A DNA stretch of 61,396 bases from a virus, in the IMG/VR virus record IMGVR_UViG_3300034121_001426, positions 1 through 61,396 of that record. One strand, given 5' to 3'. Positions within the stretch are counted from its first letter, which is position 1. Each line of letters opens with the position of its first letter. Below, in pieces: positions 1-61,396 of this stretch. Under the pieces are notes generated by a model that was not told the origin of the DNA, searched no databases, and saw nothing but the letters and a program-made list of their open reading frames with translations. A program made the translations under genes and the position numbers.

Positions 1-3000
1 TATAGATATCACCGTTGCTGTCGATGGCCACACTGCTGTCGTCAGCACTGTCTGTGAGTCTCTGCCATGTGATGGTTCCCAATGGATCAAGTTTTGTGAT
101 TACAGTGTCGCCGTTGCCTTGATTTTCAAATGTCACAGCAACCACATTGCCGCTCACTGCCACACCCTTGGCATAGCAGTCATTGGTGTTGTTGTTGAGC
201 GCTCGTGTCCATTGATGTGTGCCTGCTGAGTTAAACTTGCTGACAACTGCACACCAAATGTCATTTAGAACAGGGCCGGCGGCTCCATCTCTGCTGATCA
301 TTTCACCAGCTGCATAGATGTTGTCGTTGGCGTCCACAGCCACACTCAAGTAGCGCTCGTTATCAAGCTCACCACCAGCACTCAGCACCTTGTTCCAACC
401 AGCCGTCCATACAAATGCCTCGCCTCCCAGATCGTAACCAACACTCCAGGTGCCTTCACCACCAAAATCAACTGCTTGATCAACAGTGAGCTTTCTCTTG
501 GCTGTTTGTACAGTGCCTGAAAACAGCAATCCACTTATTTCTCCGCTGCCTCCCACACTGGTAACTGTCACAGTCATGTCATTGGCTGGTGAGCTGCCTC
601 CCAGTGAGGTACCCAACACAGTGATGATGTCTCCTTGCACATAATTGCTGCCAGTGTTGAAGTTGGCAATGCTACCGCCTGCATAGTCTGTGTCATAGCT
701 AAAATCCACCTGAAAGCCTGCGCCCACTTGAGTGTTGATTCCGCTTACTCCGTTGTAGGTGGCAGGTGAACCACCTGCTGCTGTACCGCTCACAGCTATG
801 CTGAGCACTCCTGTGCCATCAACACTTTGCACAGTCACTGTGCAATCATTTGTGGGAGTGGCGCCTCCCAAGCTGGTGCCTGACACAAGAATCTTGTGCC
901 CCACTAGATAATCAACCCCTGCTGCGGCCACACCGCCAGCGCCGTAAGTTCCGTCGCCATTGTCTATGATGTTGAATTGTGCTCCACTGCCTTGTCGTGT
1001 GGCCCCAGTAATGGCATCATATTTGTTCACATCCGTGATGCTGGCTCTGCCTGTGACTCCTGTGCCAGTAACTGTCCAGGTATTTTGCACTGGGTAGACA
1101 GGGCTACCAGCTTCAATCTCAGCGTTGCTGACAATCAATATGTTGGTTGTACTGCCGCTTTGTGGAGTCACTGCTAGGCTGAAGTATTCATCATACTTGC
1201 GACCCACAACCACCACTGTGCCATCACTCAAGAAATCAAAGTCATAGGCATTTACTGTGTTGTTTTCGTTTTGATCCCTAAATCCAGTGCTGGTAACAAC
1301 TTGTGCTGTGTCCGGGTCAATCTCCACCAACAGTGCACCTGTTTCGCTGCCAAAGTATTCACACAGCACCATGATGTTGCGTGTACTGGGCAAAATCTTC
1401 ACTGCATTGCACCTGGTGTTGTTGGCATAGTCAAGGTCATATAGTGTGACACTCCACAAGATAGCTCCCTGACTATTGTAGCAAACCACAATGCCTTGAC
1501 TGTTGTTGTCATCTTGTCCCACTGCATATACATTGCCAGTTTCAGGATCCACACAGTTGGCTCGAAGCCAGATGTCATCATTGTTGTTGTTGGCAGGACC
1601 AAATATGCTGAACCAACCAATCTGTGTTTGCACCAAGCGTAGATCGCCATCGTTTGGCACAGTGACTGTGCCATCATTACCAAACACATAATCATAGCTG
1701 GCACTCTTGGCCACCTGTTGTGCCAGTTCTCCTGTTTCAAGAGATTTGGTTGTGGTTGTGACTACAATGCTGTTGGTGATATCAATAAACGTGAATGCAG
1801 CAGTGGTAAATTCTGGTACAGTGACAAATCTGCCAGGTATTCTGCTCTCTTTCACAGAGAACAGTTCGTTCCCACTGCCCAATGTGAGAGTTCTACCATC
1901 TTGGTCAATTTGAAAGGTAATGCTTTCGAAATATTGGTTGCCTGGTATGTTGTCATCGGTATCAAGTTGTTTGGCAGTGACCTGCACTGCCAGCTTGCCA
2001 TTGTTGTTGATACTGAGGAATCGGCCTCTGTTTTTGTTGTATGCATCGATACCAGGCGGTCCGTCCTCGTCCCTGCTGGGAATAAAATAGTAACCTTGAG
2101 CATCAATTTGACGCTGCCACAATGGTGTGCCACCTGGATTAAATTTGACCACAGCCAAAACATTCTTGCTGTTGAAAAAGTTGTCTATATCGCGCACAGG
2201 GTTATCTTGTGTGACCGTGAGAGCACTCAAATAGATGTTGCCTAGATTGTCGCAGTCTACACCTGTGCCCACACTAGCACAAGGTCCTGGACCGATTCTG
2301 CGCACCCACACAGATTCTCCTGTATTGTCTATCTTGATCAAATGACTGATGCTCACAGTTAGATCTTCCTCTTCATGCATGATGGTCTGCTGACTGTTGA
2401 AGCTCATGATTATGTTGCCCTGGGTGTCAACAGCCACATCTGCCCCAGAATAAGATATATCATCTTCTGGATCAAACAATATTTTGGTCCACACATGGCT
2501 GCCGTCACCCAGAATCCTGGTCACAAAGGCTGCATTGGGCAGATCATAGGGCGGCACGTCGCTCACCATCGCCCCACCCACCACAGCCATACTGCCATCT
2601 GGAGCCACATCCATACCAAACAGTGTGGTGGGAACATCCAGATTAAACTTTTGTGCCCACACCAATGATCCATCAGAGATGCTGATCTTCATGATCAAAG
2701 CCTCTCTGTCATCAAATGGTTCTTCCTCTGTGTTGAGAATGTATTCTCCTGCCACATAGATGTGTGTGCTGTCGCACATGACGCTGCCCAGCTCTTGAAA
2801 ACTCTGGCTGGGATCTTCTTCTGCTACCTGATAATCGCGCTGCCAGAGAATATTACCACTAGCATCCAGTTTGAGTAAAACAATGCTGTCAGGATCGTCT
2901 CCGTTGTCCACACTGGTGGCCACTACAATGTTGCCGGTGCTGTCAATGCACAAGTCATGCACCATATCTACATCCACATCTTCCACCAACTGCTGTTGCC

Positions 3001-3307
3001 ACAAGAGATCGAAGCTGCTGCCGAATTTGCTGATGATGAGAATGTCCTGGTAGTCATCAGTGGTGGGATTGTACACCTCACTCACATGCAGTGTGACCAT
3101 GTTGTTGGCGCTGTCGTAGGCCACAGCACTGCTTTCTACGCCATTGTCCTGGTTAGCTGCTCTGTTGACTATTGCAAAATAGTCAGCGTTGCCCACATTG
3201 ATGGTCACCCCGTCGGTGGCACCAATGGTGCGGTTCTCTATTTGAATGCTGCCAGGGGTGTTGCTGATTTTCATACCATCTTGAGTTTGAAACTGTTTGA
3301 GTGCCAT
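1..3307 (-). CDS. Large beta-propeller-like virion protein (C-terminus outside window)
   Basis: The frame is open from an ATG at 3307 (AAGGA just upstream) to the window edge, 1,102 codons so far. The first ~550 residues carry repeated blocks of the form 'DSTGNIVVAT' and 'LLKLDASGNILWQRD', typical of SBBP/delta-60 or NHL-type beta-propeller repeats. Further on, modules containing 'LGGATPTNDCTVTV' and 'LGGSSPANDMTVTV' recur and look like beta-sandwich repeats. Asn, Asp and Thr are abundant, with no catalytic motif and no signal peptide. Its place beside a virion gene suggests a tail fibre or other surface-exposed virion protein. That role is inferred; the reading frame itself is secure. Confidence 0.85.
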   Translation of the reverse strand, partial: MALKQFQTQDGMKISNTPGSIQIENRTIGATDGVTINVGNADYFAIVNRAANQDNGVESSAVAYDSANNMVTLHVSEVYNPTTDDYQDILIISKFGSSFDLLWQQQLVEDVDVDMVHDLCIDSTGNIVVATSVDNGDDPDSIVLLKLDASGNILWQRDYQVAEEDPSQSFQELGSVMCDSTHIYVAGEYILNTEEEPFDDREALIMKISISDGSLVWAQKFNLDVPTTLFGMDVAPDGSMAVVGGAMVSDVPPYDLPNAAFVTRILGDGSHVWTKILFDPEDDISYSGADVAVDTQGNIIMSFNSQQTIMHEEEDLTVSISHLIKIDNTGESVWVRRIGPGPCASVGTGVDCDNLGNIYLSALTVTQDNPVRDIDNFFNSKNVLAVVKFNPGGTPLWQRQIDAQGYYFIPSRDEDGPPGIDAYNKNRGRFLSINNNGKLAVQVTAKQLDTDDNIPGNQYFESITFQIDQDGRTLTLGSGNELFSVKESRIPGRFVTVPEFTTAAFTFIDITNSIVVTTTTKSLETGELAQQVAKSASYDYVFGNDGTVTVPNDGDLRLVQTQIGWFSIFGPANNNNDDIWLRANCVDPETGNVYAVGQDDNNSQGIVVCYNSQGAILWSVTLYDLDYANNTRCNAVKILPSTRNIMVLCEYFGSETGALLVEIDPDTAQVVTSTGFRDQNENNTVNAYDFDFLSDGTVVVVGRKYDEYFSLAVTPQSGSTTNILIVSNAEIEAGSPVYPVQNTWTVTGTGVTGRASITDVNKYDAITGATRQGSGAQFNIIDNGDGTYGAGGVAAAGVDYLVGHKILVSGTSLGGATPTNDCTVTVQSVDGTGVLSIAVSGTAAGGSPATYNGVSGINTQVGAGFQVDFSYDTDYAGGSIANFNTGSNYVQGDIITVLGTSLGGSSPANDMTVTVTSVGGSGEISGLLFSGTVQTAKRKLTVDQAVDFGGEGTWSVGYDLGGEAFVWTAGWNKVLSAGGELDNERYLSVAVDANDNIYAAGEMISRDGAAGPVLNDIWCAVVSKFNSAGTHQWTRALNNNTNDCYAKGVAVSGNVVAVTFENQGNGDTVITKLDPLGTITWQRLTDSADDSSVAIDSNGDIY

Positions 3308-3317
3308 GCTTGGTTCC

Positions 3318-3821
3318 TTAGGATTCTATTTCTATACCAATTGAATTGACAGTTATTGAGTTGATGAGACTTGTGGGTTGAGCGGTTATTTCCAGCACTC
3401 CTCCAGTGACTTGTGCATCAAATGTCACCAAGGGGTTCACACTGGTGTAGGTCACACCATACACAGATGCCTCACCCAATCCAGAGCGAAGATTAACCAA
3501 GGCCATGATTTCAGCACTGTGGGTGTCGGGAAAGTCTACTACGCCAGTTTCGTATCCCACAGCTTGTAAAGTGACTTTGAGTGTTCGCACTTGGCTGCTG
3601 CTGGCTGTGTAAATAATTGTGGCTACACCTGGTGCACACACTGTGGTGGCCCCATTTGTTCCCCCAGATCCCCCAATGGAGATGCCGCCAGGTGTTTCAT
3701 CATTTCCAAATCGTAGTGTTTGTGTGCCTTCCTGGAACCATACTTCACCAATTCCTCCAGTGTATTCATCTGCATCTTGTTGAATTTCTTTGGTGATTAA
3801 TTTTCTAGTTCCGGATCTCAT
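3318..3821 (-). CDS. Putative virion structural protein, 167 aa
   Basis: The start is placed at the ATG at 3821 because AAGGAATCAC lies directly upstream; an in-frame ATG further 5' lacks a ribosome binding site. The N-terminus (MRSGTRKLITKEIQQD) is followed by a Gly-rich segment near residues 50-60 and a beta-rich C-terminal half. The stop codon lies 11 bases before the start of the giant propeller gene, so the two probably share a transcript. A T4-type late box lies about 25 bases upstream. I recognise no enzymatic motif; the virion assignment rests on composition, neighbour and promoter. Confidence 0.7.
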   Translation of the reverse strand: MRSGTRKLITKEIQQDADEYTGGIGEVWFQEGTQTLRFGNDETPGGISIGGSGGTNGATTVCAPGVATIIYTASSSQVRTLKVTLQAVGYETGVVDFPDTHSAEIMALVNLRSGLGEASVYGVTYTSVNPLVTFDAQVTGGVLEITAQPTSLINSITVNSIGIEIES

Positions 3822-3843
3822 GTGATTCCTTATGGCAATACCG

Positions 3844-3851
3844 TATTTATG
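3844..3851 (-). promoter_or_regulatory. T4-type late promoter box (CATAAATA)
   Basis: On the minus strand the sequence reads CATAAATAC, 23-30 bases upstream of the ATG at 3821. It matches the T4 late consensus TATAAATA at seven of eight positions and would drive the virion gene pair. Confidence 0.55.
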
Positions 3852-4270
3852 TAGTACCATTTCATCTAGGTAGGATGTCACAGTTCTCCCCGACATGGGG
3901 AGAATGATTCATCTGAGGCCATCAGTCACTATTCCAATCCTATCAGCAGGCGGGACACCTATGTTCCTGCATGGGATTCCTCACTCAACGCCCTGAATGC
4001 GTTTGTCCGGTTATTGCATTTTGTATGCAAAGCCCAGTGATTGGTGGGAATAGTGCATTCAATCACTGGTTAGAGATTTTCACTCTAATCCTTTGTGCTC
4101 AATTTTGTGACACAGGTGTTCATGAGCATGGAACCTGTATGCGTGATTGCCTGTCCTGTTCGACCGGATGCACGGGTGGATGCCACACCACCATATGAGA
4201 GTCACTATGCTATATGATAAATTACCCACACAGTCACAGTCAATGAACCAGCAGAGATATCCTAAACAAC

Positions 4271-4278
4271 CTAAATAT
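4271..4278 (+). promoter_or_regulatory. Late promoter-like box (CTAAATAT) for lysis genes
   Basis: CTAAATAT lies 27-34 bases upstream of the endolysin ATG. The same CTAAATA form recurs before other late-looking genes (9216, 30633, 40986, 46971). Confidence 0.45.
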
Positions 4279-4304
4279 TGCAAAATATAACCCAAGGTGC
4301 TCAA

Positions 4305-4937
4305 ATGAGTTTTGATTTTGATTTTACCCCTGAAAAATTGGCACATTGCATCAACAACAGCCACATCAACGAGTGGTATGAGCATATAGTTGCTGTGTTG
4401 CCTGACTATGAAATCAACACTGTGAATCGTGTTGCATGCTGGCTGGCTCAGATGGGTCATGAAAGTGGAGATTTCAAATTCACCAGTGAAAATCTCAACT
4501 ACAGTGCCAAAGGACTGCGCGGAGTGTTTGGAAAATATTTTCCCACAGATGAATTGGCTATGCAATATCAACGTCAACCAGAAAAAATTGCCAACAGAGT
4601 TTATGCAAACAGAATGGGCAATGGTGCTGAATCCAGTGGGGATGGCTGGAAATTCCGTGGACGTGGCATAATTCAGATTACAGGCAAGAGCAACTATACC
4701 ACTTGCAGTGAAACACTGTATGGAGATCCCAACATACTGTTGGACAATCCAGATATTCTTTGTGAAATGGATGGTGCAGTTCGCAGCGCCTGCTGGTTCT
4801 GGAACAGTCGTCATCTCAATGATTGGGCTGATTCACTGGATAATCTCACTGTCACCAAGAAGATTAATGGTGGAACTCACGGGTTGGCTGATCGAGACCA
4901 ACGTCTACAGAAAAATCTAACAATCTTACAGGGATAA
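4305..4937 (+). CDS. GH19-type endolysin (chitinase-like lysozyme)
   Basis: The 210-residue protein belongs to glycoside hydrolase family 19, used by many phages to cut peptidoglycan. Visible family signatures are 'MGHESGDF' (the first catalytic Glu region), 'SENLNYSAKGLRGVF', 'YANRMGNG' and 'GRGIIQITGKSNY'. There is no signal peptide, so it should need the holin to reach the cell wall. The ATG at 4305 has AAGG seven bases upstream; a TTG nine codons earlier is less likely. It leads the lysis cassette, with the inner spanin starting four bases after its stop. Confidence 0.93.
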   Translation: MSFDFDFTPEKLAHCINNSHINEWYEHIVAVLPDYEINTVNRVACWLAQMGHESGDFKFTSENLNYSAKGLRGVFGKYFPTDELAMQYQRQPEKIANRVYANRMGNGAESSGDGWKFRGRGIIQITGKSNYTTCSETLYGDPNILLDNPDILCEMDGAVRSACWFWNSRHLNDWADSLDNLTVTKKINGGTHGLADRDQRLQKNLTILQG

Positions 4938-4941
4938 CAGC

Positions 4942-5532
4942 ATGTTTAGTGGCATCATGAGCAAGGTTGTGTTGATTCAATTTGCGGTGATAGTGTGTAT
5001 GGTGGGTCTTGGCTATATGTATTATACCCACAGCCAAGACACCATCCAAAAACTCAACCAAAACAACGCCAAATTGGAAACCGCTATACAAATGCAGGAA
5101 CAGACTATTGCTGCACAAAAAGATGCTGTACAAAAGCAAAATGCAGCCATGTTTGTTCTGCAACAACGCCTGAGTGATGCAGAAATCAAAAGAAAAGATC
5201 TGGAGGCCAGATTGCGTCGTGCTGATCTGCAGGCCATGGCTAGAAACAATGCTGCTGATCTAGAAGCTAGAATCAATAGAGCAACTGTGCAGGCATTCAG
5301 AGACATTGAAACAGTGACTGCTCCCAAAGATAGGCTTGCTCCACCAGCTGCTCCTGAAACCAGTGTGGACGTAAGCAGTGTCAACAAACCTGCACTGGTT
5401 GCCAACATTGTTGCCAACAGTAACCGTATTGCCAACCCCGCCAGCAAATCCACTGCATCCGCCACAACCAATCCCAGCAATAGTCCACATCCACCGCCCA
5501 GACCCCCGCAAAGAGCAGGAGCCCCACAATGA
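4942..5532 (+). CDS. Inner-membrane spanin (Rz-like)
   Basis: The 196-residue protein has one N-terminal transmembrane segment (about residues 8-27, 'VVLIQFAVIVCMVGLGYMYY') followed by a long charged coiled coil (about 35-125) and a Pro/Ala/Ser-rich C-terminal tail. This is the layout of an i-spanin, which spans the periplasm and pairs with a lipoprotein to fuse the inner and outer membranes at lysis. It overlaps the start of the lipoprotein gene by four bases (ATGA), as expected for an Rz/Rz1-type pair. The Pro-rich tail is long for the family. Confidence 0.8.
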   Translation: MFSGIMSKVVLIQFAVIVCMVGLGYMYYTHSQDTIQKLNQNNAKLETAIQMQEQTIAAQKDAVQKQNAAMFVLQQRLSDAEIKRKDLEARLRRADLQAMARNNAADLEARINRATVQAFRDIETVTAPKDRLAPPAAPETSVDVSSVNKPALVANIVANSNRIANPASKSTASATTNPSNSPHPPPRPPQRAGAPQ

Positions 5533-5909
5533 GAATTTTCACAACTCTAGCGTGTTGTTTGTTTTTGGTTGCCTGTGGGCAAGTGTCAGGTATTAGTGTC
5601 ACCACCCGCCCTTTGGATATAGATATTGCTCGCACAGCAGACCCCACTGGTGTTACCATGTTGCCTGTGCAATTCAAAGTCATCAACAAAGACAATCTGG
5701 AGAACTTTCTTTCAGATTTGCGCACCAATCAGGGTGGCAACAATCCAGTTTTCTTTTCCATTACCACCAGGGATTATGAAAACATGGCACTCAATTTGGC
5801 TGACATGCGCAGATACATTGAGCAACAGCAGAGTATTATCATTTACTATAGGAGTCTCACCAGCAAACACAACGAGCAATTGTCAGGCGCACACAACGCC
5901 AATAAGTAA
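5529..5909 (+). CDS. Outer-membrane spanin lipoprotein (Rz1-like)
   Basis: The 126-residue product begins with a lipoprotein signal peptide ending in the lipobox 'LVACGQ', giving an acylated Cys near residue 16. The mature part has no transmembrane segment. Its start overlaps the stop of the upstream inner spanin gene (ATGA), implying coupled translation. It is longer than lambda Rz1, which is usual for separated spanin pairs. The function is inferred from architecture and position between inner spanin and holin. Confidence 0.75.
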   Translation: MRIFTTLACCLFLVACGQVSGISVTTRPLDIDIARTADPTGVTMLPVQFKVINKDNLENFLSDLRTNQGGNNPVFFSITTRDYENMALNLADMRRYIEQQQSIIIYYRSLTSKHNEQLSGAHNANK

Positions 5910-5935
5910 TTGGGTTATCAGACTCATGGTTGGTT

Positions 5936-5942
5936 TTAAATA
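5936..5942 (+). promoter_or_regulatory. Late promoter-like TTAAATA box before the holin gene
   Basis: TTAAATA occurs 27-33 bases upstream of the holin ATG and could provide separate late transcription of the holin. Confidence 0.3.
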
Positions 5943-5969
5943 TGTGGATATAATCAAGGATGAATACCC

Positions 5970-6476
5970 ATGCCAGCAAATGATCTCGATAATGAAGATG
6001 ATCCTCCCATGCACCCCAAGGCAGACATGGTCCTTGCGACACCAGTTGTTTCTCCTCCCAAATTGCCTCCAGCCAAGCCACCTGTGAACAATGTGGTTAC
6101 TCCCAGTGCGCCTGAGCCCAACACACCTCCACCATCACAAGTTTTCCAACAGATGATGATGAATCAAGCAGCCAATCCTCAACAAGAAGACCATTGGGTC
6201 AAAAGTTACTGGAGGCCCGCTGCTGCATGGTTGTACATGTTGATATGTCTTGTGGATTTTGTAATATTTCCTGCACTGACCATGGTATTGCCTGCTATTC
6301 TCAAGGGGTTTGGAGTGGCTATTGCATATATCCCCTGGCAGAGTCTCAGTTTACAGAATGGTGGACTTATCCATTTAAGCTTTGCGGCCATCCTGGGTGT
6401 GGCAGCCTGGACCAGAGGCAATGAAAAAATAGCCAAGGTAAACTATCCCAGGCCCATGGTGGATAAAAGACAGTAA
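5970..6476 (+). CDS. Holin, 3-TM gene-transfer-agent type
   Basis: The 168-residue protein has a ~70-residue Pro-rich cytoplasmic N-terminus, then 'WVKSYWRPAAAWLYMLICL', which matches the start of the GTA_holin_3TM family, and three predicted transmembrane segments (about 80-100, 103-125 and 132-150). Such holins permeabilise the inner membrane and time lysis. The ATG at 5970 follows AAGGATG. It closes the lysis cassette. The long disordered N-terminal extension is unusual and may modulate timing. Confidence 0.85.
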   Translation: MPANDLDNEDDPPMHPKADMVLATPVVSPPKLPPAKPPVNNVVTPSAPEPNTPPPSQVFQQMMMNQAANPQQEDHWVKSYWRPAAAWLYMLICLVDFVIFPALTMVLPAILKGFGVAIAYIPWQSLSLQNGGLIHLSFAAILGVAAWTRGNEKIAKVNYPRPMVDKRQ

Positions 6477-6480
6477 ATTC

Positions 6481-6663
6481 AAAGGTCACAAATTTTGGAT
6501 CAAAGATGGGGAGATTAAACGCTCTCCAGAGTATCCTGAAGAAGGATGGCTGTCAGGATCTACAAGTAAGGGAAGGCGTGGCTGGATCAAAGATGGACAA
6601 GTGAAATACTCCCTTGAATGCCCTGGGCTAGGATGGGTAAGGAAGGAGTGGCACACCTACTAA
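6481..6663 (+). pseudogene. Remnant of the C-terminal DNA-binding end of a homing endonuclease
   Basis: Read in the frame starting at 6481, the sequence encodes two copies of a short module, 'HKFWIKDGEIKRSPEYPEEG' and 'RGWIKDGQVKYSLECPG', ending in a stop at 6661. The same module (W-x-N/D-G, then a conserved Pro-Gly, then GW) closes the two intact homing endonucleases at 32222 and 42296. No start codon or nuclease domain precedes it; the holin gene occupies the upstream DNA. It is therefore a decayed endonuclease tail, lying tail-to-tail with the ClpP-like gene. Confidence 0.7.
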
Positions 6664-6725
6664 CAACTTGAGATAGATTAAAAACTATAAACAAAAATTT
6701 AGCTTTGTGTCCCCATTGGCAGCAT

Positions 6726-6746
6726 GGGAGAGAGGATAACTCTCCC
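6726..6746. terminator. Hairpin between convergent genes
   Basis: A 7-bp perfect stem (gggagag/ctctccc) with a 7-base loop lies between the endonuclease remnant and the ClpP-like gene. It lacks a clear T-run, so it is a weak terminator candidate. Confidence 0.35.
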
Positions 6747-6755
6747 CACTGTTGG

Positions 6756-7334
6756 TTAAAATGTTCTTTTGATAGAATCTGCAATACCATGCTCTACTGC
6801 CTCTTCAGCACTTAACCACACGTCTTGCGCAGGAAGTAAAAGCTCTTTAATTTTACTTTCACTTAAACCCGTGCAATGTTTGTACAATCCCATCATCCGT
6901 TGACTAGTAAGTTCGAACTCCTTAACACGTGACAGTAGTTCGTGCTCCTTCCCATATGATCCCCAGCTATACTGATGGGAAAGTATGCTAGTCATGGGGG
7001 TGATCACTCTAAAACCTTTATGACCTGCGATAAAAGTCAACAGCCCACATGATGAGATCTGCCCCAGTCCCAGAGTATGGATGGGAACAGCACTGCCCTT
7101 GATGATGTCAATAAGAGCAAATGCACTATTTAAATCACCCCCAGGGCTATTGATTATGAGAGTTAAATGATCAGGTCTTTTGTCAGCTGGCAGCAGGTTG
7201 TTTTGGAGGATCCATTCCACAACAGGCTTGACTGACTTGCTGGTGAAATCATCAAAAAACACATAAACATTTTGAGATTCCAGGCTGGGCAAAGCAGGTG
7301 CACTCTTGCTATCACTACGTGAATTATTGGTCAT
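6756..7334 (-). CDS. ClpP-like serine protease
   Basis: The 192-residue protein has the ClpP fold signatures and a full catalytic triad: Ser ~95 in 'GQISSCG' (consensus GQAASMG), His ~120 in 'ILSHQYSWGSYG' and Asp ~171 in 'AQDVWLSAEEAVEHGIADSI'. It would form a cytoplasmic degradation chamber fed by a Clp ATPase; a ClpX and a ClpS homologue are encoded elsewhere in this window. The start at 7334 follows CAGGA. Codon choice in the 3' half (many TTA, ACT, AAA) looks unlike the 5' half, which may mark replacement of the 3' end next to the endonuclease remnant. Confidence 0.88.
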   Translation of the reverse strand: MTNNSRSDSKSAPALPSLESQNVYVFFDDFTSKSVKPVVEWILQNNLLPADKRPDHLTLIINSPGGDLNSAFALIDIIKGSAVPIHTLGLGQISSCGLLTFIAGHKGFRVITPMTSILSHQYSWGSYGKEHELLSRVKEFELTSQRMMGLYKHCTGLSESKIKELLLPAQDVWLSAEEAVEHGIADSIKRTF

Positions 7335-7400
7335 AAAAAATTCCTGTAAGGTGTTTATCGGGTTTAGTATAACCATCAACTGTATTATATGTCTAGATGT

Positions 7401-7820
7401 TCAGCTGCCTATGCCCAGCACAAAACAACCAGGAGTAGCTTCACGGAAGCCTTCCAGGAACAGATCTTCCATGTCATGCCCCCAAATGCCATGAGGGCCT
7501 TGGCTCACACTACGGTTGAGCATACCAGGAATATGGCCAGGATCGCCCACAGCCTGCTCTTCCTCAGCATAGATTTTCGCATATCCTTCATACACCGCCT
7601 GGAAAAAGACATAGCAGGTGAACCCACCCTCATGAAAAAACTCACGAGTCACGGGCTGGCTGAGAGGATAGTCAAAGGTGATGCTGATGCGTTCCAGCTC
7701 AGTTATCAGCCTATTGCCTCCCACAATATCCTCAGGCTTGACATCAGGAAAGTCGCACACACGAGGGCAAGCTTCATAACCATCAGCCTCGCGAATATCA
7801 AAGCTCTGGATGGGATTCAT
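7401..7820 (-). CDS. Hypothetical phage protein, 139 aa
   Basis: The frame starts at an ATG 23 bases inside the end of the upstream gene, with AAGGA about 11 bases before it. The product is acidic and soluble, with no transmembrane segment and no motif I recognise. The overlap places it in the same operon as the two small genes upstream, behind the promoter at 8138-8165. Confidence 0.6.
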   Translation of the reverse strand: MNPIQSFDIREADGYEACPRVCDFPDVKPEDIVGGNRLITELERISITFDYPLSQPVTREFFHEGGFTCYVFFQAVYEGYAKIYAEEEQAVGDPGHIPGMLNRSVSQGPHGIWGHDMEDLFLEGFREATPGCFVLGIGS

Positions 7821-7971
7821 GATTGTGGGTATCCTTGTTTGCGATCATACGATTGCGAATAAGATCTACACTATCCAGCCAAATCTGGGCGATGAGTGGA
7901 TAGCGATCTATCAGCTTGAGAGCCATTTCCTCAGCATGAGCCAGCTTGCGCTGATCGTTCCAGTCAGCCAC
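7798..7971 (-). CDS. Small hypothetical protein, 57 aa
   Basis: A GTG start at 7971 is preceded by AGGATC and overlaps the end of the upstream gene by eight bases. The product (MADWNDQRKLAHAEEMALKL...) is helical and charged. An ATG-initiated frame running further upstream would overlap the neighbouring gene completely and is unlikely. Function unknown. Confidence 0.55.
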   Translation of the reverse strand: MADWNDQRKLAHAEEMALKLIDRYPLIAQIWLDSVDLIRNRMIANKDTHNHESHPEL

Positions 7972-8110
7972 GATCCTGGCGCCCCTTGCGGGTATAGATC
8001 TTGCGATTACGCACCACACGCGGCTTGAAGCGGTTGTCCTGGAACAGTTCCAGGGCGCGGCGGGCGCGCACAGGCGGGGCCACAGCCACAATCTTCTCAA
8101 TCTTGCTCAT
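7964..8110 (-). CDS. Small basic protein, 48 aa
   Basis: The ATG at 8110 follows a strong AGGAGTAACACC site. The peptide is rich in Arg and Lys, especially its C-terminus 'RVVRNRKIYTRKGRQDRG', suggesting nucleic acid binding. It is the first gene after the sigma70-like promoter at 8138-8165 and so is probably expressed early. I do not recognise a named family. Confidence 0.6.
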   Translation of the reverse strand: MSKIEKIVAVAPPVRARRALELFQDNRFKPRVVRNRKIYTRKGRQDRG

Positions 8111-8137
8111 GGTGTTACTCCTGTTTGCCATGCCATA

Positions 8138-8165
8138 CTTATAGCACAAGCTGAAGAAATGTCAA
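8138..8165 (-). promoter_or_regulatory. Sigma70-type promoter (TTGACA-16-TATAAG)
   Basis: On the minus strand TTGACA (8165-8160) and TATAAG (8143-8138) are 16 bp apart, upstream of the gene starting at 8110. It belongs to a repeated promoter class in this window that ends its spacer in TGC. Confidence 0.65.
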
Positions 8166-8173
8166 CCACTTTT

Positions 8174-8380
8174 TCACATGCAACTGTTGCGCACTCGTTG
8201 ATTCATGGCATTCAGCCTCACAAGTGCAATTCGCAGCCACCAAAACCAACCAGTTGCACGCTGACGGCAAACACAGGGCTTGCCATGGTCATACAAACAG
8301 GCCCGAATTGTGGCGGCATGGCGCACACACTGTTCACCCGCAGCCAACTCTTCTATGCGATCACCCAGCTTCTTGCTCAT
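8174..8380 (-). CDS. Small hypothetical protein, 68 aa
   Basis: The start at 8380 (MSKKLGDRIEELAAGEQ) has GAGAGAT upstream and lies nine bases after the stop of the gene above it. The middle contains Cys residues and an aromatic stretch 'TGWFWWL'. No family recognised. It lies between two genes of the same small-gene run and is read as real on that basis. Confidence 0.45.
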   Translation of the reverse strand: MSKKLGDRIEELAAGEQCVRHAATIRACLYDHGKPCVCRQRATGWFWWLRIALVRLNAMNQRVRNSCM

Positions 8381-8388
8381 GATATCTC

Positions 8389-8664
8389 TCAATAATAATG
8401 GCGGCGAGTGTCATCGCAGTTGAGGAAGCGCAGCTCATAGGGCAACATGCTGCCATCATCACCCATCCGGATGGCTGGCAGATGACCCTTGGGCACTTCA
8501 TACGCATGAAGGTGCCTGTATCCCTTGTAGCAACCAGCTTGATGCAGCATATTTTCCAAAACCACGATCATACCCTTGCGGGTGTCAGCACTGGTGGTGC
8601 TCTCTGCCAACGCCTTGTTGATGCTGGCAACCATGGTGGCTATTTCAAAAGTTTTGCGGGCCAT
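8389..8664 (-). CDS. Small hypothetical protein, 91 aa
   Basis: The ATG at 8664 (MARKTFEIATMVASINKAL) has AAGGAG seven bases upstream; an ATG two codons earlier would sit too close to that site. The protein is soluble with a helical N-terminal half. It follows the promoter at 8691-8719 and is probably cotranscribed with the gene ending at 8174. Function unknown. Confidence 0.6.
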   Translation of the reverse strand: MARKTFEIATMVASINKALAESTTSADTRKGMIVVLENMLHQAGCYKGYRHLHAYEVPKGHLPAIRMGDDGSMLPYELRFLNCDDTRRHYY

Positions 8665-8690
8665 GTTCACGCTCCTTGTTCAACAACGCC

Positions 8691-8719
8691 AATATAGCAT
8701 GGCAGGGCAGAGTTGTCAA
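8691..8719 (-). promoter_or_regulatory. Sigma70-type promoter (TTGACA-17-TATATT)
   Basis: TTGACA (8719-8714) and TATATT (8696-8691) face the gene starting at 8664, with TGC directly before the -10 box. Confidence 0.65.
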
Positions 8720-8737
8720 CCAAAATCTTCCACAACA

Positions 8738-8998
8738 TCAAGATTGAGGATCTTGGCATTCCTTGAGAAGGGAGTTCACCAGATCCTGCGCACTGGCAAA
8801 TGCCAAGGTCTCAGATATGGTGCCATGGCACGTGGCATACATGATGGGCGCTTCCACCCGATCGAACCGCCATGCGGCATTCTCCCCGCGCAACCAATGG
8901 AACACACCCTCGGCAAACTGTGCCTGCATGCGCTCGCGGGCATGGATCTCGGATTGTGTCCAATGGACGAGACCATTGATGTTGTATAGCGGCTTCAT
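8738..8998 (-). CDS. Hypothetical protein, 86 aa
   Basis: The ATG at 8998 has GAGGAATGACAG upstream and begins three bases after the stop of the small gene above, suggesting coupling. The product is soluble and contains 'VHWTQSEIHARERMQAQFAE'. Other frames across this DNA are also open, but only this one has a good ribosome site and fits the operon. No family recognised. Confidence 0.55.
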   Translation of the reverse strand: MKPLYNINGLVHWTQSEIHARERMQAQFAEGVFHWLRGENAAWRFDRVEAPIMYATCHGTISETLAFASAQDLVNSLLKECQDPQS

Positions 8999-9001
8999 CT
9001 G

Positions 9002-9139
9002 TCATTCCTCGATTGATCCAGCATTAAAGCATTGATTTGCTTTGGTGTCAATTTTACTTACCACGCTCTCAATATTTTTGATATTGGTGAGCACTTCGTT
9101 TCGCAGAGAGAACAACTCTGCTCTTATGTTCTTGTCCAT
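9002..9139 (-). CDS. Small protein, 45 aa
   Basis: The ATG at 9139 is preceded by a near-perfect GGAGGTAGT site. The peptide (MDKNIRAELFSLRNEVLTNI...) is predicted to be one amphipathic or coiled-coil helix. Its stop lies three bases before the start of the next gene. Unknown function; the strong ribosome site is the main evidence. Confidence 0.6.
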   Translation of the reverse strand: MDKNIRAELFSLRNEVLTNIKNIESVVSKIDTKANQCFNAGSIEE

Positions 9140-9215
9140 ACTACCTCCTCCACATCAACAAGAACTGCTCTTGCTGAATCCTCTGGACTGATGTATGTGG
9201 CAAGATAATTTTTCT

Positions 9216-9222
9216 CTAAATA
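9216..9222 (+). promoter_or_regulatory. Late promoter-like CTAAATA box
   Basis: CTAAATA lies about 33 bases upstream of the plus-strand small gene at 9255. Confidence 0.35.
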
Positions 9223-9254
9223 TCACACCAACATTTGATACCAGGAGGTGCAGG

Positions 9255-9416
9255 ATGCTTTATTATGTGATCAGAATCCTCACTCCTGATCAACAGCAGG
9301 AAACCAAGGTGTTGATATTGAACAGCCACAAAAATCTCATGGATCAGGTGATAGCAAGATTGGGCAACAATTTCACCATCATCAGCATCCAAGTGTTGGG
9401 TATAGATTGGCCATGA
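9255..9416 (+). CDS. Small hypothetical protein, 53 aa
   Basis: The ATG at 9255 follows AGGAGGTGCAGG, which selects it over an in-frame ATG 60 bases earlier. The peptide MLYYVIRILTPDQQQETKVL... is an alternating beta/alpha small domain without recognised motif. It is an isolated plus-strand gene with its own late-type box and a strong hairpin just past its stop. Confidence 0.55.
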   Translation: MLYYVIRILTPDQQQETKVLILNSHKNLMDQVIARLGNNFTIISIQVLGIDWP

Positions 9417-9419
9417 GAA

Positions 9420-9446
9420 AAGGGTGGTGAATTATTCACCACCCTT
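9420..9446. terminator. Strong hairpin, probable bidirectional terminator
   Basis: A 12-bp stem (aagggtggtgaa/ttcaccaccctt) with a 3-base loop lies between convergent genes ending at 9416 (plus) and 9467 (minus). Confidence 0.6.
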
Positions 9447-9466
9447 GACTGTGTGGGCTGGGAGTC

Positions 9467-10018
9467 TTACTGGAAGTCCCGGAACACCCTGTTGCTGATG
9501 GCCTGGTAAAAACCACCCAGACGGTTGTAGATTTCCTCGCAAGCCCGGCGAACAGGATAGTTGATCACAGTCCACAGCATGCTGGCCGGCCACAGTGCCA
9601 TCCAACCGATCACTCGGCTCTTGTGGTCGCTCACCTCAGGTGGAAAGTTGCCCCTAATACCAGAATTCCTCAAAAGCCGCGTCACATCCTGGTTCGCCCA
9701 CTCTGGGTGTTCCTTGCGGATTGCCTCCATGCAGCGCCTAATCTTGAGCAGATAGCTATACCACTTGACCAGGCTCCATGCTGCACCTGCTGCAAAATAA
9801 CCAGCCAACACCAGCACTGTGTCCCAGGGGTGCGCCATGATCCAGGTGATGGGATTGACGCCACCAAACACTGCCAGTACAGCCATGGTCACCACGGCTA
9901 GGATGGTTGCCCAACCTGGAGCATCATTGTCCAGCAGTTCGCTCATGAGCACACTGCTCCCCACCAACAGCAGCCAGAATCCCCAGGCACCAAAGGCCAA
10001 AAATTCCAATACAAACAT
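9467..10018 (-). CDS. Membrane protein, 183 aa
   Basis: The N-terminal ~85 residues contain three to four hydrophobic segments (for example 'FLAFGAWGFWLLLVGSSVLM' and 'ATILAVVTMAVLAVFGGV'). A cytoplasmic charged region follows (about 95-140), then another hydrophobic stretch. It lies downstream of rIIA/rIIB and a terminator. No enzymatic motif. A membrane role linked to the rII system or superinfection is possible but unsupported by motif. Confidence 0.65.
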   Translation of the reverse strand: MFVLEFLAFGAWGFWLLLVGSSVLMSELLDNDAPGWATILAVVTMAVLAVFGGVNPITWIMAHPWDTVLVLAGYFAAGAAWSLVKWYSYLLKIRRCMEAIRKEHPEWANQDVTRLLRNSGIRGNFPPEVSDHKSRVIGWMALWPASMLWTVINYPVRRACEEIYNRLGGFYQAISNRVFRDFQ

Positions 10019-10047
10019 TGTTATCTCTTTCTTTTGTTGATTGTTTA

Positions 10048-10079
10048 CAAAAAAGGGCGGGTCTTGTGAGCCCGCCCTG
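10048..10079 (-). terminator. Rho-independent terminator after rIIB
   Basis: On the minus strand AGGGCGGG and CCCGCCCT form an 8-bp GC-rich stem (9-base loop) followed by TTTTTTG, directly downstream of the rIIB-like gene. Confidence 0.85.
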
Positions 10080-10100
10080 TTGTATGGTCAGCTACAATTT

Positions 10101-11411
10101 TTAGTTGATGTAGCTGTCCAGGTAACCTGTGATGTAACCCTGACGATAGCTCTTGCCACCCTCAGCAGCAGCCTCTACATCAAAAGGCCGGCCCAGGCGA
10201 GTGTCCTCAGCAGCATCACCCATGCCATCATCATAACCATTGTCATAACCATGGCGGCTGGTGAAAGCTGGCAGTGGGGCAGTCAGCACCTTGTGGATGG
10301 CTTCGCGCTCAAACTCAGTGTCCCAATCGAATTCATCCACATTGCTGTCGCTGTAGTCCTGGGACTGAACCTGCGGACCATAGCCATTGCACTTGTCGTA
10401 ACCCTCAAAGTATACACGAGCATATTCCACAGCATCACGCATGTTGTTGCCAGTGTAGCGGCGCAGGTTGACATCATCCTTGTTCCAGGCGTCATCAAAG
10501 CCATCCACACGTGCCTGTTGCACAGTGCGATCTTCACCAGCCATGTTGCCACAACGGTTGATCAGCTCACGCACCATGTTGGCTCGATCCTCGGTGCCAA
10601 AGTTCACGCCCAGTACCAGGGTCTTGGTGGCTTCTGTGAGGAACTGGCGGCCCTTGAGGGGTTCTCCCTTGGCAGACACCACAGGAGTGTGTAAGGCCTC
10701 CTTGCGCTCACCATCCTCGTGTTCACCAATCACCTCATAGGTCCAAGCACGGCCCTTGGCATGATCATAATCGCTGGGGATGCTCACCACATCTGCAGGA
10801 TTGACCTTGACAATTACCACGCGACCCTGACCACCATAATAGTAGGGCAGGTAGCTGAGGCTGCAGAAGTGCAGGCCCTGGCTGCAGGTGCGATTACGGT
10901 TGTCATCCACCTTGTTGCGAGGCATGCTGGGCTTGTCGCCCACACGGTTGAGTGTCTTGCCATCATCGTAGAAGCTGCCATAGTCATCACGCACCCGCTT
11001 GTAGGCCAGGAAATAGCCATCCTCAGTGATGGGCAGGCTGGTGCCTTCCAGCCAGTCATAGAGTTCATCCACAGCAGTCTTGCTGGGATTGGCCATGAGG
11101 TTGGCCAGGAACAGGGTAATCGGCTCTGCGTCAAAGCCTTCTGCAACCATGTCCAGGATGCGGCGGGTGACACCATTGCGCAGGATTTCGCCCTGGTAGT
11201 AGACTTCACCATCACGAACCTCGATGTTGCCATCACCAAAGCTTTCCACCGCCTTGGCAGGGTTGAGAAGATTGGGAACGCTATCCCAATCCTTGTTGCG
11301 AATTGCTTCGCGTAGGCCAGCATAGTTGACCATGCCTTCACGAACGGTGTGAGTCACACCATTGTACATCACAGTCACGCTATCCTTGGTTACGATATAA
11401 GGGATAGTCAT
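10101..11411 (-). CDS. rIIB: rIIB-like protein
   Basis: The 436-residue protein carries the RIIB signature around residues 175-230: 'CSQGLHFCSLSYLPYYYGG', then 'RVVIVKVNPADVVSIPSDYD' and 'YEVIGEHEDG'. In T4, RIIA and RIIB act together at the membrane in exclusion of superinfecting phage and lysis timing. The protein is longer than T4 RIIB (about 310 aa). It starts 45 bases after the rIIA stop, behind its own sigma70-type promoter (11448-11475), and ends at a strong terminator. Confidence 0.88.
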   Translation of the reverse strand: MTIPYIVTKDSVTVMYNGVTHTVREGMVNYAGLREAIRNKDWDSVPNLLNPAKAVESFGDGNIEVRDGEVYYQGEILRNGVTRRILDMVAEGFDAEPITLFLANLMANPSKTAVDELYDWLEGTSLPITEDGYFLAYKRVRDDYGSFYDDGKTLNRVGDKPSMPRNKVDDNRNRTCSQGLHFCSLSYLPYYYGGQGRVVIVKVNPADVVSIPSDYDHAKGRAWTYEVIGEHEDGERKEALHTPVVSAKGEPLKGRQFLTEATKTLVLGVNFGTEDRANMVRELINRCGNMAGEDRTVQQARVDGFDDAWNKDDVNLRRYTGNNMRDAVEYARVYFEGYDKCNGYGPQVQSQDYSDSNVDEFDWDTEFEREAIHKVLTAPLPAFTSRHGYDNGYDDGMGDAAEDTRLGRPFDVEAAAEGGKSYRQGYITGYLDSYIN

Positions 11412-11447
11412 TTGCCAATTTCTCCTATGTTTTTGGCTGATAACAAT

Positions 11448-11475
11448 AATATAGCTTAATTGCCTACTGTGTCAA
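11448..11475 (-). promoter_or_regulatory. Sigma70-type promoter (TTGACA-16-TATATT)
   Basis: TTGACA (11475-11470) and TATATT (11453-11448), 16 bp apart, precede rIIB and overlap the last codons of rIIA. Confidence 0.65.
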
Positions 11476-13621
11476 CAAGATTCACGTAGTCCTTGAGCAA
11501 ATTCCAGTGTTGGCCACAACTGGTATCTCGCACAAACTTCACCATCAGGGGGTAGGCGTTCACAGCATCATGGTAGAGCTTGATGAGATCCACACACTGA
11601 TGGGTGACCTTGTCATCCAAGCTGATGCCAAACACATGAGCCAGTTGTCGCAGATCACGCAGGTTGATCTTGCTGTTGACCGTGCTGGCTGTGTGCCAGG
11701 CCCTGGCAAACTCACCCATGGCATTGGGCATGGTGCCAAACAGCCTGAACCAATGGTCTGCCTGGGTAAGAACAATGCTGCCAATGTGGTCACTCTGCTC
11801 ACGAGCATGCACCATTGCAGCAACATTGGTGTTGGCAATCAGCTCAACAACCTTTTCACGCACATGATGGTAGATGTTCTTCCAGTTGGTTTCCTCCTTG
11901 ACCAGCCTGCTGTTGGTCTTGTTGATGCCCCACACCCTGTCATCCTTGTTGATGATGCCCAGGCTCTTGGCACAGTCGATCACAGTGCTGAGGTTGTAGT
12001 TCTGGTCTTCACCAGCTGCTGGGCCCACAATGGCCTCTAGACCACTGAGAGTGCAATAATAGCCTCCCTGGTTGGTGGTGAGTTCTGTTTCAGAGCTCCA
12101 GTTGTCGCTCTTGCGAGGACGCCAGCTGCTGGCCTTGCCAGTCCACACCATGCCCTTGAATTTCATGGCCTTCTTGGGCGGCTTGGGCAGGCTGCTGGCC
12201 AGGATGGTGGGGGGATTGCCCAGATAATCCAGGAGTTTCTTCACCTGCTTGCACTTGGTGGCATCCCAGCCAAACGCACCCTCAATCACCAGGACAGTGT
12301 TGCTGCGATTATAGCTGTCCTTGTCATAAGAGGCCTGCTTGCCACGAGCCACAGCATCGCTGGTATCCTTGAGGATAAAAGTCACCTTGTTGCTGGCTGA
12401 CACCCTGGCAACACTCCGTGCCTTGCTCCACTCGCTCACGTTGTAGACATTGGGAGCAGGATCTGTCTGAGGCTGGCCAACCCACATACCCAGATTGTTC
12501 TGCACACGGGGTGTGGGCACAAACGGCTGGTTCAAGTAAACACTGGTGTCATCACTGATGGCTTTGCCCTGGAACTCAGGAACAAAACCACTCTTGATGA
12601 GAGCATTTAGGATACTGCGGATCTCATGATTGTTGTTGATCTCCGCCATGAGGATGCGAGCTTCCCACAGAGTCTTGGCATTGGCAAACTTGGCACTTAC
12701 AAATGCCTGCAGCTCACGCAGCACCTGATCCAGGCGCTTGTGGATCACATCCACAGTGACTTCATCATAGCTGATGTCTTCACGGCTGGCGCTGACATCC
12801 AGCTCGCCAATGCCAAAATCAATCACCAGGCCCCAGTTGAGCAGGGTATGATACTTGCTGTCCAGCACACTGGCCTTGAGCGGATAGGCCACATTGCCCA
12901 TGAGGGCAAAGGCAGTCTGGTTGCGATAGCCATAACCACCATCATTATTAAGCAGCCGCCAACCCTTGCCCTGCATGTCTGTATTGATGCGGATCTCAGG
13001 CATACGGAAACGGCTGTTGCCGCTCACCACTGGCTTGTGAACAAACCACTTGAGCACCAGCTCTGCCTTTTCACGGAACAGGTCAAAATCAGTGCTCTTG
13101 ACAGGCATGCGAACGCAAACGCCATTGGGCTGATCAGTGAGACTTTCACCCATGGGCACAGCACTGGGTTCGCCTGCCTCGTTGATGAACATGGCATAGC
13201 TCACGGAACGGCCATTGTGGATGGCTGTGACGTCAAATGTGTTGGTGTAGCTGAAGGGGCTCTTGCTGCCCAAGCCCAGGCCACCAATCAGCTCATTTGT
13301 GTGAGTCTTGGTGCTGAGGAAATAGGTGGTGTAGATGCTCATCACCTGTTCGTGACTGAGACCCAAACCATAATCTGTGACACTGAAGTAGGGTTCCATG
13401 TTGTTGGGCAGATGCACATCAAAAGGCACATCCACCTTGCCAGCAGCCACATGGCTGTCCAGAGCATTGCAGCACAGCTCACGGATCACAGCCTTGATCT
13501 TGTCAGGATAGAGGTTGCTGCTGAGAATCTGGAAGGCACGAGCATTGGCCTGAATAGTGAAGCGACGTTCCTCGCCCACATTGCCACGCTCAATTTCTTC
13601 CACTGCCTGGTTGATCTTCAT
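11456..13621 (-). CDS. rIIA: rIIA-like protein with GHKL ATPase domain
   Basis: The 721-residue protein begins with a GHKL/Hsp90-type ATPase fold: 'VIRELCCNALDSHVAAG' (N-box, Mg-binding Asn), 'VTDYGLGLSHEQV' (G1 box) and 'GGLGLGSKSPF' (lid/G2), all within residues 40-130. This is the arrangement in T4 RIIA and its relatives. The gene directly precedes rIIB. The ATG at 13621 has a usable site (AGGAACATG) upstream, and a sigma70-type promoter lies at 13654-13681. Confidence 0.92.
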   Translation of the reverse strand: MKINQAVEEIERGNVGEERRFTIQANARAFQILSSNLYPDKIKAVIRELCCNALDSHVAAGKVDVPFDVHLPNNMEPYFSVTDYGLGLSHEQVMSIYTTYFLSTKTHTNELIGGLGLGSKSPFSYTNTFDVTAIHNGRSVSYAMFINEAGEPSAVPMGESLTDQPNGVCVRMPVKSTDFDLFREKAELVLKWFVHKPVVSGNSRFRMPEIRINTDMQGKGWRLLNNDGGYGYRNQTAFALMGNVAYPLKASVLDSKYHTLLNWGLVIDFGIGELDVSASREDISYDEVTVDVIHKRLDQVLRELQAFVSAKFANAKTLWEARILMAEINNNHEIRSILNALIKSGFVPEFQGKAISDDTSVYLNQPFVPTPRVQNNLGMWVGQPQTDPAPNVYNVSEWSKARSVARVSASNKVTFILKDTSDAVARGKQASYDKDSYNRSNTVLVIEGAFGWDATKCKQVKKLLDYLGNPPTILASSLPKPPKKAMKFKGMVWTGKASSWRPRKSDNWSSETELTTNQGGYYCTLSGLEAIVGPAAGEDQNYNLSTVIDCAKSLGIINKDDRVWGINKTNSRLVKEETNWKNIYHHVREKVVELIANTNVAAMVHAREQSDHIGSIVLTQADHWFRLFGTMPNAMGEFARAWHTASTVNSKINLRDLRQLAHVFGISLDDKVTHQCVDLIKLYHDAVNAYPLMVKFVRDTSCGQHWNLLKDYVNLVDTVGN

Positions 13622-13653
13622 GTTTTACATGTTCCTGTAGGGTTGTGAATCAC

Positions 13654-13681
13654 AATATACAGTCAACGGACTTTATGTCAA
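13654..13681 (-). promoter_or_regulatory. Sigma70-type promoter (TTGACA-16-TATATT)
   Basis: TTGACA (13681-13676) and TATATT (13659-13654) lie 33 bases upstream of the rIIA start. Confidence 0.65.
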
Positions 13682-13689
13682 TTGGCTTG

Positions 13690-14066
13690 TTAAATTCCCA
13701 GAGCTTCACGCTCTTCCTGAGTCAGCTTGGTCAGCGCACTCTTGCGCAGCATTTCCCTGCGGTGGATTTCATCCTGTTGGAATTGAACATTGTCCAACAG
13801 GCTGGTGACACTATATGCCCACGAGGGGTACATTGCTCTGCATTACCCACCTTGACAACACAGCAGTCCTCTTGGTCGCCCATGAAGCTCACATGCACCC
13901 ACGGTTCATGTTCCTGGGAGTCAACTGTGACTTGCACACCCAATTTTCTGGCGCGAGCCATGTCCTGGAGAACCTTCATGGGAAGGGTGCGAGCCCAATC
14001 CTCCTGAGATTCACGAGCTTCACGAGATTGACGGGCGCGGCGCTGAGTAGCAGTTTCACGGGGCAT
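13690..14066 (-). CDS. Conserved-looking phage protein with an apparent frameshift
   Basis: The first frame opens at 14066 (MPRETATQRRARQSREARES) with AGAGAGGAC upstream and runs to about 13840, then turns into Cys-rich nonsense ending at 13731. A second frame, shifted by one, reads 'YPSWAYSVTSLLDNVQFQQD' and ends 'LTKLTQEEREALGI' at 13690. It looks like the true C-terminus of the same protein. The join lies near 13826-13840 (GTACCCC). This is either a sequencing or assembly indel, a real mutation, or -1 frameshifting. The second frame also has its own ATG at 13833 and could be a separate 47-residue gene. Confidence 0.55.
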
Positions 14067-14094
14067 ATCTCATGTCCTCTCTATGTATGTGGCC

Positions 14095-14122
14095 ATTATA
14101 GCATGAATAGCCACTTTGTCAA
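14095..14122 (-). promoter_or_regulatory. Consensus sigma70 promoter (TTGACA-16-TATAAT)
   Basis: A perfect TTGACA (14122-14117) and a perfect TATAAT (14100-14095) face the gene at 14066. Confidence 0.8.
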
Positions 14123-14478
14123 CCAAAAAGTTTGGTGATGAATTCCTCAATGTTTTCAGTGGTGACCGGTTCCCTGTCAAGGCCCGCTAACACCAGCTCA
14201 GCCTTGAGCAGATATTCTTTGTGATCGTGGCCGTTCCAGTTGTGGATACCCTTGTTGACATCATAGTACCAACCGCACCCATCGGTATGGTTCCACCTGC
14301 ACAATTTATCATGCAGCAGGATGGCTAGATTCTTGGCAGGACTGTTGGCAGTGAGCTCCTTGCGAGCTTCTTCCAACTGGGCCTTGCGCGCCTGAATGGT
14401 GCGCTCCAGTTTTGCCAGCTCAGCTTCCTCGGCACTCAGACCCAAGAGACTTTCAGGCACAGGTTTGTTGAGATTCAT
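14119..14478 (-). CDS. Hypothetical protein, 119 aa
   Basis: The ATG at 14478 follows AAGGAGATGGCGTT. Residues 15-50 form a charged coiled coil ('AELAKLERTIQARKAQLEEA'). The C-terminal half contains 'GCGWYYDVNKGIHNWNGHDH'. No named family is recognised. It has its own sigma70-type promoter (14506-14533), and the promoter of the next gene overlaps its last codons. Confidence 0.65.
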   Translation of the reverse strand: MNLNKPVPESLLGLSAEEAELAKLERTIQARKAQLEEARKELTANSPAKNLAILLHDKLCRWNHTDGCGWYYDVNKGIHNWNGHDHKEYLLKAELVLAGLDREPVTTENIEEFITKLFG

Positions 14479-14505
14479 AACGCCATCTCCTTGCTTTATG
14501 ATGCC

Positions 14506-14533
14506 ATAATAGCATATTAGACTAGTTTGTCAA
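14506..14533 (-). promoter_or_regulatory. Sigma70-type promoter (TTGACA-16-TATTAT)
   Basis: TTGACA (14533-14528) and TATTAT (14511-14506) lie upstream of the gene at 14478. Confidence 0.7.
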
Positions 14534-14539
14534 GCCTTT

Positions 14540-14761
14540 TTAGGCCACAATGGCGAAGAAAAAGGTGTCCTCAGTGTCTGCATGGCTGCGCACCATGCTG
14601 GCATCTCCACCCAGGTCCTGCACCAGTTCCACCATGACTTGCTGGTCATACATCTGAGTGATGAACCATCGTCCAGCCTCAATCTCTGCCTTGGTGAACA
14701 GCTGGTTGAAGCTGTACATGTCACTGTTGGAAAGGCGGCTCATGCTGGCAAAAACTTGCAT
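14540..14761 (-). CDS. Hypothetical protein, 73 aa
   Basis: The start at 14761 (MQVFASMSRLSNSDMYSFNQ) is chosen because AAAGGATAG lies just upstream; longer versions would begin inside the promoter. The product is soluble and acidic at its C-terminus. Its promoter is at 14787-14814. Unknown function. Confidence 0.55.
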   Translation of the reverse strand: MQVFASMSRLSNSDMYSFNQLFTKAEIEAGRWFITQMYDQQVMVELVQDLGGDASMVRSHADTEDTFFFAIVA

Positions 14762-14786
14762 CACACTATCCTTTGCTATTGATACC

Positions 14787-14814
14787 ATGATAGCATGATT
14801 GACCACATTGTCAA
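14787..14814 (-). promoter_or_regulatory. Sigma70-type promoter (TTGACA-16-TATCAT)
   Basis: TTGACA (14814-14809) and TATCAT (14792-14787) face the gene at 14761. Confidence 0.7.
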
Positions 14815-14877
14815 CCACAAAATATCAGGGTGTCTCCACCTTATTGAGCAGAATTGCCAGCACAATTCATCAAATTG

Positions 14878-15258
14878 TCAAGGTAAATTATTGTTGCACA
14901 TATATTTTTCCACAGCATCCTTGGCCTCTTTCAAGCCACATCCTGTGTGTGTCCTCACTTCTTTAATGGCGTTGATCGTCATACCCTTCTTGATCCAATC
15001 AAGGGCAGCAGGAGGAATTTCAATGCCATCCGCCTCCACCCTGGCTACCAGATCATGTGTGAGTTGCTGCATGGTTTTCCTGCTCACAGCATCAAACATC
15101 ATGAGGTCCTTGCAGTCTCTGGCAAGAGCATAGATCTTGTGAGCACCTGTATCTCCCTGTTGAGCCATTAGAGTGCTGATGTCAATGATTTCCAGCAGCT
15201 TTTTCAGCAGCAGTTGTGCTTCATGGTCTTCCAGATTGCCCAAACTGATGTCATTCAT
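14878..15258 (-). CDS. Protein with a ribosomal L7/L12 C-terminal-like domain
   Basis: The 126-residue protein ends in 'INAIKEVRTHTGCGLKEAKD', which closely follows the bL12 C-terminal consensus (K-x-I-K-x-V-R-x-x-T-G-L-G-L-K-E-A-K). That domain of bL12 recruits translational GTPases to the ribosome. The N-terminal ~90 residues are helical and do not resemble the bL12 dimerisation domain. Its start overlaps the stop of the upstream 56-residue gene (ATGA) and follows CAGGAG. Domain similarity is visible; action on host translation is inference. Confidence 0.7.
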   Translation of the reverse strand: MNDISLGNLEDHEAQLLLKKLLEIIDISTLMAQQGDTGAHKIYALARDCKDLMMFDAVSRKTMQQLTHDLVARVEADGIEIPPAALDWIKKGMTINAIKEVRTHTGCGLKEAKDAVEKYMCNNNLP

Positions 15259-15425
15259 GTGTGCATCTCCTGTGGTTGTTCTTGGATAACATAGGTTTGC
15301 TTGTGGCCGCGCAAGCTCATCTTGCACACCAATTGCAGTGCCTCAGCATAAACCAATCCCTGTGCCAGGGTAAATTCGTTACCATTGTCGTCAATTCTCA
15401 CCACAAGATAGCTGTTGTCACACAT
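15255..15425 (-). CDS. Small protein, 56 aa
   Basis: A frame from the ATG at 15425 (MCDNSYLVVRIDDNGNEFTL) ends in TGA overlapping the next gene's ATG, indicating translational coupling with the L12-like gene. It has a beta-rich N-terminus followed by a helix. No family recognised; the precise overlap on both sides supports it. Confidence 0.55.
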   Translation of the reverse strand: MCDNSYLVVRIDDNGNEFTLAQGLVYAEALQLVCKMSLRGHKQTYVIQEQPQEMHT

Positions 15426-15429
15426 GTGT

Positions 15430-16002
15430 TTACCCCAATAGTTCTTTCAAACTCTTTTGTTGACCAGCAATGGCCTCGAGAGTTTTCAAGCCGCGATCTG
15501 TGACTCTGATCTGCCAAGCGCCATTGTTTTGCTCTTCAGCAAGCACATGTTTGTTGCCTCTCACATACTTCTTGTCACCCACATTTACCAACTGTTTGCG
15601 GATGTTTTCATAACCATCACGTAGTATGTCCTGGCAATCGTCACAGCTGAGATCCACAATTTCATCTTTGACTACCTCTTTGTGTACACTGCTGTGGCTG
15701 ACTTTGTAGATGGTTTGGGTTTTGTCCTTGATGTGACTTTCATCATAGGGAGTATCCAGGATTTCCTGCTTGCTGGAGGCGCCAATGGTGATTGGGCTGT
15801 GAGCTTCCACAGAACGTGTTTTGACTTCACACCCCAGATCAGGAATATCTGCTCCCTTGCCCTGATTCAAGTCATAGCCATTGTCCATGAGCTGTTCTTC
15901 AGCCCAGATACCCACTTTGCCTGGATTGATCCTAGTGCTGGGCACAGGAGTTCCTGGTGTAATACCATGTTTGATCTTGGTGAGCTTGACATGTGCGTTC
16001 AT
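15430..16002 (-). CDS. Putative PD-(D/E)XK-type nuclease
   Basis: The 190-residue protein contains 'GKGADIPDLGCEVKTRSVEA' near residues 50-70. This has the PD-(D/E)XK arrangement: an acidic residue after a strand, then E-x-K in the next strand, as in MutH/Sau3AI-like restriction enzymes. The C-terminus ('WQIRVTDRGLKTLEAI') looks like a small winged-helix or receptor segment. The ATG at 16002 overlaps the end of the agmatinase gene by a few bases. The nuclease call rests on one motif region. Confidence 0.5.
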   Translation of the reverse strand: MNAHVKLTKIKHGITPGTPVPSTRINPGKVGIWAEEQLMDNGYDLNQGKGADIPDLGCEVKTRSVEAHSPITIGASSKQEILDTPYDESHIKDKTQTIYKVSHSSVHKEVVKDEIVDLSCDDCQDILRDGYENIRKQLVNVGDKKYVRGNKHVLAEEQNNGAWQIRVTDRGLKTLEAIAGQQKSLKELLG

Positions 16003-16003
16003 T

Positions 16004-16942
16004 TTATGCAACCTTTTCCTTGGCTCTATATACTTTACCGCGCTTTTGTTGTTTGTAGATGTTCATGCTGAGATATTGCCACACAAAGGTGGCTGCTGCC
16101 AGTGCTGTGATCTGACTGTGATCATAGGCAGGAGCAACTTCCACCAGGTCCATGCCGCACCAGTTTAGATGTGGCAAATGGTCCAACACACTGCTCACAT
16201 ACAGGCTGCTGAGACCGCCAATTTCTGGTGTGCCAGTGCCTGGAGCAAAGCTGGGATCCAAACAGTCAATGTCAAAGCTGAGGTAGGTGGGCAACTGTTG
16301 ACCAGTGGCATGCAAAATCATGTCACTGATGGTGATGGGTGTATAGCCTGCTGCCTCTCTGGCTGTGATGGTGGTGCCACCCTGGTTTTTCAGCCAGTAT
16401 CTCACATCCTGCTGCGCAGGTGATCTAATACCAATACTCACACAATGATTGGCGTCCACCAACCCTTCTTCAATGGCATTTCTCAGCCATGTGCCGTGGC
16501 CATATTTCTCACCAAAGTGGTCCTCCCAGGTATCGCAGTGTGCATCAAAATGCACCATGGCCATGGGTCCCACCTGCTTGTGTAGGCTTCTCAAACAGGC
16601 CAGTGTGATGCTGTGATCTCCTCCCAGAGTGATCACATGCTTGTGCTGTTGCACAAACTGACTATGATGATTTTGTATGGCAGCAAGAGCCTGGTTGACA
16701 TTGCCACTCACAATACCCATGTCCCCAGCATCACCCACCATACCATCAAAGCTGGCTGGAAACCACTCATGTTCTCCATCACACAGCATGAGGCTGGCGT
16801 CACGAACAGCACCAGGCCCCATCCTGGACCCGCTTCTGAAGGTGGTGGCACCATCTGTGGGTGCCCCCACTATCACATAGTTTTGATCTTTGAATGGTTC
16901 TACCCCGCAAAATGTTCTGGGTAGCTGAAAAGGCATGTGCAT
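16004..16942 (-). CDS. speB: Ureohydrolase (agmatinase/arginase family)
   Basis: The 312-residue enzyme has all ureohydrolase metal-binding motifs: 'GGDHSITLACL', 'HFDAHCDTW', 'SFDIDCLDPSFAPGTGTPE' and 'MDLVEVAPAYD'. These bind the binuclear Mn cluster that hydrolyses agmatine, arginine or related guanidines to urea plus amine. Family length is normal and no key residue is missing. The ATG at 16942 follows AAGGAATAACC. The next gene upstream encodes a cREC protein. The exact substrate cannot be read from sequence; polyamine production for DNA packaging is one plausible role. Confidence 0.9.
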   Translation of the reverse strand: MHMPFQLPRTFCGVEPFKDQNYVIVGAPTDGATTFRSGSRMGPGAVRDASLMLCDGEHEWFPASFDGMVGDAGDMGIVSGNVNQALAAIQNHHSQFVQQHKHVITLGGDHSITLACLRSLHKQVGPMAMVHFDAHCDTWEDHFGEKYGHGTWLRNAIEEGLVDANHCVSIGIRSPAQQDVRYWLKNQGGTTITAREAAGYTPITISDMILHATGQQLPTYLSFDIDCLDPSFAPGTGTPEIGGLSSLYVSSVLDHLPHLNWCGMDLVEVAPAYDHSQITALAAATFVWQYLSMNIYKQQKRGKVYRAKEKVA

Positions 16943-16944
16943 GG

Positions 16945-17271
16945 TTATTCCTTCTTGCTGGCCATGTAGTTGTCCAAGAGACCCTGGATGTTGGCAGCAC
17001 CTGTGGGGTTGGCACTGTGAACATGAAACTGAAAATCATCAGGCATCAGGATGCCATCCAGATCCAGGTTCACCAGCCACTTGGCAAAATCCATGCCAGT
17101 GGGCTCTTGGTTGCCCAGGTCATGATCAAAGCTGATTATGTTGGGCCATCCCAGATCAGAGATCACATTCACAGCCTCTTGCATGCTGCGACACACAATC
17201 CAATCATCTGGATTGCCCATGTGAACCCCGCTGGGATCACGCACATCATCCAGGAACAGTTTGTAGCTCAT
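16945..17271 (-). CDS. Cyclic-phosphate-processing receiver (cREC) protein
   Basis: The 108-residue protein shows the cREC pattern: 'LFLDDVRDP' at the N-terminus, 'IISFDHDLGNQEPTGMDFAK' in the middle and 'FHVHSANPTGAANIQ' near the end. These single-domain receivers are proposed to act on cyclic phosphate ends or cyclic nucleotides in RNA-repair and conflict systems. It sits three bases upstream of the agmatinase gene, implying cotranscription. Family placement is strong; the role here is unknown. Confidence 0.75.
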   Translation of the reverse strand: MSYKLFLDDVRDPSGVHMGNPDDWIVCRSMQEAVNVISDLGWPNIISFDHDLGNQEPTGMDFAKWLVNLDLDGILMPDDFQFHVHSANPTGAANIQGLLDNYMASKKE

Positions 17272-17318
17272 GATTGATCTCCCATCATTCTTGTATGATA
17301 CATGCTATTGAGAGTATG

Positions 17319-17591
17319 TCAAACTCCCAATATGGCTCTCACAATGAACTCAAATGCTGCGCCCAAAAATGCTGCTGCTGGAATGGTGAGGAACCAGGCC
17401 ATGTCTTTTTGGTCTCGGAAATACCAGGTCTTGTAAAATCCAGCATTCTCCCAATTGGCCTTGGTACGTTCGGCCCGCCACGTCATGCCAAACCGTCTAT
17501 GCCATTTTTCACAGCACCAATCAAGGGGACGATCGAGATCGTCCCAGGTTTTTCCATGCAGGGTCACTTGCCAATTCATTTGGGTCATCAT
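17319..17591 (-). CDS. Small membrane protein, 90 aa
   Basis: The product has a charged, Trp-rich N-terminal half (DLDRPLDWCCEKWHRRFGMT) and one C-terminal hydrophobic segment ('MAWFLTIPAAAFLGAAFEFI'). GGAGTTT precedes two adjacent ATG codons. No family recognised. Confidence 0.6.
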   Translation of the reverse strand: MMTQMNWQVTLHGKTWDDLDRPLDWCCEKWHRRFGMTWRAERTKANWENAGFYKTWYFRDQKDMAWFLTIPAAAFLGAAFEFIVRAILGV

Positions 17592-17647
17592 AAACTCCGA
17601 GAAACTTAGCCTAAACAGCAGTGTAGCTTGGCATCAATCACATGCGT

Positions 17648-17816
17648 CTACCAACCGAGATCGTCGCCGAGAACAAGATATCGATCTTGGTGAATCTCAT
17701 AGCGTTTTCGTGGCTAGGATATCATACCATTGCCGCCAGGAACAGCCGCCCGATGCGTAAACAGTTGGATAGCCGAAATGATCGTCGACATTGACCGCGG
17801 ATGGTAGCATGGACAT
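17648..17816 (-). pseudogene. Possible broken small gene (frameshifted)
   Basis: From an ATG at 17816 one frame reads MSMLPSAVNVDDHFGYPTVY and on to 'WYDILATKTL', then stops. The frame shifted by one just before that stop reads 'RYEIHQDRYLVLGDDLGW' to a stop at 17648, which looks protein-like. The shift falls in an AAAA run. The rest of the 17592-17916 gap holds only the RE hairpin at 17861. A speculative call. Confidence 0.35.
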
Positions 17817-17860
17817 TGGTTGGTCTTTCTTGCAATTATTTGATCATGTTACGACAATTG

Positions 17861-17910
17861 GTGAACTACTGTTGGTCTAAAGACACAACAGGCTTCCGCG
17901 TGAAGGCTAA
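17861..17910 (-). repeat. TnpB-type right-end hairpin without adjacent tnpB
   Basis: On the minus strand, 'AGCCTTCACGCGGAAG' is followed by an imperfect CTGTTG...CAACAG hairpin and the terminal GTAGTTCAC. This matches the right end of the TnpB element at 58311-58340. It lies just after the stop of the WYVDG-repeat gene, with no tnpB attached. Confidence 0.6.
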
Positions 17911-17916
17911 AACATG

Positions 17917-18267
17917 TCATCCCCAGGTCAATTGGAAATAAACCTGTGTTTCTAGATCCCAGGGATACTTGATCTTTTGTGATTCCATCCAAGCAGCAAC
18001 AGCATCTGTCAAATCCACTCCGCGGACATACCACACCTGCGTGCCGTCCGCATATATCACGGCAGGCCCATCCAATCGATGGCGTTGGCCATCAACATAC
18101 CACTCCTGCCTGCCATCCGCACGTATCACAGCAGGTCCATCCGATCGATGTAATCGGCCAACTACATACCACTCCTGCCTGCCATTTGGTTGTATCACAG
18201 CAGGTCCATCCGATCGATGTAATCGGCCATCAACATACCACTCCTGCCTGCCATTTGGGTGTATCAC
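17917..18267 (-). CDS. WYVDG-repeat protein, probably 5'-truncated
   Basis: The protein is made of about four tandem ~23-residue units (pattern H-R-x-D-G-P-A-V-I, then D/N-G-x-Q-E-W-Y-V-D-G), followed by a unique C-terminus ending 'YFQLTWG'. Homologous copies lie at 57823 and 61191. The repeat pattern continues upstream for a few codons, up to the right end of the tnpB relic at 18303, where a stop appears. The gene therefore seems cut by that insertion, and the start at 18267 may not be native. Role unknown; such repeats are beta-rich and MORN-like. Confidence 0.6.
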   Translation of the reverse strand: MIHPNGRQEWYVDGRLHRSDGPAVIQPNGRQEWYVVGRLHRSDGPAVIRADGRQEWYVDGQRHRLDGPAVIYADGTQVWYVRGVDLTDAVAAWMESQKIKYPWDLETQVYFQLTWG

Positions 18268-18302
18268 AGCAGGTCCATCCGATCGATGGCTGAGTTTCTA
18301 TC

Positions 18303-18815
18303 ATGGCGCGAACTACCACGCCCTAAAGGGCTGTGGCTTCCTGCTTCATCGTAGTAGCTTGACATATCTACCATCATTTGGGATCGATGTATATATGAAC
18401 ATGTTGTTGATATCTAAATGATACCGGTGTAGTGTATTTGCGTTTGAACCGCGGAAAACAGCACTTGTTTTCTTGATATTCTTTGACTACACAATCCAAT
18501 TCTTTCAAGCTCTGTTGTAGCAACTGGCTGTGTGTGTCGTTTAACCAAGTGTGTTGTGTTTTGAGTGCTGTGAGTTGCTTGCACATGTCAAACTGCCACA
18601 CAAATGTTTATTAATTGATGTTTATCTTGAGAAAGTGATTATAGAGGAATCGCACTGACCTACCCACAGACGTCATCTGTTGTTCTTGACTTGCGGTAGG
18701 ATAGATGCGATATCTGTATCTCAATTTCATATCATAGCTATTTGTATAATCTATTCAACAGCCGCTATCCATCTAGGGCCTGAAGGCACCTGGCTTTCCG
18801 CGGCATAATTATAAT
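18303..18815 (-). mobile_element. Decayed TnpB-type insertion element
   Basis: Its left end is around 18760-18815 (minus strand: CCGCGGAAAGCC..., then AGATGGATAGCG, the same left-end motif as the element at 58289-59612). A ruined tnpB fragment lies inside. The right end is at 18303-18345 (GAAGCAGGAAGCC, a 9-bp hairpin at 18316-18336, then GTAGTTCG). Nearly the whole catalytic region of tnpB is deleted. Confidence 0.65.
18374..18730 (-). pseudogene. tnpB: tnpB remnant (N-terminal fragments only)
   Basis: From an ATG at 18730 the frame reads MKLRYRYRIYPTASQEQQMT and 'VRFLYNHFLKINI', then stops. A second frame continues 'WQFDMCKQLTALKTQHTWLN' to 'FPRFKRKYTTPVSFRYQQH' and ends at 18374. Both match the N-terminus of the TnpB at 58373-59528. 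All RuvC motifs and the zinc finger are missing, so it cannot encode a nuclease. Confidence 0.8.
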
Positions 18816-18853
18816 GGAGCATCGTGGTGGGGAGCTCGCGCTTGATCAACATG

Positions 18854-19042
18854 CTAGGGCGCTTTCGCTGTCGAGCGGCGAATAAGGAGGTCTGGTCGAT
18901 CGATCCCGGTGAGGTTCTTGATTAGCTGCTGGGCCTGGGCCACGGTGTTGGCACCAACGTAGTTGCCCTCATTCTCCAGTTTGTACCAGAGGATCTCCAA
19001 GCGTCGCTGGACCTCCTCGGCTGTAAGAAAGGATTCGCTCAC
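18854..19042 (-). CDS. Small hypothetical protein, 62 aa
   Basis: A GTG start at 19042 overlaps the stop of the upstream gene (GTGA), implying coupling. The sequence 'SFLTAEEVQRRLEILWYKLE' is strongly helical. Unknown function. Confidence 0.6.
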   Translation of the reverse strand: MSESFLTAEEVQRRLEILWYKLENEGNYVGANTVAQAQQLIKNLTGIDRPDLLIRRSTAKAP

Positions 19043-19347
19043 AGCTTGTATGCCGCCAGCAGCCGCTCACCCACGCCGCTGTCTTCGTTGGACAGGCTCT
19101 CGCGCGGCACGGTGAAAAACAGCTTGGCACGGCCGTCGTGCCGAACGAAGTCCGCGGCCTCGCGCTCGCTGAATGCCACACCCAGGGCGGAGAACGGTCC
19201 GTTGTCCATCCACACCAAGGGGATGCGGCCCTCGCCGATCACCTTCGCCCAGTTGTCACCGGTGATGTCCTCGGACACTACAGGGCGGGCGTTGGCCAGC
19301 AGCCATTCTTCTTTGCTTATCGTGGTCGGGTTAACGTAAAGTCCCAT
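19039..19347 (-). CDS. Hypothetical protein, 102 aa
   Basis: Starts at 19347 inside the end of the HD-domain gene, with AGGAGCAAGCGATC upstream. The protein is a small alpha/beta domain ('IGEGRIPLVWMDNGPFSALG', 'ERLLAAYKL'). It is the middle gene of a three-gene overlapping operon driven from 19716-19743. Family not recognised. Confidence 0.6.
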   Translation of the reverse strand: MGLYVNPTTISKEEWLLANARPVVSEDITGDNWAKVIGEGRIPLVWMDNGPFSALGVAFSEREAADFVRHDGRAKLFFTVPRESLSNEDSGVGERLLAAYKL

Positions 19348-19687
19348 GATCGCTTGCTCCTATCGCTGGTTCAGCATAGCACGATGTGGCCACCTGGCTA
19401 CCAAACTGGTCTCGGATTTCCTCGTCGCTTACACCATAATCTTCTCGCACATCATGCAAGAACACAGTGCTGATGGTTTCCTCAGGAAACTCAAGACTAG
19501 GAGCCAAGGTGCGCACAAAATGTGCAATACTGATCTGATGATCAAACTCGGGAGTAAACCCATCCTTGCGAACGCCAGTGTGATGGCTTTTGCCAAACTC
19601 CAGAGCTTCCAGTGCCTGGAACCATTGCCTGCCCTGCGGCCAATAGCGCAGGCTGATTTGTCGTTTTTCCCACTGTTGCAGCGGCAT
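19331..19687 (-). CDS. Truncated RelA/SpoT-type HD-domain protein
   Basis: The 118-residue product matches the first half of the (p)ppGpp hydrolase HD domain: 'HHTGVRKDGFTPEFDHQISI' (first metal His region) and 'STVFLHDVREDYGVSDEEIR' (the HDxxED signature), then 'DQFGSQVA'. Family members continue for another ~60 or more residues carrying further catalytic residues; here the protein stops after 18 unrelated residues overlapping the next gene. Other frames do not restore homology. It may be a minimal or inactive alarmone-binding domain. Confidence 0.65.
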   Translation of the reverse strand: MPLQQWEKRQISLRYWPQGRQWFQALEALEFGKSHHTGVRKDGFTPEFDHQISIAHFVRTLAPSLEFPEETISTVFLHDVREDYGVSDEEIRDQFGSQVATSCYAEPAIGASDHGTLR

Positions 19688-19715
19688 TGGTGGTTACTCC
19701 TGTTTCTACATCATC

Positions 19716-19743
19716 AGCATAGCATGGCTACTGGCATTGTCAA
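19716..19743 (-). promoter_or_regulatory. Sigma70-type promoter (TTGACA-16-TATGCT)
   Basis: TTGACA (19743-19738) and TATGCT (19721-19716) precede the HD-domain gene and overlap the end of the gene upstream. Confidence 0.6.
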
Positions 19744-20054
19744 TGGGTTTTTCGCCAAGTGTCCATGCGCCAGTGTTGAAATTCCATGGGGCTGTGCTTG
19801 GCCAGAATGTGGTAGGCAATCAGGGCATGAGGCTCACCACGCTGCCAGCTCTGATAAAAGGCTTGAACTGCCCTATCATCGCCAGCCAGTTGGGGAACCA
19901 CAACTCCCAGATCAGCAGTGACACCATCAGCATCATCCCAGCGTTGCACCTCAATGGCTGCATGGCAACCTGCATGGCCAGTCTCACTGAGACACCAGCC
20001 CTGCTCTGCTGCCATGATCTGGTAGCAGGGTAGCCAATCATCCAGGTCCCACAT
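19740..20054 (-). CDS. Hypothetical protein, 104 aa
   Basis: The ATG at 20054 lies two bases after the stop of the upstream gene, so coupled translation is likely. The acidic protein contains 'WDDADGVTADLGVVVPQLAG' and a Trp/His-rich end. No motif recognised. Confidence 0.6.
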   Translation of the reverse strand: MWDLDDWLPCYQIMAAEQGWCLSETGHAGCHAAIEVQRWDDADGVTADLGVVVPQLAGDDRAVQAFYQSWQRGEPHALIAYHILAKHSPMEFQHWRMDTWRKTH

Positions 20055-20056
20055 GT

Positions 20057-20224
20057 TCAGCGCACCAACCTGATGCGCAGGGGAGCAAAACCCAACAGCA
20101 TGCTATCGCGCATGGCCGTCAGCATCAGCTGCCAGTCAACTTCCACAGTCTGACAAAAAATCACAAAAAGAGCAAATCCGGCCACATATTCCAGAATGCG
20201 CTTGATAGTAGTGGACTTGGGCAT
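20057..20224 (-). CDS. Small membrane protein, 55 aa
   Basis: The start at 20224 (MPKSTTIKRILEYVAGFALF) has AAGGGTCACAAC upstream; earlier ATGs lack a ribosome site. One transmembrane segment spans about residues 10-28. It follows the promoter at 20274-20301. Confidence 0.55.
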   Translation of the reverse strand: MPKSTTIKRILEYVAGFALFVIFCQTVEVDWQLMLTAMRDSMLLGFAPLRIRLVR

Positions 20225-20273
20225 GTTGTGACCCTTCATGTTGCTAAACCTAGTTGATGTGTTCATATTCAGC

Positions 20274-20301
20274 ATTATAGCACAGGTGTATGAGGTGTCA
20301 A
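20274..20301 (-). promoter_or_regulatory. Consensus sigma70 promoter (TTGACA-16-TATAAT)
   Basis: Perfect TTGACA (20301-20296) and TATAAT (20279-20274) boxes face the gene at 20224. Confidence 0.8.
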
Positions 20302-20649
20302 CTACTTTTTGGGCAAAACCTTCACATGCACCCTGGCCAGTCCCTTGTGTTGGAAACCCAAACGCTGAGCCACAGCCTGACTAACATCCAGTCCTCGGCC
20401 GCGAACATAGGGGCCTCTGTCGTTAACACGAGCCAAGACTTTGCGTTTGCCATGGGTGATCAACACCCTGGTGCCCAGGGGCAATGTGCGATGCGCTACT
20501 GTGAGTTTGCGATGATGGAAGATCTCGCCGCTGGCGGTGGGTCTGCCATTCCAGGCAGCACCATACCAACTGCTGGTGACTGTGGCAGCAGAGGCATCAG
20601 GTATGGCAGCAATCCAAGCAGCAGTCACAAATGCACACAACTTGTTCAT
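20302..20649 (-). CDS. rlpA: RlpA-like exported protein (double-psi beta-barrel)
   Basis: The 115-residue protein has a Sec signal peptide (about residues 1-21, ending 'DASA') and the RlpA core: 'SSWYGAAWNGRPTASGE', 'HRTLPLGTRVLITHG' and 'RVNDRGPYVRGRGLDVSQ'. RlpA proteins are septal lytic transglycosylases acting on denuded glycan. Here the SPOR domain is absent. A phage-encoded exported form could remodel host peptidoglycan. It has its own promoter (20671-20698), and AAAGGAAAC precedes the ATG. Confidence 0.88.
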   Translation of the reverse strand: MNKLCAFVTAAWIAAIPDASAATVTSSWYGAAWNGRPTASGEIFHHRKLTVAHRTLPLGTRVLITHGKRKVLARVNDRGPYVRGRGLDVSQAVAQRLGFQHKGLARVHVKVLPKK

Positions 20650-20670
20650 GATTGTTTCCTTTGTAGACCG

Positions 20671-20698
20671 ACAATAGCATGAAATCTCCCATTGTCAA
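20671..20698 (-). promoter_or_regulatory. Sigma70-type promoter (TTGACA-16-TATTGT)
   Basis: TTGACA (20698-20693) and TATTGT (20676-20671) lie upstream of rlpA. Confidence 0.65.
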
Positions 20699-20747
20699 GT
20701 GTTATTTTTGCCTGGTTATCACAGTAGTTTTGTTGTATAGACTATTT

Positions 20748-20754
20748 TTAAATA
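20748..20754 (+). promoter_or_regulatory. Late promoter box placing +1 at the ATG
   Basis: TTAAATA ends five bases before the ATG at 20760. In T4 late promoters the box spans about -13 to -6, so transcription would start on the A of the start codon, giving a leaderless message. No Shine-Dalgarno site is visible. Confidence 0.5.
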
Positions 20755-20759
20755 TTTGC

Positions 20760-21041
20760 ATGATGGAATTTTTCAAATTTGTAGGCGATGTGGGCTTTCC
20801 CATCGCAGCCGCAGGTGGTGCTGGTTATTTTGTATTTCTAACTCTCAAATTCATTCTGGCAGGAGTCACCAGCAGCATCAAGGGATTGGGTGGCATAATC
20901 ATGGCCCTGGACAATCGTGTCAAGACAATGAATCATGACATTATCAGGTTGGATGTGCTCATGAGCCATACCCTAGGAGTCAAACCAGATGTCACCAGAA
21001 TTGCGCGTGCCAATGGCAAAGATGACGCACGCAGAGATTGA
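20760..21041 (+). CDS. Small membrane protein with N-terminal TM and helical tail, 93 aa
   Basis: The start 'MMEFFKFVGDVGFPIAAAGG' leads into one transmembrane segment (about 12-38) and a helical cytoplasmic tail ('ALDNRVKTMNHDIIRLDVLM'). The protein at 21619 has the same plan and a similar start (KYGFPIVAAGGMG), so they are likely paralogues. The arrangement resembles small holin-like or antiholin-like phage proteins, but no function is proven. It lacks a ribosome binding site, consistent with leaderless expression. Confidence 0.65.
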   Translation: MMEFFKFVGDVGFPIAAAGGAGYFVFLTLKFILAGVTSSIKGLGGIIMALDNRVKTMNHDIIRLDVLMSHTLGVKPDVTRIARANGKDDARRD

Positions 21042-21055
21042 GCAAGGAATAAATC

Positions 21056-21604
21056 ATGGGTAGTTTGGTGGAAACCATCTTGAAAATGTTTACCAAAAGC
21101 AGCAAAGCACCAGCCACTGGCAGCAGGTCAGAGCGTGAGGCTAGGATCAAGGATAAGGCTGGCTTGGTGATCAATTTGTTTGCACTGTTGCTGGCACTCA
21201 ATGCCTGGTATGGTGGCAAGCTCAGCAGTGTGATACTCAACAACACCATTGGTGCCAACAATCAGTGGAGTTGGTATCAGGCCAAAAATGTGCGTGGTGT
21301 GATTTATGAAACTGCTGCTGTGCAAACAACTGGTGCAGATCATGATAGACTGGCGGCAGAAGCCCAACGCATGAATGAAGAAAAGCGTGAAATTGCTGTG
21401 AAGGCCAGCAAACTGGAAACAGAAAGAGATGAGGCCAAACTGCGCAGTCCCTGGATTGGATATGCCAGCACTGCCTATCAATTGGCCATTGTGCTGTTGA
21501 GTGCAAGTATTCTGGCAGTGAGCATGCCCTTGTTCTGGGGCAGTTTTGCAGTGGCTGGAGCAGGACTGTTGCTGAGTTTGAATGGATTGTTTTTGTGGTT
21601 TTAA
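21056..21604 (+). CDS. DUF4337-like membrane protein
   Basis: The 182-residue protein has three hydrophobic segments (about 36-52, 135-153 and 158-178) and the family hallmark 'NQWSWYQAKNVRGVIYET' followed by a coiled coil ('ERDEAKLRSPW'), as in DUF4337 proteins. Function of the family is unknown. It is flanked on both sides by the paralogous small membrane proteins in one short plus-strand operon. Confidence 0.65.
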   Translation: MGSLVETILKMFTKSSKAPATGSRSEREARIKDKAGLVINLFALLLALNAWYGGKLSSVILNNTIGANNQWSWYQAKNVRGVIYETAAVQTTGADHDRLAAEAQRMNEEKREIAVKASKLETERDEAKLRSPWIGYASTAYQLAIVLLSASILAVSMPLFWGSFAVAGAGLLLSLNGLFLWF

Positions 21605-21618
21605 TAGGAACAGAGTAA

Positions 21619-21981
21619 ATGGATCAATTGGCAGAACTCATCAGCAAATATGGATTTCCCATTGTGGCTGCAGGTGGCATGGGATGGATGATTCACTATG
21701 TGTGGACCTGGGTCACCAAAGAAGTCAAGCCCGTGCTGAGTGAAGCCAACAGAGTATTGATTGCACTGATCGACAGGATCAGAATGTTGGACAATGATCT
21801 GATCAGACTGAGAGAGAAACTCACCATGGTTCAGGAACTCAAGCATGATCACAAGCAAGATGATCTACAAGAGGATTTGGCCAAGGTTGATGTGATTCCC
21901 ACCAAGATCAGCAAACCCCTGGATGGCAAAATGCCCAGTGCCAAGAGTTCAGCCAAAGTGGATGAAAGCAGCACCCCCTGA
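21619..21981 (+). CDS. Small membrane protein, paralogue of 20760 gene
   Basis: Begins MDQLAELISKYGFPIVAAGG with AGGAACAGAG upstream. One transmembrane segment (about 10-34) precedes a helix ('LIALIDRIRMLDNDLIRLRE') that aligns with the tail of the 20760 protein, then a Lys/Ser-rich C-terminus. It converges with the cyclase gene, whose stop codon abuts this stop at 21981/21982. Confidence 0.65.
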   Translation: MDQLAELISKYGFPIVAAGGMGWMIHYVWTWVTKEVKPVLSEANRVLIALIDRIRMLDNDLIRLREKLTMVQELKHDHKQDDLQEDLAKVDVIPTKISKPLDGKMPSAKSSAKVDESSTP

Positions 21982-24045
21982 TCATTTGCTGGTGGCTCGG
22001 TATATTCCGTCCCAATCCTGGGGCAGATCCTGTGAGTTCATGTGCTGACATCTTTCAATCCAGATTTGATAATATAGATCCATTTGTTGATCAAATTCGC
22101 CCATGAGTTGATCACACATTTCCCTAGCTTGTGTAAATTTTTGATTTCTATACAAGTGCATCATGAGATTGTGTTTGTTTCGGGCCAGATGATATTGAGG
22201 CATGTGTTGCCTGGGAGTCTTAAGCAAGGGCGTATAAATGTTCAGTCCCACAGTTTTGCCTTTGACTGCAATGCAATCCAGTTCCAGACAAAAGAAATCA
22301 TCTTTGACTGCCTGGTAGGTATCAGGCCCCAGAATCACCAGAACTCCATACCCCTTGGTTTGACTTTCCAGTCTGCTGGCCACACTCACTGGATCACCCA
22401 GCACATCATATCCCATCTTACCCTGGCTGCCAATGTTGCCCACCAATATTTTGCCAGTGTTGACTCCTGCGCCCATGCCCACTTGAGGCTTGCCACTGGC
22501 TACAAGTTTTTGATTGAACTGGTGCACAGCTTGTATCATTTCAATTGTGGTTTTCACAGCATGATAGGCATGTCTTTGATCATCCAAGGGGGCACCATGA
22601 ATGTGCAAACTGGCATCACCAATAAACTTGATCAGACAACCATTGTTGTCAAACACTGGTTGTGCAATGGCTGTCATGTATTCATTCATGATGGCAGTAA
22701 AGCCTTCCACGTCCTGGTCATATTTTTCTCCCAAGCCAGTGAAGTTTCTCATGTCTGTCATCACTGCTGTGAGCATTTTTTCCTCGCCACCCAATTTTAT
22801 CAGTTCTGGATTTTTCTGCAAGCGTTCCACAATCACAGGACTCACATAACTGCCAAATTGCCGTTTGATCTGTTGTTTGAGAAAGAATTCAGTCAGGAAT
22901 TTCACAACATACACATGCAATCCCACACAAATCAATACCAGTGCAGGAAAGGTGACATCTATCAGGACACTGGCTGTGGCATACAGCCACATGCTGCCAG
23001 AGATACTGCCTGCCAACAACACAATCATGCTAGCTATGCCCACATACAACCATCTGCTCAGCACAATCAGCAATGCTGCTGCTATTATACTCAGGAGTAT
23101 TTCTGCTGCATCAGCATAATCAGGCCTATCAATGGACACTTGGTTGAGCAGTGTGGCAATCACAGTTGCCTGAACATCCTGTGGAAATTTAGCGCCCATG
23201 CTGGTGGCCACTGGATTGGCCACGGCTGTGGCACTGGCGCCCACTATCACAACTGCCCCTTCAAAATCCTCAGGCAGATTCATCATGCTGGCAGTGCGGT
23301 AGCCCTGGCTCCAGTCAATCCAGATCCTGCCCAGACTGTCAGTGTTGATGGGTCCAAAGCGAGGTATTCTCAAGGCTTCAACTCCCTGTGCATTTAGTTT
23401 GACCTGGAATGATCGGTCCAGAGCCAGTATGCGCAAGGTTTCCAAGCTCACATGGGGATAAAGATTTTGATTTATGCTTACAACCAGGGGCACACGACGA
23501 TTTACACCATCCAATTCAGGCAGCTGATTGGCAATGCCCACTGCGGCTGCTGACTGCTCCAATCTGGCTATATTGGCAATGATGCCAGGATAGCCATGAA
23601 TGCGATCCAGGTAATCATCATTTATCACCACTGCCCCTGGTTTCCTGGCTGTGTTTTTGTTGTGATTGCCAGGCACACTCACCAAAATAGTGGGCAACTG
23701 TTTGAGCACCTGTTCTAATTGAACATCCTGTGCCTGTCTGTCCTCTTCACTCATGAGCACACCAAACACAACCAAACCTGCATTTCTTTCATACAACTGT
23801 TGTATTAGATCTGCATACACACCCCTGGCAAATGGCCACTGTCCATGATGATCTATGGCTGCTTCATCTATGTTCACCACCCACAGATTGTTTTGTGTAG
23901 TGGGTTTGCTGGTGATAAGAGTATCAAAATATCTCAATCTCACACTTTCCACAAAACTGGGATCCCAGATTCTCATGCCCAAGAGTAGTGCCAGGGTCAA
24001 CAAACAGCCCAGCACATGAGTGAATATTTTTTTGAGTTTGTTCAT
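21982..24045 (-). CDS. CHASE2-class III adenylate/guanylate cyclase
   Basis: The 687-residue protein has one N-terminal TM, a periplasmic CHASE2 domain (about 40-310; 'VVNIDEAAIDHHGQWPFARG'), three TM segments (about 330-400) and a class III cyclase domain (about 440-620). Cyclase landmarks are 'AVMTDMRNFTGL' (metal Asp 1), 'KFIGDASLHIHGAP' (metal Asp 2), 'GVNTGKILVGNIGS' and 'YDVLGDPVSVASRLES'. The usual M-A-V/F-F/W before GAP is replaced by L-H-I-H. Its start overlaps the PA14/curlin gene by four bases. It probably turns an envelope signal into cAMP or cGMP. Confidence 0.92.
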   Translation of the reverse strand: MNKLKKIFTHVLGCLLTLALLLGMRIWDPSFVESVRLRYFDTLITSKPTTQNNLWVVNIDEAAIDHHGQWPFARGVYADLIQQLYERNAGLVVFGVLMSEEDRQAQDVQLEQVLKQLPTILVSVPGNHNKNTARKPGAVVINDDYLDRIHGYPGIIANIARLEQSAAAVGIANQLPELDGVNRRVPLVVSINQNLYPHVSLETLRILALDRSFQVKLNAQGVEALRIPRFGPINTDSLGRIWIDWSQGYRTASMMNLPEDFEGAVVIVGASATAVANPVATSMGAKFPQDVQATVIATLLNQVSIDRPDYADAAEILLSIIAAALLIVLSRWLYVGIASMIVLLAGSISGSMWLYATASVLIDVTFPALVLICVGLHVYVVKFLTEFFLKQQIKRQFGSYVSPVIVERLQKNPELIKLGGEEKMLTAVMTDMRNFTGLGEKYDQDVEGFTAIMNEYMTAIAQPVFDNNGCLIKFIGDASLHIHGAPLDDQRHAYHAVKTTIEMIQAVHQFNQKLVASGKPQVGMGAGVNTGKILVGNIGSQGKMGYDVLGDPVSVASRLESQTKGYGVLVILGPDTYQAVKDDFFCLELDCIAVKGKTVGLNIYTPLLKTPRQHMPQYHLARNKHNLMMHLYRNQKFTQAREMCDQLMGEFDQQMDLYYQIWIERCQHMNSQDLPQDWDGIYRATSK

Positions 24046-25304
24046 TGATTGATCCTCACTGCGCAACCAGCCAACACAATACAGGTTTGCTGTATTTCTA
24101 TGTTTTGGCTGGTACTGCTGGTTTGATTGAGTTCTATGGTGACGGCGCCACCATTGTTCACAGCTTGCACCCTGGCAGCATGAGGCATGTTGCCACTTTG
24201 GGTGACTGTGATGTTGTTGAGGCCACCTTGTGCTTGACTGTCCAAATAATGAGTTCCATTGCCAGTTTGTTGCAAGGCCACGATGTTACTGTCACCATTT
24301 AGGGTCTGGAACGCAGTTTTGGTGCCATCTTGAGTTTGACTGATTCTCACTGTGTTGTTGCTGCCTGTGACTGTGGTTTCCGCATAATGACCACTGTTGG
24401 TTTGACCCTGATTGTTCTGCAAAACTGTATGCATATTGTTGTTGCCAGTTGTGCTGGTTCTGGCATAATGTCCGCCGCTGTCAGATGCCAATGCTTGCCC
24501 AGCAGACGTGGTGCCCTGCAACACCTGCACCTGATTGCTGTTGCCAGTGATGTGCAGATCCACTCGTTTCGCTGTGGCACCATTTTGCAGGATGGTCACT
24601 GTGTTGCTGTCTCCATTGATCACAGCATTTTGATCTGTGGTGCCTCTCACCAAGTTGTTGCCTGCCATTTGTTCAATGTGAACCATGTTGTTGCTGCCCA
24701 GTTGACTCACATACACTCCTGAAGATTGCAGGGATTGTTCTTGTTTTCTTGTGAGTATTCTCACTGATTGTTCAGTTGTGGGTTTCACAGGACTCACAGT
24801 GCTCCAGGCACTGCTGGGCACAATCACAATGCCACTGCCAATGTTCCAGTTCAATTGCATGACTGCACCTCCACCATTCTCATACCACCATATTTCCACT
24901 GGATAATATTGTCCGCCCTGCAGAGTGATGGTGCCTGACCCATTGTAATAGCTGGGCCCCTGCTCTTGCCAGTTGTTGATCACCACACTGTTGTTGACGG
25001 TGAGATGGAATCCGTCATCAGATCTATCATAAAAAGTCACTGATTGTGCTCCAGCACCAGGCCAAAGCACATATCCTGTGATGTGAATGATTACTCTGTC
25101 GGTTCTGCCACTGTTGAGAATGCTGCCTCCACCAAAATCATAATTGAGTGTGGGAAGGGTACCTGAAGCCAATTGCGCAGTGCATGTGGTGCATCTGCTG
25201 GGAGTGGCACCAGTGCCTGCATAAATCACATAATTTAATCCAGCATCTGCTGATGCACAGTCTGGAAACACCAACAACACAAGGAATATTATCAAAAACT
25301 TCAT
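24042..25304 (-). CDS. Exported PA14-like plus curlin-repeat protein
   Basis: The 420-residue protein has a signal peptide (about 1-19), a PA14-like beta-sandwich (about 40-175; 'YDRSDDGFHLTVNNSVVINN', 'YYPVEIWWYENGGGAVMQLN') and a C-terminal half rich in curlin-type units such as 'GDSNTVTILQNG' and 'GNSNQVQVLQG'. It could serve as a minor curlin or nucleator (CsgB-like) carrying a glycan-binding head. It overlaps the FecR gene upstream and the cyclase gene downstream by four bases each. Confidence 0.82.
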   Translation of the reverse strand: MKFLIIFLVLLVFPDCASADAGLNYVIYAGTGATPSRCTTCTAQLASGTLPTLNYDFGGGSILNSGRTDRVIIHITGYVLWPGAGAQSVTFYDRSDDGFHLTVNNSVVINNWQEQGPSYYNGSGTITLQGGQYYPVEIWWYENGGGAVMQLNWNIGSGIVIVPSSAWSTVSPVKPTTEQSVRILTRKQEQSLQSSGVYVSQLGSNNMVHIEQMAGNNLVRGTTDQNAVINGDSNTVTILQNGATAKRVDLHITGNSNQVQVLQGTTSAGQALASDSGGHYARTSTTGNNNMHTVLQNNQGQTNSGHYAETTVTGSNNTVRISQTQDGTKTAFQTLNGDSNIVALQQTGNGTHYLDSQAQGGLNNITVTQSGNMPHAARVQAVNNGGAVTIELNQTSSTSQNIEIQQTCIVLAGCAVRINQ

Positions 25305-26302
25305 GGACTTTGTCTTATGATAAATGTGTTTCCGCCCACAGTGCCCACCTGTGTGGTGGCATTGTCACCATTGTGACTGATGGTGACATTTCCTGTGCTG
25401 CCATCCAAAAATCTCACAAAACTTTGTCCATATCCAGGTGTGGCTCTGCTGGCTGTGGTGGCGCCGGTGGCGGTGGTTTCCACCACAATAGGCACCGCTG
25501 TGCTTTTGTTCACAACTGATTCTTTCATTATCAGTTGTGAGGGCACATCAGAAGTATTGGGATTGTGCACAGGTTTGCTGGAAACCACAAGGGCATCCTG
25601 GTTAGCTTCTTGAGAACCAGACGCTGAGGATTTGGCTAATCCTTTCAATCCTGGTGGGGGAACAACAATCATGAGATTGTTTATATTACTTTCCGAGACC
25701 TGAATTCTGCTGGGAGGTGTTGGCGGAGTGTGGGCATTGGTAACTGTGGTTGCTGTAAATGGCTGGTCCAGTTCCACCATACCTGCTGGATTGCTCACTT
25801 GTATTTTGCCTGTTCTGCAAACACCAGCCTGATCACAACTGGGAACCAATACAACAAAACTTTCTCCTGATTCAGCCACAGTCATGAAAAAATCTGTGCC
25901 TCTCACAGCAATACTGGCTGTGGGAGTTTGTAAATCCACTTTCTGCTGATTGATTTTGGCTATCTGGCCACTGGCATATCTCACTGTGCCCATGCCCACT
26001 CTGAGAGTGACTTTGCTGTTGTCTCCTTGTCTGGGATCATACACATATTCATCAATAACCAATCTGCTCTGCTCAGTGATGCTGATCTTGGTGTTGTCCA
26101 CAAACCTGAGTTTGGCGCTGCCGTTTTGAGTGACAATCACATCCATGTTGGCCAGGGATGTGTTCACAGCAGCTTCCAGCAAATTACCAGATCTCTCGAT
26201 GTTGCCAGGAGATCCAGTAATTTCTGTTATATTTCCAATGGGATTAGCACTAGCAGCAAAACCTATTACAACAAATGCTAGAGCAGCTAGCAAAAGTTGC
26301 AT
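25301..26302 (-). CDS. Exported FecR-domain protein with curlin-like C-terminus
   Basis: The 333-residue protein has a signal peptide (about 1-19) and a FecR domain (about 25-145; 'VIVTQNGSAKLRFVDNTKIS', 'TPTASIAVRGTDFFMTV'). A Pro/Ser-rich linker follows, and the C-terminus 'GNVTISHNGDNATTQVG' resembles a curlin repeat. FecR domains of this kind, linked to CHASE2 cyclases in bacterial operons, are periplasmic sensors. The curlin-like tail suggests it may meet or co-assemble with the secreted fibre. Tightly coupled to its neighbours. Confidence 0.85.
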   Translation of the reverse strand: MQLLLAALAFVVIGFAASANPIGNITEITGSPGNIERSGNLLEAAVNTSLANMDVIVTQNGSAKLRFVDNTKISITEQSRLVIDEYVYDPRQGDNSKVTLRVGMGTVRYASGQIAKINQQKVDLQTPTASIAVRGTDFFMTVAESGESFVVLVPSCDQAGVCRTGKIQVSNPAGMVELDQPFTATTVTNAHTPPTPPSRIQVSESNINNLMIVVPPPGLKGLAKSSASGSQEANQDALVVSSKPVHNPNTSDVPSQLIMKESVVNKSTAVPIVVETTATGATTASRATPGYGQSFVRFLDGSTGNVTISHNGDNATTQVGTVGGNTFIIRQSP

Positions 26303-26306
26303 GATA

Positions 26307-26987
26307 TCAGTTGCCGGTTCTTACAGTAAATGTATTACTGGTTCCATTCACATTCAAGTTTACAGTTGTTGCATTGCTGCCTGATTGCACAGTTGTAATA
26401 TTGTTGCTGCTGCCTGTGATGTTCATGGCCAGAATATGACCAGTTCCAGCAACACCAGCTAGTGTGTTTGTGACAGTGTTGTTGTCACCATTCAGTGTGG
26501 CAGCAACATTGGCATTGCTGCTTTCCACAACAGTGGTGATTGCGTTGGTGTTGCCAGTCACCACTGTATTGGTTCTATTGGCAGTGCCAATCACAGTGGT
26601 GCTGATCATGTTGGCATTGCCTGTGATGGTTTCTGTTATGCTGCTGTTGCTGCAACTGCCAGTGGCAGTGACACCAATACCACCACATTTGGTTGTGGTT
26701 GTGTTGCTGTTGCCGTTGACGGTGCTAGTATATGTGTTGGTATCACCTACAACAGCATATTGTGCCTGGTTGGTGGTGCCAGTCTGTCTCACAGTGATGG
26801 TGGCGCTGTTGCCTGACACACTGCTGGCCCTGTCAGTGCCAGAGCCCACCTTGTTGGCTGTGCCCACTTGTTCGATTGTTGTGGTTGAATTGTTACCCAG
26901 TTGATCCAGATAAACTTCATTTGCCTCACTGGTGCTGGCAATCATACAAACACCCATGAGGGCCAGTAGTATAGCAGTTTTATTCAT
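26307..26987 (-). CDS. csgA: Curlin-like amyloid fibre subunit (CsgA-like)
   Basis: The 226-residue protein has a signal peptide (about 1-22) followed by 'VYLDQLGNNSTTTIEQVG' and 'GNSATITVRQTGTTNQ', the N-x(5)-Q-x-G-x-x-N curlin pattern. About eight further degenerate units rich in Asn, Thr and Ser follow. Charged residues are rare. In bacteria such subunits are exported unfolded through CsgG and polymerise into surface amyloid. The start overlaps the csgG stop by four bases. Later units lose the Gln, so amyloid formation is expected but not certain. Confidence 0.82.
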   Translation of the reverse strand: MNKTAILLALMGVCMIASTSEANEVYLDQLGNNSTTTIEQVGTANKVGSGTDRASSVSGNSATITVRQTGTTNQAQYAVVGDTNTYTSTVNGNSNTTTTKCGGIGVTATGSCSNSSITETITGNANMISTTVIGTANRTNTVVTGNTNAITTVVESSNANVAATLNGDNNTVTNTLAGVAGTGHILAMNITGSSNNITTVQSGSNATTVNLNVNGTSNTFTVRTGN

Positions 26988-27814
26988 TTGATTGCTCCTT
27001 GAATTCGTGTGTCAAAATCCCAATGACCTTTGTTGGCACCCTCTTTTATCAATTGAATCACAGCAGCTTCAATGGCAATTTGTATGGCCTGATTGCGACT
27101 TTCGTTTATGCTGGCTCCAATTTCCGCCTCCACAGCTCGGGTACCCGCATCTATGAATCTCAACACACCAGCATTGTCCATGTAACTCATGATGGTTTTG
27201 GTGACTGTGACATTCACCAAAACTTCTCCGCTGCTGGTGCTCACTGCTCGCAAATTGATGGTGACTGTGTCCTGTCTGTACTGAGTATTGCCTCCAATAC
27301 CCAAAAATCTTGCACCCATTCCACCTGTTTGAGTGTTGTTGTCATACCCTATGATTCCACCTTCCATGAGCAAGCCTGCAAACAACAGTGGAGGCACAGG
27401 CTGTGCATTGGCTCCCTGGTAGAGTTCTCTCATCTGACGGATCAGTTGTCTTTCCTTGATCAAACTTTCAATGCCCACACGTTCAATCACCCTGAACCAT
27501 CTACGGTTGCCCACCTCTGTGAGAGCTTGCATGAGATAGGCTTCGGCTCCCTGAGTAACAGCACTGCTGAAGCTGGCAACTCCTAGAGTATCTTTGCGTT
27601 GACCAGTTTTGTCCTGAAAATTATACACAGCCACAGTGATGGGACCACCTCTGGGTGGCAACAGTTGATTTTCATTGAGAGAATAAAATTTACTACTGCT
27701 GATAGCAGGAGGTTTGGTAATGTCGTGATCAGTTACTGTGGCAATTGTAGCTACAGTTGCACATGCAGAAATCCAGGGTAATACAATAGCCAATTTGATC
27801 CATGATTTTGCCAT
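26984..27814 (-). CDS. csgG: Curli secretion pore lipoprotein CsgG
   Basis: The 276-residue protein has a lipoprotein signal ending 'PWISACAT' (acyl Cys about residue 18) and the CsgG core: 'PPRGGPITVAVYNFQDKTGQ', 'RWFRVIERVGIESLIKERQL' and 'DTVTINLRAVSTSSGEVLVN'. CsgG forms the nonameric outer-membrane channel for curli subunits. Length matches the bacterial family (about 277 aa). It starts directly after csgF with no gap. No key region appears missing. Confidence 0.93.
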   Translation of the reverse strand: MAKSWIKLAIVLPWISACATVATIATVTDHDITKPPAISSSKFYSLNENQLLPPRGGPITVAVYNFQDKTGQRKDTLGVASFSSAVTQGAEAYLMQALTEVGNRRWFRVIERVGIESLIKERQLIRQMRELYQGANAQPVPPLLFAGLLMEGGIIGYDNNTQTGGMGARFLGIGGNTQYRQDTVTINLRAVSTSSGEVLVNVTVTKTIMSYMDNAGVLRFIDAGTRAVEAEIGASINESRNQAIQIAIEAAVIQLIKEGANKGHWDFDTRIQGAIK

Positions 27815-28255
27815 TCAAAATGCAATACTCCCAATGGGAAGGATAACCCGGGTGGTACTACCATAGGTATCCACAACTGTGAGATTTATGTCATTGCCCA
27901 CTCTTGCATAGGCAATCACATTGCCGCCCAAGCTGATACTGCCACTGTTGCTGGGATTTTCACCAAAAATTGCCTCGCTGAGCCTTTTGGCCAATTGCTG
28001 ATAAACTATACTTTGCAAATTGCCCACAAATTGGTTTACAGGATTGGTGAGTCTGGCTCTTTCCTGAGCTGCCAATTCCTGTGCCTGTTTGTCTTTTTGC
28101 TTTTGCTGGCCCTGGATCTGCAATTGCTCAATAGTCAGCACATGGCTGCTATAGCCTACACCTGTGAAGCTGGGACTATTGAAACTGTGTACCAGTTCAC
28201 CTGCCTGAGCAGCACTGGTGATCACAAGGGCTAGAATATAAACCCACAGTCGCAT
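27815..28255 (-). CDS. csgF: Curli assembly factor CsgF
   Basis: The 146-residue protein has a signal peptide (about 1-18) and mature N-terminus 'GELVHSFNSPSFTG', the segment of CsgF that inserts into the CsgG barrel, then a helical 'NPVNQFVGNLQSIVYQQLAK' region and a beta-rich C-terminus. CsgF caps CsgG and couples secretion to nucleation. It is the first gene of the operon, with AAGGA before the ATG at 28255. No CsgE gene is visible in the window. Confidence 0.88.
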   Translation of the reverse strand: MRLWVYILALVITSAAQAGELVHSFNSPSFTGVGYSSHVLTIEQLQIQGQQKQKDKQAQELAAQERARLTNPVNQFVGNLQSIVYQQLAKRLSEAIFGENPSNSGSISLGGNVIAYARVGNDINLTVVDTYGSTTRVILPIGSIAF

Positions 28256-28290
28256 GCAATATTTCCTTGAAGACCAATTTCTTCGTGGAA

Positions 28291-28298
28291 ATATTTAC
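28291..28298 (-). promoter_or_regulatory. Late promoter-like box (GTAAATAT) before the curli operon
   Basis: Minus-strand TGTAAATATTTCC lies 36 bases upstream of csgF. It resembles the CTAAATAT/TAAATA boxes before virion genes, suggesting that the operon is under phage late control. No TTGACA-type promoter is seen here. Confidence 0.4.
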
Positions 28299-28339
28299 AT
28301 GCAACTGCAAGTTGTTATCTAGTTGATAAGTACTGTTGC

Positions 28340-28714
28340 CTAGAAGGCAAAGAACTGGGGATCCATTTCAATTGCCACAGGCGACACTGGCTTGTAGCCC
28401 TGATGAGCAATCACTTTGTTGCTGTCTACAGGTTTGCGACCAGGTCCCAGACTCCAGGTGATGTGATACACACTGCCATCAGGCCTGCTGGTGCTGCCAT
28501 CAATCATGAGCACCAGTGCCTGAACACCCATGAGGTCATCCACAGTGCCCACAACTTGAGCTTGTGTGGCTGTGGGCAGGGGATATTTGTCATCCACGCC
28601 AAACTTCAGTGTGCAGTGGTGTGCAATCACTCGTTCATAAACAGGAGGGAACAGTTCCAGCAGTTTGTCCCTAGTTTGTTCATCCAGGCTCCAGCCCACA
28701 TATCCTTTAGTCAT
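28340..28714 (-). CDS. 2H phosphoesterase-like protein
   Basis: The 124-residue protein has two H-x-T-type motifs, 'AHHCTLKFGVD' (about residue 32) and 'VYHITWSLGPGRKPVDSNKV' (about 83), the signature of 2H phosphoesterases that open 2',3'-cyclic or cyclic-oligonucleotide phosphates. Phage members include the anti-CBASS enzyme Acb1, but sequence alone does not show that this is one. It overlaps the next upstream gene by eight bases. Confidence 0.65.
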   Translation of the reverse strand: MTKGYVGWSLDEQTRDKLLELFPPVYERVIAHHCTLKFGVDDKYPLPTATQAQVVGTVDDLMGVQALVLMIDGSTSRPDGSVYHITWSLGPGRKPVDSNKVIAHQGYKPVSPVAIEMDPQFFAF

Positions 28715-29411
28715 TTGCTACTCCATATTTTTTCAGCTCACGATGATTGAGCTGGCGCTTGGTGGCACAATACACAGGATCTCCCCACGCATGTGTTCGG
28801 GTGGTGAGGTTGTAGGTGCTGTTCTCACCAGCACGGCTCACAGTGGCTTCCAGGATCACATCATAGGCGGTTCCGCCCTCAGTGATCTCATAAACCTTGC
28901 CAGTGATCTTGTCCACACGGCTAACCTTGATTACGGGCGGAATAGGTTTCACTTCCACCACATACCAGATGCCTTCCTTTTTGCGCAGTTGTGTGCTGTC
29001 AGGCAAGGTGCGCTGGTGGGCCAGTCGTGCAGCCTTTTGTTCCTGCTCATAGGTGCGCCACCTGTTTATCCAGGGTCTGTAGTGAGGGTTCACCTCCAGC
29101 CTGCCAGTTTCAGGATGCACATAAAACCGTCTGCTGGTGTGCTCCAACAGCCTCACACCATAGCTGGTGATGTAAACTTCACCATCACGCATGAGAGTGT
29201 GGATTTCCACAAAATCATGGAGATGATCTCTCACATGCTGTTGTACAGGATTGTCAGCCCGGAGATTTTCGCTGATTTCGCTGTAGACATCGTTCCAAAA
29301 CTTGCCCACGCGGCTGTTGAGAAACCTCAACAGAGGTGCCAGATTTTCGTTTAGTTGCTTTTCCACATGTTGGGAGACATAAGGCTTTCTCATGCCCTCT
29401 TTGCTGAGCAT
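28707..29411 (-). CDS. Conserved bacterial-type protein of unknown function, 234 aa
   Basis: The protein reads 'LAPLLRFLNSRVGKFWNDVY', then 'VQQHVRDHLHDFVE', 'GRLEVNPHYRPWINRW' and 'RQLNHRELKKYGV'. I recall the same pattern from a family found scattered in bacteria and phages, without assigned function. It is soluble and basic. Its end overlaps the 2H gene, so the two are probably cotranscribed. Confidence 0.65.
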   Translation of the reverse strand: MLSKEGMRKPYVSQHVEKQLNENLAPLLRFLNSRVGKFWNDVYSEISENLRADNPVQQHVRDHLHDFVEIHTLMRDGEVYITSYGVRLLEHTSRRFYVHPETGRLEVNPHYRPWINRWRTYEQEQKAARLAHQRTLPDSTQLRKKEGIWYVVEVKPIPPVIKVSRVDKITGKVYEITEGGTAYDVILEATVSRAGENSTYNLTTRTHAWGDPVYCATKRQLNHRELKKYGVAND

Positions 29412-29415
29412 GTAG

Positions 29416-29664
29416 TCAGGATCCTGGGCACGACCAGGGCGAGGGCAGCATATCTTTCAACTTTTCTAGTTTTCCCTCTATGTCTTCTACAAGATCCATA
29501 GCCATGTTTATTTGGATTTCCAATTTTTGGCCAGGATCCATTTTGGAAAACTTGGGTATAACAACATCTCGACCAGGCTTGTTGTTGCTGGCTTTGCTAG
29601 ATGGTGCTTTGGAGCCTGGTTTTGTTGGATTGAGAATTGGAAGTGGTTTGGGACCTTTGGCCAT
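29416..29664 (-). CDS. Small hypothetical protein, 82 aa
   Basis: A Pro/Lys/Ser-rich N-terminal half is followed by a helix ('LEIQINMAMDLVEDIEGKLE'). The ribosome site is weak. It ends four bases before the downstream gene. Probably real because of spacing and helical, non-random composition. Confidence 0.5.
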   Translation of the reverse strand: MAKGPKPLPILNPTKPGSKAPSSKASNNKPGRDVVIPKFSKMDPGQKLEIQINMAMDLVEDIEGKLEKLKDMLPSPWSCPGS

Positions 29665-29719
29665 GAGACTACACCATGATTTATGCTATGTTGCAGTTAT
29701 TTACCAAATAATCAGCTGG

Positions 29720-30610
29720 TTAGTCTAGTTCCCAGTATTCATGGGCCAATGAGCCATATTTTTCCCGGTTGAGTGCATAATACAAGCCATGTATATACAC
29801 TTCCAGTTCATCCTCCATGGCCACAGCTAAATTTGTATTTGTGGGCTCATATTTGTCCACAAATGCCTCATGCGACATATAATCTCTTATATTGGGATTG
29901 ACTAATTCATCAGGAATTACTATAGCACTATTGCTGTCTTGTACCAATTGCAGTTGGCGTGCTATATGTGTGATCACTGTGATCCTCGCCATAGCTTCCA
30001 AAGATTGAACAATCTCTTTGCGGTTATTGGGCAGAGTATTGTATAGATCAGTTGTCTGAAATTGCTTGATCCATTCAGCCACTTTGGCTCTGTAAATATT
30101 TGTTTTGTTCTGATCTACGCCCACATCCTCAGGGAACACCAGGGTAACATCATGTTTATTAGTGTATGTGAATGAACTTTTGCCATAGATGGGGAATATC
30201 AGATAAATTTTGTTGCCAAATTGTTCTGCTAGCCTATCATCTGTTGTGGCAAAGATGCTGTTGCTGCGCAGTGCAGTCATGCCACTTTTGCGTAACATGT
30301 CATCAAACAATTGTGCAGCTTCTTTGTTGCTGTCTTTGGGTTTCCTAGCCAACCAACTCCTGCCCAAAAAGGCATCTGGGCCCGTGCCGCCTCGCAACAG
30401 GAATTGGTTGGTTTCCTGCACAACACGGATGTATTCAGCACAATCTTCGCTGATTTTCTGGAATAGGTTTTTAGTGCTGCCTGTGATTCTTATGGTTTGT
30501 TTGCTGCCAGGCTCTAGAGTATCTGGTTTTAACTTGGCAAGTGATATGGGGTTATTTTTGGGTTTACCAACATTATCAACATCTTCACACAGCAAATCTC
30601 TGGCTTTCAT
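29720..30610 (-). CDS. Putative internal virion protein, ADP-ribosyltransferase-like family, copy 1
   Basis: The start at 30610 (MKARDLLCEDVD) follows GGGAG. Core motifs shared with the genes at 38917 and 39963 are 'FLLRGGTGPDAFLGRSW' and 'ARKPKDSNKEA' and 'GMTALRSNSIFATTDDRLAE', then 'IYLIFPIYGKSSF'. The Arg-Gly strand, S-N-S-I-F strand and later acidic segment suggest an Arg-specific ADP-ribosyltransferase fold; this is my inference. The N-terminal MKxxDLL motif recurs in three other proteins here and may be a head-targeting sequence. A late box lies at 30633. Confidence 0.55.
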   Translation of the reverse strand: MKARDLLCEDVDNVGKPKNNPISLAKLKPDTLEPGSKQTIRITGSTKNLFQKISEDCAEYIRVVQETNQFLLRGGTGPDAFLGRSWLARKPKDSNKEAAQLFDDMLRKSGMTALRSNSIFATTDDRLAEQFGNKIYLIFPIYGKSSFTYTNKHDVTLVFPEDVGVDQNKTNIYRAKVAEWIKQFQTTDLYNTLPNNRKEIVQSLEAMARITVITHIARQLQLVQDSNSAIVIPDELVNPNIRDYMSHEAFVDKYEPTNTNLAVAMEDELEVYIHGLYYALNREKYGSLAHEYWELD

Positions 30611-30632
30611 ATATGCAACTCCCGGGCTGCAC

Positions 30633-30640
30633 ATATTTAG
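30633..30640 (-). promoter_or_regulatory. Late promoter-like box (CTAAATAT)
   Basis: CTAAATATG on the minus strand lies 23 bases upstream of the gene starting at 30610. Confidence 0.45.
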
Positions 30641-30882
30641 GTGTAGGTTAGTTGCCAGGCCATCTGTTGTGACTGATTGGGAAACTGTATGTGTATTATT
30701 TGTTGATCATACCTGATTTCAGCATGTGCTCCCCAGTGGGAATTCAAGAACTGATTGACATACTTCCAATTTGTATGTTCCAAATTGTTGATCATGTTGA
30801 TCCAAGCATGGGTATAATGAGATTGACGGTCATGCAACTCATGGAAAGTAACAGTTATGTTGTAGGGCAAGTTGTCGGGCAC
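30637..30882 (-). CDS. Small hypothetical protein, 81 aa
   Basis: A GTG start at 30882 overlaps the stop of the upstream gene (GGATCACTAGTG). Sequence 'YNITVTFHELHDRQSHYTHA' and 'AEIRYDQQIIHIQFP' suggests a small alpha/beta domain that might bind a partner. No family recognised. Confidence 0.55.
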   Translation of the reverse strand: MPDNLPYNITVTFHELHDRQSHYTHAWINMINNLEHTNWKYVNQFLNSHWGAHAEIRYDQQIIHIQFPNQSQQMAWQLTYT

Positions 30883-31109
30883 TAGTGATCCTCATAAATT
30901 CCGCACAGGCCCAGTTCTTGCAGTTTTTCCACAGTCATACCAGGCAGCGTGTATTTACAACTTACCCCACCTGGACCTTTCATATAAACATCAAATGGAT
31001 CCACTTCTTGTGGTGGACCCATCAGGAAGATTTTGCCTGGGTCCTTGTCATGATACTCCATGAGTAGTATCCATGCTGACTCTAGGGTACAATTGGTTCG
31101 CCATGTCAT
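30882..31109 (-). CDS. Small hypothetical protein, 75 aa
   Basis: The ATG at 31109 overlaps the TGA of the 41-residue gene upstream (ATGA). The protein includes 'LESAWILLMEYHDKDPGKIF' and ends 'GLCGIYEDH'. Unknown function; part of a chain of overlapping small genes. Confidence 0.55.
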   Translation of the reverse strand: MTWRTNCTLESAWILLMEYHDKDPGKIFLMGPPQEVDPFDVYMKGPGGVSCKYTLPGMTVEKLQELGLCGIYEDH

Positions 31110-31231
31110 TTGTTATAGCCTGTAAACAACTGCATCCAATTGTTGATGTTTTTGTTCATGCTGTCCCACAAATAGCGGCTGTTGACTGTTACTGTTTGTT
31201 TGACAACAGTTATATTTGGCATGTTATTCAT
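31106..31231 (-). CDS. Very small protein, 41 aa
   Basis: From the ATG at 31231 (MNNMPNITVVKQTVTVNSRY) to TGA at 31106. It overlaps the upstream gene by eight bases and the downstream gene by four. Codon use is normal for the region. Unknown function. Confidence 0.5.
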   Translation of the reverse strand: MNNMPNITVVKQTVTVNSRYLWDSMNKNINNWMQLFTGYNK

Positions 31232-31580
31232 GCTGCCAGGCATCCTGAGATTGTGTTTGCAGCTTGTGAATGATCCAATCCAGGGTCATGATCTTGGTAA
31301 GCTGGCCCAGTCTGGGACCATCCTCCTGATGCAGGATCATCTGGTAGAGCACTCTGAACCACCAACGCAGCTCTGAGAGAAAGTGCAGCTTGCCAGCCTC
31401 ATAGAACACACTCTGAATCTCTTCTTCAGTGTTGTCATCACACATGTGATCCAGTTGAGATACCAACTGGTTGATACACTCACGCAAGAGCATGCTGCGA
31501 GCACGGATATCATCCAGCGGCATATCTTCAGGAACCAAGCCACGCACATACAAAAATGCAGCCAACGGATCACTTGTCAC
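31224..31580 (-). CDS. Protein resembling the C-terminal domain of class I lysyl-tRNA synthetase
   Basis: The 118-residue protein contains 'EEEIQSVFYEAGKLHFLSEL' then 'RWWFRVLYQMILHQEDGPRL' and 'GQLTKIM'. This follows the helical anticodon-binding end of class I LysRS (pattern F-x-A-L-Y-x-x-L-L-G-x-x-x-G-P-R-x-G). No catalytic HIGH or KMSKS motif exists here, so it cannot be a synthetase. It may bind tRNA or be a derived regulator. The resemblance is by eye and could be chance among helical repeats. Confidence 0.5.
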   Translation of the reverse strand: MTSDPLAAFLYVRGLVPEDMPLDDIRARSMLLRECINQLVSQLDHMCDDNTEEEIQSVFYEAGKLHFLSELRWWFRVLYQMILHQEDGPRLGQLTKIMTLDWIIHKLQTQSQDAWQHE

Positions 31581-31601
31581 AACACAATTCCTATACTATA
31601 T

Positions 31602-31638
31602 CACAAGTGAGCATATAGCTTATGCTCACTTGTGTCAA
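31602..31638 (-). promoter_or_regulatory. Sigma70-type promoter overlapping a 14-bp palindrome
   Basis: TTGACA (31638-31633) and TATGCT (31615-31610), 17 bp apart, face the gene at 31580. The spacer and boxes are embedded in an inverted repeat (cacaagtgagcata / tatgctcacttgtg, 31602-31634), which could be an operator or a terminator for the gene ending at 31644. Confidence 0.5.
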
Positions 31639-31643
31639 GCTGT

Positions 31644-32087
31644 TTAGGGCTTGCCCGTTTGAGTAGAGGTGGTTTGCTTCTTGATCTCACGTGTTTCTTT
31701 TTCCATCCAGGCAGTGAGCAGCTCGATGCCAGGATCAACCACTGAGTTCACCCTGGGATGGTTGAGAACCTTCTCACCCATTTCGCTGGCAGTAATCAAC
31801 AGCACTGTCTGACGGGTGGGTGTGATTGAGGCAATACTGCCTGCCAAAACAAACAACCCTGTGAATCCCCAAAACCAACGCCAAGCTTTGGTGCGCATGC
31901 TCCTGCGGAAGACCAGGTCATCCCCCTTGAGCTTATCGCTAAATCTATCAGTTTCATCGTGCATTACCAGCCAAACAACCATACACACCACGGCCAGGAT
32001 GCCAAACATCACAGCAAGAAACGTGAGGAAATTGCCCACACTGCCTGTGACACCTGCCAGATAGATCAAAAAGCTGAGACTGTTCAT
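31644..32087 (-). CDS. Membrane protein, 147 aa
   Basis: Two hydrophobic segments lie near the N-terminus (about 5-45, 'FLTFLAVMFGILAVVCMVVW') and another at about 72-90 ('FWGFTGLFVLAGSIASI'). A soluble C-terminus follows ('EMGEKVLNHPRVNSVVDPGI'). AGGAAG precedes the ATG at 32087. Unknown function; promoter at 32129-32156. Confidence 0.65.
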   Translation of the reverse strand: MNSLSFLIYLAGVTGSVGNFLTFLAVMFGILAVVCMVVWLVMHDETDRFSDKLKGDDLVFRRSMRTKAWRWFWGFTGLFVLAGSIASITPTRQTVLLITASEMGEKVLNHPRVNSVVDPGIELLTAWMEKETREIKKQTTSTQTGKP

Positions 32088-32128
32088 AACTATGTCTTCC
32101 TATATTGAGATAAACTGTTTATGAGTGC

Positions 32129-32156
32129 ATAATAGCAAAATTCACTATTAAGTCAA
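32129..32156 (-). promoter_or_regulatory. Sigma70-type promoter (TTGACT-16-TATTAT)
   Basis: TTGACT (32156-32151) and TATTAT (32134-32129) face the gene at 32087. Confidence 0.6.
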
Positions 32157-32221
32157 TAAGTGTGCAGTTCGCGGATCTGAACCATCCCAACTGCTCTAAA
32201 CGCTTGAAAGGAGCATTCAGC

Positions 32222-33118
32222 ATGATATATTATATAATATATGAAACTACCAATCAAATCAATGGAAAAAAATATAGAGGCGCACATGTCTGTGAAGACC
32301 TAAATTATGGGTACCTAGGCAGTGGTACTAACCTCAAACAGGCTATGCGCAAATATGGCAAGCATCAATTCTCCAGAGAAATAATATACATGGCCTTTGA
32401 TTATGATGCTATGTGGGCAGCAGAGGCTATATTTGTAGATCAAGACTGGATTAGTAGGCCAGACGTATACAATATAAGTTTGGGCGGAAGAGGATCCAGA
32501 GGATTTCAACGTCAGATAACAGATGAACAGCGCCAACAAAGGTCTCTTGAAGCCAAAGCCAGATGGTTAAGACCAGATTATAGACAAAAGAATTGTGCAT
32601 CACAAAGGAGGAAGGCACCTCCTTCTCCTGAGGCAAGGCTCATCTTGAGCCTTGCCGGCAAGGGTATTGCCAACAGCACAGAACATAATGAGAACATCTC
32701 AAAAGGGCTTAAACAATTGTTCACCAATCCGGATGCACGATTGAAGAGAAGTGAACAGTCAACCAAATGCAATGCAAGGCCGGAAGTAAGGCACAAAATT
32801 GCGCAAGCTTTGACGGGGATAAAAAGAAGTGACGCAACAAGACAGAAGAGTAGATCAGCAGCTCAAAAGAGAGTTCAAAATCCCGAATACCTGGAGGCAC
32901 AACGTATATCACAAACCAAGAGGTGGCAAGAATGTCCTGCCACCTGGTGGAACAATGGAATCAAAAACATCCGTAGTGTGGATAAACCAGGAGAGGAGTT
33001 TCAACCAGGTCGCATATCCTTTGGTACTTGGTGGACTAACGGTCAAAAAAGTGTCATGAGTATAGAATGTCCGGGAGATGGTTGGTCTCCCGGACGCAGG
33101 ATAAACAAGGGTATTTGA
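32222..33118 (+). CDS. GIY-YIG homing endonuclease (Seg-like), HEG1
   Basis: The 298-residue protein starts 'MIYYIIYETTNQINGKKYRG' (the GIY/YIG strands as IYE...YRG), followed by 'YGYLGSGTNLKQAMRKYGKH' and the Glu-bearing 'AMWAAEAIFVDQDWI'. A basic linker with NUMOD-like repeats ('KIAQALTGIKRSDATRQKSR') leads to two 'WWNNGIKNIRSVDKPG' type C-terminal modules. AAGGAG precedes the ATG. The gene converges on and overlaps the 3' end of the AAA+ ATPase gene by 65 bases, the probable homing target. Confidence 0.85.
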   Translation: MIYYIIYETTNQINGKKYRGAHVCEDLNYGYLGSGTNLKQAMRKYGKHQFSREIIYMAFDYDAMWAAEAIFVDQDWISRPDVYNISLGGRGSRGFQRQITDEQRQQRSLEAKARWLRPDYRQKNCASQRRKAPPSPEARLILSLAGKGIANSTEHNENISKGLKQLFTNPDARLKRSEQSTKCNARPEVRHKIAQALTGIKRSDATRQKSRSAAQKRVQNPEYLEAQRISQTKRWQECPATWWNNGIKNIRSVDKPGEEFQPGRISFGTWWTNGQKSVMSIECPGDGWSPGRRINKGI

Positions 33119-34778
33119 TGTCTTCCAAAAACTGAGCACTCATGAGTAATACTTGTTCAAGGTGTTCAGTGGAGACTTCCACTCCCTGACTCTTGGCCAA
33201 GCTTCGAGCCAGTCTGATGGAATTCTTAATTTGCCGCCCATTAATCTCATGAACGCACAGTTTGTCCACATCAATATTTGTGGGCATACCAGATGCTGAG
33301 AGTAGGTTCTGCCATACCTGACGTCGGTTAAGAGGTGTCAACTTGTCGTATTTGAGCGCAACACTGATTCTGCTATAAAATGCAGGATCAAATTCAGTAA
33401 CCCGGTTTGTGGTGAGGAACATCACATCCTGATGGTATTCAGTCAACCTCAAAAATACACTGACGCAACTGTTGCGCATAATATCACCATGTCCGCGCTT
33501 CTCCAGGAAGATGTCAGCCTCGTCGATGAGGATCACAGCATTCCAGATCTGAGCCACATCCAGGATCTGACGCAGGCTCTTCTCCAGCTGAGCAGTGTCT
33601 GTGCCCAGCTCGCCTACTGCCACGCTGTAGAGCGGACGCTGGAGCAGTTCGCTCACACTTTCTGCTGTGAGGGTCTTGCCCACACCAGGATCACCATGCA
33701 ACAGGAAGATGCAACCACCGCCCTTGCCGCTGATGATATCGCTGAACCCGCCACTGTTGTCTTCCACCAGGGCACGGATCATGGCCTTCTTCTCAGGATC
33801 CATCACCAGCTGATCATATGCCTCCGTGCGGAACTCAATGTCAGTTATGTCACTCACTGCAAAACGTCCCCACTGCTTGGCCATGAAGCTGAAGCCCTGA
33901 ACGTAAGGGTCAGTCATCCACAGCTGATCTGCAGGAATGGTGGCCATGGTGTTGTTTTCGCTGTTGCGTCGCATGCGGCCACCATCCTGGAACTGATCGT
34001 AGGTGGTGAGGTCCACCATGATGCGGCCAGTGGCACGCATGGGCGTCCAATACGACCACTTCTTGACATCCATGTGACCAGTGAACTGCTTGTAGTGGCT
34101 GCCCACTGCCAGCTTTTCATACGCTGCACCACGCTGGGCAAGCTCTCGCTTCTGTGCCTCGGTGATCAGTGTGATGTTGAGGCTGTTGATGTCCTTGACG
34201 CCCTTGAAGGCATCCACCTGAGCACTGTCACGAGCAATGCCAAACTTGTTGCCAGTGCAGGTGATGTATTCGTATTCCACTTCCAGGTAGGTGCCAAAAA
34301 AGCTGGAGCGATAGGTGACATCACAGATGCGAGCACCCTGCAGATGATTGCCATGGATCACAATCTCCTTGCCAGGAGACAGCAGCATGCGCAGGCCTGC
34401 AAAGTTCAGCACACCACGGGTCACCATGTTGTTCACCTGCTCCAAGTACTGCTGATTTTCAGCGCGCACCAGGTTCACCAGGTCTCGCAGACCAGGAGTG
34501 CGACTGTTGTGTTGCAGCTCATGTTCCAGACTGGAGAGCTCATAGAACAGATCTGCAATGCTCACAACAGGTTCGCGATCATACAGGTTGGGGATCTCAC
34601 GAGTGCAATCTCGAAGAGCAGTAATCAATCGGTCGTTCTTGAGTTCAACCATCTTTTCACCACCATCTTCTGTGGTTACCAGATTGTAGGCGCGTGTAGC
34701 AGCGGTTTTGGCAGACTTGGCGGTCTTGGCAGACTTGATTTCCATGGGAACAGTCTCTAGTGTTACAGTCTTGGTCAC
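33054..34778 (-). CDS. AAA+ ATPase with long N-terminal domain
   Basis: The 574-residue protein has an N-terminal region (about 1-335) of unknown fold and a C-terminal AAA+ module: Walker A 'LLHGDPGVGKTLTAES', Walker B 'AVILIDEADIFLEK' and sensor-1 'VMFLTTNRVTEFD', followed by an arginine region 'YSRISVAL'. This is close to BCS1/spastin-type ATPases found in big phages. The last ~20 residues are antisense to the HEG1 3' end, and codon choice changes near 33480 from GC-ending to mixed, suggesting that the 3' ~430 bases were replaced. Confidence 0.85.
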   Translation of the reverse strand: MTKTVTLETVPMEIKSAKTAKSAKTAATRAYNLVTTEDGGEKMVELKNDRLITALRDCTREIPNLYDREPVVSIADLFYELSSLEHELQHNSRTPGLRDLVNLVRAENQQYLEQVNNMVTRGVLNFAGLRMLLSPGKEIVIHGNHLQGARICDVTYRSSFFGTYLEVEYEYITCTGNKFGIARDSAQVDAFKGVKDINSLNITLITEAQKRELAQRGAAYEKLAVGSHYKQFTGHMDVKKWSYWTPMRATGRIMVDLTTYDQFQDGGRMRRNSENNTMATIPADQLWMTDPYVQGFSFMAKQWGRFAVSDITDIEFRTEAYDQLVMDPEKKAMIRALVEDNSGGFSDIISGKGGGCIFLLHGDPGVGKTLTAESVSELLQRPLYSVAVGELGTDTAQLEKSLRQILDVAQIWNAVILIDEADIFLEKRGHGDIMRNSCVSVFLRLTEYHQDVMFLTTNRVTEFDPAFYSRISVALKYDKLTPLNRRQVWQNLLSASGMPTNIDVDKLCVHEINGRQIKNSIRLARSLAKSQGVEVSTEHLEQVLLMSAQFLEDIKYPCLSCVRETNHLPDILYS

Positions 34779-34817
34779 TTTGTAGGTCCTTGTTGGATTG
34801 CTAATATGTGTATGATA

Positions 34818-34850
34818 ACACCCAGCCTGGGTGACACCCAGGCTGGGTGT
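34818..34850. terminator. Long GC-rich hairpin
   Basis: A perfect 15-bp stem (acacccagcctgggt/acccaggctgggtgt) with a 3-base loop lies between the gene ending at 34862 and the AAA+ start at 34778. It is probably a terminator for the upstream gene; no long T-run follows. Confidence 0.55.
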
Positions 34851-34861
34851 GTCAACAGTTT

Positions 34862-35110
34862 TTACTTGCCAAACTGAGAGTTGAGCAGTGCAGTATCTTC
34901 AGGACGGCTGCAGACACCCAGGCTGGTGCTGCTACCATGGGCCTCAAAATGCACTTCACCGTCTGTGTTCACAGTGATGTTGACAAATCCAGCACCCAGC
35001 ACATGGCCCAGATTGGCAGCCATTTGAGCATGACTGACCCAGGTAGGGAACATCACGCATGTGTCTGCAAGATCAGTCTCATAGACAATATATTTGATCA
35101 TTCTGTTCAT
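34862..35110 (-). CDS. Small hypothetical protein, 82 aa
   Basis: AGGAACCACTGAG precedes the ATG at 35110 (MNRMIKYIVYETDLADTCVM). The protein is a compact alpha/beta domain with 'FVNITVNTDGEVHFEAHG'. It has its own sigma70-type promoter and a terminator-like hairpin, so it is a single-gene unit. Unknown function. Confidence 0.6.
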   Translation of the reverse strand: MNRMIKYIVYETDLADTCVMFPTWVSHAQMAANLGHVLGAGFVNITVNTDGEVHFEAHGSSTSLGVCSRPEDTALLNSQFGK

Positions 35111-35135
35111 CTCAGTGGTTCCTTATTGTGTGCTA

Positions 35136-35163
35136 ATACTAGCACACAATCCCACTATGTCAA
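35136..35163 (-). promoter_or_regulatory. Sigma70-type promoter (TTGACA-16-TAGTAT)
   Basis: TTGACA (35163-35158) and TAGTAT (35141-35136) precede the gene at 35110. A short GTGTGCTA/TAGCACAC palindrome (35128-35147) overlaps the -10 box. Confidence 0.6.
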
Positions 35164-35576
35164 GTGGGACCCACAATATCGCCCTGTTGGGTGGGGAATC
35201 TGGTGACATTGAGACTGTCCAAATGCTCCTGATAGGCATCTCTACCACCTTCTTGCATCCAGGCTGAATAACTCCATTCATACATCTGATACTGATCAGG
35301 CAGCAAACTCATGCCCTGATTATCTTCAAAGGTTTGACTGTATTCTGCAAGCCTGGGATCATCGGCACCTGAAAACCTCACATGAAAAAAGCCAGTATGG
35401 GCTTCACAGAAATGCACAGTTTGCACTTCCTGTACAATTAGATTGCGAGTTTGAAACCATTCCATTTGACGCATGAGGTTATCACTATCAAAATTCAGGT
35501 CTCTGATGAAATATTGCACAAAATATTGGTTTTTCTGAGCGTCACTCAGAATTTGTTCTGCATAGGGAAGACTCAC
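35160..35576 (-). CDS. Hypothetical protein, 138 aa
   Basis: A GTG start at 35576 with AGGAGATTTTGACT upstream lies two bases after the lipoprotein stop. A longer in-frame reading through the lipoprotein repeats is an artefact. The protein is acidic with 'VQTVHFCEAHTGFFHVRFSG' and 'MYEWSYSAWMQEGG'. No motif recognised. Confidence 0.6.
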   Translation of the reverse strand: MSLPYAEQILSDAQKNQYFVQYFIRDLNFDSDNLMRQMEWFQTRNLIVQEVQTVHFCEAHTGFFHVRFSGADDPRLAEYSQTFEDNQGMSLLPDQYQMYEWSYSAWMQEGGRDAYQEHLDSLNVTRFPTQQGDIVGPT

Positions 35577-35578
35577 AG

Positions 35579-35821
35579 TCAAAATCTCCTGTAGGGGTTG
35601 TTGTAATATCCTGGATTGTATCTGGGATACATAGGAATAGGTCTGGGTGGAGGCACATACACTCTGGGAGGTGGCACAACATACACTGGTGGAGGCACAT
35701 ACACTCTGGGAGGTGGCACAACATACACTGGTGGAGGCACATACACTCTGGGCACAGGTGCCACATAGCCCACGCATGCTGACATCATCAGCAATGACAA
35801 CAGTGCAACCGCACGCATCAT
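35579..35821 (-). CDS. Proline-rich lipoprotein with tandem VPPP repeats
   Basis: The 80-residue product has a lipoprotein signal ending in 'LMMSACVG' (acyl Cys about 16). The mature part is almost entirely 14-residue units built on 'PRVYVPPPVYVVPP', then a Tyr/Pro/Arg tail. Such rigid proline-rich lipoproteins sit in the outer membrane or periplasm. The start at 35821 overlaps the dUTPase stop. Role unknown; an envelope-acting lysis or exclusion factor is possible. Confidence 0.7.
   Translation of the reverse strand: MMRAVALLSLLMMSACVGYVAPVPRVYVPPPVYVVPPPRVYVPPPVYVVPPPRVYVPPPRPIPMYPRYNPGYYNNPYRRF
35657..35750. repeat. 42-bp tandem DNA repeat inside the lipoprotein gene
   Basis: The unit beginning acactctgggaggtggcaca is present in two nearly identical copies plus a partial third, encoding the 14-residue VPPP unit. 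Identical DNA copies suggest recent slippage and variable length. Confidence 0.75.
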
Positions 35822-36330
35822 GAGGTGATGCCAGTGCTGCCAAATCCCCCTGTTCGGCTGGTACGTGCTTCTGGCTTGGTGGCAGTTTCTTCCACAATCA
35901 TCTGTTGCACAGGCACCAGTTCACACTGAGCAATTCTGTCACCATGTTTGATTTCAAAACTCATTTCTGTATTGTTTACCAAGGCAACAAATGTTTCATG
36001 GTAATAGTCGCTGTCAATCACACCTTGACAATTGATGAGGTTGATGCCCGTTTTCACACTTAATCCGCTTCTGGGATGAATTCTCAGACTATATCCCTCT
36101 GGAATCTCAAAAATCAAGCCAGTGGGCACCAGCATTCTATGACCACCCCACAGTTCGATTTTTTGATTGCTCACTCTGCTGCTGGCGTTTTCATTATATT
36201 GATTAAAGATCTTGACCCATTCATTATCAGTCAAACATGCACTGATATCCCAACAGGCTGCCTGTTCAGTTGCTCTTGTGGGCAGAACAGCATGTGGTTG
36301 GGTCTTGTAGATCTTGAGAGTGGGTGTCAT
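35818..36330 (-). CDS. dut: dUTPase
   Basis: The 170-residue enzyme contains the five trimeric dUTPase motifs: 'ATEQAACWDISA' (I), 'IHPRSGLSVKTG' (II), 'GVIDSDYY' (III), 'GDRIAQCELVPV' (IV) and 'SRTGGFGSTG' (V, P-loop-like). It converts dUTP to dUMP, keeping uracil out of phage DNA and feeding dTMP synthesis. A ~20-residue insertion follows motif I. It overlaps the clpS stop by four bases. Confidence 0.93.
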   Translation of the reverse strand: MTPTLKIYKTQPHAVLPTRATEQAACWDISACLTDNEWVKIFNQYNENASSRVSNQKIELWGGHRMLVPTGLIFEIPEGYSLRIHPRSGLSVKTGINLINCQGVIDSDYYHETFVALVNNTEMSFEIKHGDRIAQCELVPVQQMIVEETATKPEARTSRTGGFGSTGITS

Positions 36331-36647
36331 GATTGTTCTCCCTGGGGTTCAATTTCCACACGCAGGGGATGACCATTGGCCCTGGCTGTGGCCACAGTTT
36401 CATCACGCTTGGCAGCAGCCACTTCATACGTGTAGGTGGCCACTGGTGCTCTGCCCTTTTGGTGAATCAAATGTGTGATTTCTGTTGCTTGATCCAGATC
36501 TTTGTTGAAAAATTGCATGAGGATCAGCACAACAAACTCAAAATAGGTTTTGTTGTCGTTGTAAAAAATAACATCAAACATGCTGGGAGGCTGCACCTTG
36601 GTGGTGGTTTTCTCTACAGTTTGTGTTGTTGATTGACTATTACTCAC
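36327..36647 (-). CDS. clpS: ClpS-like N-degron adaptor
   Basis: The 106-residue protein follows the ClpS core: 'PPSMFDVIFYNDNKTYFEFV', 'ITHLIHQKGRAPVATYTYEV' and 'ATARANGHPLRVEIEP'. The Asn-Asp of the loop and the following acidic/hydrophobic pocket residues are present. ClpS delivers substrates with destabilising N-termini to ClpA (or ClpC). The N-terminal ~20 residues are Thr/Gln-rich, like the flexible tail that enters the unfoldase. Promoter at 36669-36697. Confidence 0.88.
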   Translation of the reverse strand: MSNSQSTTQTVEKTTTKVQPPSMFDVIFYNDNKTYFEFVVLILMQFFNKDLDQATEITHLIHQKGRAPVATYTYEVAAAKRDETVATARANGHPLRVEIEPQGEQS

Positions 36648-36668
36648 GGGTTGTCTCCTGCTAGGCTA

Positions 36669-36697
36669 ATGATAATCGTGTGAGCTGATTATGTCAA
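36669..36697 (-). promoter_or_regulatory. Sigma70-type promoter (TTGACA-17-TATCAT)
   Basis: TTGACA (36697-36692) and TATCAT (36674-36669) precede clpS and overlap the end of the kinase gene. Confidence 0.65.
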
Positions 36698-37213
36698 ATG
36701 TGGTTGTATGGCTTGCCAGATTGTGTCCACAGCTGGCTCACCACCCACAATGCTGCTGTAGGGAATATCATAGATGTCCAGCAAATTTCTCACCAGGGTG
36801 TCAAATTCTCTAGCCTCGTGTTCATCCTGATTTCTGCCCACTGGATTGTAGGCAAAGTTCCTGGTCAACAGAAAATTTATGTTGTGGTATCTGTTGAAAA
36901 CTTCCATGACCAGGTTGCTGAAATTGTCTCCCAGCGTGTTGGGTTTCACATAAACCAGGCCCAGGGGGATGGGACTGTCAGTGATCACCCAATCAAGATT
37001 GTGTTCCACCAACCTGGCTATGCGCCTCTGCTGTTTGGCAAACACATAGATCTGATCTTCCAAGATGTTGTATCGTCGTTCCCAGGTGAGGTCCTTGGCA
37101 TATTCCTGAATTAACTCACACTCAATACCCACTGATTTCATGTGATAAAACAGCCCAGCCGCATTGGTACTCTTGCCAGTTCCGGGACCTCCAAAAATAT
37201 TCAATACTTTCAT
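36689..37213 (-). CDS. P-loop kinase/ATPase (NadR- or AAA_28-like)
   Basis: Starts at 37213 (MKVLNIFGGPGTGKST) with AGGGAAAC upstream. Walker A is 'GGPGTGKST' at the very N-terminus; 'DWVITDSPIPLGLVYV' is a Walker B-like strand. The 174-residue size fits a small nucleotide or nucleoside kinase. Substrate cannot be told from sequence. Confidence 0.7.
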   Translation of the reverse strand: MKVLNIFGGPGTGKSTNAAGLFYHMKSVGIECELIQEYAKDLTWERRYNILEDQIYVFAKQQRRIARLVEHNLDWVITDSPIPLGLVYVKPNTLGDNFSNLVMEVFNRYHNINFLLTRNFAYNPVGRNQDEHEAREFDTLVRNLLDIYDIPYSSIVGGEPAVDTIWQAIQPHLT

Positions 37214-37271
37214 TTGTTGTTTCCCTGTTTGTATCACAACTGTAAACTGAATGTCACAGTCAAGTCAAAGA

Positions 37272-37295
37272 AAAGGAGGAGGATTTGCATCCTCC
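37272..37295 (-). terminator. Terminator after hsp20
   Basis: On the minus strand a 7-bp stem (GGAGGAT/ATCCTCC, 4-base loop) is followed by TCCTTTTCTTT. Confidence 0.65.
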
Positions 37296-37312
37296 CCTTG
37301 CATGGCTCAGGA

Positions 37313-37783
37313 TCAGCCTTGTATGGCTGGTGAGGCAAGTGCATTGCCAATGGCAATTTTGCGTGGCTTGAGAGCTTCGGGAATTTCCTTGCGGAAATTG
37401 ATGGTCAAGACCCCGTTGTTGAGATCACTGTCAGTCACATACACATATTGATCCAGGTAGAAGATTCTGGTGAAGTTTCTGCCTGCGATGCCCTTGTGCA
37501 GGAAGGTCCTGGCATCATCCTTTTGTACTCTGCCTGTGACAGTGAGCACACCATCATGTTCTGTGATGTCCAAATCTTCAGCACTGTATCCTGCCACAGC
37601 CATGCTGAGGCGGAATTCAGTGTCGCTGATCTTTTCTAGATCATATGGGGGAAAGCCCTGATTGCTGTTGTGGCGGATGTGATCCAGAACACGGAAAGTG
37701 GGTTCATATCCCACTGCGAACCTGTTGAGGTCACGCATGAGTTCATCCAGATACTTGTCGAGTGAAAGTGTCGCTGTACGCAT
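37313..37783 (-). CDS. Hsp20 (IbpA-like) small heat-shock protein
   Basis: The 156-residue protein starts at 37783 with AAGGAG upstream. The alpha-crystallin domain spans about 40-135: 'FPPYDLEKISDTEFRLSMAV', 'SAEDLDITEHDGVLTVTGR', 'GIAGRNFTRIFYLDQYV' and 'LNNGVLTINFRKEIPE'. It holds unfolded proteins in a refoldable state; T4-type cyanophages carry similar genes. A TGTGAACxxxxGTTCACA palindrome lies in its leader region (about 37840). Confidence 0.92.
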   Translation of the reverse strand: MRTATLSLDKYLDELMRDLNRFAVGYEPTFRVLDHIRHNSNQGFPPYDLEKISDTEFRLSMAVAGYSAEDLDITEHDGVLTVTGRVQKDDARTFLHKGIAGRNFTRIFYLDQYVYVTDSDLNNGVLTINFRKEIPEALKPRKIAIGNALASPAIQG

Positions 37784-37887
37784 GTTGATTCTCCTTGATA
37801 AAGCGAGATTTATATGTGAGCCCTCATTAGGCACTCACTGTGAACACTATGTTCACATGAATTATTTACATAATCTAGTCTACAAAG

Positions 37888-38214
37888 TCAATCTAGGCTG
37901 AGTAAATTTCCCCAAACCATTTCAAAAATGCTGGAATCCTGATCAAACATGCGAATTTCCCATTTGTGGAATTTTTGATTGTGGATACTGTTGCTTTTGA
38001 GTTGCCTATTTGCCCAGGCAACACTGTTGTTGCCATAACCACCTGCAATTATTTGATCAGTTATCTTGATGAATATAAAGTTGTGTGTGCAGTGATTGCT
38101 CAACCATCCCCCCATGGTTTCCTGTTGTTTGGCTGTGAGCGGTTCTGTGAATTCATAGGTGACGTCAAAAACTCCCTGAGGATCGGTCTTATACAACGGA
38201 GGCCAAGTATTCAT
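37888..38214 (-). CDS. Hypothetical protein, 108 aa
   Basis: The start at 38214 (MNTWPPLYKTDPQGVFDVTY) is likely; an ATG six codons earlier lacks a site. Visible are 'GYGNNSVAWANRQLKSNSIH' and a C-terminal 'IFEMVWGNLLSLD'. It is divergent from the kinase gene at 38263. No family recognised. Confidence 0.6.
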   Translation of the reverse strand: MNTWPPLYKTDPQGVFDVTYEFTEPLTAKQQETMGGWLSNHCTHNFIFIKITDQIIAGGYGNNSVAWANRQLKSNSIHNQKFHKWEIRMFDQDSSIFEMVWGNLLSLD

Positions 38215-38249
38215 GCCAATAATTATGCACAAAAGATTGTTAGGTCAAC

Positions 38250-38257
38250 TATAAATA
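38250..38257 (+). promoter_or_regulatory. Perfect T4 late promoter TATAAATA, leaderless spacing
   Basis: TATAAATA ends exactly five bases before the ATG at 38263, placing +1 on the start codon if T4 spacing holds. Confidence 0.7.
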
Positions 38258-38262
38258 AACAC

Positions 38263-38913
38263 ATGAGATACGATGTTTTGCAATCCCCAGTTATTCAAGA
38301 AGGTGTTCACGATGTGGGCATTTTCAAGGCAGTGTTCATGGCTGGCAGCCCCGGCAGTGGCAAGAGTACTGTGAGAAGAATCCTATTTGGAGGCCTGGGC
38401 TTCAAAACTGTGGATGCTGATGAAATCCGTGCTGCCTGGATCAAGCTGGGCAGAGAAGGTGACTATCAGAAATATGGTGAGATTGTTCGCAAACAACGCC
38501 AGAGTTACATGGATCAAAGACTGGGCTTAATTTGGGACACCACTGCCTGGTGGTTGTCCAGCATCAAGGAAACCACTCATCAGCTACAGGACATGGGTTA
38601 TGATGTGGGCATGGTGCATGTGTGGACACCCTTGGATGTGGCCATGAACAGAGTAGCCAGCAGAGCTCATCTCACTGGGCGCGAAGTTCCCGAAGAGGAA
38701 ATAACCAAACGCTATCAGGCTCTCAAAGATAACACCAAACACTATGTGGAAATGTTTGGTGATCATTATTGGTTTGTGGATAACAGTGGTGAACAACCCA
38801 AGCTGGACAGAATACAAAGAAGTGTGCTGCGTTGGATTAAATCTCCGCCCAGCTCTCCCATTGCACAACAATGGATGGCTAGTCAAAAACTTGTTGGTCA
38901 ACCACCCAAATAA
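38263..38913 (+). CDS. P-loop kinase, zeta-toxin/PNK-like
   Basis: The 216-residue protein has Walker A 'FMAGSPGSGKSTVRRIL' (about 27-43), 'KTVDADEIRAAWIK' and a lid with Arg residues ('VASRAHLTGREVPEEEITKR'). This is the zeta-toxin/polynucleotide-kinase type of P-loop fold. No ribosome site precedes the ATG, which sits five bases from a perfect late box. Substrate unknown. Similar proteins are common in T4-like cyanophages and jumbo phages. Confidence 0.75.
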   Translation: MRYDVLQSPVIQEGVHDVGIFKAVFMAGSPGSGKSTVRRILFGGLGFKTVDADEIRAAWIKLGREGDYQKYGEIVRKQRQSYMDQRLGLIWDTTAWWLSSIKETTHQLQDMGYDVGMVHVWTPLDVAMNRVASRAHLTGREVPEEEITKRYQALKDNTKHYVEMFGDHYWFVDNSGEQPKLDRIQRSVLRWIKSPPSSPIAQQWMASQKLVGQPPK

Positions 38914-38916
38914 TCA

Positions 38917-39915
38917 CTACCAAGGGTTTGGATCGTTGCCTTCCAGGTAGCGATCAATAATATATTGTTTCCATTGATCCAATCTCAGGGCCCAATATTC
39001 GCCATTGATGAGAATTTCTCTGCCATCTATCATGGCATTTTCCAGATCGTCTGATCTGGGTTCCAGGTGGTTCATGATAGCCTCATCTGAGAGCAAATCC
39101 TCTTTGGTTTTGTTGAACTCATCTGGTAATTTTAGAGGATTGCCATCGTTGAAATTGTTCTGGATTTCCCAAAACACATCATCATCATAATTGTACCCAC
39201 TGATTTCCTTGCCCAGGGGAGTATCTCGCCATTCCGGCACATTATCCATCAACCAATTTCTCAATGAGATCATGAAATTGTCCTGCCAGCCAGCACCCAC
39301 AAGTGAATCATAACTGCTGAGTATCAAATCCCCGACATTTGTGGTGAGCACATGAACTCCATTCTTGGGAAAAATACAATATATGTGGCTACCATAATTA
39401 CTGGCAAAATCACGACTGGTGGTGGTGAAAATGCTGTTGCTTCTCAGTGCTTGGAAGCCATGGTTTCTCAGAGCTTGATCCAGTCTGTTGCTGATCTCTG
39501 TTCTGCTGTCCTTGGGTGCTCTGTCTTCTCTGCTGCGACCTTCAAAAACACTCACATCTGTTCTCAACCCTCTGTACAACATTTTGCCAGTGACTTTCAT
39601 CACAGGCAGGAAGTCACTGCACTCTCTGTCCAGAATGGCAAACATTCTGGTCATACCGTTGTCAGGACGCAGTTGCATGCGTTGCAAATAGGACACCTTG
39701 AGATCAATGCGTTTCTTGAGTTTTTCCAGACTGTCCTGTAATTGTTGATCTTTCTGGAACATGCTGCTCAAACTTTCGCTGGATGCCAAACTGTCCAGCA
39801 GTTGATCAATTTTATTCTGGATGTCTTGTGCTCTGCGTAGAGATAGATCATCTCTGATTTTTTTCTCGCCAGGCTGCAGGAGAGAGGAGTTTTCCAAAAG
39901 ATCCCATAATTTCAT
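38917..39915 (-). CDS. Putative internal virion protein, ADP-ribosyltransferase-like family, copy 2
   Basis: Starts at 39915 (MKLWDLLENSS). After a coiled-coil region (about 30-95) come 'KMLYRGLRTDVSVFEGRSR', 'RAPKDSRTEISNRLD', 'HGFQALRSNSIFTTTSRDFA' and 'IYCIFPKNGVHVL'. The set R-G, P-K-D-S, S-N-S-I-F and I-F-P is shared with the 29720 protein, and more weakly with its neighbour at 39963. This is the best-preserved member for a test of ART activity. Late box just upstream. Confidence 0.6.
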   Translation of the reverse strand: MKLWDLLENSSLLQPGEKKIRDDLSLRRAQDIQNKIDQLLDSLASSESLSSMFQKDQQLQDSLEKLKKRIDLKVSYLQRMQLRPDNGMTRMFAILDRECSDFLPVMKVTGKMLYRGLRTDVSVFEGRSREDRAPKDSRTEISNRLDQALRNHGFQALRSNSIFTTTSRDFASNYGSHIYCIFPKNGVHVLTTNVGDLILSSYDSLVGAGWQDNFMISLRNWLMDNVPEWRDTPLGKEISGYNYDDDVFWEIQNNFNDGNPLKLPDEFNKTKEDLLSDEAIMNHLEPRSDDLENAMIDGREILINGEYWALRLDQWKQYIIDRYLEGNDPNPW

Positions 39916-39940
39916 TTTAAATTGCACCGCATGTTTGAAT

Positions 39941-39950
39941 TATTTATTTG
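39941..39950 (-). promoter_or_regulatory. Late promoter-like box (AAATAAATA)
   Basis: Minus-strand AAATAAATAATTC lies 26 bases upstream of the gene at 39915. Confidence 0.45.
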
Positions 39951-39962
39951 GATTGAGTTCAT

Positions 39963-40955
39963 TCAATCTTGGTTATAGATAAATGATTGTTCCAAAAACG
40001 TATTCCAAAGATCATACCTGAATGCCCAATATTCACCTCTGATGCGACACGTTTTGGAGGAAACAGTAAATTGATGGGCACTCAGTTGCTGTGGGTCAAA
40101 GGTGTTTATTATGGCCTGATCATTAATAAAATCAGTCAGGCTCTTGTCGAATTGTGGAGGGATCTTCCAACGATTACCTCTATAGGAGAATTCCATTTTC
40201 AATTGGTGAAAAATTTCTAGATAATTCTGTGCTTTGACAGCATTTCCTAGATCGTTATATCCTGATTCAGGGGTGTGGGATTTGACCCAAATTTTCAAGT
40301 CAAGAACGAATTCATCCAATTCTGACCGATCTGCAAAATTTCCCATAGTCAAGGGGAGATTGTTGTATTGGAGTATTTGGAATCCATTTTTGGGAAAAAT
40401 CACATAAGTGATGCCCCCAGCCCTCCTTGGATCCCACTGGTCTGTGGTGACCCACATGCTGTTGGTGAGGAAAGCAGTGTAACCTGAATTCTTGAGAGCT
40501 TGATCAAATGTTTGTGTGATTTCTGGAAAGTTAATTTTATCTGGTACAAGGTATTCCGCTTCTGGCTGCGCATGTGCGTCAAACACTGAATCTTGTTGTT
40601 GGATACTGGTATACAGTAGACGGTGGTTTTCCTTGATCAAATTGATCCACTCACTGCATTCCTGTTGCAGTATGGGTATGATTTTCTTTTGGCCCTGAGT
40701 GGGCTTATCACCCATTTTATGCAGGTAGGAAATTTTCAAATTGATTCGATTGATTAGTTTTTCCAACGCTGTTTGAAGTGCAGTGTCTTGTTGAAATCTG
40801 TCCTTGAGAATTACACTATCGTTAAATGCCTTGTTCAATTTACGTATTTTATCCAGTATTGCAGTCAAATCTCTAGTGGTGATGTCAGTTCTGGTGCGTT
40901 TTGCACCAGGTGGCATTGGTTGATCGAACGATTGTTCAAATAGATCTAGTAATTT
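39963..40955 (-). CDS. Putative internal virion protein, diverged copy 3 of the family
   Basis: Starts at 40955 (MKLLDLFEQSFDQP). It shares with copy 2 the N-terminal motif, the helical region and 'QALKNSGYTAFLTNSMWVTT', 'ITYVIFPKNGFQIL'. The Arg-Gly strand has become 'LLYTSIQQQ' and S-N-S-I-F has become T-N-S-M-W, so predicted transferase residues are lost. It may be a structural or inactive paralogue produced by tandem duplication with 38917. Confidence 0.6.
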   Translation of the reverse strand, partial: KLLDLFEQSFDQPMPPGAKRTRTDITTRDLTAILDKIRKLNKAFNDSVILKDRFQQDTALQTALEKLINRINLKISYLHKMGDKPTQGQKKIIPILQQECSEWINLIKENHRLLYTSIQQQDSVFDAHAQPEAEYLVPDKINFPEITQTFDQALKNSGYTAFLTNSMWVTTDQWDPRRAGGITYVIFPKNGFQILQYNNLPLTMGNFADRSELDEFVLDLKIWVKSHTPESGYNDLGNAVKAQNYLEIFHQLKMEFSYRGNRWKIPPQFDKSLTDFINDQAIINTFDPQQLSAHQFTVSSKTCRIRGEYWAFRYDLWNTFLEQSFIYNQD

Positions 40956-40985
40956 CATTGGCATCAATTCCAATAACTGTTTGGT

Positions 40986-40994
40986 GTATTTAGA
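40986..40994 (-). promoter_or_regulatory. Late promoter-like box (CTAAATAC)
   Basis: TCTAAATAC on the minus strand lies about 31 bases upstream of the gene at 40955. Confidence 0.45.
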
Positions 40995-41000
40995 TGGCGA

Positions 41001-41024
41001 AAGCGATGATTTGCATCATCGCTT
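41001..41024. terminator. Hairpin downstream of bS21 gene
   Basis: A perfect 10-bp stem (aagcgatgat/atcatcgctt) with TTGC loop lies between the bS21 gene and the next transcription unit; T-run weak. Confidence 0.5.
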
Positions 41025-41111
41025 TTGACACCAACATTGAGGGAGGGATCATGGGCTTAATTTGGGCCACCTCCTTATCATGTTATCTGGATCCCTCTCC
41101 CAATTTTCAGC

Positions 41112-41342
41112 TTATGCCCAGGGATCCAATATGGCTTTTTTTCGCAACCAACGAATTCTGGCTTCAGCTTTTTTGCGGCGGCGCTTGGTGGTGGGCTTTT
41201 CATAAAACCTACGCTTGCGCAACTCTTTGGTAATACCTTCCTGATTCATTAGCCTCTTGAGGCGGCTCAATGCACCTTCCAGGTTACCATTCATAACTCT
41301 AACAAAAAGTCCCTTTTTGTTAAAAGTATATTGATCGTCCAT
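41112..41342 (-). CDS. rpsU: Ribosomal protein bS21 homologue
   Basis: The 76-residue protein shows the bS21 pattern: 'RVMNGNLEGALSRLKRLMNQ' followed by 'ELRKRRFYEKPTTKRRRKKA' and a basic C-terminus 'RIRWLRKKA'. bS21 sits at the anti-Shine-Dalgarno region of the 30S platform, and phage copies may alter which messages are started. Length matches bacterial S21 (about 70). The gene is a single-gene unit ending in a hairpin. Confidence 0.93.
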   Translation of the reverse strand: MDDQYTFNKKGLFVRVMNGNLEGALSRLKRLMNQEGITKELRKRRFYEKPTTKRRRKKAEARIRWLRKKAILDPWA

Positions 41343-41404
41343 GTTGTATTACCTTCTACTGAACAAACATAGTGTAGAGGATTAGGATGATTACGTCAAA
41401 ATTA

Positions 41405-42127
41405 TTAGCTGATTTTGTTTTCCAACATGCCCATGTAGGCATCATAATTGTGCCCTGGCCAGGTGTGAAATCCATTCTTGGGAGTGGTTCTAAACTGATC
41501 CCAGAATCCACTGCCCATGATGTGAGCATTGAACATTTCCATGACATTTTGTTCAGTGTCATTGAGGTGATTCATGCTATGATTGATTTCCTTCACCATT
41601 TCAATGCCTGGTTCTCCACCATATGTGGCATTGGCTGGCAGTCTCTGCCTGCGTGGCTTCTTGCCGCGATAGAGACTTTCTATGTCGCCGCCTTTGAATA
41701 TGTCAGTTTTGTACCAGTTGGGCTTGCCACCAGCATCCTGCACATATTCAATCACCACTGTGTCAATCATGCCAGCCCATTTGGGTTGATTGAGTATGGA
41801 TTTCATGTTGCCCCACACATCCTGATCAAAACCATTTATGTAGAGCACATTGCCTTGCCCGTGACCCACACCTGTGCGCCACTTGGCACCCTTGTCCCAG
41901 ACAATTCTCAGGATGCCTTGCTTGTAGGCTTCCCAGAGTGCTCTCACAGGTTTGTTTTGAATATAGTCAGGCAATCCCAACTGATGCTGATGCTTCACCA
42001 GCCAGTCTCTGTGATTGCGTTCGGGTGTGATATCCACCAGCTTGTGGTTGATATAAAAATAGGCGTCGCCCAGTTCTGCTGGGCGAGCGCCTGATTGTTT
42101 AGCTTCTAGTAATTCCAAGATCTTCAT
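41405..42127 (-). CDS. Hypothetical protein with MKxxELLE N-terminus, 240 aa
   Basis: Begins MKILELLEAKQSGARP, the same kind of N-terminal motif as the genes at 29720, 38917 and 39963. The rest is soluble ('YIQNKPVRALWEAYKQGILR', 'GHGQGNVLYINGFDQDVW', 'MIDTVVIEYVQDAGG') with no known motif. The start codon sits five bases after a TAAATA box with no ribosome site, so a leaderless late message is likely. Probable virion protein. Confidence 0.6.
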   Translation of the reverse strand: MKILELLEAKQSGARPAELGDAYFYINHKLVDITPERNHRDWLVKHQHQLGLPDYIQNKPVRALWEAYKQGILRIVWDKGAKWRTGVGHGQGNVLYINGFDQDVWGNMKSILNQPKWAGMIDTVVIEYVQDAGGKPNWYKTDIFKGGDIESLYRGKKPRRQRLPANATYGGEPGIEMVKEINHSMNHLNDTEQNVMEMFNAHIMGSGFWDQFRTTPKNGFHTWPGHNYDAYMGMLENKIS

Positions 42128-42131
42128 AGAG

Positions 42132-42140
42132 TTATTTATT
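42132..42140 (-). promoter_or_regulatory. Late promoter box (AATAAATA), leaderless spacing
   Basis: Minus-strand AATAAATA is followed by ACTCT and then the ATG at 42127: exactly five bases. Confidence 0.55.
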
Positions 42141-42159
42141 GGCTCTATGAGGGAAATTC

Positions 42160-42240
42160 CTACTTGCTGTTCACTGCGATGGCTGTGACACTGTTGAAGG
42201 GGCTGCCATCAAGCAGCTTGGTGCTCCACACAAGGTAGAC
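42160..42240 (-). pseudogene. Orphaned original 3' end of creA
   Basis: On the minus strand this segment reads 'VYLVWSTKLLDGSPFNSVTA' then 'IAVNSK' and a stop, matching the end of the intact creA gene ('VYLVWSTKLIDGSPFNSVTA') 0.8 kb away, but with quite different codons. It has no start and no 5' part. HEG2 separates the two copies. Confidence 0.85.
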
Positions 42241-42244
42241 CTGG

Positions 42245-42252
42245 TATAAATA
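42245..42252 (+). promoter_or_regulatory. Perfect T4 late promoter TATAAATA before HEG2
   Basis: TATAAATA lies 43 bases upstream of the HEG2 ATG at 42296. Confidence 0.65.
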
Positions 42253-42295
42253 GTTTATTACATGTGTAATAGACAAGACAAAGGAGAGGAGACAT

Positions 42296-43024
42296 ATGTT
42301 CCTGCAGAACAAATATACTAAATGGTATTTCAATATTGTGAATAATGCTCAAGGTCGCAATAGATCAGATCTTGCATTGCCCATGGAACGACATCACATT
42401 ATACCAGATTGTATGCATCTGAATAGAAGACGCCACGGACCACCAGGGACTGTTCGGGGAAATCCAAATAACCCCAACAATTTAGTTTATCTAACCATTA
42501 AAGAACACTTCTTATGCCACTGGCTATTGACTAAAATGGTTGATTCACAATATCTCAGACCGATGCATTATGCACTCCATAGGATGACATTTTGTCGTAG
42601 ATCTAATACCAGGCTCATTGCAGGCTGGCAGGTCTGTAAAGCTAGAACGGCGATTCTTGCAGCAACAGTTGGACGCTCTCTATCAGAGGAAACAAAAAAG
42701 AAGATTAGCGCCTCCAAGATTGGTAAACGCAAAGGTCTTAAGCAATCACCAGATCATGTTCAAAAAAGAGCTAACTCTCTTAAAGGAAAGGCTAAATCAG
42801 CAGAACATAAATCGAATATATCTCAATCGAAAATGGGCAAGACATCATATATTCGAACAGATGAGACCAAGGAAAAAAATAGGAAATCCAGGATTGGAGC
42901 GGCAAAAGATTACAAATGGTGGAATGACGGAACTAAATCTACCTTATGTCCCGTTTGTCCAGGAGATGGGTGGAGTCAAGGACGATTTAAGGCGATTTCA
43001 AAGGAACTGCGGTTACCGAATTAA
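42296..43024 (+). CDS. HNH homing endonuclease with NUMOD3 repeats, HEG2
   Basis: The 242-residue protein has an HNH core: 'MERHHIIPDCMHLNRRRHGP', then 'NNPNNLVYLTIKEHFLCHWL'. NUMOD3-type repeats follow ('LSEETKKKISASKIGKRKG', 'KSAEHKSNISQSKMGKT') and the C-terminal module 'YKWWNDGTKSTLCPVCPGDG'. AAAGGAG precedes the ATG. Its last 38 bases overlap the 3' end of creA on the other strand, and the displaced creA end lies on its 5' side, so creA is the probable homing target. Confidence 0.88.
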   Translation: MFLQNKYTKWYFNIVNNAQGRNRSDLALPMERHHIIPDCMHLNRRRHGPPGTVRGNPNNPNNLVYLTIKEHFLCHWLLTKMVDSQYLRPMHYALHRMTFCRRSNTRLIAGWQVCKARTAILAATVGRSLSEETKKKISASKIGKRKGLKQSPDHVQKRANSLKGKAKSAEHKSNISQSKMGKTSYIRTDETKEKNRKSRIGAAKDYKWWNDGTKSTLCPVCPGDGWSQGRFKAISKELRLPN

Positions 43025-43451
43025 ATGGACTCCCATCTATCAGCTTGGTAGACCAGACCAAATACACTAACGATTTGCGGTCAGGGTCCCAAAACCTGCT
43101 CACTCTCATGGTTTTGAACAAGAAGCTGGTTTTCTCTGTGAAGATCACTTCACCCTTGCGGCTGCGATCAATTTCACCTTTGATCTTGATCTCACCAGTT
43201 GCACGGCAGGCAATACTGAAGCGGCTGGGATCTTCAGCAATGCCCAGTGCACCTGTGATGCCACCAGTTTCTGCACGGCTGATATAACAACTGACTCCAT
43301 CCACCTTGGGATCGTCAAACCGTTCCACAACCACCCTATCACCACTGCCCAGTATGCGCCAGGTGGTGGTTACTTCACCCACTTGCGTTTGGGCCAAGGC
43401 TGTGGTTGCAGCACACGCCAGAGCTGCAATAGCCAAAAACATGTTTTTCAT
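42987..43451 (-). CDS. creA: CreA family exported protein with replaced 3' end
   Basis: The 154-residue protein has a signal peptide (about 1-20, ending 'ALAQ') and the CreA pattern: 'GSGDRVVVERFDDPKVDGVS', 'CYISRAETGGITGALGIAED' and 'PSRFSIACRATGEIKIKG'. CreA is a periplasmic protein of unclear function. From about 43080 onward the codons change (TCG TTA GTG TAT TTG) relative to the 5' part, and a second, native-looking copy of the same end lies beyond HEG2. The gene is intact in frame. Confidence 0.88.
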   Translation of the reverse strand: MKNMFLAIAALACAATTALAQTQVGEVTTTWRILGSGDRVVVERFDDPKVDGVSCYISRAETGGITGALGIAEDPSRFSIACRATGEIKIKGEIDRSRKGEVIFTEKTSFLFKTMRVSRFWDPDRKSLVYLVWSTKLIDGSPFNSVTAVPLKSP

Positions 43452-43464
43452 GTGAGATGCTTTC

Positions 43465-44040
43465 TTACTTGACCACAGGCATCAGCAGCGCCTGGATGCT
43501 GTTGCCCTGCATGTTGGGCTCACGTTCCAGCTTGTGTTCACCCACAGCAGCCAGGAAGCGATTCATCACTTCCACACCCAGTTCACGATAGGCCATTTCT
43601 CTACCGCGAAACTTGATTACAACCTTGACCTTGCAACTGTCATCCAGGAAGCTGCGTGCATTGCGAGCCTTGATCTCAATATCATGCTCGTCAGTGACAG
43701 GTCGCAGTTGCACTTCCTTGATGTGAATTTCATTCTCTCGGTTCTTGCGAGCACGTTCCTTGGCTGCCTTCTTCTGCTCATACAGATACTTGTTGAGGTC
43801 CACAATCTTGGCAATCATGGGCTGCGCCTCAGTGTTGATTGCCACAAGATCCATGCCTTCCAGCCTGGCTCTGTTGAGCGCGTCATGTGTTGCCACAACA
43901 CCCAAGTTGCTGCCATCCTGTAGGATCAGGCGCACCTGAGGTGAGCGAATGCGTTCGTTAGCCAGAGTCTGTTCTAGTGCCATGGTAGATGGTTGGTCCT
44001 TTTTGTTTCGAATATGATTACTATATGGTATTTTCGCCAT
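43465..44040 (-). CDS. infC: Translation initiation factor IF-3
   Basis: The 191-residue protein is full-length IF-3: N-domain 'NERIRSPQVRLILQDGSNLG' and 'ALNRARLEGMDLVAINTEAQ', a Lys-rich linker ('YEQKKAAKERARKNRENEI') and C-domain 'KEVQLRPVTDEHDIEIKARN', 'KVKVVIKFRGREMAYRELG'. It controls start-codon selection and subunit dissociation. The ATG at 44040 overlaps the clpX stop (TGATG); an internal ATG at 43983 would also give a normal-length IF-3. Coupled to clpX. Confidence 0.93.
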   Translation of the reverse strand: MAKIPYSNHIRNKKDQPSTMALEQTLANERIRSPQVRLILQDGSNLGVVATHDALNRARLEGMDLVAINTEAQPMIAKIVDLNKYLYEQKKAAKERARKNRENEIHIKEVQLRPVTDEHDIEIKARNARSFLDDSCKVKVVIKFRGREMAYRELGVEVMNRFLAAVGEHKLEREPNMQGNSIQALLMPVVK

Positions 44041-45275
44041 CAGTCAACCACTTTTTCTGGATCTTTTTGTTCAATCACAGTGCTTTTGTTTACAATCAAT
44101 TTTTTCACTTGTTCCTGTTTGAGTTGGGGGATTAGATATTGGCTGTTGATGAGAATGCGCTCAATCACCCTACGCAGTCCTCGCGCACCAGTTCTGGTGC
44201 GGGTAACCTGACTGGCAATCTGATCCAGAGCCTCGTCTTCAAAAACCAGTTCAATGTTTTCCAGTTGAAACAGCTTTTGAAATTGCTTGGTAATGGCATT
44301 CTTGGGTTCCACCAAGATCCTTTTGAGAGTGGACTGATTGAGATCTTCAAAGGGCAGGATAACTGGGATACGACCAATCAATTCTGGAATCATGCCATAG
44401 GCAATCAGGTCTTCTGTTTCCACCTGCTGCACCAGTTGAAAACTCTTTTGTGCATCAGGAATCTTGAGATCACTGTTGAAGCCCATGCTGGTGGATTGAT
44501 CTTCCAAACGGGCTTCAATCACCTTGTTGAGTCCTTCAAAGGCACCACCCAGAATAAACAGGATGTTACGAGTGTTCATGCTGACAAATTCACCATTGGG
44601 ATTTTTTCTGCCACCAGCAGGCTGAAATTTAACGTCACTGCCTTCAATAATCTTGAGTAATGCCTGTTGCACTCCTTCACCGCTGACATCTCGGGTGGTG
44701 CTGACATTCTCGCCACTCTTGCGACCAATCTTGTCAATTTCATCCACAAAGATGATGCCCTTTTGAGCTTTTTCCAGATCATTTTCTGCTGCCTGAAACA
44801 GTCTGGTGAGACATTCTTCTGGATCCAGGCCCACATAACCAGTTTGGCTCAAACTGGTGGCGTCCACCACAGCAAAAGGCACATTGAGGATCTGGGCCAG
44901 AGTATTCACCATGTGAGACTTGCCCACACCACTGCTGCCAATCATGAGAATGTTGCTTTTGTCTATGGTTACACCATCCACCACTGGATGAGCCAGTCTC
45001 TTGAGATGGTTGTAGATGGCCACACCCAGGGTTTTTTTGGCCAGTGTTTGCCCAATCACGTGTTCATTTAGGTAATCTACAATCACTGGTGGGGTTAGAT
45101 TAATGTCTGACTGTGTGTGATCAGCAGCCTCTTCTGGAGGATGAATCACCTGACCACACAGATCAATGCACTCATTACAAATGAATGCACCATTGCCACT
45201 CACAAGAGTTTTCACTTGTGTTTGGTTTTTGTTACAAAAACTACAGGAGTGAATCATCTTGATGTTGGCTGTCAT
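44040..45275 (-). CDS. clpX: ClpX unfoldase
   Basis: The 411-residue protein has the N-terminal zinc-binding domain (C-S-F-C ... '[10 protein letters not shown]'), Walker A '[10 protein letters not shown]' (usually GPTGSGKT), Walker B '[16 protein letters not shown]', pore region after '[15 protein letters not shown]', sensor motifs and '[14 protein letters not shown]'. The ClpP-binding loop IGF is present as M-G-F ('STSMGFNSD'). It would unfold substrates for a ClpP chamber, host or phage. It lies in an operon with infC and starts by overlapping the gene at 45272. Confidence 0.95.
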
Positions 45276-45727
45276 GATTGTTCTCCAACTACATGTTGTT
45301 TGACCAACTGTAGCAGCATGTGTTCAAAAATCATGCTGCTTTGATTATACAAGGGAATCTGGGCAAATTCTGCCAGGCTGTTGATGGTTTCATCACTGCC
45401 CACATGAACATATCTCAAACAGTGTGTGATGCTGCTGACAAGAGCAATATTGAATGCGTCTTGTGCATGAGCAATCACTGCATTCATATGAAAGTGATTG
45501 ATCCAGATCCAATCCACCTGTTCCTTGGTATAGGGCGGTGGTTCCACCACCATGTAAAATGCCCAGTCTGTGGTAGGATATAGATCCTGTACCAGAGAGA
45601 TGTAGTCCTGAGCCTGTGATTCACTGTGGGCCAACAGCATAACTTTCACTGTGTTGGCAGGAGGTAACCACACACTGGGATATGTAACCAGGTGACCATA
45701 TGTCATCTGACTCTTGTCAAAACTCAT
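45272..45727 (-). CDS. Hypothetical protein, 151 aa
   Basis: Its stop overlaps the clpX start (ATGA). The protein is an alpha/beta fold ('VKVMLLAHSESQAQDYISLV', 'WIWINHFHMNAVIAHAQDAF') with a C-terminal helix. Coupling to clpX raises the possibility of a Clp-linked or nucleotide-sensing role, but no motif shows it. Confidence 0.6.
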   Translation of the reverse strand: MSFDKSQMTYGHLVTYPSVWLPPANTVKVMLLAHSESQAQDYISLVQDLYPTTDWAFYMVVEPPPYTKEQVDWIWINHFHMNAVIAHAQDAFNIALVSSITHCLRYVHVGSDETINSLAEFAQIPLYNQSSMIFEHMLLQLVKQHVVGEQS

Positions 45728-45789
45728 TGTATCGCTAACCCCTCGTTGTTTGTACTAGAGTTTACTTGTTCAATGAGTTCTGTCAAAGC

Positions 45790-46935
45790 TTATTTCAACA
45801 ACAGTGGAGTGACAGTGATGTTGGGTTCCACATTGGCCACAACCGCATCCAATTTTTCAGCCAGAACGGGCAAAATCTGGGTGGGGTTGACTCTTACACA
45901 CTTGTCACCAAAATTTGTGATTGTGGGATCAAAGATTTCCTGATTGCCACTATAATCTTCTGTCAATGCTCTGGCAATCAATCTCTTGATGCAGTCTGCA
46001 CCCAACAAATAGTCTCCGGGACTGGTTTCATCTTCTGTGCTGAGGTAGTTGGCGCGATCATAGGCTACTGTGAAACTCAGTGTATCCAGGGGACTTGTAC
46101 CATCAATTGTACCATCTTTGTCAAACGTGCCCAGATACACAGGACTGATCAGCTCTCCCAGCTTGTTGACGATGCCATCCCATCTCATGTTGGCACGTTC
46201 TTTGTCAATGCTTTCAGCATAGGTGAGAGGTGTGCCACCATGATTGCCAGTGAGAAATCCAATGTCAGAGATCAAACCAGTGTCACCATTCTGCAATACC
46301 CAGGGTTGTCCCACAGCACTGCACAGTTGCAGAGTTTGATTGGGCACAGTGCCATCCCCCACTACATATGCAACAACCTGATGTGCCCAGGTGAGGCTGT
46401 TGATGTCTGCTGCACAGCTAGCAGCAGTTGTACTGCTCCAAGTGACTTCGACTCCGTTGATGAGAATGTCCTCTGCAGCAACTGGTGCTGTAAATCCAGT
46501 GCCAGTTTCACAAGGCCAATCTCTGTAAACACTTTCAGTCAATCCCAGCTCGGCCAAACCACCTGATCCTTCTTTCAACCAAATGTTACTGCCTTCATAA
46601 CCCACCCAATTGCGCAGTGTGATGCAGGTGCTGATCACTGTGTTGTCAGCATACACACCAGTCTGTGGTGTCAGTGCATTGATGTCACTAATGGCATCAG
46701 CAAGAGCAGCGCCACTGAATGCCACCAACACATCATTTATGTAAAGTGTTTTGAATAGTGTGAGGACAGGAGTGTCCACAGTTCCTGTGATCAAAACTGT
46801 TCTGTTGTATTTCTCAGCAGTGGTGTTGTCAATTGCGCCAGCATCTGTGGCATCTGTTGCCGCTGTCCAGTTTGCTGGTGCAGTCATGTCAATTTCCACT
46901 CTGTAATAACGTGGAGTAAGGGTTGCTGTTACCAT
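45790..46935 (-). CDS. Virion structural protein, 381 aa
   Basis: The ATG at 46935 follows CAAGGAAAGAG. The protein is beta-rich and low in Lys, with Thr/Asn/Asp-rich segments ('AENWTAAT'-like repeats near residues 20-40) and no signal peptide or catalytic motif. A late box at 46971-46978 and a composition like the proteins at 1-3821 support a tail or baseplate protein. No closer assignment possible. Confidence 0.65.
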   Translation of the reverse strand: MVTATLTPRYYRVEIDMTAPANWTAATDATDAGAIDNTTAEKYNRTVLITGTVDTPVLTLFKTLYINDVLVAFSGAALADAISDINALTPQTGVYADNTVISTCITLRNWVGYEGSNIWLKEGSGGLAELGLTESVYRDWPCETGTGFTAPVAAEDILINGVEVTWSSTTAASCAADINSLTWAHQVVAYVVGDGTVPNQTLQLCSAVGQPWVLQNGDTGLISDIGFLTGNHGGTPLTYAESIDKERANMRWDGIVNKLGELISPVYLGTFDKDGTIDGTSPLDTLSFTVAYDRANYLSTEDETSPGDYLLGADCIKRLIARALTEDYSGNQEIFDPTITNFGDKCVRVNPTQILPVLAEKLDAVVANVEPNITVTPLLLK

Positions 46936-46970
46936 CTCTTTCCTTGAGCCTGTTGGGATATGTTTGTTGA

Positions 46971-46978
46971 ATATTTAG
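46971..46978 (-). promoter_or_regulatory. Late promoter-like box (CTAAATAT)
   Basis: GCTAAATATTC on the minus strand lies 36 bases upstream of the virion gene start. Confidence 0.5.
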
Positions 46979-47007
46979 CTCATGGAAAGAGATTTTTGCT
47001 AGATCAT

Positions 47008-47454
47008 CTATTCACACACAAAAGTCTGCAGATCAGTGGTGTAAATCACCCTGGGAATAGAAAAATCCAGGATACACTTCTGGCATCCCTTGCAGGGACG
47101 ACTCATGCCCAGAACCCAGCTCTTGCTGGTTTCACTGGGCCTCTTGATGCGCAACACATAAAGAGTGCTCTTGGCAAGGTCCTGAGGCACACGCCTCTTG
47201 AGAAAGTTGTAGATGGCATGGGTTTCTGCATGCCAAAACAGGCTGTCATTGTTTTTCCCAAATTTATGCTGAAAAGGATGGGATCTCAGACTGTTGTTGC
47301 CAAAACTGATAATGTTTCCTCGAATGGCCACAGCAGCAGCCAGCCTGGCATTGGCTACAGGTGTGACATCTTCTGCCATTGTGTGCAGAATATTCATGAT
47401 CTTAATGTCTCGATCAGTTACCGGCGCTACCGGCGCGATCGCTGCGGGATCCAT
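47008..47454 (-). CDS. Zinc-dependent (deoxy)cytidylate deaminase-family protein
   Basis: The 148-residue protein has the deaminase zinc motifs 'FWHAETHAIYNFLK' (H-A-E) and 'MSRPCKGCQKCILDF' (P-C-x-x-C). Substrate could be dCMP, cytidine or another base; the spacing and 'GNNSLRSHPF' segment are typical of phage family members. Together with dUTPase this would feed thymidylate synthesis. The ATG at 47454 lacks a strong ribosome site. Confidence 0.8.
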   Translation of the reverse strand: MDPAAIAPVAPVTDRDIKIMNILHTMAEDVTPVANARLAAAVAIRGNIISFGNNSLRSHPFQHKFGKNNDSLFWHAETHAIYNFLKRRVPQDLAKSTLYVLRIKRPSETSKSWVLGMSRPCKGCQKCILDFSIPRVIYTTDLQTFVCE

Positions 47455-47568
47455 GTGGATTTTGTCTCCGAAATGCTTTTATACAAGCATGATACTGGTG
47501 ATTTGTGTGATGTCAACAGGATTTATCCTGTTGACACTGTCAACTAACACATGTTCGCAGCTGAGAGT

Positions 47569-47664
47569 TTATTCCCAGCCTTCGAATAAATTTTCATCCC
47601 ATTCGCGATGCCCTTCACGGAAAGCCATGTTTGATTGAGTTTCCCTCACTTCCACTCTGAAGGC
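47569..47664 (-). pseudogene. Orphaned original 3' end of queD
   Basis: On the minus strand this segment reads 'AFRVEVRETQSNMAFREGHR' then 'EWDENLFEGWE' and a stop. It matches the end of the intact queD ('MVQVRETDANMAMRVGHRED') about 0.9 kb away, with different codons. There is no 5' part. HEG3 lies between the two copies. The rest of the 47455-47730 gap shows only a late box. Confidence 0.85.
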
Positions 47665-47670
47665 TAAATA
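47664..47670 (+). promoter_or_regulatory. Late promoter-like box (CTAAATA) before HEG3
   Basis: GCTAAATAAGG lies 60 bases upstream of the HEG3 ATG and overlaps the queD remnant. Confidence 0.4.
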
Positions 47671-47730
47671 AGGTGTCCTTCGCGGTTCTCCCAAACCCAA
47701 GGACTCTATTAGTAAGAAGGAACCAACAGC

Positions 47731-48432
47731 ATGAATATTTACGCAGATAATCTGCCTTACACCTACTTCCTTATGTGGAAGTCTAGCAAATTAAAATATT
47801 ATGGTTGCCAATATGGCAAGAAGGCTAACCCACAGAATATTCTATCAGGAACCTACCGAACCTCTTCAAAATATGTCAAACAGTATTGGAATGATTTTGG
47901 CGCTCCAGATATAATCGTTATTCACAGAACGTTTCAATCATCTAAAGAATGTAGAGAGTTTGAACAATTATATCTAAAAAGAGTAAGAGCACCCTATAAA
48001 GAAGATTGGCTCAACAAGACAGATAACAAAGCTATAGTAACAGAAAACTATAACCCAGAATCTTGGCAGAAAAGCCATGCTAGTCGAGCAAGACATAGAC
48101 AAGAAGATCCTGAATTCAATAAACTTATGAACGATAGGTTCGTTAAAATGATGCATAGTGAGAGTGCGACCGCCAAGCGTAAGGAAACATTTATCAAAAC
48201 ACAGCACTCTAAAGGAGCCAACAATCCTAGATATGGAGTTACAGTAGGCGAAGATACACGTAAGAAGATGTCTATCAAGCGAAAGTCTCAATATGAATTC
48301 AATGTTTTAAGATCAAAAGATCTCAATAAGACTAATAAAGTCTGTGAACATTGTGGTAAATCAGGACTCAATGCAGGGAACTATAAAAGATGGCATGGAT
48401 CTAAATGCCCTAAAAAACCAACATGTGTCTGA
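47731..48432 (+). CDS. GIY-YIG-like homing endonuclease, HEG3
   Basis: The 233-residue protein begins with 'YTYFLMWKSSKLKYYGCQYG' and 'ILSGTYRTSSKYVKQYWNDF', followed by 'KECREFEQLYLKRV', a layout resembling phage GIY-YIG-type free-standing endonucleases. A basic middle leads to a C-terminal Cys4-like finger ('VCEHCGKSGLNAGNY...C'). AAGGA precedes the ATG. It converges on queD, whose displaced 3' end lies on its 5' side. Confidence 0.72.
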   Translation: MNIYADNLPYTYFLMWKSSKLKYYGCQYGKKANPQNILSGTYRTSSKYVKQYWNDFGAPDIIVIHRTFQSSKECREFEQLYLKRVRAPYKEDWLNKTDNKAIVTENYNPESWQKSHASRARHRQEDPEFNKLMNDRFVKMMHSESATAKRKETFIKTQHSKGANNPRYGVTVGEDTRKKMSIKRKSQYEFNVLRSKDLNKTNKVCEHCGKSGLNAGNYKRWHGSKCPKKPTCV

Positions 48433-48434
48433 TT

Positions 48435-48465
48435 GTTTAGGGGGTAGTAATACTACCCCCTAAAC
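48435..48465. terminator. Bidirectional terminator between HEG3 and queD
   Basis: A perfect 15-bp inverted repeat (gtttagggggtagta/tactaccccctaaac) with a single-base loop separates the two convergent genes. Confidence 0.75.
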
Positions 48466-48468
48466 AAA

Positions 48469-48951
48469 TTATGAGAATAAATCCTCGTTATCCTCTCTAT
48501 GGCCTACTCTCATAGCCATATTTGCATCAGTCTCGCGAACTTGAACCATGCTGCACCAAATTCTTTCGGCTTCTGCTGCACCATATTGAGGCAAGAACAC
48601 TCCATTTATATATTTGTATAGGAAATCAGCAATCCCCTCACAACCAGTGCGCTCAACTTCTGTAATTTTGGCTAGCCCTAATTCTCCTAGCTTTTTCATG
48701 TCTTCGTAGTGAGGATCATCAAAAGCCAATAAGAGAGTATGATCGAACCATTCCTCGAGTTTGTCCTTCAAAGGGCGAAGTCCACCAAAATCCATGCACC
48801 AGTTACGTGCATCCAATGTATCGCATTCAAATTCCAAATGAAAGCTGAGGGAATAACCATGTATAAAACGACAGAGGCTATCTGCCCGCCATTGACGATA
48901 CGCTACTGGTCCAATTTGTCTATAAGTTTTTGTGCTAATCCATTTCGCCAT
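48469..48951 (-). CDS. queD: 6-carboxytetrahydropterin synthase (QueD/PTPS family)
   Basis: The start at 48951 (MAKWISTKTYRQIGPVAYRQ) follows AGGGGACAAGAG. Family motifs are 'FIHGYSLSFHLEFEC' (zinc His residues), 'DARNWCMDFGGLRPLKDKLE', 'WFDHTLLLAFDD' and 'ERTGCEGIADFLYKY'. The enzyme makes the precursor of 7-deazaguanines, used for queuosine in tRNA or, in several phages, to modify DNA guanines. No other pathway genes appear in this window. The 3' end appears imported with HEG3. Confidence 0.85.
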   Translation of the reverse strand: MAKWISTKTYRQIGPVAYRQWRADSLCRFIHGYSLSFHLEFECDTLDARNWCMDFGGLRPLKDKLEEWFDHTLLLAFDDPHYEDMKKLGELGLAKITEVERTGCEGIADFLYKYINGVFLPQYGAAEAERIWCSMVQVRETDANMAMRVGHREDNEDLFS

Positions 48952-49065
48952 CTCTTGTCCCCTGTTGTATGAGCGAGTTTGATGACTGTGCAGAATTTTT
49001 AGAGTGGGTTGATTACAGTCATAGTCCACTGGCAATATTTACAACTATACCCATCAATCATCCTG

Positions 49066-49299
49066 TTAGTCAAGGCTTTCCTGCAATTTCCAATAAACAA
49101 TAGCATCCAACAATTGCTCAATATCCCCCACATAATCCCATTCCATCAAGGATATCTTGCCCCAATTAGCATCCTGAGCTTGCCAATTAAGATTAGGCGT
49201 GTTCCAATGAATGATTTCTCTCAACTCTAGGAAATAATCATTGTGAGACAGTTGACGACTATCATAGGTAACCCCATACCTGAATACCTTGCCAAACAT
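49066..49299 (-). CDS. Small hypothetical protein, 77 aa
   Basis: Reads MFGKVFRYGVTYDSRQLSHN and ends 'YVGDIEQLLDAIVYWKLQES'. Acidic, with a C-terminal helix. The ribosome site is weak. No family recognised. Confidence 0.5.
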   Translation of the reverse strand: MFGKVFRYGVTYDSRQLSHNDYFLELREIIHWNTPNLNWQAQDANWGKISLMEWDYVGDIEQLLDAIVYWKLQESLD

Positions 49300-49334
49300 T
49301 TGTGTTTTTTCTCTGGATCAGTGCTGATACGTTC

Positions 49335-49505
49335 TCAGGTGTAGGTGATATCCCAGCCAGGAACCTTGTAAACCAGGGTGTTGTACCTGGGGCTGCCCCA
49401 CATCCAATCTTGGTTCACTCTATGTTTGCTTTTTGTAATCAGGCTGCACATGACCCTAACATCATCCAGGTTCAACATTTCCGCTCTCCATTTGACATTC
49501 ATGTT
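49335..49505 (-). CDS. Small hypothetical protein, about 56 aa
   Basis: Starts at 49505 (MNVKWRAEMLNLDDVRVMCS) and ends 'VPGWDITYT'. The composition is protein-like, but the ribosome site is poor and an ATG four codons earlier is also possible. Confidence 0.45.
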   Translation of the reverse strand, partial: NMNVKWRAEMLNLDDVRVMCSLITKSKHRVNQDWMWGSPRYNTLVYKVPGWDITYT

Positions 49506-49514
49506 GCGGTGCAG

Positions 49515-49522
49515 CATAAATA
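49515..49522 (+). promoter_or_regulatory. T4-type late box (CATAAATA)
   Basis: CATAAATAC lies 30 bases upstream of the gene at 49552. Confidence 0.55.
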
Positions 49523-49551
49523 CTCACACACATTCAACAAGGAGGTACTCA

Positions 49552-49728
49552 ATGAATCAACAGTTTTATCAAAACATGACTGATTATGTTACAGCAATCA
49601 ACCGTGTCAACATGGAGGCTGCTGCACAAACAGTCAAGGCCACACAGGAATTTGCACTGGAGGCTTGGAAACTGCATCCACTACATGATGTTTTTGAATC
49701 CAACACCAGCAAAAAGACATCCAAGTGA
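49552..49728 (+). CDS. Small helical protein, 58 aa
   Basis: An AAGGAGG site seven bases before the ATG selects this start. The peptide MNQQFYQNMTDYVTAINRVN... is an amphipathic helix resembling the start of phasin-like or small head-filling proteins. The gene is a compact late unit with a late box before it and a strong terminator after it, suggesting high expression. Confidence 0.65.
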   Translation: MNQQFYQNMTDYVTAINRVNMEAAAQTVKATQEFALEAWKLHPLHDVFESNTSKKTSK

Positions 49729-49732
49729 CCCC

Positions 49733-49773
49733 AATCAGGGTGTATGAAATAATCATACACCCTGATTGTTTTT
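49733..49773 (+). terminator. Rho-independent terminator
   Basis: A perfect 15-bp stem (aatcagggtgtatga/tcatacaccctgatt, loop aataa) is followed by GTTTTT. Confidence 0.9.
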
Positions 49774-49783
49774 GTGCATGTGA

Positions 49784-49834
49784 GCATTTAGCCTTCACGC
49801 GGAATCCGCGCCAGCTTGTTGCGCGGTAGTTCAC
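49784..49834 (+). repeat. Orphan TnpB-type right-end hairpin
   Basis: The plus-strand sequence AGCCTTCACGCGGAATCC is followed by a ccgcgc/gcgcgg hairpin and GTAGTTCAC. This is the same layout as the right ends at 17861, 18303 and 58311. No tnpB lies within many kilobases. If transcribed it would look like a short omega-RNA with TATAATACGCACATG as the guide-position sequence. Confidence 0.6.
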
Positions 49835-49859
49835 TATAATACGCACATGACTTTCCATA

Positions 49860-50264
49860 TTAGCTGGTTCTTTCTACCAGTGGATACACAACCAGATGGG
49901 GCTTGTTCTTTTTGCGAGCATAATCATAGGTGTACCACGTTCCACCATGTTTTTGAGGAGACATTTGAAATGGCACAACCAACAGGAAATCAGTTTCGTC
50001 CACAATGTTCCTGTTCCTGGCAAAATATTTCAAGGGTTCTCTGGTCTGGTCACTATCAAACCAACCTCTCAGTTCATCTTTCACAGGAGGATGACATACA
50101 ATCTCAATGCCCAGACTGAGGGCCAGTGCTGCCACCTCTACATCCACACCCCTACAATCACCATGGTGTAGCTCTGTTATGCCTGGTGTGGTCAAAAAAT
50201 CCCACACCAGTTGAGTTTGATGGTCAGTCATGCCACTGCGCGCCCCTGTGACTCCCACCTTCAT
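49860..50264 (-). CDS. SLOG-fold protein (YspA/DprA-related)
   Basis: The 134-residue protein reads 'VGVTGARSGMTDHQTQLVWD', 'ELHHGDCRGVDVEVAALALS', 'YFARNRNIVDETDFLLVVPF' and 'GGTWYTYDYARKKNKPHLVV'. This is the Rossmann-like SLOG fold, which binds nucleotides or nucleotide signals. The GD-C-R-G-V-D and R-N-x-x-I-V-D motifs are typical. It overlaps the next gene upstream by four bases. Ligand unknown. Confidence 0.75.
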   Translation of the reverse strand: MKVGVTGARSGMTDHQTQLVWDFLTTPGITELHHGDCRGVDVEVAALALSLGIEIVCHPPVKDELRGWFDSDQTREPLKYFARNRNIVDETDFLLVVPFQMSPQKHGGTWYTYDYARKKNKPHLVVYPLVERTS

Positions 50265-50617
50265 GGTATGGTCTTTTCAGCTAGTTGTTGTTCTCGCCAC
50301 TCCTTAGCTTCTTGATCAGCGTCCTCATCAGAGAACCATCTGTTGACATCATAGTTCCAATGCCGGCAATCGTAGAGCTGCATCATGAACATATAGCCCA
50401 ACACGTTGATTTCCAGTCGGGGGCCTTGATGATCACTACCCCACCATCTGAGATCCAATGCCACCTCAAAAATATCACTAGACTCAAATTTGCTGATCTG
50501 AAGCTCAAAGCTTTTGTTCTTACTCACCTGGCGGTCAATAAAGGCATAATCCTTGTTCTCAAAATCTTCATTGGGTTTGAACCAGGGGTTGGAAAGTTGT
50601 AAACGGAAATTGATCAT
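50261..50617 (-). CDS. Hypothetical protein, 118 aa
   Basis: Overlaps the SLOG gene start and abuts the upstream gene by one base. It is beta-rich ('FEVALDLRWWGSDHQGPRLE', 'YMFMMQLYDCRHWNYDVNRW') with a charged C-terminal helix. Many phages carry similar proteins without assigned role. Confidence 0.6.
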   Translation of the reverse strand: MINFRLQLSNPWFKPNEDFENKDYAFIDRQVSKNKSFELQISKFESSDIFEVALDLRWWGSDHQGPRLEINVLGYMFMMQLYDCRHWNYDVNRWFSDEDADQEAKEWREQQLAEKTIP

Positions 50618-50877
50618 CAGGCATTTTCTTTCAGGTGGGTTCTATATTTGACCCCAAACAACACTGTGTCCTTGAGGGGTGGCATTCGGGCCTGGCCTCG
50701 CTGTTCTCTGTGAGAATCCAACCACCCTGAGTTGGTAGGCATAGGTGGCCAACTTCCGGTATTCTGGGCAACTCTTGCCAATCTCAGGGTGTTGTTGAGA
50801 TGACTGGCAGCATATGTTTTGCCCTTGAAGGGTCCTTCAAGAGCATAGTCATAATCCCAACTAGGTTGACTACCCAT
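50617..50877 (-). CDS. Small hypothetical protein, 86 aa
   Basis: Starts MGSQPSWDYDYALEGPFKGK and overlaps the next gene by one base. Basic, soluble, no motif. First gene of the three-gene overlapping run that ends with the SLOG gene. Confidence 0.55.
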   Translation of the reverse strand: MGSQPSWDYDYALEGPFKGKTYAASHLNNTLRLARVAQNTGSWPPMPTNSGWLDSHREQRGQARMPPLKDTVLFGVKYRTHLKENA

Positions 50878-50982
50878 GCTGTGTCACCACCACCCCTGTC
50901 TGTGAATGTTACAATTTCTAGGGAAATCTCTTAGAGATTTCCTTTAACGATTCTAAACAATGTCTTATTCCCTGTTGGCTTG

Positions 50983-51183
50983 TCAATGCCATTCAATACT
51001 ATGTGCCTCACTATAACTGAGCACTTCCCATTTGTCAAGCATGGCTACCATCACACTCTGGGGTACAGGTGTTGATCTCTTGGCGTTGCGAGCAATACAT
51101 TCCTGCCAGGGTGTGCCCAACACACAGATGGTGACGTGTGCGTCATAATACCTGCATAGTTGTATGATCTTTTGACGTGCCAA
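50983..51183 (-). CDS. C-terminal half of a P-loop kinase, probable remnant
   Basis: The 66-residue frame ('HVTICVLGTPWQECIARNAK', 'PVPQSVMVAMLDKWEVL') matches the lid and C-terminal part of PNK/zeta-type kinases, including the Arg-N-x-x-R lid, but there is no Walker A. The DNA upstream belongs to another gene, so the N-terminal half has been lost. It may be non-functional. Confidence 0.5.
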   Translation of the reverse strand: MARQKIIQLCRYYDAHVTICVLGTPWQECIARNAKRSTPVPQSVMVAMLDKWEVLSYSEAHSIEWH

Positions 51184-51195
51184 TCTAGCTACAGA

Positions 51196-51942
51196 TCAGC
51201 CAGGCTGGTAGAGGTCACCAAAAATCTTGGCAAGTGCCTCATGATCCCCATACGTGCTGAATTGCCCCAAGCGGACGCTGCCCTTGTAGTCCCAGATGCC
51301 GCACAGCTTGCCATCAACCTCAAAGCCCCAGCTATACTTGACCTTATCAGGATCATCCTGGATATTGCTCTTGAATCCCAGGATACGGGTGATTTCGGCA
51401 GCCTTGATGTCATTCAGTGTACCAGTGCGGTGGCTGCCAGCCTTGTTCACAGGCTTGATCACTAGCGCAAGTGACTTGCCATGGAGATCCACACCCAGCA
51501 GTTCATGCACCAGCTGCCACTTGCCAGCATCATCACCCCAGGTGGCCTGCACCATCCAGCGACCATAATGCCAGATATAATAGTATTCTACACCACATTG
51601 AATGGACAGGAAGTCTTCAACACTCTGGCTGTGTATGGCGTCCATGTCATCTTCACCACGGTCTCGACCATAAGCCAGGCACATGTGTCCATATGTGCGT
51701 TCGTAGGCCGTATAGCTCCCTGGGGAATCCAGTTTGTCAAAAGGATAAGGATGACGCTCACCAATTTCAGCGCCAATGCTGGAGAGATTGCCCAATGTAA
51801 TCATTGTACGGATCTTGGCCTCATCCTGGTAATTCTCCAGCAAGATACGGCCATTATATTCCGGACTGCCGTCCATGTGCACATAAATGCTGTCCACGCT
51901 GTCATCAGCGTTGCGAATACCAATGCGGCTGCGAGTTCCCAT
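51196..51942 (-). CDS. Conserved phage protein, 248 aa
   Basis: The N-terminus 'MGTRSRIGIRNADDSVDSIY' followed by 'VHMDGSPEYNGRILLENYQD' is a pattern seen in a widespread phage family of unknown function. The C-terminal part ('KYSWGFEVDGKLCGIWDYKG') looks like a small added beta domain. It has a strong sigma70-type promoter. Confidence 0.7.
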   Translation of the reverse strand: MGTRSRIGIRNADDSVDSIYVHMDGSPEYNGRILLENYQDEAKIRTMITLGNLSSIGAEIGERHPYPFDKLDSPGSYTAYERTYGHMCLAYGRDRGEDDMDAIHSQSVEDFLSIQCGVEYYYIWHYGRWMVQATWGDDAGKWQLVHELLGVDLHGKSLALVIKPVNKAGSHRTGTLNDIKAAEITRILGFKSNIQDDPDKVKYSWGFEVDGKLCGIWDYKGSVRLGQFSTYGDHEALAKIFGDLYQPG

Positions 51943-51969
51943 TTAATCTGTCCTCTTGTTCATATGCTC

Positions 51970-51997
51970 ATGATAGCATAAGATCCCAGTTTGTCAA
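51970..51997 (-). promoter_or_regulatory. Sigma70-type promoter (TTGACA-16-TATCAT)
   Basis: TTGACA (51997-51992) and TATCAT (51975-51970) precede the gene at 51942. About 230 bp away lies an almost identical promoter with the same spacer. Confidence 0.7.
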
Positions 51998-52006
51998 CCA
52001 GTTTTT

Positions 52007-52171
52007 TCAATCCATTTTGCCCCAGGTAACCTTGGACACTCCAAAAAGGATCATCTCTACACACATGCTCTTGTAGATGGCTTGGGCCACTGCTTTGGTG
52101 ACACATTCACGGCGCACGGTTCCACCACCGTCCAGGAACTCAATCTGGTAAAAATATTCACCCTTGGTCAC
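52007..52171 (-). CDS. Small protein, 54 aa
   Basis: A GTG start at 52171 with GGAG upstream. The product MTKGEYFYQIEFLDGGGTVR... then 'ECVTKAVAQAIYKSMCVEM' is a small alpha/beta domain. It lies between two near-identical promoters. Unknown function. Confidence 0.55.
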   Translation of the reverse strand: MTKGEYFYQIEFLDGGGTVRRECVTKAVAQAIYKSMCVEMILFGVSKVTWGKMD

Positions 52172-52200
52172 AGCATGCTTCTCCGCTGTTATGTTGAGTC

Positions 52201-52228
52201 ATAATAGCATTAGATCCCAGTTTGTCAA
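52201..52228 (-). promoter_or_regulatory. Sigma70-type promoter (TTGACA-16-TATTAT)
   Basis: TTGACA (52228-52223) and TATTAT (52206-52201) face the small gene at 52171; the spacer nearly duplicates that of 51970-51997. Confidence 0.7.
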
Positions 52229-52806
52229 CCAGTTTTTTTACAAAGTTTGCGCACTGTGTCCACCAACAGTGGATGTTCTTGCTCCAAAACTCTTGCTGCA
52301 AGGGTGTTGGGTGTATCATGTTCCCAAATGGGAACTCTTGCCTGTGCTAGGATCTCACCAGCATCCAGCTCTGCTGTGACCCAGTGTATGGTGCATCCAT
52401 GTTCCTGATCGCCTGCCGCCAGTGCTCTCTCATGTGTGTGCAATCCAGGATACAGGGGCAACAAGCTAGGGTGTATGTTGATGATCCTGTTTTGCCACTG
52501 ATTTACAAAATCTGCTGTGAGGATTCTCATGTATCCTGCCAGCACCACAAATTCCACCTGGTGCATGAGCAATGCCTTGTGAATGTGCTGTTCCTGTATA
52601 TGTCTACGGCCCTTGTAGTTCTTGTCATCAAAAACCAACACTGGAATGTTGAGATTCTCAGCTATTTTCAAACCAGCAGCATCTGCACAGTTGCTGATCA
52701 CCACAACTGTTTGGGTGGGATAGCTACTATCCTGTTCAGCTTGTAGCAGTGCTTGCATGTTGCTGCCTCTGCCACTGATAAAAATTGCTGTGCGTGTTTT
52801 GTTCAT
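52225..52806 (-). CDS. purN: Phosphoribosylglycinamide formyltransferase
   Basis: The 193-residue enzyme has 'ISGRGSNMQALLQAE' (GAR-binding loop), 'NIHPSLLPLYPG' (catalytic Asn-x-His) and 'CTIHWVTAELDAGEILAQ' (catalytic Asp), all in place. It transfers a formyl group from 10-formyl-THF to GAR in purine synthesis. It overlaps pyrG by four bases and is the last gene of the purM-pyrG-purN operon. Confidence 0.95.
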   Translation of the reverse strand: MNKTRTAIFISGRGSNMQALLQAEQDSSYPTQTVVVISNCADAAGLKIAENLNIPVLVFDDKNYKGRRHIQEQHIHKALLMHQVEFVVLAGYMRILTADFVNQWQNRIINIHPSLLPLYPGLHTHERALAAGDQEHGCTIHWVTAELDAGEILAQARVPIWEHDTPNTLAARVLEQEHPLLVDTVRKLCKKTG

Positions 52807-54404
52807 GGTTGGTTCTCAGGGTTCATGCAGGCAGCCAGGAAACTCACAAACACAGGATGTGGTTGCCAGCATCTGCTTTTGTATTCAGGATGGAACTGCA
52901 CACCCACAAACCAGGGATGTTGTTGATGTTCAATCACCTCTGGCAATTGTTCTTGTGTGCTTACAGCAGAGATTTCACATTTTTGTTTTTCCAACATGCT
53001 GCGGATTCTGGGAGTGACTATCACCTCATATCTGTGCCTGTGTCTCTCTTGTATCTCATTGCCATGATATATTTTGCTGATGAGACTGTTGTCTATCAGT
53101 TGCGCTGTTCTGTTGCCCAGCCTCATGGTTGCGCCCATGCTGTCACCAGCGTTGGGCAAAATGTCCACCACAGCTGGTTCGCATGCACCAAATTCAGTGC
53201 TGCCTGCACTCATGCAACCTGCACTGCGAATCACATCTATCACAGCCAATTGCATGCCCAAACAGATGCCCAGGAAAGGCACCTGGTGTTCTCTGGCATA
53301 TCTGATGGCCTGTAATTTGCCTGGTATGCCTCTGGCACCAAATCCACCAGGCACCAGCACACCATCACATTCATTCAATTGCTGCTGTAGAGGATCAGCA
53401 TCCTGGTCACTGTTGATCCATGCAATCTCCAACTGTTGATGATTTTTCAGCGCAGCATGGTGTAATGCTTGTGTTAGGCTTTTGTAACTGTCCGGCAAGC
53501 TGACATATTTGCCCACAATGCCTATCTTGACTTTGCACTGAGTTTGCTGACATCTCAACCAATCTTGTTGTATGTTGTACCAGCGATTGAGGTTGGGTGG
53601 CAAATAATCAATGCCAAAATGCCTGAGCACAGCCTCATCCATGCCCTCCACATGATATCTCAAGGGCACGGTGTTGATGTTCTCAACATTGGGGGCAGTG
53701 ATGATCATGTGTGAGGGCACATTACAAAACAAGCTGATCTTGTTTTTGATGCTGATGTCCAGATCCCGTTCTGTTCTGCACACCAGCATGTGTGGACTGA
53801 TGCCCAGCCCCAACAATTCCCTCACACTGTGTTGAGTGGGCTTGGTTTTGAGCTCCTGAGCTGCATCAATCCAGGGCAACAGGGTCACATGCACAAACAT
53901 TATCTCTCGTGCACCGCGCTCCATGTACAACTGCCTCATGGCTTCCAAAAAGGGCAGGCTTTCAATGTCGCCCACTGTGCCACCTGTTTCCACAATCACA
54001 AAATCTTCATCTTGTGTGTTGTGCTGAATACGATGTTTGATCTCATCTGTTATGTGCGGAATCACCTGCACTGTGGCACCCAGGTAGTCACCTGCACGTT
54101 CTTGGGCAATCACAGTCTGATAAATGCTGCCTGCTGTGATGGCATCATCCTGGGTGGCATTTACACCTGTGAATCTCTCATAGTGGCCTAGATCCAGGTC
54201 AGTTTCTGCACCATCTTCGGTGACAAACACTTCTCCATGTTGTAGAGGGCTCATGGTGCCAGGATCCACGTTGAGATAGGGATCCATCTTTCTGATTCTC
54301 ACCTGATAACCATGTGCCTGCAACAGTGCGCCCATGCTGGCTGCCACAATGCCTTTGCCCAGGCTGCTCACCACTCCACCTGTGATAAAAATAAATCTGG
54401 TCAT
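52803..54404 (-). CDS. pyrG: CTP synthase
   Basis: The 533-residue protein has the synthetase domain ('FITGGVVSSLGKGIVAASM', 'RIRKMDPYLNVDPGTMSP') and a class I glutaminase domain with 'FLGICLGMQLAVID' (nucleophile Cys) and 'VGVQFHPEYKSR' (His-Glu). It aminates UTP to CTP. Length is normal (about 545). Start and stop overlap purM and purN by four bases each. Confidence 0.96.
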   Translation of the reverse strand: MTRFIFITGGVVSSLGKGIVAASMGALLQAHGYQVRIRKMDPYLNVDPGTMSPLQHGEVFVTEDGAETDLDLGHYERFTGVNATQDDAITAGSIYQTVIAQERAGDYLGATVQVIPHITDEIKHRIQHNTQDEDFVIVETGGTVGDIESLPFLEAMRQLYMERGAREIMFVHVTLLPWIDAAQELKTKPTQHSVRELLGLGISPHMLVCRTERDLDISIKNKISLFCNVPSHMIITAPNVENINTVPLRYHVEGMDEAVLRHFGIDYLPPNLNRWYNIQQDWLRCQQTQCKVKIGIVGKYVSLPDSYKSLTQALHHAALKNHQQLEIAWINSDQDADPLQQQLNECDGVLVPGGFGARGIPGKLQAIRYAREHQVPFLGICLGMQLAVIDVIRSAGCMSAGSTEFGACEPAVVDILPNAGDSMGATMRLGNRTAQLIDNSLISKIYHGNEIQERHRHRYEVIVTPRIRSMLEKQKCEISAVSTQEQLPEVIEHQQHPWFVGVQFHPEYKSRCWQPHPVFVSFLAACMNPENQP

Positions 54405-55390
54405 TTTGTCACCACCTCTCCCAGGTGTATCACAGTTTCGCCCTGGGCAATCAGCTGATCTTTCACAGAAGCCACATCTAGGGGATCCACCACCAGCACC
54501 AGCCCCACGCCACAGTTGAACACCTCATATAATTCATCAGTGCTGATGTTGCCCTGCCGTTGAATCCAATAAAAAGGTGCTGGAATTTTCACAGCCATGC
54601 GTGCATCCAGATGGTCAGGTATGATTCGCATCACATTGTTGTATATGCCGCCTCCTGTGATGTGAGCCACACCCTTGATGAGATCCTGTTTGACAAGTGG
54701 AACCACACTCCTGGTGTAGATTCTCGTGGGCTTCATGAGAGCATCTGCCAGAGTCTCATGAGGTGCCCAGGGACACCAGGTATTGAGATCCATGTTCTGC
54801 ACAATCTTTCTAATCAAACTGTAGCCATTGCTGTGAAATCCACTGCTGGGCAATCCCAGCAGTAGATCACCTTCCTGTATGTTCCTGGGCAGCAACTGAT
54901 GCCTTTCCACAAATCCCACAGCAAATCCTGCCATGTCACAGTCGTTGGGCAAATAAACACCTGGCATTTCTGCACATTCACCACCCACCAAGCTGCATCC
55001 TGCCATCTCACAAGCCCTGGCAATGCTGGAAATCACCTGAGTGGCCACAGTGACATCCAGATGGCTGGTGGCATAATAATCCAAAAAGAACTGAGGTTCT
55101 GCGCCTTGTGCTAGGAGATCGTTCACACACATGGCCACAAGATCTTCTCCAATGTGCTGCCATTTGTGTGTTTGTGCTGCCAACAGCAATTTGGTGCCCA
55201 CACCATCTGTGCTGCTGACAATCAGTGGATCCTGATATCCTGACGCACGGGGATCAAACACAGCACCAAATCCCCCCACACCAGCTATCACGCCTTTGGT
55301 GTGAGTCTTTTGTGCAATGGGTCTGATGTTTTGTACAACTGATTCTCCAGCACCAATGTCCACTCCAGCTTGTTGATATTTTTTGCTCAT
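54401..55390 (-). CDS. purM: Phosphoribosylformylglycinamidine cyclo-ligase (AIR synthetase)
   Basis: The 329-residue enzyme shows 'VSSTDGVGTKLLLAAQTHKW', 'AMCVNDLLAQGAEPQFFLDY' and 'SLVGGECAEMPGVY', all hallmark PurM motifs. It closes the imidazole ring in purine synthesis. purM also occurs in T4-like cyanophages. It is the first gene of the operon; no clear sigma70 or late promoter is visible in the short gap to the divergent gene at 55454. Confidence 0.95.
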   Translation of the reverse strand: MSKKYQQAGVDIGAGESVVQNIRPIAQKTHTKGVIAGVGGFGAVFDPRASGYQDPLIVSSTDGVGTKLLLAAQTHKWQHIGEDLVAMCVNDLLAQGAEPQFFLDYYATSHLDVTVATQVISSIARACEMAGCSLVGGECAEMPGVYLPNDCDMAGFAVGFVERHQLLPRNIQEGDLLLGLPSSGFHSNGYSLIRKIVQNMDLNTWCPWAPHETLADALMKPTRIYTRSVVPLVKQDLIKGVAHITGGGIYNNVMRIIPDHLDARMAVKIPAPFYWIQRQGNISTDELYEVFNCGVGLVLVVDPLDVASVKDQLIAQGETVIHLGEVVTK

Positions 55391-55440
55391 GGCTGTCTCT
55401 CATATTGATTGTTGATTATAGCCAAAACTTCCTGGTAAGT

Positions 55441-55448
55441 CTTAAATA
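55441..55448 (+). promoter_or_regulatory. Late promoter box (CTTAAATA), leaderless spacing
   Basis: The TAAATA box is followed by CTCAC and the ATG at 55454: exactly five bases. Confidence 0.55.
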
Positions 55449-55453
55449 CTCAC

Positions 55454-55801
55454 ATGAATCCCTATGAGAAAATTTGCCGAGATTTTATTGTGTGGTGCAG
55501 ACCCAGACTCAGTCTCACAGGCGCCATACGTGTGCGATTGGTGAACCGTGACATCCAAAATGGCAGCCAGAAAACATTTGGATATTTTGATCCCAGAACG
55601 CAACAGATTGTGGTGTGCATCAAAGATCGTCATCCAACTGATTGTCTGAGAACATTGGCACATGAAATGGTACACATGGCACAAGGTAATATTCGAGAAC
55701 TCACAGCAGATGATGGTGCAACAGGCAGTGACATTGAGAATCAAGCCAATGCCTTGGCTGGTATTTTGCTGAGATTGTGGAATCAGGAACCACAGCAATA
55801 A
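55454..55801 (+). CDS. Zinc metallopeptidase-like protein (HExxH)
   Basis: The 115-residue protein has 'LRTLAHEMVHMAQG', an HExxH zinc site, followed by 'TGSDIENQANALAG', which could supply the third ligand Glu. Size and motif fit the small SprT/ImmA-like metallopeptidases of large phages. No ribosome site; the start sits five bases from a late box. A late, possibly virion-associated role is inferred. Confidence 0.7.
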   Translation: MNPYEKICRDFIVWCRPRLSLTGAIRVRLVNRDIQNGSQKTFGYFDPRTQQIVVCIKDRHPTDCLRTLAHEMVHMAQGNIRELTADDGATGSDIENQANALAGILLRLWNQEPQQ

Positions 55802-56316
55802 TCTCCTTGGGCTATGGAGGAAGGACCATATCTTCCCACACAAGGTGAGAAGATATAACGTGTCTTGGTATGACGGTATCAGGACACAAGGCCATACACA
55901 GCAAATATTTGCCACAGGCGGTTGCCCGGTACCTGTGATCTTGACTCAAGAATAGTATGATATCTGAAAGTATTACTTTCGCAGCGGCAAAACCCAAGAG
56001 CGCCTTGTTGCTAATGGGTTCCTGATCGTTGGCCACGGCCAGCCAGAGCGATCCATTTGAGAGAATGCCTCACATTCCCAAGATAATTTCAACAATCCAT
56101 TCCCTGCTGTGATTGTGTATTCCGGGCTCGCACTGGAAGATTTCATGCTCATGAGGGCAGCGGTGCTTCCCGGTCCAACCTGGCAACGGAGGTCGATTTG
56201 AATGCGTTCCTGACGGTGCCACCGTCCCTTCCGCCAGTGGAGTTCTTTACCACCCTGTCTGCTGGTTGCCTGTTGCTGAGAGCTTACACACAACTCACAG
56301 AGATGTCAAACTTGGG
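55802..56316. other. Long gap with decayed coding traces
   Basis: About 515 bases without a convincing gene. On the minus strand, protein-like pieces appear in shifting frames: 'EHEIFQCEPGIHNHSREWIV' around 56160-56080, then 'LWLAVANDQEPISNKALLGF' around 56050-55990. They suggest a gene broken by several indels, but I cannot name it. Short inverted repeats near 55860-55890 (GTGTC/GACAC) may terminate the metalloprotease message. Confidence 0.35.
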
Positions 56317-56382
56317 CTAGTGGTCCTGATCTTTTGACAACCGAGCCAGAATATCAGCAGGTGTAAGAGCTAATTTAGCCAT
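56317..56382 (-). CDS. Possible 21-residue peptide
   Basis: ATG at 56382 overlaps the stop of the upstream gene; AAGGACACC lies upstream. It encodes MAKLALTPADILARLSKDQD plus one residue. Very short, so support is weak. Confidence 0.35.
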   Translation of the reverse strand: MAKLALTPADILARLSKDQDH

Positions 56383-57247
56383 TGTTGGTGTCCTTGACTT
56401 GTGTCTTTTCAGGTGTCACCAGCTGAGTAAGGTTGTTGATGTCCAGGAGGACCACATGGTCTTCACCAAAATAGTTCATGATAAACCAGGTGGCGGTTTC
56501 CTGACCCCTGAAAGCCAATGCAATACTGTCGCTCTTGCTGGTGCGCACCAGTTCACTGCGCTTGAGCTTCATACCTGCAACTGCCTCGTCCACAGGCTTG
56601 ACACTCACCGTGGGCGTATCCGTCCAGTCATCAACATTCTTGGGATTGATCTGCACAGCAACCACATAGGCAAAATCCTTGAGCTTGCCAGCCTTGTCCA
56701 GCTTTTTGTAGACATCACGAACAGCACTGCCATGAGCATCTGTTAGCTTGCGCAGCCGCACACTTTGATCCACATAGGCATGAGGATCAAAGTCAACCTT
56801 GTTCATGATCTTGTTCTTTTTGTCTAGGACTTCCACAACTTCCCATTCCTGGGGAACCTGGCTTATGGGTTTGTTGTTGGTAAGCCATTCAGGGACATTG
56901 GCATAGCCTGGGTGCATGATTTCCCAAATGTCCACTTCTCGCTTGAGATCGAGATATTCTGGTGTCTGCTCAGGATCCACCCGCTTGCCACCCCGCCACT
57001 CTGGCATCTTGTAGAGATTGCGCAGCTGAGAGTTCTTATCAAAGATATGATCAGGTGGCATAAAAATACCCACCAGATACAACAGATGCATCTTGAGCTT
57101 GGCCAGGTCCTTGAATGCCTTGCCAAATCCCTTGTTGGTGTGAATTAAGATTGCGGGAGTGGTGGCATAGTTGGGCCCATACCCATAGTCAATTTCCTTG
57201 TAAAAAGCGCCAGTGTTCTTGTCGCGAATATGGAATGTGGATGTCAT
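56375..57247 (-). CDS. Hypothetical phage protein, 290 aa
   Basis: The protein begins 'FHIRDKNTGAFYKEIDYGYG' and contains 'LLYLVGIFMPPDHIFDKNSQ', 'EWEVVEVLDKKNKIMNKVDF' and a C-terminal alpha/beta part 'DVYKKLDKAGKLKDFAYVVA'. Soluble, Lys-rich. The start overlaps the end of the upstream gene by four bases. No motif recognised. Confidence 0.65.
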   Translation of the reverse strand: MTSTFHIRDKNTGAFYKEIDYGYGPNYATTPAILIHTNKGFGKAFKDLAKLKMHLLYLVGIFMPPDHIFDKNSQLRNLYKMPEWRGGKRVDPEQTPEYLDLKREVDIWEIMHPGYANVPEWLTNNKPISQVPQEWEVVEVLDKKNKIMNKVDFDPHAYVDQSVRLRKLTDAHGSAVRDVYKKLDKAGKLKDFAYVVAVQINPKNVDDWTDTPTVSVKPVDEAVAGMKLKRSELVRTSKSDSIALAFRGQETATWFIMNYFGEDHVVLLDINNLTQLVTPEKTQVKDTNNG

Positions 57248-57528
57248 GCGTTTGTTCCTTGTAGGAGAGCTGAGCTTATTGCATCAAAAACTTGTTGTTC
57301 ACTTGTGAAACAGGATACCAGTGGGGGATTGTGCAAGTGAACATGTATCAGTTGACTGCTGAATCTGCGAATTATACCATGGCCCACAAATCTACCATTG
57401 CCTGGCTGCCTGTTGTTCCACCTGGTTTTCTTGCTGAATGGCCAGGGCTGATAGATCAACTCACAATCCAGCAAGTGTGAGACCTGTTGGTAGAACAGTT
57501 GCTCGGGGTTGTGGTATGGGTGGTTCAT
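57244..57528 (-). CDS. Hypothetical protein, 94 aa (intact copy of a duplicated gene)
   Basis: Reads MNHPYHNPEQLFYQQVSHLL and later 'SSQLIHVHLHNPPLVSCFTS'. A decayed copy lies at 60871-61073. It starts three bases after the stop of the 57532 gene. Function unknown. Confidence 0.6.
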   Translation of the reverse strand: MNHPYHNPEQLFYQQVSHLLDCELIYQPWPFSKKTRWNNRQPGNGRFVGHGIIRRFSSQLIHVHLHNPPLVSCFTSEQQVFDAISSALLQGTNA

Positions 57529-57531
57529 GAT

Positions 57532-57756
57532 CTAGTCCAAGGGTTCCCAGGTGGTGTCACCATCCCTGGTGTTGATACTCTTGACCCGAATCCAACACAT
57601 GAGGCTGCTTTCATGCAGGATGGAGCCCTGTGGGCCACTGGGAAGATCAGGTAGGTAGCAAAAATAATTGCCAAATCCCACATGGTTGTGTACCAGAACA
57701 ATACAGCCCTTGTACAATCCATCCATGACTGTGGCCATGGTATCAGGTAGGATCAT
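57532..57756 (-). CDS. Hypothetical protein, 74 aa
   Basis: The start at 57756 (MILPDTMATVMDGLYKGCIV) has AAGGA about ten bases upstream. It contains 'VHNHVGFGNYFCYLPDLPSG' and 'WIRVKSINTRDGDTTWEPLD'. Sigma70-type promoter at 57786-57813. The DNA around its stop is repeated near 61075-61090 beside the pseudogene copy of the next gene. Confidence 0.55.
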   Translation of the reverse strand: MILPDTMATVMDGLYKGCIVLVHNHVGFGNYFCYLPDLPSGPQGSILHESSLMCWIRVKSINTRDGDTTWEPLD

Positions 57757-57785
57757 AAACACAAATTCCTTGTTTCCATATGCAC

Positions 57786-57813
57786 ACAATAGCGTGTGAT
57801 TGCACAATGTCAA
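57786..57813 (-). promoter_or_regulatory. Sigma70-type promoter (TTGACA-16-TATTGT)
   Basis: TTGACA (57813-57808) and TATTGT (57791-57786) precede the gene at 57756. Confidence 0.65.
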
Positions 57814-57822
57814 CTTGTATAT

Positions 57823-58251
57823 TCAACCCCACGCAAGTAGGAATTGAGCGGCTACATCGTCATCCCAGGGACAGGCCACACCCAGTGATCTCATCCAGGA
57901 TTTAATTTCATCGGTCATGTTCTTGCCATGCAGCCACCACTCCTGCGATCCATCTGCATGTATCACAGCAGGCCCATCCAATCGATGTAGTTGGCCATCA
58001 ACATGCCACTCCTGCGATCCATCTGCATATATCACAGCAGGCCCATCCAATCGATGTAGTTGGCCATCAACATACCACTCCTGCAATCCATCTGCATATA
58101 TCACAGCAGGCCCATCCAATCGATGTAGTTGGCCATCAACATGCCATCTTTGCGTGCCATCTGCATCTATATGCCGACCGACCTGCGGCGTGATCCCCTT
58201 GCTAGGGATACAGTGATTTGTTGAACAAATTGTTAACCCTGATAGGAACAT
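57823..58251 (-). CDS. WYVDG-repeat protein, copy 2
   Basis: Four tandem ~23-residue units of the type 'GQLHRLDGPAVIYADGSQEW' are followed by a unique C-terminal domain ('MTDEIKSWMRSLGVACPWDD') ending 'FLLAWG'. The DNA repeats are almost identical to each other. An in-frame ATG at 58251 is used here, but the better ribosome site (AGGAG) serves an ATG a few bases upstream whose frame stops quickly, so the 5' end may be damaged. The right end of the TnpB element lies just upstream. Confidence 0.6.
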   Translation of the reverse strand: MFLSGLTICSTNHCIPSKGITPQVGRHIDADGTQRWHVDGQLHRLDGPAVIYADGLQEWYVDGQLHRLDGPAVIYADGSQEWHVDGQLHRLDGPAVIHADGSQEWWLHGKNMTDEIKSWMRSLGVACPWDDDVAAQFLLAWG

Positions 58252-58288
58252 AGCATGATTCTCCTGAATTATTGAGAATAATAACTGG

Positions 58289-59612
58289 TCTCTCAATAAA
58301 GTCAACCGGTGAACTACTGTTGGTCTAAAGACCAACAGCTTCCTGCTTCATTTGTGACTGAGATACATGGCCCTAATTGTCCATCATATCCCAAGTCACA
58401 TCCACGGGCGCTTGAGGCAGTTCCTGCCTTGCATGATCTATGTTCCATTGTTGTAGTCCCCAGTTCTTGATATTCATGGCCGCATTGATATCTCTGTGCT
58501 GCGTAACGCCACAAGATTCACAATGATATTCTCTTTGCTTCAAATCCAGTGATGATTTCTTGGTACCACATGAGCTGCATGTTTTGCTACTGGGTAGCCA
58601 CTGATTGATTTTGGTGAAGTGATGGCCTGATAGCTCACACTTGTAGGCAATCGAGTTGGCCAGCATTGCCCATCCGGCATCTGCTATACACTTGGCGGCA
58701 TATTTGCTCTTCTTCCTCATCTCATCAATTTTCAGTGTTTCAACTGACACCAGGTCATGCGATTTGGCTATTCTCGCACTGATCTGGTGTATATGGTTTA
58801 ATCTTTGGCAACGAACCAGATCATGAGTTCGTGCCAGTTTTAATTTTGCTTTGGTTCTGTTCTTGCTTGACTTGGCTTTTCTGCTCAACTTGCGTTGTTG
58901 ATGTTTGATGTGTTTGCGCTTTTTGGCAAGTGGCCTTGGGTTCTCAATCAGTGCCCCTGTGCTGAGTGCAGTGTATTGTGAGTTGACATCCACTCCCACT
59001 GGGTTCTGCACTTGATCTACCAATGGCAGTTCTGCCACATCAACCACAAAACTTGCATACCAACCACGTGGTGTTTGGGTAATAGTTACGCATTGATATT
59101 TCGCAGGTAATTCCCTGTGCAACACAATTCGAACAATACCTATCTTGGGTAATCTCAAATACCTGTTGTTGTCCACTAGATTGGTGTGTTGTTGATATCT
59201 AAATGATATGGGAGTAGTATATTTGCTCTTGAACTTGGGGAATCCAGCACTGGTTTTCTTCATATTTTTCCAATGCAGTATCCAAGTCCTTGATGCTGCT
59301 CTGCAACACCTGACTGTAGGTGTCTTTCAACCAAATGTGTTGTTTTTTCAGATCAGTCAGCTGTTTGCACATGTCAAACTGCCACACAAATGTTTTGTCT
59401 TGGTTGTATTGATCTATGTTTACCTTGAGAAAGTGGTTGTATAGGAATCGAACTGCACCACCCACAGACGTCATCTGTTGTTCTTGTTGCAGGGTAGGAT
59501 AAATCCTGTAGCGATATCTCTGCTTCATTTGTGCGATTATGTATGCCACTCGCTATCCATCTGTTGGCTTAAAAGCCAACAGACTTCCGCTCGAAAGTTA
59601 AAGCATGAATGC
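58289..59612 (-). mobile_element. TnpB-only insertion element (IS200/IS605-type, no tnpA)
   Basis: The left end (59551-59612) contains the CTGTTGGCTT/AAGCCAACAG hairpin and ATGGATAGCG; the tnpB frame follows. The right end carries GAAGCAGGAAG, a perfect 10-bp CTGTTGGTCT/AGACCAACAG hairpin (58317-58338) and GTAGTTCAC. No Y1 transposase is present, so it would move only in trans. The right end plus the 3' of tnpB should form the omega-RNA scaffold, with CGGTTGACTTTATTG at the guide position. Confidence 0.75.
58373..59528 (-). pseudogene. tnpB: TnpB RNA-guided nuclease gene with an N-terminal frameshift
   Basis: The N-terminal part (from MKQRYRYRIYPTLQQEQQMT at 59528) and the main part (ending at 58373) are in different frames. 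The join is near 59245-59255, where 'EKYEENQCW' should run into 'FPKFKSKYTTPISFRYQQ', as the relic at 18374 shows. The 3' frame keeps all catalytic features: RuvC-I 'PVGVDVNSQYTALS', RuvC-II 'SVETLKIDEMRKK', zinc finger 'CSSCG...CESCG' and RuvC-III 'HRDINAAMNIKN'. One base change would restore it. A shortened product could start at 59263. Confidence 0.85.
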
Positions 59613-59638
59613 CTTATCCACCCATCACAAGGATATGC

Positions 59639-60811
59639 TTATAGGGTAAACAGGCGTTGCCACCATTTTTTTTCAATCTTTGGTGCCGCTTGCAAACTGC
59701 TGGGATTGGTGACATTTGTATAACAATTATCGTCAGCTATCTTGATGTTGTATCCACCTGGCTGCACCAACACACCCCAGGTGAGATGGTTGTCACCTGG
59801 ACCAAAAAATTGATTGGCACTGATGATCATACTGTTGCCACTGGCTATTTCTATACCTACGGTTTGATCACCGTGCCGTTGATCTTCCTTGCTGAACGTG
59901 CACCCAATGACCTTGTTGTAGGCATTGAATTCACCTTCATATCGTATGCCTGTCCAATTGGGATAATTGGCACCGTCAAACCAACTGTTGGCATACAACA
60001 GGCAGTTAGCTACAACTCCCTGTTGTATATTCACACTGTGAATACACATGATACTTGCATTTATATGGCTGTCTGTGACAGTCAATTGTGGTTCTGACCC
60101 TTGATCTGCTCTGTGAACAATACCCTTTTGCACGCCCACGATATCAGTGTTGTGTACATAAACACCTTCAGTGCAACCTTCTGCTAGGATACCAGTTTTG
60201 CTTTCCAGGATCAGGCAGTCGCTGATCACAAAACTGGTACACTGCGCTTGCAAATGGATGGCTGATTGTGTTTGTTGGTCTGCTGGTGCATCACGTTCAC
60301 CATAAAAGTGCATGTTGCGTATGCGGCCATTGCGTGCGTTGGTGCAACTGATACCTTTGCTCCAGTATCCCAGTGGTCCACTAAACAAATCCTGGGTGAT
60401 GCGCACATCATGAACATTCACAGTGTTTTCTATGTTTTGATCAGTGGCATATTTAAAATCAAGAGCTGTGCCAGCATTGAGCTGTGTGGTCACCAGTCCA
60501 ATATCGCGAACTTCAAAATTGGGCAGGTGATTGGCTTGTAGACTGGTGCTGGTGAATGCAATCCCCAGTTGGCTGCCTTTCATGAACCTCAACACGCTGG
60601 TGTAACGTCCATCTCCATGAATGGAGAAATGTTGTTGTTGATCACATGCGGCTGTAATTTGTGAGTGTATGGCATAAGTTCCAGCTGGCACATACAATAC
60701 TCCTCCGCCAGCAGCGATGATCTGATTTATAGCTTTTTGAAATATTGCACTGTTGTCTGTTTGGCCGTCCGTGACAGCGCCTTGGGTTAGTATGTTGATT
60801 GATAAGGTCAC
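59639..60811 (-). CDS. Tailspike-like protein with pectate-lyase beta-helix
   Basis: The 390-residue protein starts at a GTG with CAGGAAAATCACG upstream. The N-terminus 'AVTDGQTDNSAIFQKAINQI' plus 'GGGVLYVPAGTYAIHSQI' is the opening of the Pectate_lyase_3 right-handed beta-helix. Helix coils continue ('ISDCLILESKTGILAEGCTE', 'YVHNTDIVGVQKGIVHRADQ'). Such proteins bind or cut capsule and O-antigen polysaccharide. It lacks an obvious virion-anchoring head domain. Late box upstream. Confidence 0.82.
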   Translation of the reverse strand: MTLSINILTQGAVTDGQTDNSAIFQKAINQIIAAGGGVLYVPAGTYAIHSQITAACDQQQHFSIHGDGRYTSVLRFMKGSQLGIAFTSTSLQANHLPNFEVRDIGLVTTQLNAGTALDFKYATDQNIENTVNVHDVRITQDLFSGPLGYWSKGISCTNARNGRIRNMHFYGERDAPADQQTQSAIHLQAQCTSFVISDCLILESKTGILAEGCTEGVYVHNTDIVGVQKGIVHRADQGSEPQLTVTDSHINASIMCIHSVNIQQGVVANCLLYANSWFDGANYPNWTGIRYEGEFNAYNKVIGCTFSKEDQRHGDQTVGIEIASGNSMIISANQFFGPGDNHLTWGVLVQPGGYNIKIADDNCYTNVTNPSSLQAAPKIEKKWWQRLFTL

Positions 60812-60838
60812 CGTGATTTTCCTGCATGAGTTTGCAAT

Positions 60839-60846
60839 TATTTATC
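60839..60846 (-). promoter_or_regulatory. Late promoter-like box (GATAAATA)
   Basis: GATAAATAATTGC on the minus strand lies 28 bases upstream of the tailspike start. Confidence 0.5.
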
Positions 60847-60870
60847 GCATGCAGGATTATCAATGATGGA

Positions 60871-61073
60871 TCACTCAGTGAGTGGCGTGAAAACCGCAAC
60901 CAGAATGTGGAAACCCTGTTGTCCACGTGTGTAGCAGCATATCACTATGGGATTGTGCAAGTGAACATGAATCATTAGACTGCGGTATCTGCTGGCCCAC
61001 CTGAGGTCCCTGCTAAATGAACAGGGTTGGTGGAACTCTTGCTGGGATTGATTTAAGGATGGTTCATGATCTA
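60871..61073 (-). pseudogene. Decayed copy of the 57244 gene
   Basis: It opens ATGAACCATCCTTAA (Met-Asn-His-Pro-stop), against ATGAACCACCCATAC in the intact copy, and another frame retains 'MIHVHLHNPIVICCYTRGQQ' (intact: LIHVHLHNPPLVSCFTSEQQ). The bases just upstream (CCTTGGATTAGATC) match those before the intact gene, so a larger block was duplicated. Confidence 0.7.
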
Positions 61074-61190
61074 ATCCAAGGGCTTGAAATGTTTTTGTTT
61101 TCTCGGATGGTGACATTGGTTGGCTACTGGTAATGGATAACCCACTTCTGCTTGCCATGTGGTTCAACTTCTGTTGCACTCATTGCTACT

Positions 61191-61396
61191 CTAACCCCAG
61201 GTCAGTTGAAATTGAGTCTGGATTGCTGAGTCCCAGGGCCATGTACCATCAATTTTCTGCATCCATGCAACGATTTGATTGGTCATGTTCTTGCCATCAA
61301 CATACCACTCCTGCGATCTATCTGCATGTATCACAGCAGGCCCATCCAATCGATGTAGTTGGCCATCAACATACCACTCCTGCGATCTATCTGCAT
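61191..61396 (-). CDS. WYVDG-repeat protein, copy 3 (5' end outside window)
   Basis: Open to the window edge. Two visible repeat units ('SQEWYVDGQLHRLDGPAVIH') lead into the unique end 'MTNQIVAWMQKIDGTWPWDS' and 'QFQLTWG', closest to copy 1. It is the third member of the family and lies in the duplicated block beside the 60871 pseudogene. Confidence 0.8.
   Translation of the reverse strand, partial: ADRSQEWYVDGQLHRLDGPAVIHADRSQEWYVDGKNMTNQIVAWMQKIDGTWPWDSAIQTQFQLTWG

What the first reader, a model, noticed from the sequence alone, without database searches (positions are those of the whole stretch)
21982..28298. A phage-borne curli-type amyloid secretion and sensing operon
Six genes overlap or abut in one orientation: CsgF, CsgG, a curlin, a FecR-domain protein, a PA14/curlin protein and a CHASE2-class III cyclase. 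CsgG, CsgF and curlin signatures, lipobox and signal peptides are all intact. The operon sits between clear phage genes and behind a TAAATA late-type box. I know of no described phage with a complete amyloid export operon. Possible roles are coating the infected cell or released virions with amyloid, blocking superinfection, aggregating hosts, or rewiring host second messengers.
Basis: partly seen in the sequence, partly recalled or inferred. Interest (0 to 1): 0.93.

Follow-up and report, generated by a model that had tools for sequence, protein, structure and literature searches.

The report
Phage-carried curli amyloid secretion operon
A virus of bacteria carries a complete set of genes for exporting sticky amyloid (curli-type) fibres from the cell it infects; this kind of operon was already published in ocean phages, but here it proves to be shared by hundreds of other virus contigs, always beside two small membrane proteins not found in bacterial curli operons.

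Summary
Six abutting minus-strand genes (28255-21982) encode CsgF, CsgG, a curlin, a FecR-domain protein, a PA14-plus-curlin protein and a CHASE2/class III cyclase. It is not a chimera: three other viral contigs encode all six proteins at 100% identity, and the CsgG lies inside an all-virus clade.

The novelty claim is wrong. The same gene order is annotated in Pelagibacter phage HTVC008M and methylophage Melnitz and discussed in three papers (2020-2022).

What I can add:
(1) CsgG relatives fill at least 589 IMG/VR stretches; seven module-bearing contigs (161-358 kb) carry a T4-type capsid gene.
(2) Two small paralogous membrane proteins (window 20763-21041, 21619-21981) accompany it in 45 of 45 CsgG-selected viral loci with both flanks visible, in either arrangement. 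They are absent from 68 bacterial csg loci. They are probably the published "histidine kinase", but have no conserved histidine.
(3) The space between fecR and the cyclase is a variable slot (3 bp to 5.5 kb) holding PA14, F5/8C and other genes.
(4) T4-like late boxes precede csgF and the small-protein gene.
(5) One marine alphaproteobacterial chromosome carries csgF-csgG-curlin-FecR-cyclase.

Most likely a late-expressed amyloid-adhesin display system of the infected cell; function untested.

The parts
27815..28255 (-). csgF: curli assembly factor, signal peptide, E. coli-like CsgG-binding N-terminus (F.SPSF.G)
   Evidence: Pfam CsgF 1.7e-17; profile aligns with E. coli CsgF 6l7a over its length, E 5.9e-5
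26984..27814 (-). csgG: outer-membrane lipoprotein pore
   Evidence: Pfam CsgG 2.5e-52; family profile matches E. coli CsgG structures end to end, E 1e-69; all-virus clade
26307..26987 (-). curlin 1: predicted amyloid subunit, about ten curlin-like repeats
   Evidence: profile matches solved curlins 8c50 (1e-13) and 8enq (0.0016); AF2 pLDDT 88.7, pTM 0.82; a curlin in 130/130 viral loci with room for it
25301..26302 (-). FecR-domain protein: exported, FecR fold, disordered linker, C-terminal beta domain (about 270-333); no cytoplasmic part
   Evidence: Pfam FecR 2.3e-10; AF2; Foldseek: anti-sigma/cell-surface signalling domains 4m0h and 6ovk, and retention domain 5ix9 (position)
24042..25304 (-). 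curlin 2: PA14 domain plus C-terminal curlin repeats; occupant of a variable slot
   Evidence: Pfam PA14 2e-13; slot comparison
21982..24045 (-). CHASE2 / class III nucleotidyl cyclase, predicted adenylate cyclase
   Evidence: Pfam CHASE2 3.4e-35, Guanylate_cyc 1.2e-16; D430, D476, K472, R557 invariant in the family, Ser in place of the usual catalytic Asn in this one
20763..21041 (+). small membrane protein A (one TM helix plus amphipathic helix, by eye), phage-specific partner
   Evidence: PHROG_18771; among 50,697 phage records only in phages that have this operon; linkage 45/45
21619..21981 (+). small membrane protein B, paralogue of A
   Evidence: same PHROG; alignment A2; linkage
28292..28297 (-). 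TAAATA late-promoter-like box before csgF
   Evidence: TAAATA upstream of csgF in 96/148 relatives against 33.5 expected
20749..20754 (+). TAAATA box just before the ATG of protein A
   Evidence: upstream of A in 116/137 relatives against 26.4 expected
21056..21604 (+). DUF4337 membrane protein inserted between A and B; probably incidental
   Evidence: Pfam PF14235 1.1e-27; not tested systematically in relatives

Best explanation
This is a phage-adapted type VIII (curli) secretion module expressed late in infection. Shown by sequence or statistics: a CsgG-CsgF outer-membrane pore, a curlin subunit, a second curlin carrying a binding domain (PA14 here), an exported FecR-fold protein, a CHASE2 cyclase, two small linked membrane proteins, and late-type promoter boxes. 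Inferred: CsgG9/CsgF exports curlin 1, which polymerises on the infected cell; curlin 2 joins the fibre and presents its PA14 domain to glycans or surfaces; the FecR protein and the CHASE2 sensor form a periplasmic sensor pair that converts secretion or envelope state into cAMP; A and B sit in the inner membrane and tune secretion or signalling in place of the missing CsgE. The most likely benefit is an adhesive coat that keeps infected cells, debris and new virions near fresh hosts or particles. Confidence that it is an intact amyloid secretion module is about 0.85; that the purpose is adhesion or aggregation, about 0.4.
For: Secretion, curlin and FecR genes are conserved together: csgF 152/152, curlin 130/130, FecR 119/119, cyclase 77/78, gene order 140/140 (loci partly redundant). 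This argues that exported curlins, not the pore alone, are under selection. CsgG aligns with E. coli CsgG over its length and CsgF keeps the N-terminal pore-binding segment. Curlin 1 matches solved curlins and is modelled as a regular beta-strand array. The slot protein is repeatedly re-armed with binding domains: F5/8C in 12 and PA14 in 6 of 60 slot proteins, Curlin_rpt in 20. FecR resembles cell-surface signalling domains. Late boxes stand before csgF and A.
Against: No fibre has been seen: PMC9004378 reports no clumping of Melnitz-infected cells by TEM or cytometry. CsgE is absent, though PMC7029224 cites it as non-essential. 17 of 106 viral loci have no room for a slot protein (gap 60 bp or less), so the binding domain is optional. 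The window cyclase has Ser instead of the catalytic Asn. Foldseek gives no significant solved fold for curlin 1. Host unknown.
Confidence: 0.5

Rival explanations
1. The pore has been repurposed for lysis timing: CsgG acts like a pinholin or gated secretin that collapses the envelope at the end of infection (proposed for Melnitz in PMC9004378). The small proteins A and B would be holin-like helpers.
For: A and B are small one-TM proteins; B has a weak, 21-residue match to a holin PHROG; late boxes; no fibres seen in Melnitz cultures.
Against: Does not explain the universal curlins (130/130) or the variable binding domains. Melnitz does have two curlin genes annotated, contrary to the paper's statement that amyloid genes are lacking. 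Characterised CsgG sits in the outer membrane, not the inner one.
Confidence: 0.15
2. The amyloid coat serves mainly as superinfection exclusion or a shield against competing phages (suggested in PMC9599517 and by the first reader).
For: Predicted surface display; present in many aquatic phages.
Against: Exclusion genes are usually expressed early, whereas the boxes here are late-type. Variable binding domains fit attachment better than shielding. Not separable by sequence.
Confidence: 0.2
3. The CsgG pore is an uptake channel for nutrients, cofactors or siderophores during infection (PMC7029224, PMC9599517).
For: CsgE gate absent; FecR name associated with iron uptake.
Against: The FecR protein here has no cytoplasmic anti-sigma part; uptake does not need curlins or CsgF.
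Confidence: 0.08
4. The segment is a host fragment or an assembly join, not a phage operon.
For: Cellular relatives exist in Alphaproteobacteria and other bacteria.
Against: Three other contigs encode the whole locus at 100% protein identity; hundreds of viral relatives; cultured phages have it; tree inside viruses, SH-aLRT 96.
Confidence: 0.01

Closest known systems
Pelagibacter phage HTVC008M T8SS region (NC_020484, gp011-gp019)
   Same: Same gene order, including two small proteins before csgF, PA14+curlin second subunit (Pfam PA14 2.7e-6) and cyclase
   Different: GC 34% in the stretch against 47%; proteins 28-47% identical; A/B upstream on the same strand, here downstream and convergent
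Methylophilales phage Melnitz curli operon (MZ577097)
   Same: Same order with A/B, two curlins, FecR, cyclase
   Different: No PA14 match in the second curlin; 28-63% identity; A/B upstream
Pelagiphage T8SS partner-AMG module of PMC9599517 (podo- and myophages)
   Same: CsgF, CsgG, CsgA/B, FecR, second CsgA/B, adenylate cyclase, a short 'HK' before csgF
   Different: The paper covers marine pelagiphages and calls FecR, HK and AC absent from canonical bacterial T8SS operons; here large T4-like phages carry it, the small genes are not kinase-like, and one bacterial operon has FecR+cyclase
Bacterial curli operons (E. coli csgBAC/csgDEFG; alphaproteobacterial csg)
   Same: CsgF, CsgG, curlin
   Different: No CsgE; FecR, cyclase and A/B added; 68 bacterial csg loci lack A/B
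Hyphomonas sp. TMED17 chromosomal operon (L035:9459-15482)
   Same: csgF-csgG-curlin-FecR-CHASE2 cyclase in a row, between ordinary bacterial genes
   Different: No A/B and no slot gene

Membership tests
Type VIII secretion (curli) system | CsgG pore lipoprotein | tested here: met
   Pfam 2.5e-52; E. coli CsgG structures E 1e-69 with the A3 profile
Type VIII secretion (curli) system | CsgF with CsgG-binding N-terminus | tested here: met
   Pfam 1.7e-17; F.SPSF.G aligned with E. coli FRNPNFGG
Type VIII secretion (curli) system | Curlin subunit(s) with curlin repeats and signal peptide | tested here: met
   Match to 8c50 and 8enq; fold; single-sequence Pfam match below cut-off; signal peptide by eye only
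Type VIII secretion (curli) system | CsgE periplasmic gate | tested here: not met
   No CsgE in the window or seven viral contigs of 161-358 kb; E. coli control rings; contigs may be incomplete. PMC7029224 cites CsgE as not essential
Type VIII secretion (curli) system | Secretion of amyloid fibres | not testable with these tools
   Needs Congo red/ThT and EM
Phage T8SS module (HTVC008M/Melnitz/pelagipodophage type) | csgF-csgG-curlin-FecR order with cyclase | tested here: met
   140/140 collinear relatives
Phage T8SS module (HTVC008M/Melnitz/pelagipodophage type) | Short 'HK' gene(s) beside csgF | tested here: inconclusive
   A and B are present, but at the cyclase end of the module here; that they are the paper's HK is inferred from position and size in HTVC008M and Melnitz
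Histidine kinase (label used for the short gene in PMC9599517) | Conserved phospho-accepting His and HATPase domain | tested here: not met
   No invariant His in A1 or A2; no kinase match in Pfam
Class III adenylate cyclase | Two metal Asp, Lys/Asp(Thr) specificity pair, catalytic Asn and Arg | tested here: inconclusive
   Asp430, Asp476, Lys472, Arg557 kept; the Asn is Ser in the window and in Melnitz; the Lys and the Asp before LGD suggest ATP
FecR/PupR anti-sigma regulators | Cytoplasmic anti-sigma domain and TM helix joined to the FecR fold | tested here: not met
   Only signal peptide, FecR fold, linker and C-terminal beta domain; the fold alone matches 4m0h and 6ovk
T4-like phages | T4-type capsid protein gp23 | tested here: inconclusive
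   Absent from this 61-kb fragment but present in related contigs of 161-358 kb; the window has RIIA/RIIB and TAAATA boxes

The most novel reading that the evidence does not exclude
A and B are dedicated phage-evolved inner-membrane components of a distinct viral branch of type VIII secretion that replaces CsgE, is fired late by T4-type promoters, and displays interchangeable adhesion domains on amyloid. That would make it a widespread viral cell-surface display device of large aquatic phages rather than a borrowed host gene set.
Probability: 0.3. Interest if true: 0.78.

Novelty: new member of a known kind. Interest (0 to 1): 0.5.

Why it matters
Phage curli operons have been treated as a curiosity of marine pelagiphages with unclear completeness. 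Here the curlin genes, FecR, cyclase and two small membrane proteins are linked to the pore in essentially every testable virus contig, in large T4-like phages as well. This makes the pore-only and lysis readings less likely and gives clear experimental targets (A, B and the slot protein). If infected cells do put out adhesive amyloid, phages would directly influence cell aggregation and particle formation in water.

Tried and rejected
FecR C-terminal tail as a curlin-like repeat: the tail profile found no curlin at E below 0.01, and the weak hits were scattered, so rejected. The 5ix9 (retention domain) match was first read as the C-terminal domain; the profile alignment places it at the N-terminal half of the FecR fold. 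A and B against solved structures: only coiled-coil and low-scoring matches, uninformative. A and B as YvrJ or holin: Pfam YvrJ E 0.13-0.3 and a 21-residue holin match only, not accepted. A bacterial source of the FecR+cyclase arrangement across 289 alphaproteobacterial genomes: many CHASE2 cyclases, but the Hyphomonas one stands alone (920 bits, next 597), and the other loci returned were too short to judge csg linkage. Nucleotide search for a close named relative: none. Protein A in 289 alphaproteobacterial genomes: none; the same query rings in all ten positive-control records, including bins that hold phage contigs. Host of this phage: not determined.

Full report
Observation. CsgG is a full-length relative of E. 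coli CsgG. CsgF keeps the N-terminal segment that binds CsgG. Curlin 1 is a real curlin by profile match to solved curlins and by a confident model made of regular short strands. The window is a 61-kb IMG/VR virus record with no close named relative.

Not an artefact. Three other viral contigs encode all six proteins, A, B and the neighbouring genes at 100% identity. In a CsgG tree of 86 sequences the window falls in a clade of 19 sequences, all viral (SH-aLRT 96), and nearly all bacterial CsgG form a separate clade (99).

Already known. HTVC008M and Melnitz are annotated with the same order csgF-csgG-curlin-FecR-curlin-cyclase (in HTVC008M the FecR and second curlin genes are annotated as hypothetical and were identified here). 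PMC7029224 (2020) reported CsgF/CsgG in pelagimyophages, PMC9599517 (2022) the curlins, FecR, a short 'HK' and the cyclase, and PMC9004378 (2022) Melnitz. Sediment viruses with csgGF are mentioned in PMC9636769.

Extent. Seven contigs of 161-358 kb that carry the module also carry the T4-type capsid protein gp23. The carriers are therefore often large T4-like phages. PMC7029224 reported that the freshwater pelagimyophages lack the operon; I could not look up the habitat of these contigs, so I make no habitat claim from tool results.

Two obligate partners. Proteins A (92 aa) and B (120 aa here) are paralogues that read as one membrane helix and an amphipathic helix. In 50,697 phage records they occur only in HTVC008M and Melnitz, the same phages that have CsgG apart from one unannotated 1.5-kb fragment. 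Of distinct CsgG-selected viral loci with at least 1.5 kb visible beyond both ends of the module, 45 of 45 have A or B, 13 on the csgF strand and 32 opposite. Linkage that survives rearrangement suggests a functional tie. Of 80 bacterial-genome csg loci, 68 lack A/B; the 12 with A/B look like phage contigs in metagenome bins, and gp23 was found in three of the bins. A is absent from 289 alphaproteobacterial genomes, with positive controls ringing. Position and size suggest that A/B are the 'HK' of PMC9599517. They have no invariant histidine and no kinase domain, so that label is probably wrong; I could not see the paper's sequences, so this is inference.

A variable slot. Between fecR and the cyclase the distance runs from 3 bp to 5.5 kb, with 17 of 106 viral loci at 60 bp or less and 61 above 1 kb. 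Of 60 slot proteins, 20 have curlin repeats, 12 F5/8C and 6 PA14, and a few are enzymes such as RimK or glycosyltransferases. In the window the slot is filled by PA14 plus curlin repeats. A curlin tail with exchangeable binding heads is what one expects of an adhesive fibre.

Timing. TAAATA is doubled in the window and lies near 12 gene starts. In relatives it stands upstream of A in 116 of 137 and of csgF in 96 of 148, against 26 and 34 expected; before the cyclase it is moderately enriched (57 of 117, 23 expected), and before B and fecR it is not. This points to T4-type late transcription of both blocks. The expectation used single-base shuffles and the loci are partly redundant, so the figures are approximate.

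Sensing. The FecR protein has no cytoplasmic part; its fold matches cell-surface signalling domains and, in its first half, the 'cell surface anchoring domain' 5ix9. A soluble periplasmic sensor needs a partner, and the CHASE2 cyclase is the obvious one. The cyclase keeps both metal Asp, the Lys and the Arg; the catalytic Asn is Ser in the window and in several relatives including Melnitz, so activity is uncertain.

Origin. The Hyphomonas TMED17 chromosome carries csgF-csgG-curlin-FecR-cyclase without A/B. FecR and cyclase are thus not purely viral additions, contrary to the published statement; direction of transfer is unresolved because this CsgG is not firmly placed.

Verdict. A true and well-conserved phage T8SS module, a new member of a published kind, with new facts about partners, slot, timing and spread. 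Function remains untested.

Noticed in passing
window 20763-21041 and 21619-21981 (+): Two small paralogous membrane proteins (PHROG_18771) in every testable viral csg locus, in two alternative arrangements.
   Followed up: yes
L035:9459-15482: Bacterial chromosome with csgF-csgG-curlin-FecR-CHASE2 cyclase and no A/B; contradicts the view that FecR and cyclase are foreign to bacterial T8SS operons.
   Followed up: partly
L036, L037, L038, L048, L068, L071, L097: Contigs in public bacterial genome bins (Pelagibacter, Flavobacteriaceae, Rhodobacteraceae, Planctomycetes and others) carry the viral A/B-T8SS module and are probably phage contigs.
   Followed up: partly
window 16004-16942 (-): Arginase-family enzyme (PF00491, E 1e-82), unusual in a phage.
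   Followed up: no
window 52803-55390 (-): CTP synthase followed by a PurM-like gene: nucleotide synthesis genes.
   Followed up: no
window 58373-59263 (-): Transposase-like gene (phrog_506, E 8.6e-80) beside a tailspike-like gene.
   Followed up: no
window 38917-39927 and 39963-40973 (-): Neighbouring related genes of unknown function (phrog_11975), each with TAAATA just upstream.
   Followed up: no
L010:14833-15336: An ORF that reads like a MotA/TolQ/ExbB-type protein lies between the slot protein and the cyclase (by eye).
   Followed up: no

Follow-up and report, generated by a model that had tools for sequence, protein, structure and literature searches.

The window analysed here, a stretch of viral DNA of 61,396 nucleotides, carries a creA gene, a homing endonuclease (HEG2) that runs into the creA 3' end from the opposite strand and, on the far side of HEG2, an orphan copy of the creA end (Table 1). 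As the preliminary description had it, creA is intact: the product of its ORF matches CreA (PF05981) with an E value of 1.2e-53 over profile positions 1-129 of 131. HEG2 belongs to a known homing nuclease family (phrog_655 'homing endonuclease', E 5.9e-27). Its matches to Pfam AHH and NUMOD3 are weak and lie under the Pfam cut-off, and the HH..N..H pattern of HNH enzymes is kept, as judged by eye. The overlap of the creA end with HEG2 was likewise borne out. Nothing of the gene stands in front of the orphan end, and HEG2 sits between it and the intact creA. L397, the closest syntenic HEG-free relative of this phage, lacks creA altogether; at the corresponding place it has a homologue of one part of the gene downstream of creA. 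Since three further IMG/VR contigs hold the same creA/HEG2/orphan structure at 99.99-100% identity, this structure is not an assembly artefact.

Table 1. Features at the creA, queD and related loci (positions in the window unless another record is named; a point marks features given no strand)
Feature	Position	Strand	Basis or remark
creA, intact hybrid gene, 154 aa	42987-43451	-	ORF; CreA PF05981
Putative replacement 3' end of creA, foreign in codon usage (codons 126-154 and stop)	42987-43076	-	Codon-usage breakpoint; identity to orphan
HEG2, HNH/AHH-type homing endonuclease with NUMOD3-like repeats, 242 aa	42296-43024	+	phrog_655
Antisense overlap of HEG2 and creA 3' ends, 38 bp	42987-43024	.	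ORF coordinates
Orphan creA 3' end, native-like, 26 codons and stop, VYLVWSTKLLDGSPFNSVTAIAVNSK	42160-42240	-	Protein match; codon usage
T4-type late-promoter-like box TATAAATA at orphan/HEG junction, upstream of HEG2	42245-42252	+	Putative role
Shine-Dalgarno-like AAAGGAGAGG ahead of HEG2 start	42280-42289	+	Sequence; putative
Native gene downstream of creA, function not assigned	41405-42127	-	32-bp gap to orphan stop
queD-like gene, foreign codon usage throughout	48469-49035	-	PF01242, E 2.7e-14
HEG3, degenerate GIY-YIG-like N-terminus (by eye) and NUMOD3	47731-48432	+	
Orphan queD 3' end with stop, VEVRETQSNMAFREGHREWDENLFEGWE	47569-47655	-	
35-bp near-perfect inverted repeat between HEG3 and queD 3' ends	48433-48467	.	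-26.1 kcal/mol, z -6.6
Third HEG, SegE GIY-YIG type	32162-33118	+	
AAA ATPase	33054-34778	-	
Late-promoter-like box, DUF7717 locus	L078, about 319-326		
Late-promoter-like box, helicase locus	L177, about 6770-6780		

The two versions of the creA end are closer to each other in protein than in DNA. Over 20 codons, 19 of 20 residues and 39 of 60 bases are the same in the current end and the orphan. In a 25-residue alignment the identities are 0.60 (nucleotides) and 0.80 (amino acids), and 15 of the 19 identical residues with synonymous alternatives are spelled by another codon. The protein match between orphan and creA end within the window has an E value of 2e-10, so their likeness is not a matter of chance. 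The attached end had been called recoded. In the strict sense this word does not apply, as 5 of the 25 residues differ, and these amino-acid differences lead us to read 'recoded' as 'borrowed from a diverged homologue'. A target recoded by synonymous changes only is not what creA displays; among the genes described below nrdB alone comes close, with 23 of 24 residues identical in its two ends and codons that differ at 9 of 22 sites.

In codon usage the attached creA end is foreign, while the orphan and the 5' part of creA are native-like. Using a codon model trained on 30 other genes of the window, we obtained z values of 0.04 for creA codons 1-128 and -0.06 for the orphan end, against -3.71 for the last 27 codons of creA (1.2 percentile among 342 same-size windows). 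The strongest breakpoint within creA fell at codon 126, position 43076, with a suffix z of -5.1. The earlier claims that the creA end is written in different codons, and the orphan in native-looking ones, are thus both confirmed; the proposed length of the divergent tract, some 25 codons, is corrected to about 29. Elsewhere in the window, the strongest codon-usage outlier among the genes tested (z -4.7) lies at 39963-40973 and is one of three paralogous genes with no assigned function, the other two being at 29720-30634 and 38917-39927.

Our scan of viral DNA found no close HEG-free relative of this creA. It returned the same phage (L003, L004 and L007, the last picked up through its HEG) and the distant L005 and L006, and a scan with the gene downstream of creA returned the same phage only. 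L005 and L006 are the only HEG-free phage with creA that were found, and in L005, a 452-kb contig, the gene is uninterrupted. In DNA, the creA end of these two is nearer to the orphan than to the current end (0.73 versus 0.68). This comparison would favour the orphan as the ancestral version, but is suggestive only, as creA is too diverged here to decide, its 5' part being just 61% identical. Among 50 bacterial creA genes, mostly of alphaproteobacterial and Halomonas types, no donor of the foreign end could be singled out.

The same arrangement recurs in other phage DNA. We scanned 1.94 Mb of HEG-rich phage DNA (collected HEG-bearing loci with about 188 distinct HEG-like ORFs) for C-termini with a second, partial copy at a distance of 350-2000 bp; HEG-internal pairs, repeats and full-length paralogues were set aside. 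This yielded seven 3'-end cases, namely creA, queD, a DUF7717 gene (L078), polA (L185), nrdB (L206), folE (L207) and a UvrD-like helicase gene (L177), and in all such pairs an HEG lay between the gene and its terminal fragment. A mirror scan for N-termini gave one convincing 5' case, a thymidylate-kinase-like gene (L219) that is matched by phage thymidylate kinases; the other HEG match in that scan was rejected as an antisense shadow of folE. At L219 the HEG is preceded by the native start on its own, which reaches as far as the Walker A codons GEDHCG, and the gene now starts with a diverged copy of those codons and its own ribosome-binding site. Across the cases the nucleases are of the HNH, GIY-YIG (including SegE-like and LEM-3-like) and endonuclease VII families, the one at L219 being recognised solely by similarity to other HEGs and NUMOD3. 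In four cases gene and HEG converge, and their 3' ends either overlap or have a terminator in common. The duplicated stretches are conserved functional ends, such as the NrdB tail and motif VI of the helicase. With this anatomy repeated at seven genes other than creA and with different nuclease families, we are dealing with a real kind of element.

In seven of the eight cases the codon usage of the orphan was more native-like than that of the attached end. For nrdB the z values were -3.3 (current end) and -1.2 (orphan), and for the thymidylate kinase gene -3.4 (new start), +2.6 (remainder of the gene) and -1.1 (orphan). The helicase gene is the exception, its codon usage pointing the opposite way, and for polA and folE a hybrid signal is absent in codon usage. 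HEG-free alleles of polA, nrdB and folE were not found in related records; both folE records have the duplicated end.

The DUF7717 gene of a cyanophage offered a direct comparison with HEG-free relatives. Among 79 homologues, L237 (87% identical in nucleotides) and L238 (79%) are the closest in the 5' part, and both are uninterrupted and without HEG. These two, and no other of the 79, have an end that is nearer to the orphan than to the one now attached; were the homologues independent, such a coincidence of the only two orphan-type ends with the two closest 5' parts would have a probability of 1 in 3081. Between L078 and L237 the identity reaches to the junction TACAAACCA and gives way to divergence beyond it; it runs through GATAAGAATGACGGTGCATGTTACAAACCA, and TACAAACC also begins the orphan. 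Since the closest HEG-free relatives have ends of orphan type, the DUF7717 orphan is the old end, and by this comparison of sequences the current end is judged to be imported from another cyanophage clade.

The second element in the window, at queD, is different in extent. HEG3 and queD are convergent, and the inverted repeat between their 3' ends is likely a bidirectional terminator. The codon z values of queD are -3.6 for the 5' part and -2.3 for the end, and that of the orphan queD end is -0.70. L316 and L397, both HEG-free, are syntenic with the window in queD, a deaminase gene, the gene at 45.8-46.9 kb, clpX and infC, and their site is empty, HEG3 being absent at queD. The end of their queD resembles the current one (0.75 nucleotide identity) and not the orphan (0.53). 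The QueD protein is 85% identical to that of L316, as compared with 44-67% for neighbouring genes, and queD DNA is 81% identical to that of L317, with which, in the 20 kb examined, the window has no other gene in common. The entire queD gene was probably co-converted, and recently exchanged between otherwise unrelated phages. Because HEG-free relatives of queD have an end of the current type, a simple model in which only the end is replaced fails at some loci. There was no sign that the queD end came from the phage L091, whose HEG is 59% identical; identity was flat along the gene. The window holds a third HEG, which overlaps the 3' end of the AAA ATPase gene by 65 bp in antisense; beside that gene no orphan end was found.

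We consider it likely that HEG2 forms part of a mobile homing element in which an HEG is joined to a substitute copy of the invaded gene's end; its cut site, immunity, homing and origin from a diverged homologue are what we infer. What stands of the earlier proposal of a divergent replacement that keeps the gene working is the foreign end, the full-length creA and the recurrence at seven other genes; its wording as recoding does not. The strongest competitor is ordinary intronless homing with long co-conversion, where the HEG cuts elsewhere, imprecise repair drags in the donor's end or whole gene, and the orphan is a functionless scar. Free-standing HEGs of T4 are reported to cleave at sites hundreds to thousands of bp distant, with co-conversion of the flanks (PMC2988022), and the whole of queD looks imported, both in codon usage and in being much closer to L316 and L317 than the neighbouring genes. 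Plain co-conversion, however, swaps a flank without leaving a duplicate, and here orphans lie beside the HEG at eight loci; moreover, creA, nrdB and DUF7717 are foreign at the 3' end only, and the thymidylate kinase gene at the 5' end only. We therefore regard this explanation as unlikely, if to be kept in mind.

Still less probable, and disfavoured, is a tandem duplication of creA followed by HEG insertion and decay of one copy. The partial second copy does adjoin the gene as it should under this explanation, but the two copies differ from each other as much as homologues of separate phages do (60% of nucleotides identical), foreign codons occur in the end of the intact gene only, and throughout the 1.94-Mb scan the HEG always lies between gene and fragment. 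That creA is split by an intron bearing the HEG, with the orphan as exon 2, is barely credible: HEGs are often located in introns, but HEG2 is antisense to creA, creA is complete without the orphan, and a group I or II intron around HEG2 was rejected because 42000-43600 gave no Rfam match up to an E value of 1.

For the favoured reading, an element consisting of HEG and replacement end, the following course can be envisaged. HEG2 would cut an uninterrupted creA, carried by a related phage in the same cell, at or close to the conserved coding stretch for VYLVWSTKL. The break would be repaired from the HEG-carrying genome, with upstream creA on one side and, on the other, the orphan together with the gene that follows as flanking homology. 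The recipient would thereby acquire the diverged creA end together with the HEG, its own displaced end being left as an orphan that would serve as flanking homology in the next round. The replacement end would keep CreA at full length, and its divergence in DNA would make self-cleavage unlikely; it must differ in DNA, or else the restored gene would again carry the target. An end borrowed from a diverged phage homologue would both work and differ in DNA, with no need of designed recoding. As the 3' ends of HEG and creA overlap, the replacement end is not easily lost without the HEG. Taking all loci together, we lean, with some reserve, towards a widespread and so far unrecognised phage class of natural home-and-rescue elements. 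Their nucleases, drawn from several families, would each be aimed at the codons for one conserved terminal motif (helicase motif VI, the polymerase A end, Walker A, the NrdB tail, the FolE end) and would move together with a diverged substitute for that terminus, so that core metabolic and replication genes would exchange their ends among phage lineages.

Elements of this design are already known from fungal mitochondria. In the mORF gene hybrids of Allomyces macrogynus atp6 and of Glomus atp6, atp9, cox2 and nad3, a foreign inserted C-terminus, an endonuclease ORF and the displaced native C-terminus follow one another in that order (PMC3630166). The native copy is the closer one to relatives, and the two Glomus atp6 ends are 63.5% identical in nucleotides and 91% in amino acids (PMC3630166); similar C-terminal duplications occur in Endoconidiophora (PMC6279837). 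The phage loci, that of HEG2 included, resemble these hybrids in that an endonuclease ORF lies between a gene with a second version of its end, in frame, and a leftover copy of that end, and in the low nucleotide but high amino-acid identity of the two ends. That the attached end is the foreign one and the leftover the native one is favoured by codon usage at creA, whose relatives are too distant, and borne out by relatives at DUF7717, but does not hold in its simple form at queD. They differ in residing in phages instead of fungal organelles and in their nucleases, which are HNH, GIY-YIG or endonuclease VII as opposed to LAGLIDADG or GIY-YIG. In mORF hybrids gene and endonuclease have the same direction and are often in phase, whereas four of the cases here are convergent, and only the phage cases have a late-promoter-like box and one 5'-end version. 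As a natural version of a recoded rescue, the idea of the preliminary description, the phage element would not be a first instance, for the fungal elements do likewise (PMC3630166).

With the free-standing Seg and Mob HEGs of T4 the phage elements share nuclease families, the lack of an intron and a place beside metabolic or replication genes, as far as the review passages go (PMC2988022). They differ in the displaced duplicate gene end, none of which was found at any of the 15 HEGs of T4, taken as a control; elements of the present type are therefore not how all phage HEGs work. Insertion of T4 mobA splits the topoisomerase genes 39/60 (PMC3014915). There too an HEG has entered a conserved phage gene without loss of the gene's function, but this is kept through a split into two subunits and not through a replacement end. 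The synthetic home-and-rescue drive HomeR carries a re-coded 3' end of PolG2 (PMC7968924) and, like the phage element, places a nuclease in a conserved 3' coding region and restores the gene through a replacement 3' end; it is engineered, Cas9-based and deliberately recoded, in contrast to the natural phage element with its divergent and probably borrowed end. The phage arrangement is absent from the available passages of the T4 review and of a survey of HEGs at exchange boundaries (PMC2988022, PMC10448857), and a search of open papers, which is not proof of absence, found no phage report of such an element. What appears new, no phage report having been found, is the phage version of a design known from fungal mitochondria.

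An element of this kind could allow a free-standing phage HEG to settle without harm in the coding sequence of a useful gene, which an ordinary insertion there would destroy. With their short, defined native and replacement sequences, these loci could serve as natural models for home-and-rescue gene drives. They would also explain hybrid phage genes with foreign ends, and such ends can mislead gene phylogenies.

Several further observations concern the loci and contigs surveyed. Boxes of the TATAAATA type at the orphan/HEG junction are present in three of the convergent cases (creA, L078 and L177), and the inserted element may therefore have a late promoter of its own. In the nrdB case (L206:6505-7693) about 310 bp of coding-like sequence of no known family lie between the HEG and the orphan end, and this element may carry cargo. 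The polA gene of L185 (1240-4347) also matches the intein splicing domain PF14890, which, with the HEG element, makes two selfish elements in one gene. In L186-L199, phage contigs of 405 kb and 111 kb, a conserved N-terminal tag of about 25 residues, MKIVREHINEKFxEESDPIHDMGIG, opens many otherwise different proteins, whose genes often stand in tandem arrays. Finally, repeated paralogous ORFs with the motif ADGSQEWxVDGxLHRLDGPAVIHADGS occur in the window at about 17920-18420, 57826-58347 and 61194-61394.

Follow-up and report, generated by a model that had tools for sequence, protein, structure and literature searches.

How an intact phage gene came to lie on one side of a homing endonuclease gene (HEG) while a second, different version of its 3′ end lies on the other is the question raised by the queD locus of a viral record of 61,396 bases, which was analysed over its whole length and is referred to here as the window. 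On the minus strand, the order from 5′ to 3′ is the queD leader, queD, a palindrome, HEG3 (reversed), the HEG leader, a late-promoter-like box and an orphan queD tail (Table 1). The protein encoded by the intact queD ends in VQVRETDANMAMRVGHREDNEDLFS followed by the stop, and the orphan tail encodes FRVEVRETQSNMAFREGHREWDENLFEGWE, also followed by a stop.

The same structure is found in two other assemblies (L004 and L005), which agree with the window over 8.5 kb, and the queD/HEG3/orphan layout is therefore not an assembly error. The palindrome between the convergent genes is likely a two-way terminator. At its centre L004 and L005 differ, one having AAT and the other ATT, owing to a loop flip or to an assembly effect. 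Among GenBank phages, no near DNA match to positions 40000-61396 of the window was found.

Table 1. Positions of the features discussed, in window coordinates.
Feature	Position	Strand	Evidence and remarks
Intact queD, subfamily A	48469-48951	minus	Pfam PTPS 2e-14; 6-pyruvoyl tetrahydropterin/carboxytetrahydropterin synthase family
queD leader, ~98 nt	48952-49049	minus	Conserved 5′ of queD-A and of some queD-B
Perfect palindrome	48433-48467	none	Between the convergent stops of queD and HEG3; fold -26 kcal/mol (50-nt stretch)
HEG3, free-standing homing endonuclease gene	47731-48432	plus	GIY-YIG-like N-terminus, NUMOD3 motif, CxxC...C zinc-like end
HEG3 5′ leader RNA, two-part hairpin	47673-47710	plus	Covarying; common to many phage HEGs
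GCTAAATA, resembling the T4-type late promoter box TATAAATA	47663-47670	plus	Abuts the orphan; in the aligned place in L087, L183 and other HEG leaders
Orphan queD tail, subfamily B	47569-47661	minus	From codon F of WC(F)RVEVRET to its own stop
dCMP/cytidine deaminase-like gene, downstream flank	47008-47454	minus	Pfam PF00383; syntenic in L006 and L293
Intact creA	42987-43451	minus	Pfam CreA 1.2e-53
HEG2, HNH-like	42296-43024	plus	phrog_655 6e-27, AHH 0.007
Orphan creA tail	42160-42240	minus	77% amino acid and 58% nucleotide identity to the intact creA tail

Several other features of the window were observed. Curli-type secretion genes are present in this viral record at 24045-28255 (minus strand; CsgF 1.7e-17, CsgG 2.5e-52), together with a repeat protein that is CsgA-like in look and then FecR and PA14 proteins. 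They are adjoined by a gene at 21985-24042 (minus) for a CHASE2 sensor with an adenylate/guanylate cyclase domain. TnpB/OrfB-IS605-like genes, apparently in pieces, are located at 58373-59549 and ~18374-18730 (both minus), and further repeats at 17917-18288, 57823-58170 and 61184-61396. A 40-bp direct repeat (51968-52007 and 52199-52238, 95% identical) lies near the 3′ end of a purN-like gene, and tandem paralogues of 336 aa are encoded at 38917-39927 and 39963-40973 (minus), with no Pfam match for the one tested.

The orphan tail and the two queD subfamilies

Over 24 codons, the orphan and the intact queD tail are 62.5% identical in protein and 61% identical in DNA, with many synonymous differences; in a tblastn search against related loci the two tails match at ~4e-6. 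This confirms the initial annotation in its description of an intact queD, HEG3 and a fragment beyond it with different codons and its own stop. A pattern scan for the orphan core returned 120 viral stretches, nearly all of them full-length queD genes, in which the tail reads RLWC(Y/F)RVEVRETQ(S/A)NMA(F/Y)REGHREWNEDLF. Genes with such an orphan-like tail are called type B here, and genes resembling the intact queD of the window are called type A. Over the same 24 codons, the orphan has a mean amino acid identity of 89% (maximum 96%) to 107 B tails and of 64% to 83 A tails, and the intact queD tail has means of 78% to A tails and 71% to B tails. At the nucleotide level, the orphan is up to 84.5% identical over 71 nt to the intact queD-B tails of other phages, and this homology stops at the start of the HEG leader. 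In a maximum-likelihood tree of 34 full-length queD proteins, the split between A and B has support of 100/95 or better, and the window queD groups with those of L006 and L007 (100/97) inside A. A search of GenBank phages with queD-B tails gave just three weak records.

By these alignments and the tree, the orphan is a tail from another phage queD subfamily (B) and is well preserved, and the intact queD belongs to subfamily A. As its open frame and B-type residues have been kept, the orphan was probably under selection at the protein level until recently. The possibility that it is a duplicate or recoded copy of the intact tail was rejected, since it belongs to the other subfamily, and so was that of a decayed pseudogene, since its frame and residues match those of live queD-B genes. 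Simple insertion of the HEG at the 3′ end of this queD, or duplication or recoding of that end, as proposed in the initial annotation, is thus not sustained, and the view taken there of the orphan as a displaced older piece holds. Because the orphan comes from a different subfamily, it was the whole gene that would have been replaced, not the tail alone.

A related observation was made in L007 (~4470-4500), where a one-base shift of frame separates the end of queD from a former LFEGWE stop (CTTTTTTGAAGGTTGGGAATAA), an ending that the window orphan shares. The shift is likely due to the recent insertion of one base.

HEG-free relatives and the proposed replacement of the resident queD

Comparison of queD 3′ ends with those of HEG-free relatives, put forward earlier as a check, assigned the orphan to B and the intact gene to A. 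HEG3 is missing from the matching site in two related genomes, L006 and L293. In L293 (71 kb), a complete queD-B is resident at this site and the gene order is as in the window: queD, the deaminase, a 380-residue protein, a 140-residue protein, ClpX and IF3. In L006 (65 kb), queD-A is followed by the deaminase, the 380-residue protein, ClpX and IF3, without HEG and without orphan. The amino acid identities of the window proteins to those of L006 and L293, respectively, are 67% and 57% for IF3, 67% and 68% for ClpX, 44% and 44% for p381, 51% and 61% for the deaminase, and 89% and 51% for queD. The flanking proteins are thus about as distant from one phage as from the other, and queD is an identity outlier compared with them, indicating that it moved separately and has its own history.

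The borders of the moved segment can be seen in the nucleotide alignments. The match to L006 covers 48468-49049, i.e., from the leader (~49049) through the queD stop, and that to L007 and L008 covers 48481-49044; upstream of 49050, identity drops from ~0.8 to 0.5. The leader has also been observed at queD-B loci, with 81% identity over 64 nt in L254 and 75% over 96 nt in L201. Since it also precedes some B genes, it could act as a left arm in an exchange of A for B, and on this pattern of conservation it is likely the left recombination arm.

Intact queD genes with a displaced B tail are found in two other phages, which are unrelated. In L183, the intact queD belongs to the L087 type and has behind it a convergent GIY-YIG HEG (~30% identical to HEG3), two small ORFs and an orphan B tail. 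Together with the DNA downstream of it, this orphan matches L172 at 95% identity over 1.06 kb and L178 at 97% over 252 bp, and neither of these has a HEG there; L178 has an intact queD-B, and L172 has the 3′ part of a queD-B cut by the contig end. Judged from these matches, the orphan of L183 is in its native place and the upstream queD is new, which is the clearest evidence of direction. In L270, a HEG-like ORF, named by its N-terminus and position and having no family match, lies upstream of an intact queD, and an orphan B tail follows queD. The breakpoints of the three orphans lie within ~5 codons of each other, around ERLWC-FR (the hyphen marking the break). Among 204 queD loci, two tails are present solely in the window phage, L183 and L270, and none of the loci has two intact queD genes.

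These findings make it probable that intronless homing replaced a resident queD-B with a cassette of leader, queD-A and HEG3, leaving the queD-B 3′ end behind. HEG3 or a close forebear would have cut the resident queD-B near the codons of ERLWC-FRVEVRET. The donor would then have served as template for repair on the 5′ side of the break, the left arm being the conserved queD leader; this repair would have brought in a queD-A that is divergent at the cut region and presumably uncuttable, with HEG3 behind it. The 3′ side would have been joined near the cut, so that the last ~30 codons of queD-B were left behind HEG3, and the intact queD-A would retain function. The VRET motif of QueD/PTPS proteins contains a conserved Glu that anchors the pterin, and a break there would therefore kill the gene unless a working copy arrived with it. 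For the window's own lineage, we infer the same direction of transfer, A for B.

The same final order could also result from a tandem history, in which queD-A and queD-B stood side by side, HEG3 was inserted between them and queD-B was deleted down to its tail, the end of the deletion being free to lie anywhere. However, no tandem pair exists in the 204 queD loci (a whole-gene tandem duplication of queD was rejected on this count of zero), the orphan is undecayed with a full frame and 89% amino acid identity to live genes, and a near-identical relative of L183 has queD-B alone. Random deletion does not predict a near-identical breakpoint in three independent cases, and this history is considered quite unlikely. 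The initial annotation had held that a separate queD-like gene, duplicated before HEG3 arrived, would argue against its model; the orphan does derive from a separate queD, which was apparently a lost resident and not an earlier duplicate alongside the intact gene.

Ordinary phage recombination at the conserved borders of queD, with HEG3 as a non-cutting passenger, is also unlikely. In its favour are the mosaic nature of phage genomes, a leader and a VRET region with enough conservation for recombination, and the queD block that L006 and L007 have in common without HEG3. On the other hand, a HEG adjoins the swapped gene in all three orphan cases, the HEG proteins being unrelated, and recombination in the conserved tail predicts a single hybrid gene where a full gene and a leftover tail are observed.

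Under the homing account, L006, with queD-A and neither HEG nor orphan, must be a donor-like lineage or the product of a loss or a separate swap. L086 and L087 have a relative of HEG3 (59%) in the same convergent position after an A-side queD; its HEG leader is conserved and an orphan is missing. The HEG and the A-side queD therefore seem to be transferred as a pair. An exact donor from the window's clade, with queD-A and HEG3 and no orphan, was not found, L087 being a more distant match.

The model in its strict original form, in which the HEG carried a recoded 3′ end and replaced only the resident tail, as for fungal mitochondrial atp6, is very unlikely for queD. Fungal mitochondrial HEG insertions have been described in this way (PMC3630166), and the creA of the window could fit it, given the identities of its two tails (Table 1). 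In queD, however, the body of the gene also belongs to subfamily A, with B found in the orphan only, and the block of high identity with L006 and L007 already starts in the leader. Replacement of the whole gene by homing remains the preferred explanation.

HEG3, its promoter box and its leader RNA

HEG3 matches two PHROG families, phrog_655 (homing endonuclease, 4.6e-5) and phrog_27406, and its NUMOD3 match (5.6e-4, 20.2 bits) is just under the cut-off of 20.4 bits. HEG3 itself has no Pfam GIY-YIG match; its PY-Y...YYG...E pattern aligns with the L183 HEG, in which the Pfam GIY-YIG domain is above the cut-off. A search of the PDB with the HEG profile gave nothing useful. HEG3 is thus classified, by motif and alignment, as a putative GIY-YIG-like nuclease. 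Other HEG-like ORFs near queD, each with a leader RNA, were observed in L007 (5261-6220), L051 (2544-3179) and L271 (4509-5078), and queD seems to be a HEG hot spot.

HEG3 has its own candidate late promoter and a leader hairpin, a trait seen among free-standing phage HEGs. The leader RNA consists of a 6-bp stem, CGC, a 4-bp stem and then UCUAA, and is present on both GIY-YIG- and HNH-type HEGs. It is also found before HEG1 of the window (32162-32200, plus strand), in L183 (5320-5357), in L087 (3942-3979), and in further loci including L095, L104, L105, L113, L117, L122, L124, L127, L129, L191 and L221. A covariance model built from four leaders gave 21 matches in 82 loci, which had been chosen mostly for their HEGs, and a rebuilt model gave 5 matches in ~1.6 Mb of queD loci. 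Apart from one in L229, the examined matches lie ~3-30 nt before a GIY-YIG or HNH HEG-like ORF, and most of these sit right behind a TATAAATA-like box. In the alignment of 20 distinct sequences, 97.5% of the cells pair and two-sided changes occur in 9 of the 10 pairs. The covariation score is 0.82 versus 0.23 for shuffled sequences, in an alignment that was fitted to the model, which favours the score. Rfam gave no gathering-level match in the window, and at the leader only a weak match on the opposite strand. The leader may represent a new RNA family.

The creA parallel and known homing systems

A second case of this arrangement is present in the window at creA and HEG2 (Table 1). As was claimed from the sequence at first, the two cases agree in gene order and orientation and their HEGs belong to different families, HEG3 being GIY-YIG-like with NUMOD3 and HEG2 HNH-like. 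The claimed agreement in spacing did not stand, as HEG2 and the 3′ end of creA share 38 bp, and HEG3 and queD are separated by 36 bp containing the palindrome. Beside the creA orphan, an exact TATAAATA box is located at 42245-42252, and, at queD as at creA, the orphan and the late-promoter-like box of the HEG are no more than a few bases apart. A HEG2-free creA comparator was sought in L293, L006, L007 and L087 and none was found, and comparison with bacterial CreA tails did not distinguish the resident creA copy from the foreign one.

HEG, intact gene and displaced tail do form one arrangement, recurring at queD in L183 and L270 and at creA in the window. The term "general insertion strategy" used at first is too strong: a scan of 54 other HNH-HEG loci for flanking tail repeats gave one weak match, at a locus where the HEG match is partial and the repeat may fall inside the HEG, and 105 controls gave none. 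The displaced-tail layout is therefore uncommon among related HEGs. HEG1 (~32180-33118), convergent with an AAA ATPase gene, has no orphan tail in a self-comparison of the window.

Elements of the proposed event are known from other systems. In T4, co-conversion of neighbouring sequence during homing has been established, and I-TevI represses itself by way of an operator resembling its homing site and overlapping its late promoter (PMC2988022). The T4 Seg endonucleases (SegF/gene 56, SegE and SegG) are encoded by free-standing GIY-YIG HEGs that adjoin their target genes, as HEG3 would; they cut the HEG-less relative, and the neighbouring gene is replaced by the donor allele, resulting in localized marker exclusion. 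The sections of that paper drawn on here mention no leftover 3′ tail of a replaced gene (PMC2988022). In the window, in contrast to the Seg cases, two deeply diverged subfamilies would have been exchanged, a tail is kept behind the HEG, and the HEG is oriented opposite to its target. A late promoter and leader hairpin occur in several, not all, T4 HEGs, and HEG3 has candidate versions of both.

Fungal mobile ORFs have been described in atp6 of Allomyces, in atp6, atp9, cox2 and nad3 of Glomus, in atp9 of Rhizopus and in cox2 of Mortierella (PMC3630166). There too, a foreign C-terminus is in use on one side of the HEG and the displaced native C-terminus lies on the other, with strong synonymous divergence between the two, but the C-terminal part alone is foreign and the HEG reads with the gene (PMC3630166). 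In the window, which is that of a phage, the whole queD appears swapped with no hybrid gene, and the HEG is convergent. In ICP1-like phages, HEG islands occur and HEGs lie at the borders of allele exchange, but the words orphan and remnant are absent from that paper, and no displaced tails are described in the parts of it used here (PMC10448857). In the synthetic home-and-rescue drives called HomeR, a cutter of an essential gene likewise travels with an uncuttable working copy; this is an engineered Cas9 system (PMC7968924), and its resemblance to the window is one of logic only.

It is a tentative idea, more doubtful than the replacement itself, that these loci represent a recurrent, natural home-and-rescue element in phages, in which a HEG travels with a complete divergent copy of its target. 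In a further round of homing, the retained tail of the victim would provide the right homology arm; lying beside the late promoter of the HEG, it might also form half of an operator at which the HEG represses itself, in the manner of the I-TevI operator. Different nuclease families would then have arrived at the same layout, at queD in three phages and at creA. In the open-licence literature searched, no report of displaced tails beside phage HEGs was found, and within that literature the displaced-tail form seems unreported in phages, its outline being known from T4 marker exclusion and fungal mitochondrial HEGs.

If queD was replaced as proposed, a HEG would be able to swap an entire functional gene for a distant version, leaving a scar that names the victim allele. 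From such scars, past homing events, likely cut sites and victim alleles may be read from genome sequence without knowledge of the enzyme. The displaced queD tail would in this way connect marker exclusion in T4 with the C-terminus displacement seen in fungal mitochondria and with the principle behind engineered rescue drives.
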